45,974 nucleotides of DNA from a virus: positions 1 through 45,974 of the IMG/VR virus record IMGVR_UViG_3300012936_000030, one strand, 5' to 3'. The notes under the pieces were generated by a model. That model was not told where the DNA came from, ran no database searches, and was given only the letters and a program-made list of their open reading frames with translations. The position numbers and the translations under genes are program-made. Shown here piece by piece: positions 1 through 45,974 of this stretch. Each line of letters opens with the position of its first letter. The first letter of the stretch is position 1.

Positions 1-65
1 CACTTCGTGAAGTGTATCTTGACGTTGACGTTGCTAATTCCTCGTTCACTGCATACAAAGAGTAA
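1..65 (+). CDS. C-terminal end of an upstream structural gene (gp6 position), partial
   Basis: An open frame enters from the left edge (first full codon at base 3) and ends at the TAA at 63-65. The last residues read LREVYLDVDVANSSFTAYKE. It stops six bases before the next gene on the same strand. In T4 the gene before the gp7/gp8 block is gene 6, a baseplate wedge protein, so gp6 is the best positional guess. Twenty residues are too few to identify the family from sequence. Confidence 0.5.
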   Translation, partial: LREVYLDVDVANSSFTAYKE

Positions 66-70
66 AGTAA

Positions 71-3000
71 ATGCCTGCTGTAAAGACTAAGAGAATTTCT
101 ACTCTCATTGAGACGCAGCTTCCTGCTTTTATTTCTGACGAATACGAACTCTTCAGTAAGTTCGTTCAGAAATATTATGAAGCTCAGGAAGTACAAGGTG
201 GTACATTGGATGTTATCAATAACCTCCAAAAGTATGCCGACATTGACTACTATGAGAAGAACATTCTCAAGCAGAGTGATATTCTAGCAAGCAGCATTAC
301 TGATAGCGATACTACGATCACTGTTTCAGATGCACAATCCTTCCCAAAGAAGAACGGATACATCCGCATTGATAATGAGATCATCTTCTATGCTACGAGA
401 ACCGACACAGAGTTTCAAGAGTGCTCTAGAGGTGTTAGTGGCAATACATCTCTTGGTGATCTATATGAAGCAAGTAATTTTAATAGCACAGATGCGGCAC
501 CGCATAATGCTGGGCAAAAAGTTCTTAATGTAAGTAACCTTTTCCTCTATGCATTTGTAAAAAACTTTGAGAACCAGTATCTAGGTTCTTTTCCAGAAAA
601 ATACCTCAAAGGTGAGGTTGATAAGAGAACTCTTATCAAAAACATTCAGAAGTTTTACAAATCAAAAGGAACTACTAGTTCTATCAAGTTTATCTTTAAC
701 ACTATTGTTGCTAAAGATGTAAACAACAAACCAGAAGTATACAAACCAAGAGATTTTACTTACAAATCATCTGATTCTGATTGGATCAACGTATATGCAC
801 TAAAATGCAAAGTTGTATCTGGTGATGTCAAGAATCTGATTGGTAAGAAGATTGTACAAGAAGCTACTACTGAATTTGGATACGCTGATGCTGTTGTAGA
901 CAACGTATATGCTGACGGTACAGCAGATAATGAAGTAATCTATAATATTGTATTAGCACCAGAGACAGTTAATGGTTCTTTTGAAGTATCAACAAAAACT
1001 AAACTAGTAAAACCAGTAGCAGGTACAGATAGCACTGGTAATAGAATCAATGTATCTTCTACTATTGGTTGGGGAAAGACTGGATCTATCCTCCTAGGAG
1101 AAGAAACAATTACCTTTGAAGAAAAGACTGTTACTCAGTTTATTATCAAGAATAGACAACCATCAACAGCTCTTGGATATACTGCTGATACTCCTGTATA
1201 CAGACCAGTTAATATTTCTGGTAGTGGTGTTACTCTACTTACATTTGGAGTAATTTATAGTTTACAACCAGACAGTACACAACCATATGCTAGTCCTGGT
1301 GATAAGATTCAGGTATCCAATCCTGGATTTGAGACAAAAGATCCTAAAATCATTAATCTTGCAACAAACCAAGTTAGATGGGTGCAAGATACAGGTGCTG
1401 CACCTGTAATTCCAACTCTACCTAGTATTCAGACTTCTCTAAACGAGTTGACTACAGATGTATCGTCTATTTTTGCAGACGACCAATACTATTATATCAC
1501 AAGTTCTAGTTATCCATCACACAAGATCTTAGATGGATCACAAGTTAATGAAACTCTATTAGATCAAAGACTTCTTCGTATTATTAGAAAAGAAGCAACT
1601 AGAACTACAGAAAGTTATCCTACTCCTAGAAGAGATGTTGGAATCCTTCTAAACGGTGTCCCTGTCTACGGTTTCAAGGATCACGATAGTGTCCGTTTTG
1701 GTAAGTTAGAAGAAATTAAAGTCAACACTCAAGGTAGAGGTTATGTAACACCACCTTTTGTTCTAGTTGATCAAGTTCCAAACAAAGCAAGAGCTGTTCT
1801 TACTGGTCAGGTTGTAGAACGTATTGAAGTTAGCACTGAAGACATCTTCCCAAGAACTCCAGACATTACTATTACATCTGGTCGTAATGCTGCTGTTCGT
1901 GCAGTTGTAACTGGTGGAAAAGTTACCAGTTTGATTATTGATAACCCTGGTGAATACTATTCATCACCACCAATTGTAAGAATTAGAGATACAGCAGGAA
2001 GAGGTAGATTTGCTGAGTATACCGCTGTTGTTAATACAGATGGTAATATCATTGAATTTGAAAAAAATGCAGAAGGTAACTTCTACAATCAGAATACAGT
2101 TGTTGTAGACATCATTCCTGTTGGAGAAAATGCAACTGGTATTCCTCTTCTGAAAGAATGGAACTTAAACAGATACAGAAAATTAGAAAATAATCTTGAT
2201 ACTGAATATGGTTATATCTTTGCAAACTATAATAATGTTCTAGAGTATGGTTATGGATATGTTGCTAACCCTAAAGCTTTACGTGTTGCTCTCAACGATA
2301 ACATCAACAGCGCAGGATCTGAACCTGCTACAAAAACTCACTCTCCAATTATTGGATTTGCTTATGACGGTAATCCAATCTATGGTCCATTCGGTTATTC
2401 TGAGGCACTGAACAAAGATTCTTCTATTTCAAGAATGACTTCTAGTTATTCTTTGGATGGAACTCGTTCGGATGGTCCATCACTAACCACATATCCTTTA
2501 GGCACATTTAACAATGATTACACCTATACTCACAAAAGTGGTACACTAGATCAGAACAATGGAAGATTTTGTGTTACCCCAGAATTTCCGCAAGGAACTT
2601 ATGCTTATTTCATTACTATTGATAGCAATCAAGTACCGCAATATCCATACGTTTTAGGCGAGAACTTCTACTCGTTACCAGTTGATAGTAACTATAATTC
2701 AAATATCAATCAAGATGACATTCCTAAGAATGCCAAGAAGATTTACTCTGCAGGTATGCAGAGAAATGGTGAAGGATTGATTGCTAATGTTTCAGAAGTA
2801 AAATCTGGAACAGTTGATAATGTTGATGTTATTGATAGTTCTAGAAATTTCTCTATCAATTCTCAAATTTATTTTGACAATAGAGGAACAGAAGGTTCTG
2901 AAGTAGAATCTATTATCTCTTCTGTTAAAGGTAGAGATGTAAATTATATTGAGTGCAAAGAAGATAAAGTTGTAAAACTAACAACTATTCAGAATGCATA

Positions 3001-6000
3001 TCTTTTTGCTGATGATACACTGAATCAACCATCATCTGGTGCATCAGGTGCAATTGTTGGTACAGTCAAGAATGATAACACTATTGTTCTTAGAAATGTT
3101 ATTGGTACGTTTGATGAAACAGGAACTTTCTCTGCAAGTATCAAAACATTTAATATTTTACTAGATCAAAGAAGTTCTTACACTAAAGGTGCAATCTTAA
3201 GTTTAACTGATGGCATCAATGCACCTATAGCTAAAGGTGAAGTGTTAGAAGGAACCTCATCTCAGAATGTCGTAGAGATTAAAGTTACTGAAGGAACTTG
3301 GATTATTAATGATGACTATTTCATCCAGTCAGATGATTTATTCAATACTTCTGGAACTAGACTCGTAAGACTCACATCACTAAGTGATGGTCTAGAACCA
3401 TTTGAAGTTAATCAAAGTGTTGCTCTAGTTGAAACTGCTGATGGTCACGGTCTTGGTATTGGAGATAAAGTTGATATCACCATCAATCCAGATGATGCAA
3501 CTAAAACTAAAACATATTACCTAAGAAAAAGATTATATCAAGAAGCTGTACTAATTCCACCTAGCAATACATCTACTATTGACTTTACTGGAATCGGTCG
3601 TTATGAAATCCTTAATGGTGGAGCAGACTATACCCCTGGTACTTACACTAGTGTTGCTATTACTGGTGGATCTGGTTCTGGTGCTACTGCTACATTTACT
3701 GTATCTGATGCTGGTGTAGTTTCTGGTATCCAAATTCAAAATGCTGGATCTGGATATGAGAGAGGAGACTATCTTGGAGTTGCTGATGAAGATCTAGTAA
3801 GATCTGGTGCATCACAGTCTACTGCAAGATTTGCAATGTATGTCGGACACGTTGGTGTTCCTGCTGGTGGTGCAAAGGTTACAGTCAAGAGTGGATTAGG
3901 ATTTGCTGCTAATGATTTAATTCAGATTGGCAAAGAAATTTTACAGATTGTAGGTGTCAACGGTAATGACCTTACTGTTACTAGAGGAAAAGAAGGAACT
4001 GCTGATGTAGATCATTTTGATGGACAAGAAGTATCTTTATACAAACCAAGATATAACTTTGCATCTAACTATGCTATCTTCTCTACAGCAACTACTGGTT
4101 ATGTACAATCATATGATCCTGTTACACAGAAAGTCGTAATTGTATATGATTATGCAACACTCAATACAAGTGCAGATAAACTTGTATTAAGTTCTAGCTT
4201 CTTTGATAGTAGTAATCCACAAAGATTAGTATCAGTCAAGTCTGCTGGAGAGGTTGGTTATAAATTTGAATTCTCAGAAGATAACACAACATTTACTCCA
4301 AACCCAAATATTAATTTACAAGAATTTTACAAGTATAAGTTTGACACTTCTCATTCTAGTCTCACTGGAACTTATTTTGATGTAAGTCCAAGTAATAACT
4401 TCAATTTGATTTCTGTAGAGAGACTGGCAACTACAATTCTACCAGGAAATCCAGGATCTTTCACTGACCTTAAATTTGGATATGGAACTAGACTGCCAAG
4501 TAATACTTACACTGATAGAACAGGAACAGATTTTGCTAACTTCTTCTATTTTGATAAGAAAAATGTAGTTAGTTCTGACAATGCTTTCTTTAAAATTGTA
4601 ACAGACCCATTACAGGGAGTTAAAAATATTAACTATGTCACACCGAATCGTTTTGTTTATGATATTGTTGGTGAGCCTCTTTGGGATGGTTCTGGATCCA
4701 TTTCTTATACTACTAGTGGTCAGTTCGCTGTCGGTAAGATTAATGAAGTCAACATCATCAACTTAGGACTGAATTATAAAAAAGTTCCAACTATTATTGG
4801 TGCTGATGTATCTGAACCTTTTAGAGCAGATGCTACTGTAGTATTTGATAATGTAGCAAAGGTTCTCACTGGTGTCAATATTATTAACAGAGGTTCTAAC
4901 TATTCAAAACCAAAAGTAGTAATTGTTGATGGTGATGGACAAGACGCTACATTTGATATTATTGTTAGAAATGGTGAAATTTTCTCTATTACATTAGATA
5001 ATCCTGGAAGAGGATATACTTATACTCCAAAAATTAAAATTATTGAAAGTGATGTAGAAGCGTATGTTGAAAGTGATACTATTGGTGTTCCACAAAGTGT
5101 TAAAATCATTAATAATGGTGGAGCATATCATTTAGATAAAACTGTATCATCTACATTTACTTCTAAGTATGTTGTTTCTCTATCTTCCTTATCTACAGAC
5201 GCAAGATATTTAAAAGGAGAACTTGTAACTCAAACTGTAAATGGTGTAGAGGTATTCAGAGCAAAAGTTGCTGAATATAGATTAAATTCTAATTTACTAA
5301 AACTAGAAGATATCCAGGGTACTATTAGAGAAGGTGTAGCAATTGTTGGTTACATTTCAAATACTACTGCAATTATCAAATCTGTTTTTGTTTCTACTTT
5401 CAAAGAAGAGATTACATCATTCTATGATAATCTAGGATACTACAAATCTGATAAAGGTCGTTTGGGTGTATCCAACCAGAAGATGATTGATAGTGATTTC
5501 TATCAAGACTATTCTTACGTTGTCAAGTCTAAAACTCCTATTGATGAGTGGCGTGATCTAATCAAGTCAACCACACATCCAGCTGGATTCAAATTGTTCG
5601 GTCAGGTAGATGTAGAAGCAACTGCTAATACAGAAATGCCAGAGGAGATGCCAAAGGCATCACATTTCAGTGTTCTTCAACTTTGGGATCCTGCAAAGAA
5701 TAAGATTACAGTAGAGAATACTACTAGAGTCGTAACACAGTCTATACAAAAAGTAGAGAACCAAAGAATTAGGAAAGCAGTTGGTTCTGCTGCAACTAGT
5801 GAGTTCTTGTTCAATGAGATTCGTTCTTTTGAAGTAAGAATTTATAATAACACCCCTAATTACTATGATGATGTTACTAATCCACCAAATCCTGCTGATG
5901 CTAAACCATGGTGGTATAAAAATTCTTTTGATGGTGTATTAGACGAGAAGAGTAAGAGTTCTGGATCAACAACATTCCAATTAAGAGACGAAAATGATGT

Positions 6001-9000
6001 AGCTTTCACACCATATAGTGCAAAGAATCTAATCATAACATTAGATGGTGTTATACAAGAACCAGAAGTTTCTTACACAGTTTCTGGTGATCAAATTATA
6101 TTTGCTACAGCACCATTAGGTTCTTCAACAAAACAAACTGGTGAGGGTCAAACAGATCTTACTGGATATTCTGGTGTCAAATTCTATGCAAAGTATATTG
6201 CATTTAAAGGAGAAGGTGCAACTGGATACAACAATCGTTACTTTAAAAAATTAAGAAATATCTACCAACGTGGTGGAACATGGATTGATGCTGCTAATCA
6301 GATTGAAAGAAACATTGATTTCATTATTAATGAAGCTGTTGGTTATGGAGAGGCAACATATCCTACTCTTGATTGGAGCACTAAGAAAGATGATTACCAA
6401 CAGAATATTAGAGAAATCTTAGATGCATACCAGCATGATATTAGATTTGGTGGAAATGTAAAAACCATTCTATATGGTGACACATATGCAGATCAAAGTG
6501 ATTATCTATACATCCAAAATAATAAAACACAATCTAATGCTATTTTCGCGTATGCAACACGACTTGCTAAATTAGCAGTTCGTAACTGGGATTACAGTGA
6601 TGTAAATGTAACCTATTTACAAGGATCCAAAACTGTAACTGTAACTGATACTGAAAACTTAGCAATCGGTATGTTTATCAGTTCTGGTAGATCATTTACA
6701 ACTGGTACTAAAATTGTATCTATTGATAGTGCTACACAAATTACTCTCAACAACGCAGCACTAGCTAACTCTGGAACTAGTGGTGGTGCTCCTGTTGGAA
6801 CAACAAACCTGAGTGGTGAAGCAACTACCAATACTACTTTACCAACTACTACTGGTGCTGTACTACCTGGTGATCAATACTCTGTTGCTGATGGTGTAAC
6901 TGTTACTGCCCCTGTTTCTTTCTCTGGAAATGATCAGGCAACATTCTCTTGGAGTGGTCTTAATAATGGTACTTTCTACAATGCTGCAGAACTTATTGAA
7001 GGTAATAAAGCATACATTGCTAATGAATCTATCAACTGGGCAAAAACTACATATCCTGCTCTAAACTGGGAAGATCCTCTTAGCACTAGACAAAACGCAG
7101 TTGTAAATTTATTTACAGATTACAGTTTAGATATCGGTGCTGTAGAAATCAAAGAAGGTGATGGTTATGTACTAGGTTATGAACCAACTCTATATTGTTT
7201 CCCAGCAGAAAATACTGTAGTAGATCCAACTAATCAAACTGGATTTGGTTATGAGATGTCTGCGACACTAGATCGTGTTGGATATATCAGACAAATTCTC
7301 ATCAGCCCAAATGATGGTTATGATGCTGCAAATCCACCAGAAATTACATTTGGTGGTGACTTAGCAGGTCGTTTAAGAGGAACTCCAGTATTCCTTGGTA
7401 CTCAAATTACTGATATTGATTTTTGGGATATTGAAAATGATAGACCATACATTCCTTTCCAAAGATTTATTGAAATCAATGGTATACAAGTAGAGCAAAT
7501 TCAATTTAATGATGAAGGTGATAATGTAATCACTATCGGACCTCCAACTTTGACAGCACCTGCATTCCAAGGTGTTCAAATTCAGGCAACTGTAGATATT
7601 ACTATCGGTAGAAAGATTAGTAATATTTGGATTACAGAAGAAGGTGATTTTGATTTCTCAGTACCAATTGCTTACATTCGTGGAGTTAATACTCCTGGTG
7701 CTAACGGTTTTACTATAAACCCATCTGTAGAATTAGATGCAACTTGTAAAGTCAAAAAAGAAATCATCTTTAATGTTCTTAATGGTGGTTATGGTTATGA
7801 TCCAGAGACAGTACAAGTTAATCTAAACTGGGTTGGTGGTCCTTATCAGTTTACACCAACTGCTGAGGCAAAACTTGATGATGAAGGTAGAGTTACTGAA
7901 ATCAAGATAGTTGAACTAGGAGATTTTGATTTAATGCCAAATGCAATTGCTACTGTTAGTGGTTTTGCACCTGGCGGAACATATGATGTACAAACAAAAT
8001 GCTATAGAGATATTACTCTAATTCTTGATTCGTATATTTACTCTCTTAAGTTTGGTGGTAACGAAAAAGTTGTAACTGCTGCACAACTATACTATACAAA
8101 GAATGATTATCCATATGGAGAGTCACTATATCATATTGCTGGTCAATTAACAGAAACACTTGCTACATTTGAATATGCTAAAGATCTAGCTGTTCAAGCA
8201 ATGAGAAATGAATTGCCATACACTGATCCAAGTATTCTAACAGATTCTGTAACTCCTGTATGTGCAGAAGTTGAAAGTGCTCTTAACACTTATCATAGTA
8301 TTGTTGATACTATTCTAACAGAAGGAAAAGGACTTGTAGATAAGACTCCACAAAATCCAAATAAAGCAGGTAACTGGACTTCTACTGTAACATACTCTAA
8401 TTACAATATTTTACCTGACCCACAAATTCCACAGCAAGAATGTGCTACTGTCATTTCTGCATTGGATGCATTATATGACAACCTAGAGGATTCAATTAAA
8501 GAAGAATCTGTAACTAAAACTCTTCCAGATTATGTTGATGGAGAAACCAAAGAGTTTGAGTTATATTGGGATGACAATACTCCTGTTAATACAGAAGAAG
8601 ATGAGGATCTATTCTTTACTCTAAATGCTGTATTACAGAGACCAAAGTATACAGAATCATATCCATTAGAAGATGCATATGTTATTGACAGAACTGTAAT
8701 TCCAAACAAAATTAAGTTTGATGTTCCTCCTATTTGGGATCAAGATCTTGGAGCTAAAACAATTCAAGAACCAACTGCTGTAGAAAAGGTTGTTGGTATT
8801 GGTGTTGGTAACTATAAGAGATTGACTATTGATCCTAACCTAGTAGACAATTCTAGAACTGGTCCTTTCTTAATTCTAGATGTTGAGGATTACACAGTAC
8901 AAAGTATTGAATCTAACAGTACACTATATGTTTTTATTGATGGTATTCTTCAGCAAGAAGGTGAGAGAAAGTCTTATACTGTTTCTGGTCCTAATATTTT

Positions 9001-11392
9001 CTTCAGTAAACCAATCTTGAAAGAGATGAAGGTTGATATACGTTATCTCTATGGTAGAGATGTTGGACAAGTTCTAAACATTTTTGATTTTGCACCTGAT
9101 GCATTCTTCTCTACAGGAAGATTTGTAATTGAATCAAATTCATCTTTCTGGGACTCATTTGAGACTTATTCTTGGATGGGAGACAAGATTGGTAGTGGTA
9201 TTCACTGCTGGCAAGTAAAACCTGATGGAACTTATAATGTTATTGGTAAGGTAGCTAACCTACTTCGTACTGCATCAACTGTAGAATTTGATATTGTAAA
9301 AGCACAAAACTCTTTTATCTTAGATAATACAGATATTGTATTTGCTGTAGAGGGATACTATGATAGAAATACTACTCTAGCATCTTCCGAATTTACAGAT
9401 ACTACATTAACTCTTCGTAAAGATGAAACTGGTAGAAAACTTCTAAGAGATGAGAATGGACTGTGGTCTGGAACTATCCTTGGTAAGACATATAAGAGTC
9501 CTTTCTTAAGTCTATCAAATGGAGATCAAATTCGTGTAGAAGGTGAAGATAAATTTAGAAAGATTAAAAAACTTCCTACTGAAACTACCAGTAAGGATAA
9601 TAGAGACGGTCAACAACTATCTGCAGATATTTTTGCTGCTGTTTCTGTAGAACCTTATAATGGTATTACTAGAGGTGAAGGTCTATCCGTTATTGCAACT
9701 GTTGAAGGTGGTTCTGTTACAAAACTAACATGGAATCAGCGTAGCTACGATCCTCTTACACAACCAACTGCATATCAATATTTTACACCACCTATTATTG
9801 AATTCATTCCTGAAGATGGAACTGGTGGTGGTGCTAGAGCACAAGTTATTGTAAGTAAAGGTCAAGTCCTTAGTGTAGATTTGATTGATGGTGGTTCTGG
9901 ATACACCAAGGCACCAAAAGTTATTGTTGCTAGAAGATTTGATATTCTTTCTGAAAGAGAGATTGGTGTTTCTCTGGTTAATTTACAGATTGTCAACCAA
10001 ATCACTGGATTTGGTATGTCAGGAACGACTGTAATTACAGAAATCAGTGATGCTGGAATCAGAGGTATTGGAACTATTGGTACTATCTTACTTGATAGTC
10101 CTGCTGAAACTGAACGTGAAATTGCACAAATTATTACTCCAGAACCAGAACCAGCACAACCTTTAGTTGCTAGACTAGTTGAACTAGAGAAAAAAGCAGA
10201 AACATTAGATGAGGATGTAGAATTTATTGATGTATTCCACAATGCTACTGTTGTATCTGCAGAGATTCAAGACATTGTTACAGTTAATTCAATTTCTACT
10301 GTAAGCAGGGCAATCACCACATCATTTGAGAATCTTATTCCTAATGATGCTCTATCTAATGTCAACTACTTTACTGATGCTGCATACTTAAATCTTGATT
10401 TGGATGTTAACGACAGCATTGCATACATTCCAGATACATCTAAATTTGCTCCTGTCGGACTATTGATGATTGGTGATGAGATTGTCAGTTATGCTAGAAA
10501 AATTTCTGATAGATTCCTCAATCTTACTAGAGGAAGACAAGGAACAACACCTCAGTTCTGGGTTGCTGGAACATATCTAAGACAGATTGAAGAGGTAACT
10601 GTAGTATCCGCTGCTGTTATTTCTATTGAATCTGAAAGCGATGTTACGATGCTCACTGCATCTGTTGCTCCTGGACAAGGACTCGCAAGACAGAGACAAA
10701 TTCAAGTCAAGTCTCCACCTGAGTTCTCTATTACAAGAGAAGCACTTGAGGTAGTAATTACTCCTCCACCTGGTGGTGTGATTGATGGATATGTTGAAAC
10801 AGCATTCTTAGTTGATCCTACTGCAATTAGAGCAGGTAATACTACAGGAGGACATGATGGTGAGGTTGATCTAATTGATGTTTCTGATAGATACTTCGTC
10901 ACTAAACGTGATCTAACAGAGGTTCAAATTACAAACTCTCTATTTGGTGTTTCTGCAGAATATATCGGCAACTATACCACTACAAATGCTGGTCACAGAA
11001 TCAAGCACTTTGATGGTATCTTTGATGATGGTGCAGCAAACGTCTCTGGTATGACAATTCTGGAAATTTCCACATATTATTCCGCGCTTACTATCAAAGA
11101 TTTTAGTGAGAGAGCGGAGTCTAGTTACACTCTAGCTGGTCCTGTTCTCAACCTAGTACCACCATCTATCCAGAATCCTGTAGCTATCAGTTCTTCCTCT
11201 GGAACTATTGGAGGAACCATTGTTGTCCAGGACACTACATTATTCCCAACAACAGGATACCTTTACACCTCTGGTGGCACTGTTATCCAATATACTGGCA
11301 AAACAGCAACTGAATTTACTGGTTGTACTCTAACAAGAGGTCCAAACTCTATATTAAACGGACATGAGTTAGTTCCGTTTGCAATATCCTAA
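71..11392 (+). CDS. Giant virion/baseplate structural protein (3773 aa) at the T4 gp7 position, with YHYH-like domain
   Basis: The gene occupies the T4 gene 7 position, directly before gp8, but I see no gp7 sequence similarity (T4 gp7 is about 1030 residues). Residues 1-215 form an N-terminal domain with an opening (RISTLIETQLPAF) and a later segment (IQKFYKSKGTTSSIKFIF) that I associate with large marine phage structural proteins. Five copies of an 'IGxExIxY...RGxxG' beta module lie near residues 96-150, 332-380, 1280-1325, 3458-3505 and at the extreme C-terminus. GxGY-type beta repeats are scattered through it. A YHYH-like domain spans about residues 757-870. Helical repeats cover about residues 2065-2360 and 2643-2810. 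There is no signal peptide or membrane segment. A baseplate or short-fibre role is inferred from position and composition. The hairpin and late promoters after the stop probably separate it from gp8. Confidence 0.8.
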   Translation: MPAVKTKRISTLIETQLPAFISDEYELFSKFVQKYYEAQEVQGGTLDVINNLQKYADIDYYEKNILKQSDILASSITDSDTTITVSDAQSFPKKNGYIRIDNEIIFYATRTDTEFQECSRGVSGNTSLGDLYEASNFNSTDAAPHNAGQKVLNVSNLFLYAFVKNFENQYLGSFPEKYLKGEVDKRTLIKNIQKFYKSKGTTSSIKFIFNTIVAKDVNNKPEVYKPRDFTYKSSDSDWINVYALKCKVVSGDVKNLIGKKIVQEATTEFGYADAVVDNVYADGTADNEVIYNIVLAPETVNGSFEVSTKTKLVKPVAGTDSTGNRINVSSTIGWGKTGSILLGEETITFEEKTVTQFIIKNRQPSTALGYTADTPVYRPVNISGSGVTLLTFGVIYSLQPDSTQPYASPGDKIQVSNPGFETKDPKIINLATNQVRWVQDTGAAPVIPTLPSIQTSLNELTTDVSSIFADDQYYYITSSSYPSHKILDGSQVNETLLDQRLLRIIRKEATRTTESYPTPRRDVGILLNGVPVYGFKDHDSVRFGKLEEIKVNTQGRGYVTPPFVLVDQVPNKARAVLTGQVVERIEVSTEDIFPRTPDITITSGRNAAVRAVVTGGKVTSLIIDNPGEYYSSPPIVRIRDTAGRGRFAEYTAVVNTDGNIIEFEKNAEGNFYNQNTVVVDIIPVGENATGIPLLKEWNLNRYRKLENNLDTEYGYIFANYNNVLEYGYGYVANPKALRVALNDNINSAGSEPATKTHSPIIGFAYDGNPIYGPFGYSEALNKDSSISRMTSSYSLDGTRSDGPSLTTYPLGTFNNDYTYTHKSGTLDQNNGRFCVTPEFPQGTYAYFITIDSNQVPQYPYVLGENFYSLPVDSNYNSNINQDDIPKNAKKIYSAGMQRNGEGLIANVSEVKSGTVDNVDVIDSSRNFSINSQIYFDNRGTEGSEVESIISSVKGRDVNYIECKEDKVVKLTTIQNAYLFADDTLNQPSSGASGAIVGTVKNDNTIVLRNVIGTFDETGTFSASIKTFNILLDQRSSYTKGAILSLTDGINAPIAKGEVLEGTSSQNVVEIKVTEGTWIINDDYFIQSDDLFNTSGTRLVRLTSLSDGLEPFEVNQSVALVETADGHGLGIGDKVDITINPDDATKTKTYYLRKRLYQEAVLIPPSNTSTIDFTGIGRYEILNGGADYTPGTYTSVAITGGSGSGATATFTVSDAGVVSGIQIQNAGSGYERGDYLGVADEDLVRSGASQSTARFAMYVGHVGVPAGGAKVTVKSGLGFAANDLIQIGKEILQIVGVNGNDLTVTRGKEGTADVDHFDGQEVSLYKPRYNFASNYAIFSTATTGYVQSYDPVTQKVVIVYDYATLNTSADKLVLSSSFFDSSNPQRLVSVKSAGEVGYKFEFSEDNTTFTPNPNINLQEFYKYKFDTSHSSLTGTYFDVSPSNNFNLISVERLATTILPGNPGSFTDLKFGYGTRLPSNTYTDRTGTDFANFFYFDKKNVVSSDNAFFKIVTDPLQGVKNINYVTPNRFVYDIVGEPLWDGSGSISYTTSGQFAVGKINEVNIINLGLNYKKVPTIIGADVSEPFRADATVVFDNVAKVLTGVNIINRGSNYSKPKVVIVDGDGQDATFDIIVRNGEIFSITLDNPGRGYTYTPKIKIIESDVEAYVESDTIGVPQSVKIINNGGAYHLDKTVSSTFTSKYVVSLSSLSTDARYLKGELVTQTVNGVEVFRAKVAEYRLNSNLLKLEDIQGTIREGVAIVGYISNTTAIIKSVFVSTFKEEITSFYDNLGYYKSDKGRLGVSNQKMIDSDFYQDYSYVVKSKTPIDEWRDLIKSTTHPAGFKLFGQVDVEATANTEMPEEMPKASHFSVLQLWDPAKNKITVENTTRVVTQSIQKVENQRIRKAVGSAATSEFLFNEIRSFEVRIYNNTPNYYDDVTNPPNPADAKPWWYKNSFDGVLDEKSKSSGSTTFQLRDENDVAFTPYSAKNLIITLDGVIQEPEVSYTVSGDQIIFATAPLGSSTKQTGEGQTDLTGYSGVKFYAKYIAFKGEGATGYNNRYFKKLRNIYQRGGTWIDAANQIERNIDFIINEAVGYGEATYPTLDWSTKKDDYQQNIREILDAYQHDIRFGGNVKTILYGDTYADQSDYLYIQNNKTQSNAIFAYATRLAKLAVRNWDYSDVNVTYLQGSKTVTVTDTENLAIGMFISSGRSFTTGTKIVSIDSATQITLNNAALANSGTSGGAPVGTTNLSGEATTNTTLPTTTGAVLPGDQYSVADGVTVTAPVSFSGNDQATFSWSGLNNGTFYNAAELIEGNKAYIANESINWAKTTYPALNWEDPLSTRQNAVVNLFTDYSLDIGAVEIKEGDGYVLGYEPTLYCFPAENTVVDPTNQTGFGYEMSATLDRVGYIRQILISPNDGYDAANPPEITFGGDLAGRLRGTPVFLGTQITDIDFWDIENDRPYIPFQRFIEINGIQVEQIQFNDEGDNVITIGPPTLTAPAFQGVQIQATVDITIGRKISNIWITEEGDFDFSVPIAYIRGVNTPGANGFTINPSVELDATCKVKKEIIFNVLNGGYGYDPETVQVNLNWVGGPYQFTPTAEAKLDDEGRVTEIKIVELGDFDLMPNAIATVSGFAPGGTYDVQTKCYRDITLILDSYIYSLKFGGNEKVVTAAQLYYTKNDYPYGESLYHIAGQLTETLATFEYAKDLAVQAMRNELPYTDPSILTDSVTPVCAEVESALNTYHSIVDTILTEGKGLVDKTPQNPNKAGNWTSTVTYSNYNILPDPQIPQQECATVISALDALYDNLEDSIKEESVTKTLPDYVDGETKEFELYWDDNTPVNTEEDEDLFFTLNAVLQRPKYTESYPLEDAYVIDRTVIPNKIKFDVPPIWDQDLGAKTIQEPTAVEKVVGIGVGNYKRLTIDPNLVDNSRTGPFLILDVEDYTVQSIESNSTLYVFIDGILQQEGERKSYTVSGPNIFFSKPILKEMKVDIRYLYGRDVGQVLNIFDFAPDAFFSTGRFVIESNSSFWDSFETYSWMGDKIGSGIHCWQVKPDGTYNVIGKVANLLRTASTVEFDIVKAQNSFILDNTDIVFAVEGYYDRNTTLASSEFTDTTLTLRKDETGRKLLRDENGLWSGTILGKTYKSPFLSLSNGDQIRVEGEDKFRKIKKLPTETTSKDNRDGQQLSADIFAAVSVEPYNGITRGEGLSVIATVEGGSVTKLTWNQRSYDPLTQPTAYQYFTPPIIEFIPEDGTGGGARAQVIVSKGQVLSVDLIDGGSGYTKAPKVIVARRFDILSEREIGVSLVNLQIVNQITGFGMSGTTVITEISDAGIRGIGTIGTILLDSPAETEREIAQIITPEPEPAQPLVARLVELEKKAETLDEDVEFIDVFHNATVVSAEIQDIVTVNSISTVSRAITTSFENLIPNDALSNVNYFTDAAYLNLDLDVNDSIAYIPDTSKFAPVGLLMIGDEIVSYARKISDRFLNLTRGRQGTTPQFWVAGTYLRQIEEVTVVSAAVISIESESDVTMLTASVAPGQGLARQRQIQVKSPPEFSITREALEVVITPPPGGVIDGYVETAFLVDPTAIRAGNTTGGHDGEVDLIDVSDRYFVTKRDLTEVQITNSLFGVSAEYIGNYTTTNAGHRIKHFDGIFDDGAANVSGMTILEISTYYSALTIKDFSERAESSYTLAGPVLNLVPPSIQNPVAISSSSGTIGGTIVVQDTTLFPTTGYLYTSGGTVIQYTGKTATEFTGCTLTRGPNSILNGHELVPFAIS
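2330..2680 (+). other. YHYH-like domain inside the 3773-aa protein
   Basis: The segment contains GFAYDGNPIYGPFGY, then an LDxxNGR stretch, a TPEFPxGTYAYF stretch and a YPYVLG end. The order and spacing match the YHYH family (PF14240), whose usual pattern is GFAxDGxPIYGPxG, LDxxNG, TPE(Y/F)PxGTYHYH, YPYxxG. The eponymous Y-H-Y-H is Y844-A-Y-F847 here, so both histidines are lost. The match is by eye but spans four ordered motifs. Confidence 0.75.
6268..8500 (+). repeat. Helical repeat modules in the 3773-aa protein
   Basis: Three related segments lie at about 6268-6608, 6973-7138 and 8000-8500. The shared pattern is a helix with an 'xxIxxNxxxIxxEA' flavour, then 'YPxLxW', then a stretch ending in 'DIRFGGN' or 'SLKFGGN', then a helix ending in 'AYATRLAKLAVRNW' or 'EYAKDLAVQAMRN'. 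In the last segment two 'CAxVxSALxxxxxxxxxIL'-type helices follow. The same order recurs in the 3025-residue protein. The function is unknown. Confidence 0.65.
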
Positions 11393-11399
11393 ATATTGC
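11381..11399 (+). other. Hairpin straddling the stop codon before the gp8 promoter
   Basis: GCAATAT (11381-11387) and ATATTGC (11393-11399) form a perfect 7-bp inverted repeat. The 5-base loop CCTAA contains the stop codon of the 3773-residue gene. There is no T-tract, so it is not a classical terminator. Two TATAAATA motifs follow at once. Confidence 0.55.
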
Positions 11400-11413
11400 T
11401 ATAAATATAAATA
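11400..11413 (+). promoter_or_regulatory. Two overlapping T4-like late promoters upstream of gp8
   Basis: TATAAATA occurs at 11400-11407 and again at 11406-11413. Both match the T4 late promoter core recognised by the gp55-type late sigma factor. The second copy ends 37 bases before the gp8 start, in the only gap between two large structural genes. Confidence 0.75.
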
Positions 11414-11450
11414 ACTCAGGCACAAATTACAACGTCGGAACAGAAAACCC

Positions 11451-13265
11451 ATGGCTGCTATTATCTCTGATAAGTTTCGCATCTTTAACGCGAAACAATT
11501 TCTAGAATCTCTTACTGAAGGTCCAAACGATACGAGTGCGGAACGCTCTAGAATGTACTTCTTTGTGGGTCGTCCACAACCTTGGAAAGCGTACTTAGAA
11601 ATTCACTCTAAGAACGGAACGGCGTTTGCTGTAGGCAACGAAGTCTATGTTGGAACATATGGTTCCACCACTTTCCGTGCTACAGTTGCTGCCGTTTATG
11701 ATAGTGCCCTTCTTCTGACCGACGTTTTTGGCAGCGCAGGAATTAATTCCGCACCAACTCTTGGTACTGCTCTTAAAGGCAGAACTGGTGGTGCAGGCGG
11801 ATCCGACACTGGTGCCGAAGCAGTCTCTGGCGTATATCGTTACGCTACTGAGGATGTTCCACCTCTTCCTCTTGATAACCAGAGAGAAAAAAGAAATCTT
11901 TACGACGAACTAATTGCTGCCAAGCGTATTACTGATGCTTTTGCAAGAACAGTTATTCGTCGTTATAACTGGGACACTGTTACCAATCCTAAGTTTGACA
12001 TGTGGAAACCTGACTACTCTGCTACACCTGGTGGCGGTGGTCAAATTGGTAAAACCACTGCAACAGGTCAAACCAGTATTGCTGACGCTAAGTTCTATGT
12101 AATGAACTCTCAGTATGAAGTATTCAAGTGTCTTTACAATGGTGAAGATCCTTCTAACACAACTGGTCAGAACGCAACTGAAGAACCATCTACAGCAGGT
12201 GGTAACTATGCTTCTGCCACTGGTCTCTATACCGAGACAACTGGTGCTGGTTACATCTGGAAGTATATGTACACCATCCCAACCGATGATGTTCTGAAGT
12301 TCCTCTCTTCTGACTTTATGCCAATCGTTCTACCAGCTAACGCTTCTAGAACTGGTGTTGTTGGACAAGCAGTTGATGGCGCAGCAGACGTTGTAGTTAT
12401 TGAGAACGCTGGAAGTGGTCTTCCTGCTTCTCAGACTCTTTACACTAGCGTCAAAGGTGACGGCACAGGCGGTGTTGTACAATTTGTTACAAACGGTGCT
12501 GGTACAATCACATCTGCTGAGATGCAATCTCGTGGATCAGGTTACACCTATGCTAATGTTCTTCTAACTAACGGCAACCTCTTCTCTGATGCTGGTCTAT
12601 CCAGTGCAGTTGCAACTGGTGGTTCTGCTGTTGGTGCTCTTGAAGTTATCCTTCCTCCTGAAGGTGGACATGGTTCTGATCACGAAACAGAATTGAATGG
12701 TAAGCGTGTGATGACAAACATTCGCCTAACCTATTCTGAAGGTGGTGGTGATTTCCCTGTTGATAACGACTTCCGTCGTATTGGTATCATTGCTGATCCA
12801 TATGCTTGGGGAACCACAACATTTGAAACTAGAGACACTGTTTCTGGTCTAAAAGCTATTAAGATCACTGGTGCTAGTGCTGATTACTCTGTTGATGAGA
12901 AGATCACACAGACAGTTGCTGGTGGTACTGCATACGGTACAGTTGTTTCTTGGACACTTGACAGTGGTTCTACTACCGCTGGTGTTCTTAAGTACATCCA
13001 AACTACAGATGCACACACAGACAGTGGTGTTGTAAGAGCATTTGAGTCTAATGGTTCTAATGCAATCACTGGTGAGACATCAACTGCTTCTGGTAACGTA
13101 GACACTGGATATGGTTCTGCACTACTAGGTGTCACTTTTGCAAGTGGTCTAGCAGCACCTGAAATTGAAAATAATTCTGGTGATGTTATCTACGTTGAGA
13201 ACCGTCGTCTCATCACTCGTGCTCCTGACCAGATTGAAGACATCAAACTTGTAATTGAATTCTGA
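11451..13265 (+). CDS. 8: Baseplate wedge protein gp8 (enlarged)
   Basis: This is a homologue of T4 gp8, a component of the baseplate wedge. Three stretches match T4 gp8 in order: the N-terminal DKFRIFNAKQFLESL followed by a YFFVGRPQPW segment (T4 has FITFGRSEPW); the AGYIWKYMYTIP core around residues 266-278 (T4: DGYVWEYLFEIP); and the C-terminal GDVIYVENRRLITRAPDQIE segment before residue 604 (T4: GEMIYMENRPPIIMAMDQTE). T4 gp8 is about 334 residues, so this one is nearly twice as long. The extra length includes a glycine-rich linker near residues 195-205 and GxGY-type beta repeats around residues 315-385. The start follows tandem late promoters; no strong Shine-Dalgarno is evident. Confidence 0.9.
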   Translation: MAAIISDKFRIFNAKQFLESLTEGPNDTSAERSRMYFFVGRPQPWKAYLEIHSKNGTAFAVGNEVYVGTYGSTTFRATVAAVYDSALLLTDVFGSAGINSAPTLGTALKGRTGGAGGSDTGAEAVSGVYRYATEDVPPLPLDNQREKRNLYDELIAAKRITDAFARTVIRRYNWDTVTNPKFDMWKPDYSATPGGGGQIGKTTATGQTSIADAKFYVMNSQYEVFKCLYNGEDPSNTTGQNATEEPSTAGGNYASATGLYTETTGAGYIWKYMYTIPTDDVLKFLSSDFMPIVLPANASRTGVVGQAVDGAADVVVIENAGSGLPASQTLYTSVKGDGTGGVVQFVTNGAGTITSAEMQSRGSGYTYANVLLTNGNLFSDAGLSSAVATGGSAVGALEVILPPEGGHGSDHETELNGKRVMTNIRLTYSEGGGDFPVDNDFRRIGIIADPYAWGTTTFETRDTVSGLKAIKITGASADYSVDEKITQTVAGGTAYGTVVSWTLDSGSTTAGVLKYIQTTDAHTDSGVVRAFESNGSNAITGETSTASGNVDTGYGSALLGVTFASGLAAPEIENNSGDVIYVENRRLITRAPDQIEDIKLVIEF

Positions 13266-13272
13266 TTAACTC

Positions 13273-13280
13273 GCTAAATA
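13273..13280 (+). promoter_or_regulatory. Late-promoter-like motif GCTAAATA
   Basis: GCTAAATA lies 34 bases before the ATG of the 2698-residue gene. The same variant occurs before the 3025-residue gene at 26363. It overlaps the left arm of the hairpin at 13274-13305. Confidence 0.55.
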
Positions 13281-13305
13281 CTAGGGACTAGATACTAGTA
13301 TTTGG
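13274..13305 (+). other. Hairpin overlapping late promoter and abutting the RBS
   Basis: CTAAATACTAG (13274-13284) pairs with CTAGTATTTGG (13295-13305) as an 11-bp stem with one G-T pair and a 10-base loop. The right arm runs into the ribosome binding site GGCGGAG (13304-13310), four bases before the ATG. A transcript starting upstream could fold this stem next to the Shine-Dalgarno. A transcript from the local promoter would lack the left arm. Confidence 0.5.
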
Positions 13306-13314
13306 CGGAGTACG

Positions 13315-16300
13315 ATGCCTCAGAAGACTAACCTAAATGTAAATCCTTATTACGAGGACTTTGACGCGAGTAAGAATTTTTATAAGATTCTATTCCGTCC
13401 TGGATACTCTATTCAAAGTAGGGAATTAACACAAGTACAATCCATTCTCCAAAATCAAATTGAGAGTTTTGGAAAGTATGCTTTCAAGCAGGGTGAACTT
13501 GTCATCCCTGGTGAGGTAGGTCTCAATACAAAATTAGATTACGTTAAACTATCGTCTGTCTCAGAGGTTGCTATCTCAGAGGGAGACGATATTGTTTATA
13601 AGAAATATGACATTAGTCAGTTAGTTGGACAACAGTTACAAGGTCTTACTTCTGGCGTCACTGCAACTATACTAGCAACAAAGTTAGCTACTGAGTCTTC
13701 TGCTGATACTTTGTTTGTTAGTTATATCAATAGTGGTAATTCCAACACAGAACCTACCTTCCGTCAAGGTGAAACATTAGAAGTTATTGATGGTGTAAAT
13801 ACACCACTTCTAGTTGTTGGTACAGATGGTAGTGTTCTACCTACTAGTATTCAAGTAACAAACCCTGACACTGGAGAAGTAACTTCTTTAGAAAGTCCAG
13901 CAATGGGTTATGGTTCTGCTGTAAAAGTAGAAGAAGGTATTTACTTTGTCAATGGTTACTTTGTTCGTAATGATGAATCTCTTCTAGTAATTGAAGAATA
14001 TTACAACAAACCATCTGCAAAAGTAGGTTTTACAATTAAAGAAGAAGTTGTAACACCAGAGGCAGATGCATCTCTATATGACAACTCTATTGGTTCTGCA
14101 AACTATACAGCTCCTGGCGCACACAGACTTAGAATTTCTCTTGAGTTAAAAGAGTTTGCTCTAAATGCAATTACCGATAAGAATTTTATTCAACTCCTAA
14201 CAGTTTCTAGAGGAGTTATTCAAAGAAAAATTGAATCTACTGATTTCAGTGTTCTTGAGCAAACTCTAGCTCGTAGAACATTTGATGAGTCTGGTGATTA
14301 TGTTGTAGATAATTTTGCTATTGATATTAGAGAGTATGCTCAAAAAGATGGCAATAGAGGACTATATGCTGTTGATGAGTTTGGTCTATTCAATGGTCAG
14401 TCTGCTAGTGACGCTGCTAGAAAGATGGTTGCTAGTGTCGGTCCTGGTAAGGCATATATCAAGGGATATGAAATTGTTAATAAAGAAACAAAATATCTTG
14501 ATATTAACAAAGCAAGAGAAAGTGTCTCTACAGACAATGTAGTTCTTAAGAGTAAAGGTCTCCCAACATATAGTATCACTAATGTGTTTGGTAGTGTTCC
14601 TCTAAACAAAGAGGGATCTGAGTTAACTGCATATCCTGATGTATTCTTGTATTCCACATTTAATGATGGTTCTATCGGTCTGAACAATACAGAGTTACCA
14701 ATAGATCACAGGCAAACTATTAATAGAAGAGGTTTAAATTTTGGAATTGATGATGGTATTAAGACCATCACACTTCAGATTACAAGTACAACTCAATTAA
14801 TTGGTTCTGTAACTGATGCTACTTTCCAAACCACATTCGGAACACTATATTATATCAAGACTAGAAGTGACAGTGGATCACCAACTGCTACTGGATCTTT
14901 CAAAACATTATCATTTGCTACAATTAACAAACCACTGATTAATGCTGCTGAGTCTGTTCAGTTTTTAGAATTGACAGTAACTGGTGACAAGCAAGAATTA
15001 GAAGCACTGTTACTTGAGTATGATCTTTCTGACAGTGAATTTAAGAGAAAGATTTTCTTAAGTGCAGATGATGCTAACACAAATTCAAATGAGTTTGGAT
15101 TTATTGTTGACTATAAAAATACAATCACACCTATTATTGGTAAAACTAAACCAAGTAATTTCTTCTTGAAGAATAGAGGTGCTGGTTTTAATTCTGACTC
15201 TGATATTGTACTATCAAAAGGAAGACTATCTGCAGGAACACCTGCATACAATACTACATTTGGATATTCTTATTTTGATCCTCAGTTCTTTACTAAAATT
15301 ATCTTAGAGAACGTTCCTAGTGGAAGTGGAGCTTTTGAAGAAGGTAAATATATCTTCGGTTCAGAAAGTAATGCATATGGTGTTGTAGAAGGTTCTGGAA
15401 CAGGTGTATACAGTACAGGAAAAATTCTCTTTGTAAAAACTCTTTCTGGAAGATTTAAACCTGGTGAGACAATTAGAGATGAAGAATCAAATACTGTAAA
15501 GATTGCAAAAGAAAATACGATCTCTCACTTTGTTGTTCAAAACAGAGGTCTTGGATATGCAGATGGTCTCACTCTACTAATTAATGGATTAGAATTTGAT
15601 GCTTCTAAGATTGAAGTTAAGAAGACCAATGATGGTAGAGTATATGGCGCTGTAATCGTCAATAGACGTGCTATTGATGTTGAGTATGCACAACCACCAG
15701 CAGTAACTGTTAAGAACCCTGATGGCGCTGCTACACCAAACGCTGGTGCTGCTGTTGTACCTGTACTATTCAGAGATACTGTAACCACATACACTCCACA
15801 AAATGTTAAGTCTATTGGTTGCTCCTATGGTTCTGGTAACTCTAATCAATTTTCTGCTGACGTTGTAGTTGACAGTCAAACAGATGCAGAAATTAAATCT
15901 GTTACTAGCTTTACTTTCTTTGGATCTCAAGGAAATGATTTTGTAGAATCTACAAGTTTTAGTGCAGATGCATCTATCCTACTACAGCAAGGTGATCTTG
16001 TACAGTTTTCTGATGATGACAACAACTTAGTTCGTGCAATTGTACAATATGCAACAAAGCAAGAAGGTGCATCTAAGACTAGAATCTATCTTGATACTGC
16101 ACTTCCTGGTGATGTAACTAACACAAGTATTGTACGTTTGCGTCCTAAAGTATCAAATACAAATTCAGGTACTTTATTATATCCAACTGGAAGCAAGCAA
16201 GTATCGCAAATTTCTGCTGGTGGTGAAGACACTAAGATTAAGTATTACTTCCGTAGAGATTTTGTAACCACAGCATCTTCTGGTGGTGGCACAATTACAT

Positions 16301-19300
16301 TTGCTGCACAGTTGCCATTTGGTACACAAAGATTTGCAACCTTCAGTGAAGACAACTTTATTATTACGGTACTAGATCCTGGTGATGCTCCTAATCTTAT
16401 CAAGGGAGATATCATCTATGTTGAAAATGACGCTGTTGAAATTTCTTCTTCTACAGATACTGGTAGTGGTTTAACTTCTGGTAGTATCAGTCTCAACCTA
16501 CCAAGCACATATTTTGGAACTATTCCTACTAACGGAACATTCCCTAAACTAAAACTGACTGCAACTCTTGAGGTATCTAACGCAAAACCAAGACTTAAGA
16601 CTGTTGTTAGAAACAAGAGAATCACTGTTGCATCTGCTGGTGACCGTAATGTACCATTTAGAGGACAAGATTACGATACTGATGTAGTAGAAACTCTTTC
16701 TTATTCTGATGCGTTCAAACTAAGATATATTTACGAAGGAACAGTTTCTCAACCACCTTCTGCAGATACTTCTGGTAATCTAATTTCTGGTACAGATGTA
16801 ACTAACAGATATACATTTGATAATGGACAAAGAGATACACTGTATGATGTTTCTCGTATTGTTCTAAAACCAGGATTTGAACCAGCAGAAGGTCAACTTC
16901 TAATTGCTTTTGATTACTTTGAGCAATCTCAAGGAGATTTCTGTACTATTGATAGTTATATTCATGAAGCAGGTGTTCCTGAAGATGAAATTCCATCTTT
17001 CAATTCTTCGGTACATGGAAACCTTGAGCTCAAGAATGTAATTGACTTTAGACCTAAGGTTGACACCAATGCAATTATCCCTGGATTCTTAGATAAAGCA
17101 TCGTTAGAAATTACAGAAGGATCTTTCTCTGGTCCTGGTGCTATCTTAGCAAGCACTCCTGCTCCAGACAACAGCATTGAATATACATTCTCGTTTAGTC
17201 AGATTCAATATCTTGATCGTATTGATGGTGTATTCTTAGATAAGAAAGGACAGTTCATTGTCAAGGAAGGTAATTCATCACTCAACCCATCTAAACCAGA
17301 TCCTATTGATGATGCTGTACCTCTCTTCTATGCATATATTCCTGCATTTACGAAGACAAGTAAAGATGTAAGAATTACTCCAGTTGATAATCGTCGCTAT
17401 ACAATGCGTGATATCGGTAAACTAGAGAAGCGTATTGAGAGACTTGAGTATTATACCACACTTAGCATCCTAGAGCAGCAAGCTCTTAACATGCAAGTTA
17501 AGGATGAGATTGGACTTGATAGATTCAAGTCTGGATTCTTTGTTGATAACTTTGAAGCACATAAAATTGGTAATTTACAATCTCTTGATTACAAGTGTGC
17601 AGTGGACAGTCAGCAAAGTGTCCTACGTCCACAAGCAAAAGAAGATTGTATTGATCTAGAAGAATTAAATGTAAGAGAGGATCAGAGAGCAGTCTCTGGA
17701 TATAAGAGATCTGGACATATGGTAACTCTACCATATTCACCGCTTACATTGTTAGGTAATGATTTTGCTAGCAAAACTTTAAATCCAAATCCATTTGTTG
17801 TTCTCCAATATGTTGGAGATGGTGAAGTATCTCCTTCTATTGATCATTGGTACGATCAGTCTGCAGAACCATTAGTAGTAGATACAAACACAGATTTGTT
17901 TACTATTTTCTTAGCAAAAGAGAATGTAAAAGAAAGTTTCTCAAGTCTCTTTAACTCATTCGTAGTTAACTGGGTAGGAACATCTACATCATTTACTGCT
18001 ATTAACTCTTTAGGAGAAGTTAATACACAACAAGCTATCACATCTGTTGCTAGTGCATCTGTTGCAAGTTCTTCTAATATCAGTCCTCAAAACAATGAGG
18101 TTGGAAAAGGTATTCAAACTAAGACAGTAGGTGAAAAACTTGTATCCACCTCACTATCTTTCTTTGCAAGAAGCGTTCCTGTAAAATATGTAATCAGAAG
18201 AATGAAACCTAATACAAGAATCTTTGCATTCTTGGAAGGTAGAGATGTATCACGTTGGGTTAATCCTGACTTAAGATTTACTGGAATTGCTGGTAACTCC
18301 TTGTCTTCTTTCAATGGAGAAATTACCACAGACGAATATGGAAATGCCAGTGGAATTATTTTAGTTCCTGCTGGAAATCCACCACTAGAAAACACTACAT
18401 GGACTGGTGATGTTGATACTGTAGCATATGATACATCTGCTGAAGAGATCAGTATTACATCTGGTGTTCTTACCTTTAGATTTACTTCTAGTGCATCCAA
18501 TGAAGGAAAAGAAACCGTTGATAGTTATGCAGAAGTTAAGTATTATGCTACTGGTCTTCTTCCAGAAAATCCTGCTAGCATTGTATCTACAAAACCATCT
18601 TACTTCAAATCCAATGAAGGTGTTCAGTTAATTGAAAGCAATACTGATAATCCTATCAGACCTAATCCTCTTGCACAAACGTTTAAGGTTGAAAATCTAG
18701 ACGGTGGATGTTTTGTAACTGGTGCTGATCTATACTTCAATAAGAAGAGCACAAATATTCCAGTCAAAACTTACATTACAAATGTAGATGCTGAAAAACC
18801 AGGAAAGAACATTGTTCCTGGATCTGAGAAAACTCTATCACCAAATACTTTCCTCAAGTGTTTTTCTACTGGCAACATGTCAGTATTTAAAGGAGAAAGT
18901 GTAACTGGTGCATCTTCTTCTGCATCTGGTCCTATTCTTAAGATCTTTGATAAGAACAATGTAGAGTTAGTAGCTACTGCATCTGGTAAGTATAGTCTTA
19001 CTAATGAGCAAGTTTATACTGTAGTTCTAAGTAATCACAATGGTAAATCTTTTGTGCAGAATGAAGATCTAATTATTCCTTCTGTTACTGAAGCAAATGC
19101 AAAAGATGCTACAACTTTAGTTCTTGCTATTGCAAAAGATAGCGGTAAACTTTCTAAGATTAGAGTCACTGATCCTGGACAAAATTATGATAGTGCAATT
19201 TTAACTATTGAAAGTCCACAACTTCCTGGTGGTTCTACTGCAACTGCTTCTATCAGTGTATCTGGTGGTAAGATTTACAATGCAGAAATTTCTCTACCTG

Positions 19301-21411
19301 GAATTGGATATACAGAAGCACCTTCTGTGGTCGTCAAAGGCGTTGGAAGTGGATCTGGTGGATGCGAGATTCAAACGTTCTTGGACATTGACACACCAGC
19401 GGTTAGAATGGGTGTAGCAGTTGATGCTGGAGAAGCAACCAACTCTACTACTCCTACACACTTTGCATATGATTATCCTGTATATCTACAGAACGATACC
19501 GAGTATGCTCTCGTAGTTGAAACTGATTCAACCGATTATGAGCTTTGGGTTTCTAGACTTGGTGAGACTGATATTGCTACAAGCACTGTCATTACAACTC
19601 AACCATCTCTAGGTTCAGTATATCGTTCACAGAATACAGAAAGTTGGACTGAAGATATTTTTGAAGATCTTAAGTTTACTCTATACAGAGCAGAATTTAC
19701 TATTAATAGACCAGCAAATCTTCTTCTCAAGAATAGTAGTCTCGGTTATGAATTGTTAGATCCAAACCCACTTGAGACTAACGCAAGTTCTAGTTCTAAT
19801 GCTACTGCAAAATTATTTAAGAACAATAACTCTATTGTTAAATTCAATCACAGAGACAATGGATTTGAAGACTCTGGTAAGTCTTATGTCTTCTATAGAA
19901 CTGTACAGGAAACTGGTGGTATTACATCATCTGTTTTGAATAGCAATCTATTCCAAGTTATCAACTCTGGTATTGACATGTATAATGTTCAAACTCCATC
20001 GCAAGCTGCTGGTAATGCCATTGGTGGTGGAGACGTTGCATATGCATCTTTCAATAGAAAGTTTGAGACTCTATACCCACAAATTCATTACTTGACATTT
20101 ACTGGAACTGGTTTGGATGTTAGTGTTCAAACTACAAACATTGTTCCTGTTGATTCTAATACAACAAACTATACTTCGTATTCACAAACAGAATATGAAA
20201 GAACTTTCTTGAATGAACCACACTACTTTACTAATCAAAAAGTTGTAGCGTCTGATATTAATGAGACTCTCAACAACTTGAATCAATCATTGACTTATAA
20301 GATGTCTCTTTCTTCTACATTGTCTCATTTGAGTCCAATTATTGATCTATCTAGTGCTACTGTTAAAACAGTAAGTAATAGAATTGAAAGTGCTGATGGT
20401 GCTGAAAACAGATTTGGTAGAAGAGATCAAATCATTGAATTCTATCCTGTATACAGATTTGATCTAGATGGTCAGGGTGCCGTACAAATTCAAGCAGATC
20501 AGACAATCCAAGGTAATACATCTAAGACTGTCGGAACTATTGCAAGAGTAGTTGGAGCAACTGTATATGTAAGAGTTAAGACTTCTCAGTTCTTCCAGAA
20601 AGGAGAGGGCGTATCTCTAGGAAATCAAACTAGTTTGACTGCAGTTAATGTTGACTCTAATCCTACACAAATTCTATTCTCTATTGATGAAGCTTCTGCT
20701 ATTGTAGCACGTAATCCAAATGTATTGAACCAGACTTATGATAATAAGATTACTGGTAAAGCAGTTGTTTGGAACAGTCAAACTCAAGAATTAACTTTGA
20801 GAAATGACATTCAACCAATTGGTGATAATTTTACAGATAGATTAATTGATAGCACTGTTTACAATAGAAATGCTGATATTAGTTTACAACTTGCTGATAT
20901 CTTCCGCGTAGGAGATTTTGTTAAGTATCCAAATCAACCAGAAGAGGAGAATGCTTACTTAGAGGTTGGTAAGATTACTTATGAAAGTGGTATTGATTAT
21001 GTGGCAGAAGATACATCCAAAAATAGTTCTTCTGCTGCTAAGTACGTCACTAAAGAAATTGTTATTAACAATCCAGCTACATCAGTTGATGTACATCTAA
21101 TGGCAAACGTTAAAGATATTTCTAATATTGAAGTTCTTTACAAGTTTAAGAAAGCATCCAGTCAAGAAAACTTTGAAGATATTGATTGGGTATACTTTAA
21201 TGACAATGGACAACCAGATGTACTTGAAATTGCTACCAGTGAAAACAGTATTTCTAGTGTTGTTGAAAAGCAATCTTCTTATCAGGATCTTAAGTATAGC
21301 GTCTCTGACTTACCAGAATTCTCTTCTTTTGCAGTCAAGATTGTAATGCGTGGAGTAGATCCAGCATTCGTTCCTAAGGTCCAAGATATTAGAGCAGTAG
21401 CATCTTTCTGA
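13315..21411 (+). CDS. DUF4815-type large virion structural protein (2698 aa)
   Basis: The N-terminus (PYYEDFDASKNFYKILFRPG, then SRELTQVQSILQNQIESFG) matches the start of the DUF4815 family (PF16075), found in large phage tail/baseplate proteins. Other family-typical stretches are RYTMRDIGKLEKRIERLEYY near residue 1362, a MKPNTRIFAFLEGRDVS stretch near 1625-1650, and NPLAQTFKVENLDGGCFVTG near 1785. GxGY and 'SNAYGVVEG' beta repeats are inserted between them. The gene follows gp8, where T4 has genes 9 and 10, so a role in the outer baseplate or fibre-attachment region is inferred. A GGCGGAG ribosome binding site four bases upstream supports the start. No hydrolase motif is evident. Confidence 0.8.
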   Translation: MPQKTNLNVNPYYEDFDASKNFYKILFRPGYSIQSRELTQVQSILQNQIESFGKYAFKQGELVIPGEVGLNTKLDYVKLSSVSEVAISEGDDIVYKKYDISQLVGQQLQGLTSGVTATILATKLATESSADTLFVSYINSGNSNTEPTFRQGETLEVIDGVNTPLLVVGTDGSVLPTSIQVTNPDTGEVTSLESPAMGYGSAVKVEEGIYFVNGYFVRNDESLLVIEEYYNKPSAKVGFTIKEEVVTPEADASLYDNSIGSANYTAPGAHRLRISLELKEFALNAITDKNFIQLLTVSRGVIQRKIESTDFSVLEQTLARRTFDESGDYVVDNFAIDIREYAQKDGNRGLYAVDEFGLFNGQSASDAARKMVASVGPGKAYIKGYEIVNKETKYLDINKARESVSTDNVVLKSKGLPTYSITNVFGSVPLNKEGSELTAYPDVFLYSTFNDGSIGLNNTELPIDHRQTINRRGLNFGIDDGIKTITLQITSTTQLIGSVTDATFQTTFGTLYYIKTRSDSGSPTATGSFKTLSFATINKPLINAAESVQFLELTVTGDKQELEALLLEYDLSDSEFKRKIFLSADDANTNSNEFGFIVDYKNTITPIIGKTKPSNFFLKNRGAGFNSDSDIVLSKGRLSAGTPAYNTTFGYSYFDPQFFTKIILENVPSGSGAFEEGKYIFGSESNAYGVVEGSGTGVYSTGKILFVKTLSGRFKPGETIRDEESNTVKIAKENTISHFVVQNRGLGYADGLTLLINGLEFDASKIEVKKTNDGRVYGAVIVNRRAIDVEYAQPPAVTVKNPDGAATPNAGAAVVPVLFRDTVTTYTPQNVKSIGCSYGSGNSNQFSADVVVDSQTDAEIKSVTSFTFFGSQGNDFVESTSFSADASILLQQGDLVQFSDDDNNLVRAIVQYATKQEGASKTRIYLDTALPGDVTNTSIVRLRPKVSNTNSGTLLYPTGSKQVSQISAGGEDTKIKYYFRRDFVTTASSGGGTITFAAQLPFGTQRFATFSEDNFIITVLDPGDAPNLIKGDIIYVENDAVEISSSTDTGSGLTSGSISLNLPSTYFGTIPTNGTFPKLKLTATLEVSNAKPRLKTVVRNKRITVASAGDRNVPFRGQDYDTDVVETLSYSDAFKLRYIYEGTVSQPPSADTSGNLISGTDVTNRYTFDNGQRDTLYDVSRIVLKPGFEPAEGQLLIAFDYFEQSQGDFCTIDSYIHEAGVPEDEIPSFNSSVHGNLELKNVIDFRPKVDTNAIIPGFLDKASLEITEGSFSGPGAILASTPAPDNSIEYTFSFSQIQYLDRIDGVFLDKKGQFIVKEGNSSLNPSKPDPIDDAVPLFYAYIPAFTKTSKDVRITPVDNRRYTMRDIGKLEKRIERLEYYTTLSILEQQALNMQVKDEIGLDRFKSGFFVDNFEAHKIGNLQSLDYKCAVDSQQSVLRPQAKEDCIDLEELNVREDQRAVSGYKRSGHMVTLPYSPLTLLGNDFASKTLNPNPFVVLQYVGDGEVSPSIDHWYDQSAEPLVVDTNTDLFTIFLAKENVKESFSSLFNSFVVNWVGTSTSFTAINSLGEVNTQQAITSVASASVASSSNISPQNNEVGKGIQTKTVGEKLVSTSLSFFARSVPVKYVIRRMKPNTRIFAFLEGRDVSRWVNPDLRFTGIAGNSLSSFNGEITTDEYGNASGIILVPAGNPPLENTTWTGDVDTVAYDTSAEEISITSGVLTFRFTSSASNEGKETVDSYAEVKYYATGLLPENPASIVSTKPSYFKSNEGVQLIESNTDNPIRPNPLAQTFKVENLDGGCFVTGADLYFNKKSTNIPVKTYITNVDAEKPGKNIVPGSEKTLSPNTFLKCFSTGNMSVFKGESVTGASSSASGPILKIFDKNNVELVATASGKYSLTNEQVYTVVLSNHNGKSFVQNEDLIIPSVTEANAKDATTLVLAIAKDSGKLSKIRVTDPGQNYDSAILTIESPQLPGGSTATASISVSGGKIYNAEISLPGIGYTEAPSVVVKGVGSGSGGCEIQTFLDIDTPAVRMGVAVDAGEATNSTTPTHFAYDYPVYLQNDTEYALVVETDSTDYELWVSRLGETDIATSTVITTQPSLGSVYRSQNTESWTEDIFEDLKFTLYRAEFTINRPANLLLKNSSLGYELLDPNPLETNASSSSNATAKLFKNNNSIVKFNHRDNGFEDSGKSYVFYRTVQETGGITSSVLNSNLFQVINSGIDMYNVQTPSQAAGNAIGGGDVAYASFNRKFETLYPQIHYLTFTGTGLDVSVQTTNIVPVDSNTTNYTSYSQTEYERTFLNEPHYFTNQKVVASDINETLNNLNQSLTYKMSLSSTLSHLSPIIDLSSATVKTVSNRIESADGAENRFGRRDQIIEFYPVYRFDLDGQGAVQIQADQTIQGNTSKTVGTIARVVGATVYVRVKTSQFFQKGEGVSLGNQTSLTAVNVDSNPTQILFSIDEASAIVARNPNVLNQTYDNKITGKAVVWNSQTQELTLRNDIQPIGDNFTDRLIDSTVYNRNADISLQLADIFRVGDFVKYPNQPEEENAYLEVGKITYESGIDYVAEDTSKNSSSAAKYVTKEIVINNPATSVDVHLMANVKDISNIEVLYKFKKASSQENFEDIDWVYFNDNGQPDVLEIATSENSISSVVEKQSSYQDLKYSVSDLPEFSSFAVKIVMRGVDPAFVPKVQDIRAVASF

Positions 21412-21420
21412 TCTCCGCGT

Positions 21421-21627
21421 ATGGACTACATCAAAGTAAGTGGGCATGATGGTCTCGTAAGAGACCAAAAGACTGGTGCCATCATCAATTTGGACGATTC
21501 TGCGATTGAAGCAAGACGTAAAGCGAAACACCTAGGTTCCGCGTTAGAAGACATAAATATGTTGAAGAATGAAATCTCTGAAATCAAATCACTACTTAGA
21601 GAGTTAGTCAAAAATGCCAGCAATTAA
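21421..21627 (+). CDS. Small predicted coiled-coil protein (68 aa)
   Basis: This is a short acidic/basic protein. The first part (YIKVSGHDGLVRDQKTGAII, residues 3-22) resembles a small conserved protein seen beside structural genes in T4-like marine phages. Residues 30-66 form a probable helix with leucine/isoleucine heptad spacing (ALEDINMLKNEISEIKSLL), consistent with a coiled coil. It lies nine bases after the DUF4815-type gene, and its last 14 bases overlap the start of the 1414-residue gene, which suggests translational coupling. It may be an assembly factor or small virion component. The function is unknown. Confidence 0.7.
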   Translation: MDYIKVSGHDGLVRDQKTGAIINLDDSAIEARRKAKHLGSALEDINMLKNEISEIKSLLRELVKNASN

Positions 21628-24600
21628 CGTCGCAAAAACAGATACCTTTGAGACTCAAAGGGTAAAAATTAATGATATTGCACAAGCAATTTTTAATGTT
21701 ACAGCAGGTGGTAGTGATCTATCTACTGGTATTTTAAAACTAGGTGATGGTACAAAACCATTACCAGCATTGGCATTTAACAATGAACCTTCTCTAGGTT
21801 TATACAGACCAGCTTCAAAGACTATCGGATTTGTTTCAGGTAGCAAAAATATTTTAGACATTGAGGAAACTCAACTTCTCTTATACAAAGATCAAACTAT
21901 TAGAAAAAGATCTATTCCAACTGGTGGTGGAATTGATCTTACCCGTGGTTCTGGATATGAGTTTGGAACATATATTAATATCCCTCTACTAGGTGGTTCT
22001 GGTTCTAATGGAGAAGCAACATTCTTCGTAGACTATTTTAGAGGAACTCCAGGAACTGGTGCTGGTTACAATGCAGGAACATATACAGGTGTCCCTTTAG
22101 TTGGTGGTAGTGGAACAGATGCAGCGGTAGATTTTACTGTTTCTGGATTAGAAGTTCTTGTCAGTGATGGTGGTACTGGATATGCAGATGGATTCTATTC
22201 TGGTGTTGCACTATCAAATGTAAGTGGATCTGGTAATGGTTCTGGTGCTACTGCAATTGTTGAAGTTGTAGGAACAATTATTACTAACGTTGCAATCGCA
22301 ACTAATGGTAATAATCAATATGAGCAAGGAGATATCTTAACTGTAACAGATAATCTACTTGGTTCTGGTGGTGGTAGTGGACTTGAAATTGAAGTTACTT
22401 CTGATGCTGGTGTATTTACATTTGATGATATTACAAAGGGTCCAGGATATACCGCAGGTAATGTTTTAACACTACCAGTAACACAGACTGCTAATAATGT
22501 CAATATTCCAGGTGTACATATTACAACTGGTTCTACTCTAACTGCTGGAAGTACAACAGTAACATTACCAGCAACAACTAATGAAGTCATTCCTGGAATG
22601 ATTCTTGCTGTTGATCAAGGTGGATCTGTAGGAGAATTTCCAGGTGGATCAACTGTCACTGTCGTTAGCATTACAAATGGCACTACAGTAGAAGTAGACA
22701 CAGCAGCTTCTGTATCTGGTGCTGCAGATATTACATTTTCTAGTGCTGAAAATACTGTTATTACTGTTCCTGGTGGAACGGCAAACTTAGTTGGTGGAAT
22801 GGTTCTTTCAGGATCAAATACTACCGCAGTTGATGGACTTACAATTGTCAATGTTAGAAATGCTAACGAAATTGAAATTAGTGCTCCACCAACAAATGCT
22901 TTCTACCAAGCAAACTTAACATTCACTCCTGGTTGGGGTGTTGGATCAAGTGCATTTAGTTACACCGTTGATGTTGTTGGAGCAGTAGAAACCTTAACAA
23001 TTACGGATGGTGGTACTGGTTATGTAATTGGTGATGTACTTACAGTAAGTCCATCAGATCTAGTTAATCCAATTGAGTATTCAATTAAATCCGAGGGTCT
23101 TCAAAAATTAACATTTACAGGAACTGTTGCTTCTTCTGTGTTTGTTGTTGGTGATGAATGGGAGATTGATGGTGGTGGAGAAGGTGGTGCATCTTTTGAG
23201 GTAGCATTTGTTAAATCTACTGGTGGTAACGTTGATTATGTTTTACTGAAAGATGCATCTTTTGCTGATGCAGATGATATTAGAAAAGTCGGAACTACTA
23301 CAACTTATACTATTGCAGTAGCTAGACCACCTGGTGGAAAGTATTACATAGAAAACGTCTCTGGTACTTTTAACTTACATCCAGATTTTACTTTCTACGC
23401 TGGAGAAAGATATAGATTTAATCTTGACGCTTCAATGACCAGTCACTCATTGAAGTTTAGTGCATTCCCTGATGGTATTCATAATACTATTGGACCTATT
23501 GTAACAACAGTTACTGCTGCAACTGATACTATTAATGTAACTAGCACTGCCAGCATTCAAGTTGGAATGAAGGTAGAGGAAACAGGAAATGATCCTGGTC
23601 AATTAGCAGAAGATACTCTAGTAACAGAAATTGTTGATGCTACTACGATTCGTGTATCACCTGCTCCAACTTCAACTGGACAAATTAGTATTTCTTTTGC
23701 TGGAGTAGAATATACTGATGGTGTTACAGTTACACCAGCATATATTGAAATTAAAATTACAGAAACTACGCCATCTACATTATACTATTATTGTGCTAAC
23801 CATCCTGATATGGCTGGTGAAGATGGTGATGAAGCAGTTCTTACAATTGATACAAATAACCCACGAGTATTTGGTAGTGGATTCCAAGGAGAACTCACAG
23901 ATGTTACAGTTTCGGATGTAGTCAAATTTGATGTTGAAACTGGAAAAATTGATTGTAATGATATCGTATCGCCAGCAGCAAGATTTACCAATGCTACAAT
24001 AACAACTCTCTTAAGTGCTTCAAATATTTCTGGCGACACTATTTCGCTATCAACTATCAATGCTGCTTCTTCTTTAGATGTTACAGCTGGAACCAATATT
24101 AATTTAACTGGTGATGTAACACTTGGCACAGTAGCTACTGTTGCCAGAACTAGTGGTGATTTTGCGACTCCTGGTGAAATCAAAACAACTACTCTCTTCA
24201 ATTCAAATGATGCCTTGAAGATTGAGGATGCTGTTATTGAATCTATCAATAACTACGATCTGGAAATGACACCTTTTGCAGGAAGACTTGCAAAGGTAAA
24301 TACAAATACTGCATTTGTACTTCCAGTTGGTACTTCTGCTGAGAGACCTACTGGTTTAGCAACAGACGGATCTATTAGATTTAACAGCGAGACAAATCAA
24401 TATGAAGGTTATAGTGGTAATTCTTCTTCTTGGTCTTCTCTTGGTGGTGTTCGTGACCTAGATGGTAACACATATATTCTAGCAGAACTAACTGTAGGTG
24501 CTAATGATAATACACTACATTTTGTAAATGATAATGTTGTTACACAAAGATTCACTCCTGCTTGGCACGAGTATGTAAATGTCAAACAAGTTAGATCTGT

Positions 24601-25858
24601 AAACGTAACTGCTCCAGCATATACAGAATTTATTGCTAATGCACCTGTTGCTGAGGGAGATTATGTTAAGTGGAGAAACAATATTTACGTTGTTCCTAAC
24701 GGAGGACAAGGAACTACTGCAACTAGTGGTAGTGAACCAACACATACAACAGGAACCCAACCAAACGGAACAGCACAGTTAGAGTGGTTTGCATCTGCAG
24801 TTGCTCCACTTACATTTGAAGAAATTGAAGAAGTTAGGATTTCTCCTCTAGGATTTACACCTCTCGTTATTAATGGTGATTTAAGATTAACTGGCAATAA
24901 AATTACTACAGATGTCAGTGATCTTGTTTTACAACCTAATGCTGGTAAGAGAGTAGATGTTAACAGCAACACTACACTAACAGTTCCAGTTGGATCTGAT
25001 GCAGACAGAGGATCTGCAATCCAAGGTGGTATTAGATTCAGTACAACTGCTGGACAGTTTGAAGGATATGATGGAGCTAACTGGGGTTCTCTTGGTGGTG
25101 TCAAGGACGTTGACCAGAACACCTATATTATTCCTGAGACTTCTCCTGGTGCAAACGAAAACGTTTTGTACTTCTACAATGATGGAAACAATAGTCTTCA
25201 GTTAACTACACTTGCATTAGATTTCTATTCTGTAGATACTATCAGATCAATGACATCTGATGAATTAGAGGTAACAGCATCTCTAATTACATTTGATACA
25301 GCAGCTACTACTTTAGATAATACTTCTGCTACAACTACATTCTTACATTCTGCAAAACAATACTTTGATCTAGGTCTTTCTTCTGGTCTTTATGTTGAAC
25401 CAGTATTAAGACTTGATAATCAAGGTGATGTGTATTTCAACACTACATTTGGAACTGGAACATTTACTGGTGTTAAAGTTTTTGATGGAAATCTTACAGA
25501 GTTTGAACTTCAAGATACTACAATCAGAACAGAAGATGTGACTTTATTAAAAGGAACAACTAATACTGGTGGTGTTATTATCTACGATCCAGCAGTTGAA
25601 GTTGGAGCAAAAACAGTAGTTACTGCACACAATCCAACAACAGGTGAAAAAGAATTTATTGAATTTGGTATTATAGATAATGGAACAGACGTTTTCCACA
25701 CAGAGTATGGCAACTCTAGAACTGGTCAACAACTTATCATTCCAACTTTTGAAGTGACTGGTGATAATAAAGTCCGCATCAACCTTGAACTTGGTGCTGG
25801 AATTGGAGTTACACAATCTGTCAACATTACCCTAACCTCTCAAATCACTAAGAAGTAA
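21614..25858 (+). CDS. Virion structural protein with cupredoxin-like segment (1414 aa)
   Basis: The N-terminus (residues 1-100) contains a SLGLYRPASKTIGF motif typical of phage fibre-like proteins. Residues 105-300 are GxGY-type beta repeats. Residues 295-435 hold two 'GMxLxxxx..VxxI..xTxVEV' beta modules. Residues 574-745 form a cupredoxin-like segment with candidate copper ligands H611, C727, H730 and M733. A further beta module interrupts it between the first His and the Cys. Residues 895-1200 hold two copies of an 'RxxGxIRFNxExxxxEGYxGxxW' fibre module followed by 'SLGGVxDxDxNTYI'. Between them is a 'GDYVKWRNNIYVVP' stretch like small carbohydrate-binding modules, which is a weak resemblance. 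The gene overlaps its upstream neighbour by 14 bases. A role as a baseplate-attached fibre or decoration is inferred. Confidence 0.75.
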   Translation: MPAINVAKTDTFETQRVKINDIAQAIFNVTAGGSDLSTGILKLGDGTKPLPALAFNNEPSLGLYRPASKTIGFVSGSKNILDIEETQLLLYKDQTIRKRSIPTGGGIDLTRGSGYEFGTYINIPLLGGSGSNGEATFFVDYFRGTPGTGAGYNAGTYTGVPLVGGSGTDAAVDFTVSGLEVLVSDGGTGYADGFYSGVALSNVSGSGNGSGATAIVEVVGTIITNVAIATNGNNQYEQGDILTVTDNLLGSGGGSGLEIEVTSDAGVFTFDDITKGPGYTAGNVLTLPVTQTANNVNIPGVHITTGSTLTAGSTTVTLPATTNEVIPGMILAVDQGGSVGEFPGGSTVTVVSITNGTTVEVDTAASVSGAADITFSSAENTVITVPGGTANLVGGMVLSGSNTTAVDGLTIVNVRNANEIEISAPPTNAFYQANLTFTPGWGVGSSAFSYTVDVVGAVETLTITDGGTGYVIGDVLTVSPSDLVNPIEYSIKSEGLQKLTFTGTVASSVFVVGDEWEIDGGGEGGASFEVAFVKSTGGNVDYVLLKDASFADADDIRKVGTTTTYTIAVARPPGGKYYIENVSGTFNLHPDFTFYAGERYRFNLDASMTSHSLKFSAFPDGIHNTIGPIVTTVTAATDTINVTSTASIQVGMKVEETGNDPGQLAEDTLVTEIVDATTIRVSPAPTSTGQISISFAGVEYTDGVTVTPAYIEIKITETTPSTLYYYCANHPDMAGEDGDEAVLTIDTNNPRVFGSGFQGELTDVTVSDVVKFDVETGKIDCNDIVSPAARFTNATITTLLSASNISGDTISLSTINAASSLDVTAGTNINLTGDVTLGTVATVARTSGDFATPGEIKTTTLFNSNDALKIEDAVIESINNYDLEMTPFAGRLAKVNTNTAFVLPVGTSAERPTGLATDGSIRFNSETNQYEGYSGNSSSWSSLGGVRDLDGNTYILAELTVGANDNTLHFVNDNVVTQRFTPAWHEYVNVKQVRSVNVTAPAYTEFIANAPVAEGDYVKWRNNIYVVPNGGQGTTATSGSEPTHTTGTQPNGTAQLEWFASAVAPLTFEEIEEVRISPLGFTPLVINGDLRLTGNKITTDVSDLVLQPNAGKRVDVNSNTTLTVPVGSDADRGSAIQGGIRFSTTAGQFEGYDGANWGSLGGVKDVDQNTYIIPETSPGANENVLYFYNDGNNSLQLTTLALDFYSVDTIRSMTSDELEVTASLITFDTAATTLDNTSATTTFLHSAKQYFDLGLSSGLYVEPVLRLDNQGDVYFNTTFGTGTFTGVKVFDGNLTEFELQDTTIRTEDVTLLKGTTNTGGVIIYDPAVEVGAKTVVTAHNPTTGEKEFIEFGIIDNGTDVFHTEYGNSRTGQQLIIPTFEVTGDNKVRINLELGAGIGVTQSVNITLTSQITKK
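23332..23845 (+). other. Interrupted cupredoxin-like domain (candidate type 1 copper site)
   Basis: GKYYIENVSG at the start, then TFYAGERYRFNLD and SHSLKFSAF with H611, then YYYCANHPDM with C727, H730 and M733. The spacing C-x2-H-x2-M is that of amicyanin-type blue copper proteins, and the upstream His in a beta strand fits the fourth ligand. About 69 residues (bases about 23492-23698) between them belong to another beta module. Without that insert, the His-to-Cys distance is about 47 residues, as in plastocyanin. Confidence 0.65.
24295..25210 (+). repeat. Two copies of a fibre module in the 1414-aa protein
   Basis: Copy 1 (about 24295-24560) and copy 2 (about 24957-25210) share, in order: VNxNTxxxxPVG, then xxxGxIRFxxxxxQxEGY, then a Trp, SLGGV, DxDxNTYI, GANxNxLxF. 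Between them lie about 400 bases encoding the 'GDYVKWRNNIYVV' stretch and a short linker. The 'G.IRFN....YEGY' part also occurs near the start of both glycine-rich proteins in this window. Confidence 0.7.
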
Positions 25859-25859
25859 A

Positions 25860-26360
25860 ATGGCAACTGAATTAGAAAAGTTTGATTCTACTGGTGGATT
25901 TTCTATTGATAAAACCACAGTAGTAGATGAACTTAGGAACGCAAAAGATTTAAACACCCTAGAGATTAAAAACTCTGTGTTTACAGATAGTAGCACAACA
26001 AATTACATTCTTAGAGGTCTTAATACTGCTGTACTACAATTAGATAACGTTGGGACACAAATTCCTATTGCTGCCAACACTCTAAACTTTATCACAGGAC
26101 ACGTTGTTGCTGTCAATCCAACAGGTGTAGTTTATGCTGCTAAGCTTGAGTCTTGTGCTTTTTCAGATGCTGCGAGTTTAGTTTCCGTTCTCTCCAGTAT
26201 GAATACGGTAATTAAGGATGATATTCCTACAGGACAAACATGGGATATTCAACCTTTAGGAGCAACAGGTCGTTTTAGTTATTCTACCACAAGAGCTGGT
26301 ACAACTAATATCATCAAATGGGTGGTATCTACGCAAGTTGTTAGCATTGATTGGCAGTAA
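25860..26360 (+). CDS. Putative small virion protein (166 aa), function unknown
   Basis: I do not recognise this family. The protein has no signal peptide, no transmembrane segment and no catalytic motif. It has a polar N-terminal third (EKFDSTGGFSIDKTTVVDEL), a central beta-rich part and a C-terminal stretch (GRFSYSTTRAGTTNIIKWVV) with alternating hydrophobic residues. This looks like a small beta-sandwich or oligomerisation domain. It starts one base after the stop of the 1414-residue structural gene and is followed by a late promoter. It is therefore probably co-transcribed with that gene and may cap or connect a fibre. That role is inferred from position only. Confidence 0.6.
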   Translation: MATELEKFDSTGGFSIDKTTVVDELRNAKDLNTLEIKNSVFTDSSTTNYILRGLNTAVLQLDNVGTQIPIAANTLNFITGHVVAVNPTGVVYAAKLESCAFSDAASLVSVLSSMNTVIKDDIPTGQTWDIQPLGATGRFSYSTTRAGTTNIIKWVVSTQVVSIDWQ

Positions 26361-26362
26361 TT

Positions 26363-26370
26363 GCTAAATA
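26363..26370 (+). promoter_or_regulatory. Late-promoter-like motif GCTAAATA
   Basis: GCTAAATA is followed by TATAAAAAGG and lies 37 bases before the ATG of the 3025-residue gene. It is the same variant as at 13273. It sits in one of the few intergenic gaps of the fibre region. Confidence 0.6.
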
Positions 26371-26407
26371 TAAAAAGGAATAACTAGGCGTTAGCGAAGC
26401 AGGCACC

Positions 26408-29400
26408 ATGAGTTTTAATATCAATTCTGACAAGGAATTTGTAAGAGGTTCTAAACCACGCCTTATTGGCGACAATGAACTTACTATCCGATCTGGCACT
26501 GGTTCTGCCGAGAAGGAAATTATCAGAGCACAGTTAGATGCTAACACTGCTCTACCTCGTGTTGGTATTAATAGAACGGGTGAAAGGGTAAACGAGATTA
26601 CAATCACATCAGGTGGTTCTGGATACACCACAGAACCTTCTGTAGCAATTGATCCACCTGGAACTCCTGGTGGTGTCCAAGCTCTAGCATCTGCATTTAT
26701 TTTTAACGGTCAAGTTATTAATATTGCAATTAACAACCCTGGTTCTGGTTATACGACAGCGCCTGGTGTAACCATCACTGGTGGTAATGGTGGTGGTGCA
26801 TCCGCTACATCTGTTCTTGATACTGTTGATTTTGAACTTGACATCAACGGTGCTATTAGAACCTCTACGTCCATCATTTCTGACACGGCGAGAATTCTAA
26901 ACCTTGATATTCAAAACTTTATTACTCCTGACACAAACTTCAGAGCTCCTAACCTGAAGACATTTATGAATAATACAGGCACAGAATGGGGTGCTAATGT
27001 TATTGTTCAAAAGGATTCTTATAGATATTTTGGTGCTAATGTTTACCAGGCAATTAATGCTGGGCAAACAGGTCCAGATGCACCTACACATACTGATGGT
27101 ATTGTACTAAACAACGAAGTACAATTTAAACACATCGGTTTCCGTGCTAATGATTCAAATTCATTTGCATATAATCAAACTGGTGACGCTGGAGTATTCC
27201 CAAGATCAATCACACCTCTACTAGGTGATAGATCTGACAAGATTGCAACTACAGAATACGTTCTCAACCTAGCAACGAATGACGTTGGTGGTCGTATTTA
27301 CGTTTCAGCACAGATTGGTTCTGACTTGAACGATGGTCGTTCTGCAGTTAACCCAGTTAGAACAATTAAGAAAGCAGCGCAACTAGCGTGGGCAACTCCT
27401 GGTGTAAAAGAAACACTGATCGTTTCTGGTGGTGATTATGTAGAAGATAACCCAATCTCTCTACCACCTGATGCATCTGTTGTTGGTGATAACCTTCGTT
27501 TGGTAATCATCAGACCTGCCAACCCTGGTAAGCACATCTTTAAGTTTGGTGATAAAAACTACGTTATTGGTGTTACTTATAGAGACCAAATTGACTCTGT
27601 TGGTGATGCAGTCGCCACTTGGGACTTTGCTATGGTCTTTGACGATAAGCAAAGAATCGTCATTGACAATGAAGTCAACGGAGACTTTGGAGTCAACTTC
27701 CCAATTGGTCACCAAATCTTTGGACCTGACCAGTTCCGTGTAAATTTCCAAGAAAACACTGGTTTATCAGCACTAACCGCTGGATTGGAAGTGGTTGGTG
27801 TCAACACTGGTGCTAGAGCAAAACTAATTGATGTTAGTTTCAATCAAACTACGGGTGTTGATGCATTCCTGACTGGTAGTGTTGATGTACAACTAACAAG
27901 TGGTTCCTTCCTAGAGGGTGAGAGATTTAATTATCTGGTTACTGGTACACAAGGAGCAGCTCTAGCAATAACGATTACTGGTACAGCTGGTGCTAATATC
28001 TTTAGAACTACTACAGATCCTGATACACTAATTCCTCCTGGCACATATATCTACCTTGATGATACTGATGACAGTAGTTTTACACAAGGTTTCTATGAAG
28101 TAAAAGCAGTTAATGATGACAACTCACCAACATATTGGGATGTAGAAGTTGTACCAATTCTAAACTCACCTGGTTGGGATACAACTGCAGCAGAAACCAT
28201 TGATATTAATGCTGCAAATGTTACTGTCAATAGTTTTGATACAACGACTCTAAAATCAATTAGAGCTGAAGGTGAGGTTGTATCCTTTGATGATGACATC
28301 ACAACTTCGGTTCCTATTCAAAGACTTGACTTCTCTTTACAGGGAGATCCAAGTATTGCAACTGGTGGTTTCCAAAATGCACAGTTTGGTAATGCAGAAG
28401 ATCTTGGTGGTATTGTATTCTACACCAATGAACTAGTTGGTAGAAGTAATATTCATGATTTTAAAGAAGGACAAGAAATTTTAATTGAAGGTCTACCTAC
28501 TTCATCTCCAGACTTATCCGTTCTTATGGGTAAGCAAAGAATTTACAAAGTTCTAGAAGATGCTGATGGACGTTCCAGAAGATTTGTTATTCCTAAGAAG
28601 TTTCCATCAATCACAACTGCTAACTTTGATCCTGGCACAGTAGCTACTGCAAAGTCTTTCTCCAAATCTGTTACAGTTTCACTTCTAAACTCACCAAACT
28701 CTTTCCCTCTATCTACTCCTGTAGAAAGAAGATTCCAAGATGCATGTGTGTTCCTACGCAATAATAGAGAGTTTATTGCAGATGAAGTTGTAGGACAAAT
28801 TAACGAAGAGTTTAAGACAGATCATTATCGTGTATATGATGTTAGTGGAAATGATTTCAAGATTTATCTTGGAGCTACAGACCATGTGAACACTTATGTA
28901 AGTGGTGGTACAGTAACATTTGGCGGTACTTCATATAATATTACTGGATTTGTTTACGACAATGCTGTAACTGGAGAGGCAACTGTAACTACTGGTACAG
29001 TCATTCCTTCTCTTGCTGAAGATGATGTTGTTAGATTAGCAGATATTCTTATCTCATGTGAATCTGGTAATAAAATTTATCCATCATATAGTTCTCCAAC
29101 ATCAGGTTCTAATACAGGAACTGATGGTGACAATCAATGTCGTCAAGACGTTATTCACTTTGTCAATGCATTGATAAGAGACCTTGAATTTGGTTCTAAC
29201 CATAACATTATTGATGCAGCGAAAAAATATATCGTCAATGATAAAATTGCATTTATTGAGGATGAAATTGTACAGAACGTTCGTGCAGTAGAATATGCAC
29301 GTAGATTATGTGTTCTTGCAATGAGGAATTGGAGAACAGATGACGGAACTACAAATGATCCTATCTACACTCCAAAGTATTCTAGTTTACCAAGATATTT

Positions 29401-32400
29401 TGATGACACTGTAATTACAGCAACTGCTGGAACTCCTGCTTGTGCTGATGTAAAATCTGCTATTGACACTCTAGCATTCCTTTGGGGAGATGTAATTACA
29501 AATAATCAGAATGGCACATACTTAGATGGTGCATATCTGATTGCTAGAAACGCAGACTTGATTGCTGATCAGGCATACGAAGATACTGAAGTTGCTTATC
29601 CTGAGATCAATAACACGAATATAAATGAAAGGAAGTGTACTAGAGATACTAAACTGGTACTAAAAGGTCTTGTAAAAGACTTAGTTCTTGGTGGTAACAA
29701 TGGTATTGTTGATGCTGCTGAGTCTTACTTTAGTGGTGGCACTCTTACTGGTGTTCCAGTATCTGAAATTCCATATGTTCGCTATGCTTATGAGAGAGCA
29801 AAAATCTATTGTAAGAGTGCAGCTAAGAACTGGTCTGCTGCTGGATCGCAAGGTGGTGGTGTTGTAAGTCGTGTAGTTAGTAACGCAAATTACAGTCCTA
29901 CAAGTGGACAACTGACTATTCAGATGCCAGATGCTAGCGTTCCTGTAGGATTTGGAGCAAATTCTACATCTAGAGTCGCTTTCCAACTAGGTGGATTGAC
30001 CTTCAACTGTGCTCACAATGGTGGCGGAGATGATGCTGTTCCTAAGATTTTTGATTCTAATGTAGGTAAGTCATACGAAGTTCTTTCTTTTAGTAGTTCT
30101 GCTGGTATAACCACCATTGAAATGAATGTGGGTACTGCTGGAAGTAACACGGATACACATACGTTTGTAAGTGGTAGTGCTCTACTGATTAATGATTATG
30201 TTGCAATGTCTTCTCCAATTCCTAAATTTGAGGACTGGAGTATTCTAGTAGATGATGGTACAGGAGCTACATGTGCAAACGTAGATGCATCTATTGATAC
30301 ATCATTTGCTTTACTTGATAGTATCCTTGAGTATTCTGTTGACGTTGTTAACGGTACAGAACCTGGATCTACTACTAAGACATTTGGAGTTCTGTATGAT
30401 ACAAATGATGTTATCACATATCCAGATAACTTTATCTTTGACCAGAACAATACACGAATGGCAATTCGTGCTGATTATGATGACTTCCCAATCATTGAAG
30501 CATCTCCATACACCCAGAACGCATCTGTTATCTCCTTCCTAGGTGGTGGCGGTGCTCTAGTTGATGGTTCTAAAGTTAAGCAACCTAACTGTCCTTTCCC
30601 TGGTCTAGAACTAGATGGAACTGCATCCTTCCCTAATCAGGGTAAATCAATGGTTGCATCGGCATTCACGATTGTCTCCTTTGGTGGTACAGGTTATAAG
30701 ATTATCAATGATGGTTACACCCAGTTGGTTTCTGTCTTCGTTATCTTCTGTGCTGACGGTGTTCTTGCTGAGTCTGGTGGTTATGCATCTATTACAAACT
30801 CTGCTACAAACTTTGGTATCTATGCTCTTCGTGGTATTGGATACAGAGAAGAATGCTATAGCTTTGACGTTGGTACAATTAGTAATGTTTCCTCTACACC
30901 AACTGGTAGAACTATCTTAACTGTTACTGGATTAGGTAGAGAACCACTTGAGCATTATGTTGTTAAAGTTGACGGATTTAGAAACACAAATACTGATATT
31001 GAATTCTTCGTTGATGCTGTAAATGGAGTTACAGTTGGTCCTCCTTTCTCTGCACAACTTACTCTTGATAACGGAACTGGAGATTCTCTAGATCTAACAA
31101 ATATTACCACTGGTAATGTTGTTTCACCTGGTAGTCTCCAGGGAGAAACAATTAAGTTACATAGACCATCTATTGTTAACTCCTCCTCACACACTTGGGA
31201 ATTTGCTGGATCAGGTACAAACTATCTTGCACTACCTGAAAACGGTGGTACTAAGACAGAAGCATTTGAACAGGTATCTGAACAGTATGGACGTGTATAC
31301 GTTTCTGGTACTGACGAACTTGGTGACTTTAAAGTTGGTACATTCGCGAGAATTGAAAACAGAACTGGTGCTATTACCTTTACGGGTACTGTTACCATCT
31401 CTGAAGTTGAATTCTTGAAACTAAAAGGTGGCGACGTTGTTGTTACTGGATTTGACGCTTCCAATACACTTGGTGGTGCTAACTCTAGTGACTCTAAACT
31501 ACCAACTCAAAAGGCAGTTAAAGATTATATTACTAACAACCTTGGACCATACATCAACAAACCATTCTCTACGAATGCTATTCCAAGAAACCTTGTAGAA
31601 CTAACTGACTCTGGTAAGATTTCTGTTGATCAGATTCCTGCACTAAGACCATTTGAAGTCTTTACAGTTGCTAACCAAGCAGAAAGACTAGCACTAGAAG
31701 GAGCACTTGCTGGTGATATTGCAATTGAACAAGATACGTCTACATCATTCATTCTAAACAATGATTTAGATAGTCAGTTCTTAGCATTTGGTATTGATAC
31801 AACAATTCAATTTACTATTGGTGATATCTTCACTGGTAGCATTACTGGTGGTCGTCTACAAGCAACTGAATACAGACAGGGTGTTGTATTCCAGATTAAC
31901 ATCACACAAGGTGGATCTGGATATGCATCTCCACCAACTGTAACCCTAACTGGTGGTACTCCTCAATCTGGATCTGTTGAAGCAAAAGCAGAAGCTATTA
32001 TTGCTAACGGTGAAGTAGTTGCAATTGATCTTATCGTATTCAATGGATTTAAAGGTGGTAAAGGATATACTGTTCCACCAAATGTACAAATTGCTGCTCC
32101 TGCAGGATCTGGTGTTGCTGCTACAGCAAATGCACTAATTGAAAGTAGACTCTATGGAGACATTGTTAATAGAATCAAACTAGAAGACAATGACTTCATT
32201 GAAAGTAGTGATATTCCTGCAGTTGATATTAACATCACTAGAGTTGTTAATACATCATCTTCTAACTCTCTCAACTGGGTATCTCTATCTTCTAATCAAA
32301 TTGCTGCAAACCAGATTGTATCTGGTACTATTGAAACTGATAGATTAGCATCTGGTGGTGCTGCAAACTCCTTTACCTTCCTAAGAGGTGACCAGAACTT

Positions 32401-35400
32401 TGCACTAGCAGTTCAGTCTGTTAAAGGTTCTGAGAAGAGATACTTTGCTAAGTTAACTTCTACATGTAATAGCGGTTCCAGTGAAATGGTATTCGCTACG
32501 CTAGCGGATGCTCTTGTAGGACATGAGGTTAAGAATAACGTATCTGGTGTACAACCAAATACAAACATTACTGGTGTTCTAACTTCTGGTGGTTCAACCA
32601 CAATCGGATTAAACAACCCAGTTGTTGCAACGATTGCTGCTGGTACTGTTATTGAATTTGAACGTGGCGATTCGCCAATGATCTTTGAGTCTACCTTTAC
32701 TAGAGGTAACTTTGTTGATGATGTCATCATCTCTAACGGTGGTACTGGATTTACAAACGGACAATACTTTGACCTGGATGTAATTGGTGGTACTGGAGCA
32801 GAAGCTAAGATGAACATCATCGTTTCTGGAGGTACTATCACAGAGATTACTGTCACTGATGGTGGTTCTGGTTATGATGCAGACTTCACAATGACAGTTC
32901 CACCTACAGCAATTGGTGGAGGATCTGGTCTTGTATTACTTGTCAAGATTAGCACTGTCAACAAACAGTTTGCAAACGTCTCTATGGACGTTCAGAGAGT
33001 ATCTGATCTTACAATTTCTTCTGACCTATTCGGAACAATTGGTGTTGCAAGATTTAAGAAGTCTCAATTTATTGTTGGACAATCTGGAAATGGTTCTGTT
33101 GAACTAGACGTTGGTGCAGACTCTGGTCTTGATGCTGACTTACTAGATGGACAGCAAGGTGAATACTACACTAATGCTACTAACCTGTTTACTGGAACAG
33201 TTCCTACAGATAGACTTTCTGGAACATATAACATTAGTGTTTCTGGTTCTTCTGGTAATACGTTAAGACTAACAACTGGTATTAACAACCCAACTTCTAA
33301 CCCATCCCCTGATAACTTTGCTGGAGGTGTTGTTTCTAACACTATCAACAATACCGCAAATGGTTTGGTTGATGGTGGAACCAAGAACATGGTTCTGACA
33401 TTAAGAGCTGGTGGATCTAGTTTTGATGCATCATTTGGTGGTGTAAGACAACTTGCATTCACAGATAATGATAACATGTATCTCCGTGGATCTGGAACTG
33501 GTGTTACAACCTTTGGATCTTGGGCAAAGATTTGGCATTCTCTAAATGATGGTATTGGATCTGAGTTAGATGCTGACAGACTTGATAACAAGCAAGGTAT
33601 CTGGTATCAGAATGCTTTGAACATGAACTATGGAACTCTATCTGATAATAGATTACCTAATTTCATGTCATCTAAGGTAGTCCAAGATGACTTGACAATC
33701 AAATCATTTAATGGAGATCCTAAGTTTAGAATTTATGTTTCTGGTTTAATCCTAAACACAACACCATTTACTCCTGGATCTAACGTCAACTTGTATGATG
33801 CTAACGGTCAGGGCACTGGTACTATTGCTATTGACAACTTTGTTATCAATAATGATCCTGATAATTCAAATGATTTTACAATCATTATTGGTAGACTAGT
33901 TACTGGTAACTTCATTGGTGCAAAAACAATTGGTGATGCTGGAAACAGAAAAGAATTCCAAGACTTCACAATTGAAGATGGTAATACTGTTGAAGTTGCA
34001 AAACTAGAAAGTGATGGTGGTACTGCAAACCTAAGACTAGGTAGAAAGGATAGCATTGCATCCTCACCTGGCGTTTACTTTAACTCTTCTGTATCTGCAG
34101 CTAACTATAACGTAGGTTTAGTTGCAACAGGTGGTAACGCGACTGATGGTTCTGGTACTCTTAACTGTCTAGTTGCAAATGCTGATGGTTTCAATGTTAA
34201 CGGTAACGTTGTTTGGAACGCAGGTAATATTGATTTCCAATCTGCAAACATTGCAAGCACTGCTGTTAAGAGAGATGCTAATGGTGACTTCTCTGCTGGT
34301 ACAATCAGTGCAAACTTAACTGGTTCTGCTTCTCTGAACGTTCTTAAGGCAGGCGATAGCATGTCTGGATCGTTGAACATTACTGGTGCTGGATCTACTC
34401 TAACAGTTTCTGGTAACGCTACATTCTCAAGTAACGCGACTGTTATTGGAGACCTTGCAGTTGATACAGACACGCTATTCGTTGATGTGTCTGCAGACAG
34501 AGTTGGTGTTAATGCTGGAGTATCTCCTGCATACAACTTAGATGTTCGTGGTGATCTTGGTCTTGGCATCTATGCAGCAACAAATGCTAGTGGAAATTCT
34601 AAGATCACTTTCAGTGATCATTCTGCTGGTTCATTTGCACAGAAAGGTATCTTCCAATACTTACACAGTGATGGAGCTATTTCAGGCACCAGCTATTCCA
34701 ACTACTTCATCATGGATAGCACAGAAGCTAACTTGCTATTCAAGGTTGGTTCTGCTTCTAGTCCTGGTACTCTATCTGTTACCAACAGAATTGGTGTTCA
34801 GACAGATACTCCTGCATATCCTCTAGATGTTGCAGGTTCTGGTCGTGTTCGTGGCACATTCTATGTTGATAGTGGTAATGATAACTCTGGTGCTCCAATT
34901 GAATTCTTTGGTGCTGCAAACTACAGAAACTTCAGAATTGGTAACCAGTTAATTGCTAATCACATCTTCTCCTTCCAAGCTTCTAATAGCAATGGTAACA
35001 ATGATTGGAATGCAACTCCTGCATTGCAGATGGATGGTAGCACTAACGCAGTTTCCATCAACACAACTGCAACTTCAGGAACTGATCCTTCAAACAACAC
35101 TGTTAGAGCTTACAAACTTAATGTTCAGGGTGACGTTAACTTCAACGGTCAACTCTTCCAAGACAATCAAGAGTTTGTTACTTCCAGATGGACAGAAGCT
35201 TCTAACACAACTGATATCTACAGACTGTCTAAAGTTGGTATCAACAGAGCAGATCCTGATTATACATTAGACGTTGGTGGTGAAGCAAACATCAGAGGCA
35301 TTACTCGCGTTAATGCAGATGCACAATACTTAGACACTTATGGTGTTGTTAAGAGAAACAGAAATAGCATTTCTGAGAATCTTACAATTGGTGGTGCTGA

Positions 35401-35485
35401 CAATGCTGCTTCGTATGGTCCTATCACAATTGCAAGTGGATATACCGTCACCATTTCGTCTGGTGGTGTATGGAATATCCTATAA
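26408..35485 (+). CDS. Giant tail-fibre-like protein with split beta-helix (3025 aa)
   Basis: Order of parts: N-terminal GxGY beta repeats (residues 60-140). A start of a pectin-lyase-like beta-helix near residue 295 (YVSAQIGSDLNDGRSAVNP, then RTIKKAAQLA). Helical modules with DLEFGSN, DLVLGGN and AMRNW motifs (about 910-1310). A further beta-helix-like part (about 1350-1490). A PTQKAVKDYI fibre motif near 1700. More GxGY repeats (about 1830-1910 and 2095-2180). Two 'LDADxLDxxQGxxYxNAxNL' fibre motifs near 2238 and 2382. Three 'VGINxxxPxYxLDVxG' motifs near 2695-2720, 2797-2815 and 2944-2960. The last 30 residues (GPITIASGYTVTISSGG, ending WNIL) match an end often seen on marine phage fibres. 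Receptor binding or fibre function is inferred. No chaperone or S74 peptidase catalytic motif is seen at the C-terminus. Confidence 0.8.
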   Translation: MSFNINSDKEFVRGSKPRLIGDNELTIRSGTGSAEKEIIRAQLDANTALPRVGINRTGERVNEITITSGGSGYTTEPSVAIDPPGTPGGVQALASAFIFNGQVINIAINNPGSGYTTAPGVTITGGNGGGASATSVLDTVDFELDINGAIRTSTSIISDTARILNLDIQNFITPDTNFRAPNLKTFMNNTGTEWGANVIVQKDSYRYFGANVYQAINAGQTGPDAPTHTDGIVLNNEVQFKHIGFRANDSNSFAYNQTGDAGVFPRSITPLLGDRSDKIATTEYVLNLATNDVGGRIYVSAQIGSDLNDGRSAVNPVRTIKKAAQLAWATPGVKETLIVSGGDYVEDNPISLPPDASVVGDNLRLVIIRPANPGKHIFKFGDKNYVIGVTYRDQIDSVGDAVATWDFAMVFDDKQRIVIDNEVNGDFGVNFPIGHQIFGPDQFRVNFQENTGLSALTAGLEVVGVNTGARAKLIDVSFNQTTGVDAFLTGSVDVQLTSGSFLEGERFNYLVTGTQGAALAITITGTAGANIFRTTTDPDTLIPPGTYIYLDDTDDSSFTQGFYEVKAVNDDNSPTYWDVEVVPILNSPGWDTTAAETIDINAANVTVNSFDTTTLKSIRAEGEVVSFDDDITTSVPIQRLDFSLQGDPSIATGGFQNAQFGNAEDLGGIVFYTNELVGRSNIHDFKEGQEILIEGLPTSSPDLSVLMGKQRIYKVLEDADGRSRRFVIPKKFPSITTANFDPGTVATAKSFSKSVTVSLLNSPNSFPLSTPVERRFQDACVFLRNNREFIADEVVGQINEEFKTDHYRVYDVSGNDFKIYLGATDHVNTYVSGGTVTFGGTSYNITGFVYDNAVTGEATVTTGTVIPSLAEDDVVRLADILISCESGNKIYPSYSSPTSGSNTGTDGDNQCRQDVIHFVNALIRDLEFGSNHNIIDAAKKYIVNDKIAFIEDEIVQNVRAVEYARRLCVLAMRNWRTDDGTTNDPIYTPKYSSLPRYFDDTVITATAGTPACADVKSAIDTLAFLWGDVITNNQNGTYLDGAYLIARNADLIADQAYEDTEVAYPEINNTNINERKCTRDTKLVLKGLVKDLVLGGNNGIVDAAESYFSGGTLTGVPVSEIPYVRYAYERAKIYCKSAAKNWSAAGSQGGGVVSRVVSNANYSPTSGQLTIQMPDASVPVGFGANSTSRVAFQLGGLTFNCAHNGGGDDAVPKIFDSNVGKSYEVLSFSSSAGITTIEMNVGTAGSNTDTHTFVSGSALLINDYVAMSSPIPKFEDWSILVDDGTGATCANVDASIDTSFALLDSILEYSVDVVNGTEPGSTTKTFGVLYDTNDVITYPDNFIFDQNNTRMAIRADYDDFPIIEASPYTQNASVISFLGGGGALVDGSKVKQPNCPFPGLELDGTASFPNQGKSMVASAFTIVSFGGTGYKIINDGYTQLVSVFVIFCADGVLAESGGYASITNSATNFGIYALRGIGYREECYSFDVGTISNVSSTPTGRTILTVTGLGREPLEHYVVKVDGFRNTNTDIEFFVDAVNGVTVGPPFSAQLTLDNGTGDSLDLTNITTGNVVSPGSLQGETIKLHRPSIVNSSSHTWEFAGSGTNYLALPENGGTKTEAFEQVSEQYGRVYVSGTDELGDFKVGTFARIENRTGAITFTGTVTISEVEFLKLKGGDVVVTGFDASNTLGGANSSDSKLPTQKAVKDYITNNLGPYINKPFSTNAIPRNLVELTDSGKISVDQIPALRPFEVFTVANQAERLALEGALAGDIAIEQDTSTSFILNNDLDSQFLAFGIDTTIQFTIGDIFTGSITGGRLQATEYRQGVVFQINITQGGSGYASPPTVTLTGGTPQSGSVEAKAEAIIANGEVVAIDLIVFNGFKGGKGYTVPPNVQIAAPAGSGVAATANALIESRLYGDIVNRIKLEDNDFIESSDIPAVDINITRVVNTSSSNSLNWVSLSSNQIAANQIVSGTIETDRLASGGAANSFTFLRGDQNFALAVQSVKGSEKRYFAKLTSTCNSGSSEMVFATLADALVGHEVKNNVSGVQPNTNITGVLTSGGSTTIGLNNPVVATIAAGTVIEFERGDSPMIFESTFTRGNFVDDVIISNGGTGFTNGQYFDLDVIGGTGAEAKMNIIVSGGTITEITVTDGGSGYDADFTMTVPPTAIGGGSGLVLLVKISTVNKQFANVSMDVQRVSDLTISSDLFGTIGVARFKKSQFIVGQSGNGSVELDVGADSGLDADLLDGQQGEYYTNATNLFTGTVPTDRLSGTYNISVSGSSGNTLRLTTGINNPTSNPSPDNFAGGVVSNTINNTANGLVDGGTKNMVLTLRAGGSSFDASFGGVRQLAFTDNDNMYLRGSGTGVTTFGSWAKIWHSLNDGIGSELDADRLDNKQGIWYQNALNMNYGTLSDNRLPNFMSSKVVQDDLTIKSFNGDPKFRIYVSGLILNTTPFTPGSNVNLYDANGQGTGTIAIDNFVINNDPDNSNDFTIIIGRLVTGNFIGAKTIGDAGNRKEFQDFTIEDGNTVEVAKLESDGGTANLRLGRKDSIASSPGVYFNSSVSAANYNVGLVATGGNATDGSGTLNCLVANADGFNVNGNVVWNAGNIDFQSANIASTAVKRDANGDFSAGTISANLTGSASLNVLKAGDSMSGSLNITGAGSTLTVSGNATFSSNATVIGDLAVDTDTLFVDVSADRVGVNAGVSPAYNLDVRGDLGLGIYAATNASGNSKITFSDHSAGSFAQKGIFQYLHSDGAISGTSYSNYFIMDSTEANLLFKVGSASSPGTLSVTNRIGVQTDTPAYPLDVAGSGRVRGTFYVDSGNDNSGAPIEFFGAANYRNFRIGNQLIANHIFSFQASNSNGNNDWNATPALQMDGSTNAVSINTTATSGTDPSNNTVRAYKLNVQGDVNFNGQLFQDNQEFVTSRWTEASNTTDIYRLSKVGINRADPDYTLDVGGEANIRGITRVNADAQYLDTYGVVKRNRNSISENLTIGGADNAASYGPITIASGYTVTISSGGVWNIL
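29138..30340 (+). repeat. Helical repeat modules in the 3025-aa protein
   Basis: The order is: C-x-x-D helix ending RDLEFGSN then EYARRLCVLAMRNW (29138-29335); CADVKSAIDTL helix (29441-29500); AYLIARNADLIADQA and a YP segment (29530-29610); C-x-x-D helix ending KDLVLGGN then YAYERAKIYCKSAAKNW (29635-29833); CANVDASIDTSFALLDSIL (30272-30330). This is the same order of motifs as in the 3773-residue protein. Confidence 0.65.
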
Positions 35486-35501
35486 ATAACACTATAGGAT
35501 A
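35476..35501 (+). other. Hairpin containing a late promoter and a stop codon
   Basis: TATCCTATA (35476-35484) and TATAGGATA (35493-35501) form a perfect 9-bp inverted repeat with an 8-base loop. TATAAATA lies across the left arm and loop. The right arm contains AGGA, which is at Shine-Dalgarno distance from the ATG at 35510. Confidence 0.5.
35481..35488 (+). promoter_or_regulatory. Late promoter TATAAATA upstream of the adhesin genes
   Basis: This is an exact TATAAATA that includes the stop codon (35483-35485) of the 3025-residue gene and ends 21 bases before the next ATG. It is the last exact late promoter core I see in an intergenic position before the accessory cassette, so it probably drives genes from 35510 onward. 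Confidence 0.7.
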
Positions 35502-35509
35502 GATTACCA

Positions 35510-35707
35510 ATGCCGTTTATTCCTGCTAAATTAACAGTAAACACTGCTAATCCAAGTGTTTCCGTAGATCTCCCAATTCATGCTCAAGGCGCAATGCCAA
35601 AAGCAGAAGAAGGGGCGATATGTTGGGAACCAACAGCAAAAAGAATTTATGTATATGCCCCTAATTCAGACGGCGACCTTGTTTGGCAAGAAACACAGAG
35701 ACAATAA
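35510..35707 (+). CDS. Small conserved-type protein (65 aa), function unknown
   Basis: This short protein has no recognised domain, signal peptide or membrane segment. The second half (GAICWEPTAKRIYVYAPNSD, ending near a WQET) resembles the 'G.I.wn....rlYvy....W' strand pattern of the fibre entry domain found at the start of both glycine-rich proteins here. It might therefore be a minimal or stand-alone version of that domain. It sits between a giant fibre gene and a glycine-rich adhesin-like gene. The start is supported by AGGA about ten bases upstream and by the late promoter before it. Confidence 0.6.
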   Translation: MPFIPAKLTVNTANPSVSVDLPIHAQGAMPKAEEGAICWEPTAKRIYVYAPNSDGDLVWQETQRQ

Positions 35708-35713
35708 AAAACT

Positions 35714-36766
35714 ATGTCTACATTAAATGCTGGAACCCTCAATATTACAGGGACACTAAATTTACCATCATATACTACCTCTCAGAGAAACGCATTATCT
35801 GCCTCGGTTGGCATGATGATTTACAACTCTGAAGAGGGTGGTGTTGAAGTGTATGATGGTACAGAATGGAAAGCTGCTATCGGTGCAGGTGGTGGATTTA
35901 TTACAGCATCTGGAGGAGCAATCCAAAATGATGGTGATTTCCGTGTACACACTTTCAATAGTGCATCTGCTTTTGTTGTAACTGAAGTTGGAGATTCTAC
36001 ACAACCATTTGGTAACACTGTTGACTATCTCATTGTTGCAGGTGGCGGTGGTGGAGGAGGATTTGGTTCTGGTGACTTCAACAACTTCGGTTCTGGAGGA
36101 GGCGGAGGCGCTGGTGGTGTCTTAAGAACTGATGGTTATAACTACGCTGTATCAGCTGGTTCATATTCTATCGCTGTTGGTGGCGGAGGAACTGGAGGAA
36201 CTGGTAACTCTGCTGGATCACCTGGTGGAAATAGTTCACTAGGAACACAAACTGCTATTGGAGGCGGTGGAGGAGGTCAACAGGACAAACCTGGACAATC
36301 AGGTGGTTCTGGTGGCGGAAACGGTACTGACGGTGATGGAGAGGGTCCTGGCGGGTCTGGCACAGCAGGTCAAGGTTTCCCTGGTGGAACTGGCGCTACA
36401 TCTCAGAATGGTACTTCTGGTGGCGGTGGCGGTGCTGGTGAAGCAGGTCAAGGTGGATACAACAGACCAAACTCTGGTCCTGCAAGAGGTGGTAACGGAT
36501 ACACATCTGCTATCTCTGGTTCTCCACAAACTTATGGTGGTGGTGGCGGTGGTGCTAACTACCCTGGTGGTCCTCATAACCCTAATGGTGGATCTGGTGG
36601 TGGAGGAGTAGGTGCTCTATCTCCTACTGCTAACGGAAACCCAGGAACAGGTGGTCTTGGTGGAGGTGGCGGCGGCGCTGCTGACCAAGATCCTCGCAAC
36701 TATCCAGAGCCTAAAGGTGGCAATGGTGGCGGCGGTATCGTAATTGTCAAGTATAAATTCCAGTAA
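35714..36766 (+). CDS. Glycine-rich tail-fibre adhesin-like protein (350 aa)
   Basis: Residues 1-60 form a fibre entry domain (LNLPSYTTSQRNAL, then GMMIYNSEEGGVEVYDGTEW). Residues 75-105 are beta-rich. Residues 108-335 are very glycine-rich, with several G5-G8 runs separated by short polar or proline-containing loops. The end (GGNGGGGIVIVKYKF) is typical of glycine-rich marine phage proteins. This composition resembles the polyglycine-II sandwich adhesins at phage fibre tips (Salmonella phage S16 gp38 type), where loops between glycine helices bind the receptor. There is no regular G-x-y collagen pattern. A second protein of the same build lies at 43697, after the oxygenase cassette. Receptor binding is inferred. 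Confidence 0.75.
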   Translation: MSTLNAGTLNITGTLNLPSYTTSQRNALSASVGMMIYNSEEGGVEVYDGTEWKAAIGAGGGFITASGGAIQNDGDFRVHTFNSASAFVVTEVGDSTQPFGNTVDYLIVAGGGGGGGFGSGDFNNFGSGGGGGAGGVLRTDGYNYAVSAGSYSIAVGGGGTGGTGNSAGSPGGNSSLGTQTAIGGGGGGQQDKPGQSGGSGGGNGTDGDGEGPGGSGTAGQGFPGGTGATSQNGTSGGGGGAGEAGQGGYNRPNSGPARGGNGYTSAISGSPQTYGGGGGGANYPGGPHNPNGGSGGGGVGALSPTANGNPGTGGLGGGGGGAADQDPRNYPEPKGGNGGGGIVIVKYKFQ

Positions 36767-36770
36767 AATC

Positions 36771-37361
36771 ATGGCACATTTCGCAAAAATAGATAGAGTA
36801 GGAACTGTAGTAGATGTCGTCATCGTTGACGACGAAGTTCTTAAAGACGAAGAAGGCAACGAAGTAGAACAGAAAGGAATTGATTTTCTTACTGAACTAT
36901 TTGGTGGAGCACCTCAATGGGATTGGAAACAAACCTCATATAATGCATGTAAAGGTGAACACAGAATGTTGAGAATGCCAGATGCAAATGGAGAATATTG
37001 CGAACCAATTTACGGCAGCAAACCTTGTTTGAGAAAGAACTATGCTGCTGTTGGTGGCAAGTATGATTATCAAAGAGATGCTTTTATTCCACCAAGACAT
37101 AATCAATTCCATGTCATTCTAGATGAAAAAGCATGTCATTGGGAATGTCCATATCAGGCTAGACAAACTACTGATAATAAAGGAAAACCTCTTGCATACT
37201 CTGATACTTCAGAGTATAGTGTAAATGCAGATAGAAATCCCAAGGGTTGGGTTTGGGACGACCAGAAAAAAACTTATAAGCAGGTTCTAGCATTTGAAGA
37301 ACAGCGTGTAAATTACACATATGATAATCAACAACATATGTGGGTGAAACAGTATTTTTAA
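36771..37361 (+). CDS. MAHFAKI-type conserved marine phage protein (196 aa), function unknown
   Basis: The start at 36771 is chosen because MAHFAKIDRVGTVVDVVIVD matches the usual N-terminus of a family common near fibre genes in marine phages. An upstream in-frame ATG at 36744 would overlap the preceding gene by 23 bases. Recognisable parts are WKQTSYN near residue 60, LRKNYAAVGGKYDYQRDAF around residues 87-105, a Phe-Ile-Pro-Pro stretch, and CHWECP near residue 123. The protein has several Cys, aromatic and Pro residues. There is no membrane segment or catalytic motif that I can name. It leads the cassette of oxygenase genes and lies five bases after the glycine-rich adhesin, so it may work with either. 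Confidence 0.65.
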   Translation: MAHFAKIDRVGTVVDVVIVDDEVLKDEEGNEVEQKGIDFLTELFGGAPQWDWKQTSYNACKGEHRMLRMPDANGEYCEPIYGSKPCLRKNYAAVGGKYDYQRDAFIPPRHNQFHVILDEKACHWECPYQARQTTDNKGKPLAYSDTSEYSVNADRNPKGWVWDDQKKTYKQVLAFEEQRVNYTYDNQQHMWVKQYF

Positions 37362-37370
37362 ATAAACAAA

Positions 37371-37931
37371 ATGATTACATTATGGTTTCCAAAAGCGATT
37401 TACTTTCAACCAAACATTTTAAATAACAGATTAGGCATCTATGAGAAAGAAATCAAAGATGCCTTTTCTAGTGTTGGAACTTTTCGTGACGGTCAAAAGA
37501 ATGTAGATTCTACACACAAGTCACATAAAAATATTTTGCAGGTTGCAGATTTGGAGTTGACAGAACATTTTATTCTACATGCAAAACAATATTTGAGTGC
37601 TCTTGGGTATAAGAAGACTGATAACTTACATATTCAAAATTGCTGGGCTAACATCAGTTATCCAGGTGATTATATTTTTCCACATAATCACAATGGATCT
37701 ATGATATCTGGAGTTTATTATGTTAAGTGTTCTGCTGATGAAAAAATAAAATTCTTCAACTCGCCTACGATGCTTCCCGATCCAGAGGAGTGGAATGAAA
37801 ACAACTATCAATATTGCGAATACTCATGTATACCAGGGTCGCTTTTATTGTTTACCAGTGATATAATGCATGGTACAGAGAAGCAGGTATGTGAAGAAAA
37901 AATTGCTATCTCCTTTAACATGTCACTATGA
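37371..37931 (+). CDS. Putative 2OG-Fe(II) oxygenase-fold protein (PF13759-like, 186 aa)
   Basis: The C-terminal half carries the family signature: CWANISYPGDYIFPHNHNGS (around residues 91-110), then MISGVYYVKC, then GSLLLFTSDIMHGTE around residue 167, then IAISFNM. Metal-ligand candidates are H105 or H107 in the HNH stretch and H167. The position that usually holds an Arg to bind 2-oxoglutarate is K177, a change that may alter co-substrate binding. Its stop overlaps the next start (ATGA), so it is the first member of a translationally coupled oxygenase operon. Substrate unknown. A one-mismatch late promoter motif (TTTAAATA, 37357-37364) lies just upstream. Confidence 0.7.
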   Translation: MITLWFPKAIYFQPNILNNRLGIYEKEIKDAFSSVGTFRDGQKNVDSTHKSHKNILQVADLELTEHFILHAKQYLSALGYKKTDNLHIQNCWANISYPGDYIFPHNHNGSMISGVYYVKCSADEKIKFFNSPTMLPDPEEWNENNYQYCEYSCIPGSLLLFTSDIMHGTEKQVCEEKIAISFNMSL

Positions 37932-38545
37932 TTGAATTTGCAGTTCCACAACAATCACCTAACTTCATTGCTGGATGGTACATCAATGAAGAAATATGTG
38001 ATGGATTAATTTCTTTCTTTGAGGAATCTTCGGATCAAAAACCTGGAGCTATTGGTGCTGGAGTTAATGAAGATTTTAAAATTTCAACAGACGTTACTGT
38101 AATCCCAAGAGATCAAGATGAAAGAATACAAAATTATCTCAAGGAATTAGGTGATGTATGTGATGAGTATATCAAAAAATATCCTTGGTCTTCTACAAAT
38201 CAAGACACTTGGGGATTGAATACAAATTTCAATATTCAAAAATACAATCCAAGTGAAGCATTCTTTGGTTGGCACACAGAAAAATCTACCATGTCTGATC
38301 TAGTTGGAACTAGACATCTAGTGTTTATGACTTACTTAAACACAGTGCATGATGGTGGAGAAACTGAGTGGTTTCATCAACAAATAAAAATCCAACCACG
38401 CAAAGGATTGACAGTTATGTGGCCTGTTGATTGGACTCACGTTCACCGTGGTGTGCCTTCTAAAACCGAAACTAAATATATTACAACGGGGTGGTATACT
38501 TATAAGATCCCTAACTTTGACTATACTCAATATAATGGAGCCTGA
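37928..38545 (+). CDS. Putative 2OG-Fe(II) oxygenase, HxE variant (205 aa)
   Basis: This protein resembles the prolyl-4-hydroxylase-like oxygenases of marine phages. The core has FNIQKYNPSEAFFGWHTEKS (H116, E118), then HLVFMTYLN, then DGGETEW, then VMWPVDWTHVHRGVPS (H171, H173), then KYITTGWY. The facial triad is therefore His-x-Glu...His rather than the usual His-x-Asp...His. Such enzymes couple 2-oxoglutarate decarboxylation to hydroxylation of a protein or small molecule. It overlaps the preceding gene by four bases (ATGA) and the next by one. The target is not evident. Confidence 0.75.
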   Translation: MIEFAVPQQSPNFIAGWYINEEICDGLISFFEESSDQKPGAIGAGVNEDFKISTDVTVIPRDQDERIQNYLKELGDVCDEYIKKYPWSSTNQDTWGLNTNFNIQKYNPSEAFFGWHTEKSTMSDLVGTRHLVFMTYLNTVHDGGETEWFHQQIKIQPRKGLTVMWPVDWTHVHRGVPSKTETKYITTGWYTYKIPNFDYTQYNGA

Positions 38546-39165
38546 TGAATCTTAATTATAACTATTGGTATTTTCAGAATGCCTTTACTCCAGAACAATG
38601 CGACCGCATCATTAAGATGGGTATGCAAGAAGATTTTGAATATGGAGAAGTAAACAGACTTAAAAATGAAAGTATTGAAGACTATTCAGAAGAAGATAAA
38701 GATAAATTATTTGAGACTAGGAATTCTCACATCTCATGGATAGATGAACCTTGGATCTATAATATTCTAAAAAAATATATTGATGCTGCTAATAAATCTG
38801 CAGGATGGAATTTTCAGTGGGACTGGACAGAGATGATGCAGTTTACAAAATATGATGTTGGTCAGTTTTATCATTGGCATCCAGATCAACATCATTATGT
38901 TTATCCAGAGGATGATACTAATGTAAACATGAGAGGAAAGTATAGAAAACTTTCTACTACTTTGTTACTAAACGATCCTAGTGAATTTGAGGGTGGAGAA
39001 CTAGAGTTTCATTATAATAGAACAGAAACAAAAGTTGCTAAAGAACTATCAAGTAAAGGAACACTTGTAGTTTTTCCAGCGTTTGTATATCACAGAGTTC
39101 GTGAGGTTACTGCTGGCACTAGATATTCTCTTGTGAGTTGGAGTATTGGAGCACCATTCAGATGA
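38545..39165 (+). CDS. Putative 2OG-Fe(II) oxygenase (PKHD-type hydroxylase-like, 206 aa)
   Basis: The double-stranded beta-helix core is clear: YDVGQFYHWHPD with H112-x-D114, then STTLLLND, then EFEGGELEFH, then GTLVVFPAFVYHRVREV with H183, then TRYSLVSWSIG with R193. All four expected residues (His, Asp, His and the 2OG-binding Arg) are present, so activity is likely. The order and the FEGGEL/FPAFVYHRV wording match the PKHD-type Fe(II)/2OG hydroxylases. The N-terminal YWYFQNAFTPEQCDRII is the usual cap helix. It is coupled to both neighbours (overlaps of one and four bases). The substrate is unknown. Confidence 0.85.
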   Translation: MNLNYNYWYFQNAFTPEQCDRIIKMGMQEDFEYGEVNRLKNESIEDYSEEDKDKLFETRNSHISWIDEPWIYNILKKYIDAANKSAGWNFQWDWTEMMQFTKYDVGQFYHWHPDQHHYVYPEDDTNVNMRGKYRKLSTTLLLNDPSEFEGGELEFHYNRTETKVAKELSSKGTLVVFPAFVYHRVREVTAGTRYSLVSWSIGAPFR

Positions 39166-39683
39166 TTCATATTTCACATGTTGATATCAATGATGAATTT
39201 GTAGATAGAATAATTTTATTTTTTAATGAGAATATTCTAAAGACATATACTTGGGATGAAACCAGAGTTCTCAGTATGGATAAAGGTGGTATTGGTTCTT
39301 CTAATCTTTCAGAAACCTACTATGATATTTTAAATCTTGCAAAAGAAGTAAAGAGTAAGGTAACTGATGATCAATTTTCTATATTGCAAAATGTAGAGAT
39401 AGTTAAATATCCATGTGGTGCTAGTAAAACCTTTCACAAAGATAGAACTAGAAAAACTACCACTGGAGCTTCAATCACATATTTAAACGACACTTACATT
39501 GGTGGACATACTGTTATTGAAGGAGTAGATGTTCAACCTCTTTCTGGTAGAACTGTGTACTTTGATGGAATGGAATTCCGTCATGGTGTATCAAACGTAA
39601 TTAAACGAGATAGATACACACTCTCAATGTGGTATGGACTTGATACCACTATGCCATTAAACAAAGATTTCTTAGATATTTAA
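39162..39683 (+). CDS. Putative 2OG-Fe(II) oxygenase (173 aa)
   Basis: The start is placed at the ATG at 39162, which overlaps the preceding stop (ATGA). A longer frame from 39138 would overlap more and lacks support. The core shows VEIVKYPCGASKTFHKDRT with H92-x-D94, then SITYLND, then YIGGHTVIE, then RTVYFDGMEFRHGVS with H141, then RDRYTLSMWYG with R151. All catalytic positions of the Fe(II)/2OG family are present. At 173 residues it is close to the minimum size of this fold. It lies one base before the next gene, so the operon continues. Confidence 0.8.
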   Translation: MIHISHVDINDEFVDRIILFFNENILKTYTWDETRVLSMDKGGIGSSNLSETYYDILNLAKEVKSKVTDDQFSILQNVEIVKYPCGASKTFHKDRTRKTTTGASITYLNDTYIGGHTVIEGVDVQPLSGRTVYFDGMEFRHGVSNVIKRDRYTLSMWYGLDTTMPLNKDFLDI

Positions 39684-39684
39684 G

Positions 39685-40164
39685 ATGGAAATTATTGATA
39701 ATTACTTAGCACCTGATCTATTCAATGTTATTAGAGATAATCTTCTTATCTCACAAAATATACCGTGGTTTTTACAGACGGATGCTTCTGGACAAGGAGT
39801 AGAAAAATATCCATATTTTACGCATCTGATGCATTCTAACCACAAATCAAATAGTAATCATTTTGATCAAAACATTGTTCCTATTCTATTCATGTTTGGA
39901 GCAAATGCATTGATACGTGTAAAGGTAAACATGTATCCTAGAACTGAAACTCTATATCATTATCATGATCATACTGATTATGAGTTTCCACATAAAGCAG
40001 CAATTTTATATCTCAATACTAATGATGGATATACTATTATTGGAGATACTAAAGTAGAATCTATTGCTAATCGTTTGTTAAAATTTGATGCTACTCAAAT
40101 GCATCACAGCACTACATGTACTGATCAGCAGTATAGAGCTAACATAAATTTCAATTATTTCTAA
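39685..40164 (+). CDS. Putative 2OG-Fe(II) oxygenase, short (159 aa)
   Basis: This is a short member of the family. It has VNMYPRTETLYHYHDHTDY with H96-x-D98 as the probable metal pair (H92 and H94 are nearby), then KAAILYLNTNDG, then ANRLLKFDATQMHHSTTC with H140/H141, then YRANINFNYF with R151 as the probable 2OG-binding Arg. The N-terminus (MEIIDNYLAPDLFNVIRDNL) is the typical cap helix. The next gene's ATG shares its last base. The histidine-rich YHYHDHTD is a normal variant of the first motif and should not be confused with the YHYH family in the first gene. Confidence 0.8.
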   Translation: MEIIDNYLAPDLFNVIRDNLLISQNIPWFLQTDASGQGVEKYPYFTHLMHSNHKSNSNHFDQNIVPILFMFGANALIRVKVNMYPRTETLYHYHDHTDYEFPHKAAILYLNTNDGYTIIGDTKVESIANRLLKFDATQMHHSTTCTDQQYRANINFNYF

Positions 40165-40526
40165 TGGCAAATCAACTGTTGAATATCAGGAACAGTTATA
40201 AGTTTCCTGAGTATATTGATGTAACGAATATTCCAAATACTCTTCTCTTAGAAAAAGGTATTAGATCTGTAATGCTAGAAGAGTTTGGCGTTGTTGGAGA
40301 AATTGAATTTGTCAAAGAAATATCAGATGACAAAGTATCTTCTGGTGGAAAATTTACATCTGTAGTTTGTTTAGACACTGGAGATTTACATCTATATGCT
40401 TTAGATGTTGAAAATAAGGAGGTGGGTTTTGATTTAATTCCAAAGGTAATGTATTTTTCTGATGCTATCGTATTCAGGTGGGCAAGTATAAGAGAGGTTA
40501 GTGATGTCAAATTTGACTTTTACTAA
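40164..40526 (+). CDS. Hypothetical protein within the oxygenase operon (120 aa)
   Basis: I do not recognise this protein. It has no His-x-Asp pair and is too short for the oxygenase fold. It is acidic and mixed alpha/beta: a helical N-terminal part (LLLEKGIRSVMLEEFGVVG), a beta-rich middle (FTSVVCLDTGDLHLYAL) and a C-terminal stretch VFRWASIREVSDVKFDFY. The start shares one base with the preceding stop, and its 3' end overlaps the next gene by 23 bases. Its place in the coupled operon suggests a partner or adaptor for one of the oxygenases, but this is position only. Confidence 0.6.
   Translation: MANQLLNIRNSYKFPEYIDVTNIPNTLLLEKGIRSVMLEEFGVVGEIEFVKEISDDKVSSGGKFTSVVCLDTGDLHLYALDVENKEVGFDLIPKVMYFSDAIVFRWASIREVSDVKFDFY
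40491..40497 (+). promoter_or_regulatory. Ribosome binding site deciding the ATG at 40504
   Basis: AGAGAGG lies six bases before the ATG at 40504. This supports ATG over the in-frame GTG three bases upstream. It lies inside the coding sequence of the preceding 120-residue gene. Confidence 0.5.
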
Positions 40527-41109
40527 AATAGCAGACTTACCTGTAGTTCATATTAAAAATTTTTACTCACAAGATGAGTTGAAAAAGATAATGGATGAGC
40601 TAGAGTTTCTCAATAAGATTGAAAGGTATAGGGGTGCAGAAGAACCTGGAGGACCAGGCACAGCATATGAAGATGGTGTAGCACTCAAGGTAGGAAAAGG
40701 TCTTCACTTGAATGCTGTTTATGATGATGTCAACCAATCAGATATATTAAACATCAATAGAAAATTATTTGACAAGCAATTAATGGATACGCTAATGTCA
40801 AAGCATCCATTTTTTAGATATGTCTGGAGATCAAACAGAGATGAAACTAAGATTCATTACTTTGTAGATGGAGATCATTACAAACCACACACAGATGACT
40901 GTGTTATCACAGCTATCACATGGTTTTATAAAGAACCAAAGTCTTTTACTGGTGGTGATTTGATCATTGAAAAAGCGATTAAATTGCCCTGTCTAAATAA
41001 TTCTACGGTAATCTTTCCTTCAATTTTGTATCATGAAGTGACAAGTGTCGTGATGAAAGATCTTCCTGGACAAGGGAGATATTCTATGAGTCAATTTTTG
41101 TATATGTAA
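40504..41109 (+). CDS. Putative 2OG-Fe(II) oxygenase (201 aa)
   Basis: The core reads IHYFVDGDHYKPHTDDC with H129-x-D131, then ITAITWFYKEP, then SFTGGDLIIE, then NNSTVIFPSILYHEVTSV with H177, then GRYSMSQFLYM with R192. Every expected ligand is present and in order, so it is probably active. The segment before the core (residues 30-60) has a Gly/Pro-rich loop (RGAEEPGGPGTAYEDG) that may form part of the substrate pocket. It overlaps the upstream 120-residue gene by 23 bases, and the next gene starts two bases after its stop. Confidence 0.85.
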   Translation: MSNLTFTKIADLPVVHIKNFYSQDELKKIMDELEFLNKIERYRGAEEPGGPGTAYEDGVALKVGKGLHLNAVYDDVNQSDILNINRKLFDKQLMDTLMSKHPFFRYVWRSNRDETKIHYFVDGDHYKPHTDDCVITAITWFYKEPKSFTGGDLIIEKAIKLPCLNNSTVIFPSILYHEVTSVVMKDLPGQGRYSMSQFLYM

Positions 41110-41111
41110 TC

Positions 41112-41759
41112 ATGAGTCAAGTAATTCAATTTGAAAACGAAGAACCGAAAACTATTTTTGCTCCAACATATAAGTTTTATGTGTATGAAGGAGAAGTAAA
41201 AGTAAAAGACATTAGAGATACTATCCTCTCAAAAGAGCAGGATATTATTAATGCTCACGAATATAAAAGTGACTGGAATACTGGTCTAGGTGAATCAAGT
41301 ATGACATCTAGATCAAACAGTTATAATTTACTTGATTGGGATGAAGCAGATCATATCAAAGATGCTATTAGAAACTCCCACGACAATCTTATTACTACAC
41401 TAGATCCCAATCTATGGGAAGATAAAATTTATGTGCAGTGCTGGGCGAACGTGTTGAGAAAAGGACAAGCGATCAAACAACACCAGCATTGGAATAGTAA
41501 GTACACATATCTTGGTGGACATATTTGTCTAGATGATTACGACACTAATACTTACTATGTAAATCCATATACTAGAAAAACATTTGATACAAAAAATATA
41601 AAAGGAAGGGTGTATCTATTTCCTAATTGGTTAGAGCATTACACTGACACATATGAAGGTGATGATGTTCGTGTTACTATTGCATTTGATATTATTACAC
41701 AAACTGTGTATGATGAGGATGTTTTTGACAACATGAAAGATCATTGGGTACAGTTGTGA
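41112..41759 (+). CDS. Putative 2OG-Fe(II) oxygenase-fold protein (PF13759-like, 215 aa)
   Basis: The signature is YVQCWANVLRKGQAIKQHQH (H124 and H126), then TYLGGHICLDDYD, then GRVYLFPNWLEHYTDTYEG with H176, then DVRVTIAFDI with R187. This is the His-x-His...His...Arg layout of the PF13759-type proteins, as in the genes at 37371 and 42450. The longer N-terminal part (residues 1-90) carries a NSYNLLDWDEADHIKDAI stretch, probably the cap domain. Its stop overlaps the GTG start of the iron-sulfur protein gene. Substrate unknown. Confidence 0.7.
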   Translation: MSQVIQFENEEPKTIFAPTYKFYVYEGEVKVKDIRDTILSKEQDIINAHEYKSDWNTGLGESSMTSRSNSYNLLDWDEADHIKDAIRNSHDNLITTLDPNLWEDKIYVQCWANVLRKGQAIKQHQHWNSKYTYLGGHICLDDYDTNTYYVNPYTRKTFDTKNIKGRVYLFPNWLEHYTDTYEGDDVRVTIAFDIITQTVYDEDVFDNMKDHWVQL

Positions 41760-42457
41760 ACACTAATCAAATTGTTGAAGCTATCAACTGGGTAACTAGA
41801 GATACTCCAATCATGTTTGATGTTACTGTTACTACACCTCCTGATGATTTGATACGTCAAAGAGCACAAGACAATTACAATAGAGGAAAACCAAATTCTC
41901 TAGACAAAGAATATTATCTGTCAGATAAATGTAAATCTGTAATCGTATGGAATGTCTTCAGTGATGTTGCATATGATTACTACTACAAAAACAATTTCTT
42001 ACCACAAATTATTACATACTTGAATATGAGATATGAATATAATTTTGGTTATGATGGTTATAATCTTAATCGTAAACAGTTTGCTATTAGATCTGGTGCT
42101 GCAACATTAGCAAAAACATCTTTAGCATTTCATAAAAAATTTGGAATGAATTATAAGATTGATCTTATATTCACCAATGCAGAGTTTGAGGATGCTGTTG
42201 TTGTAGAAGGACAACCACACTATGAGAACTGTGAAGGATGTGATGCTCCATGTGAAAAGAAATGTCCCATGAGTTGTACAATGAATTTTGATTTAGTTGA
42301 TTGGGAGAAGTGTTCAAATTTTGTAGATGTTCCTGAAGCATTTAAGAATTTGGATAGCATCTGCAGAATATGTCAAGAGGAGTGTCCATATTCAGAAGAT
42401 CTTAGGAGAGATGTTCTATCATTGAATCCAGAATATGGAGGCAGGATAAATGGGTGA
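41756..42457 (+). CDS. QueG-like [4Fe-4S] protein, short (233 aa)
   Basis: The start is taken as GTG 41756, which overlaps the preceding stop (GTGA); a TTG at 41744 is an alternative. The layout resembles a shortened epoxyqueuosine reductase (QueG). There is KCKSVIVWNVF near residue 60 (QueG: A(R/K)SVIVxxxxY) and FAIRSGAATLAKTSLAFHKKFG around residues 109-130 (QueG: xARxAGLGWIGKNTLLI). There are two clustered cysteine sets: C159, C162, C166, C170 followed by Pro, and C203, C206, C210 followed by Pro, with C174 and C186 between. QueG is usually 300-380 residues and uses cobalamin plus two [4Fe-4S] clusters to finish queuosine in tRNA. Here the first set has a C-x2-C-x3-C spacing (usual C-x2-C-x2-C) and the AGLGWIGK core is altered to SGAATLAK. 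Electron transfer is likelier than queuosine synthesis. Confidence 0.6.
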   Translation: MNTNQIVEAINWVTRDTPIMFDVTVTTPPDDLIRQRAQDNYNRGKPNSLDKEYYLSDKCKSVIVWNVFSDVAYDYYYKNNFLPQIITYLNMRYEYNFGYDGYNLNRKQFAIRSGAATLAKTSLAFHKKFGMNYKIDLIFTNAEFEDAVVVEGQPHYENCEGCDAPCEKKCPMSCTMNFDLVDWEKCSNFVDVPEAFKNLDSICRICQEECPYSEDLRRDVLSLNPEYGGRING

Positions 42458-43061
42458 GTGGCGCACATGGAGATCTAATCCTGCAAACAATTACTTTGCT
42501 CCAAAGTTTTCTGTTGATATGTGGTTTGATGATATTAATCTTCAGTTAATTGATAATCTTTTAGAGGTTGTTAAAAAGAATGAGGATTTATATCAACACC
42601 ATAAATGGGAACACTACAACATTTTTCAGTGGGAGGATAGATGTATCTTAAATCTCAAAGATATTATCAAAGCTTCTTATGAAGACTTTTGTCGTAAGAT
42701 TGGATGTGGTAAAGAAAAAGTTTGGATAAGGGGTTGGGTATACCCACAAAAATCAGGAATGATTTTAAAAAGACACTACCATGCAATTCACGAAAATGCA
42801 TACATTAGTGGAAACATCTGTCTTACGGAAAATAATACTACTACTGATTATGACATCCCATATCTAGGATGGATTACAACAGAAAATTCAAAAGGGAGGA
42901 TGACATTGTTTCCATCATGTCTCCCTCATTCCGTAGATAAATTAGTAGATGAACAAAGATATACCATAGCGTTTGATTTAATTACAGAACAAGGTATGGA
43001 TTTTTTCTGGACTAACAATCAATCTGAAACTGATCCTTTATTACTAGCAATAGAACTATGA
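42450..43061 (+). CDS. Putative 2OG-Fe(II) oxygenase-fold protein (PF13759-like, 203 aa)
   Basis: The signature is WIRGWVYPQKSGMILKRHYH (H109, H111, then H114), then YISGNICLTENN, then GRMTLFPSCLPHSVD with H160, then QRYTIAFDLI with R170. It is a close structural sibling of the product of 41112: same order of motifs, and a similar N-terminal cap with FQWEDRCILNLKDIIK. The two lie on either side of the iron-sulfur gene, which suggests duplication before or after that gene was inserted. GGAGG and AGGA upstream of the ATG support the start. It overlaps the iron-sulfur gene by eight bases and the next gene by four. Confidence 0.7.
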   Translation: MGEWRTWRSNPANNYFAPKFSVDMWFDDINLQLIDNLLEVVKKNEDLYQHHKWEHYNIFQWEDRCILNLKDIIKASYEDFCRKIGCGKEKVWIRGWVYPQKSGMILKRHYHAIHENAYISGNICLTENNTTTDYDIPYLGWITTENSKGRMTLFPSCLPHSVDKLVDEQRYTIAFDLITEQGMDFFWTNNQSETDPLLLAIEL

Positions 43062-43663
43062 AACTAAATGATTTTTTCTGGCACAATGGATATTGTATTA
43101 TCCGTAATTTTATTTCTGAACCAGAGTATCTCAGTATTCTACCAGACGATCTTTATTCCGAAAGGCATATTGAGTGGTTATATGATGGAACTTTAGAAGG
43201 AGATTTTAAAGAGGAAGTGCAAGTCAAAGGATCTTATTCAAGAACTTGTTTTCCACCTTTAAGAAATTTCCATCAACAGATGAGAAATCAAATTCAGAAA
43301 ATTATTCTTCCACCACACCAATTACATCCTACTTTTTATTTTGATAGAATTTACTATCATGGTAATGAGTTAAAACCACATACTGATTGGGAACCATGTG
43401 AGATTAGTGTAACCCTACAATTAAGAACCACTCTATCTAAACCATGGAAGCTTTTTATTGAAAGAAAAAATGGTGGTGTCTCGGAAATTGAATTGGAAAA
43501 TGGTGATGCTGTAATCTACATGGGTAACAAAGTAAAGCATTGGAGAGAACCGATGCCAGGTGGACCTAAGGATTATCACCATCAACTCTTTATGCACTAT
43601 GTTGTGTATCAAGGAGAGGCGTTTAAGGAGCTTCAAGAGTGTGGATATCTACAAGGAGTATAA
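43058..43663 (+). CDS. Putative 2OG-Fe(II) oxygenase (201 aa), last gene of the cassette
   Basis: The core has FYFDRIYYHGNELKPHTDWE with H108-x-D110, then CEISVTLQLRTT, then PWKLFIE, then NGDAVIYMGNKVKHWREPMPG with H161, then HHQLFMHYV. The PHTDxxxCExSxTLxL and KHWRE stretches mark a cyanophage-common branch of 2OG-Fe(II) oxygenases. The usual Arg on the last strand is not obvious; another basic residue may bind 2-oxoglutarate. The start overlaps the preceding stop (ATGA). The stop lies within a late promoter, so the operon ends here and the second glycine-rich gene starts a new late transcript. Confidence 0.8.
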   Translation: MKLNDFFWHNGYCIIRNFISEPEYLSILPDDLYSERHIEWLYDGTLEGDFKEEVQVKGSYSRTCFPPLRNFHQQMRNQIQKIILPPHQLHPTFYFDRIYYHGNELKPHTDWEPCEISVTLQLRTTLSKPWKLFIERKNGGVSEIELENGDAVIYMGNKVKHWREPMPGGPKDYHHQLFMHYVVYQGEAFKELQECGYLQGV

Positions 43664-43666
43664 ATA
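43659..43666 (+). promoter_or_regulatory. Late promoter TATAAATA upstream of the second adhesin gene
   Basis: This is an exact TATAAATA that contains the stop codon TAA (43661-43663) of the last oxygenase gene and ends 30 bases before the ATG at 43697. The use of a stop codon as part of the promoter repeats the design at 35481. Confidence 0.7.
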
Positions 43667-43696
43667 CATTGGAAGCACTAGAAGTTTTTTGATAAA

Positions 43697-44776
43697 ATGT
43701 CCCAACTAAATGTAGGAAAGCTAGTTGCCAGTACAGAAGTTGTTTTCCCGAATTTTACTAATGCCAATAGACCTGCAACTGCAACGCAGGGTTCTCTGAT
43801 TTTTAATACTGAGGAATCAGTTTTACAACTTTGGACTGGAACTGAGTGGGTATCTATTCAAAATGCAAACCCACAAGACTTCAGCAACGTTGCTGTTTTT
43901 GCATATACAGGATCTGATCAATCATTCAACGTTCCTTCCTCTGGTGGAACTATCAACCAACTCCAAGTTGTTATGTGGGGTGCTGGCGGTGGATCTGACG
44001 AAGGTGGAACTGCTGCTGCTGGTTCTGGTGGTTTCTCTAGTGGAACCATTGAAAGATTTGATGGTAATACTTTGAATGGAGATACATTCACTATTGTTGT
44101 TGGACAGGGTGGTGTAAGAGGATCTGGAAGTTCACCAATGCCTGCTTCATATGGTGGTGGAGGAAGAGGATCTGCTGATGGTGGCGGCAATCACATCTCT
44201 GGTTCTGGTGGTGGACTAACTGGTATTTTCCAAGGTGGTGCTACTGTATTCTCTGGATCTAATCCACAATCAGGAGCTCAAGATAGAGCATTGATTATTG
44301 CTGGTGGTGGCGGTGGTGCTAACGACCAAACAACTGACCGAGCATATGGCGGTGCTGGCGGTGGTACGGAAGGTGGACGTGGTGGTTCTGAACCAGCTAG
44401 TAACAACAAAGGTGGTTGGGGCGGTCGCCAAGTTTCTGGTTACTCTGGATCTCAATCTGGAAGCACCTATGCTAATGGTAGCGCACTAAGAGGTGGTGAT
44501 GGTCCTGGTGGAAACGATGACCCAGGTGGTGGCGGTGGTTACTACGGCGGTCAGTCTGGTGCTGATGACAACTCTGGTGCTGGTGGTGGATCAGGATATA
44601 TTGGAGGAAACTCTACATACAAAGTTATCTCTGGTATTACTACAACTGGTTCTCAAGGTGCTCCTAATACACACAACCCACCACAAACAGGTAACCAATA
44701 CTATGTCTCTGGTGTAGGAACAGGATATCAAGGAAGTCCCGATGGTGGTAATGGAAGATTGATCATCCTATACTAA
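43697..44776 (+). CDS. Second glycine-rich tail-fibre adhesin-like protein (359 aa)
   Basis: It has the same build as the protein at 35714. The entry domain at residues 1-55 contains VVFPNFTNANRPAT, then GSLIFNTEESVLQLWTGTEW. Residues 65-95 are a beta strand region. Residues 97-335 form a glycine-rich part with many GGGG runs broken by polar loops. The end is DGGNGRLIILY. The WGAGGGSDEGG opening and the AGGGSGYIGG stretch near the end resemble the glycine-rich domain of ALK/LTK-type proteins (PF12810), a label often given to such phage fibres. The loop sequences differ from those of the first glycine-rich protein, so the two may bind different receptors. It has its own late promoter. Confidence 0.75.
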   Translation: MSQLNVGKLVASTEVVFPNFTNANRPATATQGSLIFNTEESVLQLWTGTEWVSIQNANPQDFSNVAVFAYTGSDQSFNVPSSGGTINQLQVVMWGAGGGSDEGGTAAAGSGGFSSGTIERFDGNTLNGDTFTIVVGQGGVRGSGSSPMPASYGGGGRGSADGGGNHISGSGGGLTGIFQGGATVFSGSNPQSGAQDRALIIAGGGGGANDQTTDRAYGGAGGGTEGGRGGSEPASNNKGGWGGRQVSGYSGSQSGSTYANGSALRGGDGPGGNDDPGGGGGYYGGQSGADDNSGAGGGSGYIGGNSTYKVISGITTTGSQGAPNTHNPPQTGNQYYVSGVGTGYQGSPDGGNGRLIILY

Positions 44777-44784
44777 TATAAATA
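44777..44784 (+). promoter_or_regulatory. Late promoter TATAAATA upstream of the 62-aa gene
   Basis: This is an exact TATAAATA directly after the stop of the second glycine-rich gene (stop 44774-44776), ending 27 bases before the ATG at 44812. The transcript would end at the terminator at 45008-45042. Confidence 0.75.
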
Positions 44785-44811
44785 CTGATACATCATTCTT
44801 ATTTGATTACT

Positions 44812-45000
44812 ATGGATCCTGCACAACTTAAGAAAAATTTTGAGGAGCAAATTGCTACCACTGAAAAGCAAATTACAGAATTAGAAGCTAATCTACTTAA
44901 AGCAAAAGAATATAAACTGAAACTAGTAGGAGGACTAGAAACTCTAGGTCTTCTGGAAGGTGAATCTGAAGAACCTGCACCAGAAACTCCTGCTGAATAA
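44812..45000 (+). CDS. Small coiled-coil protein (62 aa), function unknown
   Basis: Residues 4-45 form a continuous predicted helix with heptad-like Leu/Ile spacing (LKKNFEEQIATTEKQITELE and onward), followed by an acidic, proline-rich tail (ESEEPAPETPAE). The start at ATG 44812 is preferred over the TTG at 44803, which has no support. The gene has its own late promoter and its own terminator, so it is a single-gene late unit between the adhesin and the neck genes. This is where T4 carries wac (fibritin), also a coiled-coil protein. However, fibritin is about 490 residues and I see no fibritin foldon, so no homology is claimed. A small fibre-assembly factor is possible. Confidence 0.7.
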   Translation: MDPAQLKKNFEEQIATTEKQITELEANLLKAKEYKLKLVGGLETLGLLEGESEEPAPETPAE

Positions 45001-45007
45001 ATACCAG

Positions 45008-45042
45008 ATCCCTTCTTCCTAAATAGGTAAGAAGGGATTTTT
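45008..45042 (+). terminator. Rho-independent terminator with a late-promoter motif in its loop
   Basis: ATCCCTTCTT (45008-45017) pairs with AAGAAGGGAT (45029-45038). The stem is extended by CCT/AGG (45018-45020 with 45025-45027) around one bulged T. The T-tract TTTTT (45038-45042) follows the stem. The upper part reads CCTAAATAGG, so a CTAAATA late-promoter-like motif lies at the tip. Confidence 0.8.
45018..45025 (+). promoter_or_regulatory. Late-promoter-like motif CCTAAATA upstream of gp13
   Basis: CCTAAATA ends 24 bases before the ATG at 45050, a distance like the other late promoters here. It is the only candidate promoter core for gp13 and gp14 after the terminator begins, and it lies in the terminator tip. 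Confidence 0.45.
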
Positions 45043-45049
45043 GTGTGTA

Positions 45050-45850
45050 ATGGCATCTCCAAGTTCTAGAGCTGAACTCATCACATATTGCAAAAGGCAA
45101 CTTGGCGAACCTGTGTTGCAAGTCAATATTGATGATGAACAGGTCAATAATGTAATAGACGACACGTTTCAGTTTTTCCAGGAGAACTGTTATAACGGCA
45201 TGGAGCGTGCATACTTATATCACGAAATTAGTGCTGATGATAAGACAAGGTTTGCTGCTAGTGTAACTAGTACAAGAGGTACAACTGATTGGAAAGAAGC
45301 GACAAACTTCATTCCAATTCCTGATCATGTAGTTGGTATCACTAGAGTTTTCGGTCTTGTTAGTAACTCAATCCGTTCTAATCTTTTTGGCGTTGAGTAT
45401 CAACTGTTCTTGAATGACCTTTATGCATTCGGATCACTTGATATCCTCAACTATTATATGAACAAGCAATATCTAGAAACTCTAGATATGGTTCTAAACA
45501 ATGGATCTTTCCAACAGTTTAGATTTACAGCACGCCGTGATCGTCTGTATTTGGATATTGACAAAGACTTCCTCAAAGAAGGAACCAATGTTCTCATTGA
45601 ATGTCATCGTCTTAATGATCCTACAGACGCTACAGAGATGAACAACGATATGTTTGTTAAGAAATATGCTACAGCTCTGATGAAGAGACAGTGGGGTATG
45701 AACTTAATTAAATATAACAATGTTCAATTGCCTGGCGGTGTGACACTTAACGGTAGAGAAATCTACACAGACGCACTTGCAGAGATTGAGAAGATTGAAT
45801 CTGAGGTTCTCAGCAAGTACGCAATCCCACCAATGGATATGATCGGATAA
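45050..45850 (+). CDS. 13: Neck protein gp13 (head completion)
   Basis: This is a homologue of T4 gp13, which with gp14 closes the filled head and forms the neck where the tail docks. The N-terminus SRAELITYCKRQLGEPVLQV, then a DDEQVNNVIDDTFQFFQENC stretch, is the usual start of cyanophage gp13 (pattern: YCxRxLGxPVxxxxxDxxQxxxxxDDxxxxFxE). A KYATALMKRQWGMNLIKYNN stretch lies near residues 205-224, followed by PGGVTLNGREIYTDA, another conserved block of this family. The length is 266 residues; T4 gp13 has 309. The ATG at 45050 is preferred over a TTG nine bases upstream. The nearest Shine-Dalgarno-like bases (AAGAAGGGA) lie in the terminator stem, 12 bases away. The gene is followed at once by gp14, as in T4. 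Confidence 0.85.
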   Translation: MASPSSRAELITYCKRQLGEPVLQVNIDDEQVNNVIDDTFQFFQENCYNGMERAYLYHEISADDKTRFAASVTSTRGTTDWKEATNFIPIPDHVVGITRVFGLVSNSIRSNLFGVEYQLFLNDLYAFGSLDILNYYMNKQYLETLDMVLNNGSFQQFRFTARRDRLYLDIDKDFLKEGTNVLIECHRLNDPTDATEMNNDMFVKKYATALMKRQWGMNLIKYNNVQLPGGVTLNGREIYTDALAEIEKIESEVLSKYAIPPMDMIG

Positions 45851-45851
45851 C

Positions 45852-45974
45852 ATGCCTACCAGTCCTTACTTTCCAACTTACTACGCAGGTCACAGTGGCG
45901 AACAGGGTCTCGTTCAGGATCTTGTGGATGAGCAAATCAAACTGTTTGGTACAGATATATACTATATCCCTAGG
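45852..45974 (+). CDS. 14: Neck protein gp14, 5' part only
   Basis: Forty-one codons remain open to the right edge. The protein starts MPTSPYFPTYYAGHSGEQGL, continues with VQDLVDEQIKLFG, and ends in the window with DIYYIPR. The pattern EQxLVxDLxxExIKxxGxDxYYxPR is the normal N-terminus of T4-like gp14 in marine phages. The gene starts one base after the gp13 stop. The gp13-gp14 order is that of T4. T4 gp14 is about 256 residues, so most of it lies outside the window. Confidence 0.85.
   Translation, partial: MPTSPYFPTYYAGHSGEQGLVQDLVDEQIKLFGTDIYYIPR

Follow-up and report, generated by a model that had tools for sequence, protein, structure and literature searches.

A 1414-residue virion structural protein of a T4-like cyanophage carries, split by an inserted beta module, a domain whose cupredoxin fold and type 1 copper ligand set are well supported. 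Our preferred reading, to which we assign a probability of roughly 0.6, is that this domain is a true cupredoxin module of the virion, likely to bind copper or another soft metal and to act as a metal-stabilised domain on the receptor side of the particle; the metal occupancy and function in this reading are what we infer from conservation, homology and location.

The sequence analysed, hereafter the window, comprises the 45,974 bases of an IMG/VR virus record and most resembles Synechococcus phage S-RSM4, with a coverage of 76% and an identity of 78% across a 24.9-kb stretch. The ORF is intact, runs from 21614 to 25858 on the plus strand, and is assigned to PHROG_6005 "virion structural protein" with a score of 1649 bits; its family is one of T4-like cyanophages, and its domain is matched by 80 cyanophage records. 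The "virion structural" label is that of the PHROG and GenBank annotation of homologues, and detection of this gene by virion proteomics was sought and not found. Upstream lie a baseplate wedge/structural giant (71-11392; phrog_4406, phrog_2885), a homologue of the baseplate wedge protein gp8 (11451-13265, plus strand; PF09215, 2.8e-11; phrog_438, 2e-177) and a gene for a 2698-residue protein, while a 3025-residue tail fibre protein (26408-35485, plus strand; phrog_5342) is encoded downstream. These neighbours place the ORF in a T4-like cyanophage baseplate/tail-fibre block, and its product is probably a component of the corresponding complex. A run of ORFs of about 200 residues lies beside the tail genes at 35714-45850; the matching stretch of S-RSM4 bears several 2OG-Fe(II) oxygenase and hypothetical protein annotations.

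The putative ligands lie exactly where the initial annotation had put them, namely His611 (23444-23446, plus strand) and, within the loop C727-A-N-H730-P-D-M733 (23792-23812, plus strand), Cys727, His730 and Met733 (codons starting at 23792, 23801 and 23810), and all four align with the ligand His and the Cys, His and Met of plastocyanin. By chance, C-x2-H-x2-M arises in 4 of 20,000 shuffles of the window protein. Residues 565-747 form a cupredoxin domain homologous to the plastocyanin-type blue copper proteins, with a complete type 1 ligand set and a loop of the amicyanin type.

The first half of this domain, about residues 565-627, contains the first-His strand (23306-23494, plus strand; family HMM match to 565-651, and alignment), and the second half spans about residues 697-747 (23702-23854, plus strand; family HMM match to 696-741, domain E=1.6e-13). 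The beta module "GMKVEETG" separates them at about residues 628-696 (23495-23701, plus strand); it is missing from compact relatives, forms self-contained strands in the predicted model, and recurs as a free-standing second copy at residues 307-379 (22532-22750, plus strand; HMM E=7e-7). The interrupting module of some 69 residues that had been proposed is thus real when measured against insert-free relatives, and its removal does restore a normal spacing, the first His and the Cys then lying roughly 50 residues apart, as is typical of such relatives. In the alignment with compact relatives, the insertion falls after the first-His strand and before the YTxGV strand. A phage beta module has here been copied into the loop that leads from the His strand to the Cys-His-Met loop, which is where cupredoxins are variable. 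Both this variability and the alignment, in which relatives bearing such an insert retain all four ligands, make it probable that the insert leaves the site unbroken. Relatives carry the "GMxV" beta module several times over, and the window protein has it twice, as just located; it behaves like a mobile unit that can enter a different domain.

Three independent routes all support the cupredoxin assignment made initially: Foldseek on a high-confidence model, a profile search of the PDB, and weak direct matches to Pfam and NCBIfam. In the AlphaFold modelling that had been suggested, AF2 gives the window domain, insert included, a pLDDT of 91.4 (from residue 578 onwards, at least about 90), and the insert-free compact relative L106 a mean pLDDT of 96.3. 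Against the PDB, the L106 model returns cupredoxins almost exclusively (probability 0.99-1.0), with moderate TM-scores of 0.5-0.6; the best match is Hyphomicrobium nitrite reductase 2dv6 (E=1e-4), and rusticyanin, small laccases and pseudoazurin are also found. The top matches of the window domain are rusticyanin and AcoP, with low TM-scores that are probably due to the insert. The Greek-key beta-sandwich of the cupredoxins is therefore seen in the compact relative and, owing to the insert, more weakly in the window domain; the superfamily order of His...Cys-x(2-4)-His with an axial Met or Gln is present, and profile alignments bring these residues into register with the ligands of solved cupredoxins.

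When the profile is built from the compact family only, plastocyanins in the PDB are found at E=0.07. With the broader profile A4, to which cellular relatives and more divergent phage copies also contribute, plastocyanins take the first nine places (E=1e-4), with H/C/H/M aligned on H/C/H/M. Comparison by hhalign with 23 PF00127-type proteins gives the same register at E=0.0011, with a probability of only 20%; reversed, column-shuffled and unrelated controls do no better than 0.1. Direct matches of family members, to Copper-bind, plastocyanin and amicyanin, are weak: in NCBIfam the best A4 members reach E=3.5e-5 for amicyanin and 1.3e-4 for plastocyanin, one plastocyanin score being 16.7 bits, far short of the equivalog cut-off of 87.85, so that no equivalog membership is claimed, and in PF00127 Copper-bind the window domain has no match and one phage member scores 18.6 against a curated cut-off of 21.2 bits. 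The Flavobacteriaceae relative L392 lies above that cut-off (27.5 bits) and is matched by the phage profile as well.

Direct Pfam and single-sequence PDB searches with the window domain yielded nothing useful, and the PDB gave only antibody chains. Such matches, seen for antibody V domains at weaker E-values, could be taken to mean that the C..H..M pattern is a chance resemblance in a beta-rich, Ig-like domain unrelated to cupredoxins; they are explained by the shared YYC strand. Since plastocyanins stand orders of magnitude above antibodies once the profile is enriched, Foldseek returns cupredoxins and not antibodies, and shuffled and reversed profile controls fail, we consider chance resemblance extremely improbable.

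Among known systems, plastocyanin (PF00127 Copper-bind; TIGR02656) shares with the phage domain the profile fold, the register of the four ligands and the aromatic strand before the Cys. Unlike plastocyanin, in which the loop is C-x2-H-x4-M, the phage domain has C-x2-H-x2-M, lies inside a giant virion protein and carries a 69-residue insert, and its phage members fall below the Pfam cut-off. The loop of amicyanin is itself C-x2-H-x2-M, and two A4 members, including the best one cited above, match its model (TIGR02657); the partner of amicyanin, however, is methylamine dehydrogenase, whereas the phage domain is without that partner and resides in a virion. Rusticyanin and the N-terminal cupredoxin of nitrite reductase give the best Foldseek matches of the phage domains, but they differ in loop lengths and are cellular respiratory electron carriers. 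Seven of 38 phage domains also match PF25489, At5g54830-like (plant DOMON/cyt b561), just under the cut-off (best E=1.5e-5, positions 28-124 of 126), although the context there is a eukaryotic membrane protein.

The compact form of the domain, 'GNKYYIDG...LxLxxGxTYxFDQSDSSNxxHPLRFSTTxDGTHxGG...LYYYCxNHSGMGG', is found in 135 isolate phage records, from phages of Synechococcus, Prochlorococcus, Pelagibacter and Methylophilales, where the annotation of the proteins is tail fibre, baseplate wedge, virion structural or hypothetical; PHROG matches of 38 representatives include baseplate wedge subunit (33/38) and tail fibre protein (31/38). A degenerate DNA pattern for YYYCxNHxxM is met in at least 120 IMG/VR contigs. 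As the initial annotation stated, such stretches are common in the tail proteins of marine phages. No PHROG or GenBank name seen calls the domain a cupredoxin, and the open-access literature, outside which most subscription journals lie, yielded no description of this motif as a copper site, nor of any phage structural protein with a cupredoxin or blue copper domain. The cupredoxin superfamily itself is known; the open-access papers covered gave no account of it as a common tail module of virions with its type 1 ligands intact. The family HMM finds no extra copy in the other large proteins of the window (best E=0.06), and six-frame ORFs of the window and 80 sampled contigs contain no additional copy outside PHROG_6005 proteins. 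Cellular relatives include a 183-residue, lipoprotein-like single domain from SAR86, a lipoprotein-like protein of Marine Group II archaea and surface-type proteins of Photobacterium; in the cultured marine bacteria Photobacterium phosphoreum and P. malacitanum (L188, L189) these are giant proteins with the same cupredoxin-like domain and all ligands present.

To avoid circularity, phage domains were sampled on the first-His stretch alone (HPLRFS..GTH), and C-x2-H-x2-M is present in all 120 of those with enough sequence. In A4 the two His and the Cys never vary and the Met is conserved in 90% or more, at a mean column identity of about 32%. In upstream copies that are otherwise intact, the axial Met changes to Gln only, as in L387 and L388, and Sf-CH1b has a C-x2-H-x4-M loop. 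An axial Gln is a feature of the type 1 site of stellacyanin, and the longer loop is that of plastocyanin; the axial and loop variation in the phage copies follows natural type 1 sites.

These observations bear on the idea that the domain is a cupredoxin by descent which now serves as an Ig-like building block, its ligands recently inherited and holding no metal in the virion. Such a history would fit the ligand-less orthologues that keep the domain (Syn1, S-H9-2 and the L331 clade) and the tolerance of a ligand-less copy in two-copy proteins. It is hard to reconcile with the 120/120 retention in the compact family, the near-invariance of the A4 ligand columns, the restriction of axial change to Gln and the presence of a single intact site in a protein, whichever copy holds it, and we judge it unlikely. 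One of the refuting outcomes named at the start, loss of the residues in homologues, is seen in part, in that several orthologues have lost them.

These losses are found in PHROG_6005 proteins, which can hold two cupredoxin copies, a compact one upstream and an insert-bearing one downstream. Among isolates, the insert-bearing copy has lost all four ligands in S-H9-2 and Syn1 and Cys, His and Met in Sf-CH1b, S-MbCM7 and S-H9-1, and it has a C-x5/6-H variant in S-B43, S-CAM4 and S-PM2; six of these eight proteins have an extra upstream compact copy with an intact set. The loss of residues is therefore patterned, in that proteins losing the insert-bearing site mostly keep the upstream one. Sampling by the C-terminus alone, at 80 IMG/VR loci to which the 11 isolates and the window were added, gave 70 distinct proteins, in which the intact set is in the upstream copy only in 43, in the insert-bearing copy only in 19, in both in none and in neither in eight, one of the last lacking its start. 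Exactly one intact copy is thus present in 62 of the 70, and the site switches between copies; the reverse loss, with a ligand-less upstream and an intact insert-bearing copy, is seen in L355, L368 and L369. Each site trait changes at least six times on a tree of the C-terminal region, and with only three supported independent pairs, all opposite or neutral in direction, the reciprocal-loss association is not statistically established. The pattern suggests that one site per PHROG_6005 protein is under selection, with independent contrasts too few for significance. It holds per protein and not per genome: "one site per genome" was rejected because S-CAM4, S-H9-1 and others have further intact copies elsewhere. 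In five nonredundant PHROG_6005 proteins neither copy has a site, and those of S-PM2 and S-B43 have the C-x5/6-H-E variant only, so the metal would be dispensable for the protein.

The insert-bearing copy often has a conserved alternative motif, His...C-x5/6-H-x2-E ('YYYCASGAGHEDEGG'), as in S-PM2, S-B43 and, among proteins with an intact upstream copy, L326, L337 and L366; it could be a different metal site. Degenerate copies in L447 (S-B43) and L438 (S-CAM22 gp7) have lost the first His and Cys/His together.

Metal binding at the site of the putative virion cupredoxin is suggested by the four ligands, which across most of the family behave as if selected together; loop type and homology point to copper, and the tail location and the precedent of T4 to a stabilising role in a receptor-side domain. 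The tip of the T4 long tail fibre (gp37) has HxH iron sites, through which a host-recognition structure is metal-stabilised, as the phage cupredoxin would be; there the metal is iron in a fibre, and fold and ligands are unrelated. By analogy, metal would rigidify the receptor-side virion domain. Free copper is probably almost absent from the cytoplasm, where virions are assembled, so metallation must be late or with another metal; most likely the site would hold copper, or else another soft metal at cell release that is later swapped for seawater copper.

On another reading the site serves mainly for zinc or a different soft metal, taken up at assembly for a purely structural purpose and with no copper chemistry. 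Structural metals have the precedent in phage fibres just described, and the many copies with the C-x5/6-H-E variant resemble a non-copper site; the canonical C-x2-H-x2-M, the aromatic YYY-C context and the Met/Gln axial position are nonetheless features of type 1 copper, and some cellular relatives resemble secreted lipoproteins, which makes this reading rather improbable. Type 1 sites are normally redox centres and the domain is located in host-facing tail proteins, so one may also envisage a tail Cu(I)/Cu(II) couple that transfers electrons, deals with superoxide or attracts a host receptor for copper uptake; with no partner protein or pathway seen, we hold such redox work to be very unlikely.

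Since the domain recurs in the tails of many marine phages, their particles may carry copper. The fuller proposal that the virions of marine T4-like phages and pelagiphages are copper proteins, with type 1 copper in tail-fibre and baseplate cupredoxins, selection for one functional site per PHROG_6005 protein, and copper-dependent stability, redox chemistry or receptor luring, is tentative and somewhat doubtful; it would be for copper what the "Ferrojan horse" idea is for iron. The phages with this domain, whose hosts are listed above, include some of the most abundant viruses of the sea. Were their sites filled, marine virions in large numbers would contain copper, and phage stability or adsorption would be linked to a trace metal that is both scarce and toxic.

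In the S-H9-1, S-CAM4 and ACG-2014i genomes (L441, L442, L446), a second cupredoxin-like domain type, HPFYxKT...YYYICQFHxGMxGQIIIS, ends another ORF with its ligands intact and a C-terminus nearer to plastocyanin. Pithovirus- and marseillevirus-like beta-sandwich proteins in BFVD (A0A481Z6J5, A0A481Z7Q7, A0A481YVH3) are structural matches to the phage cupredoxin model.
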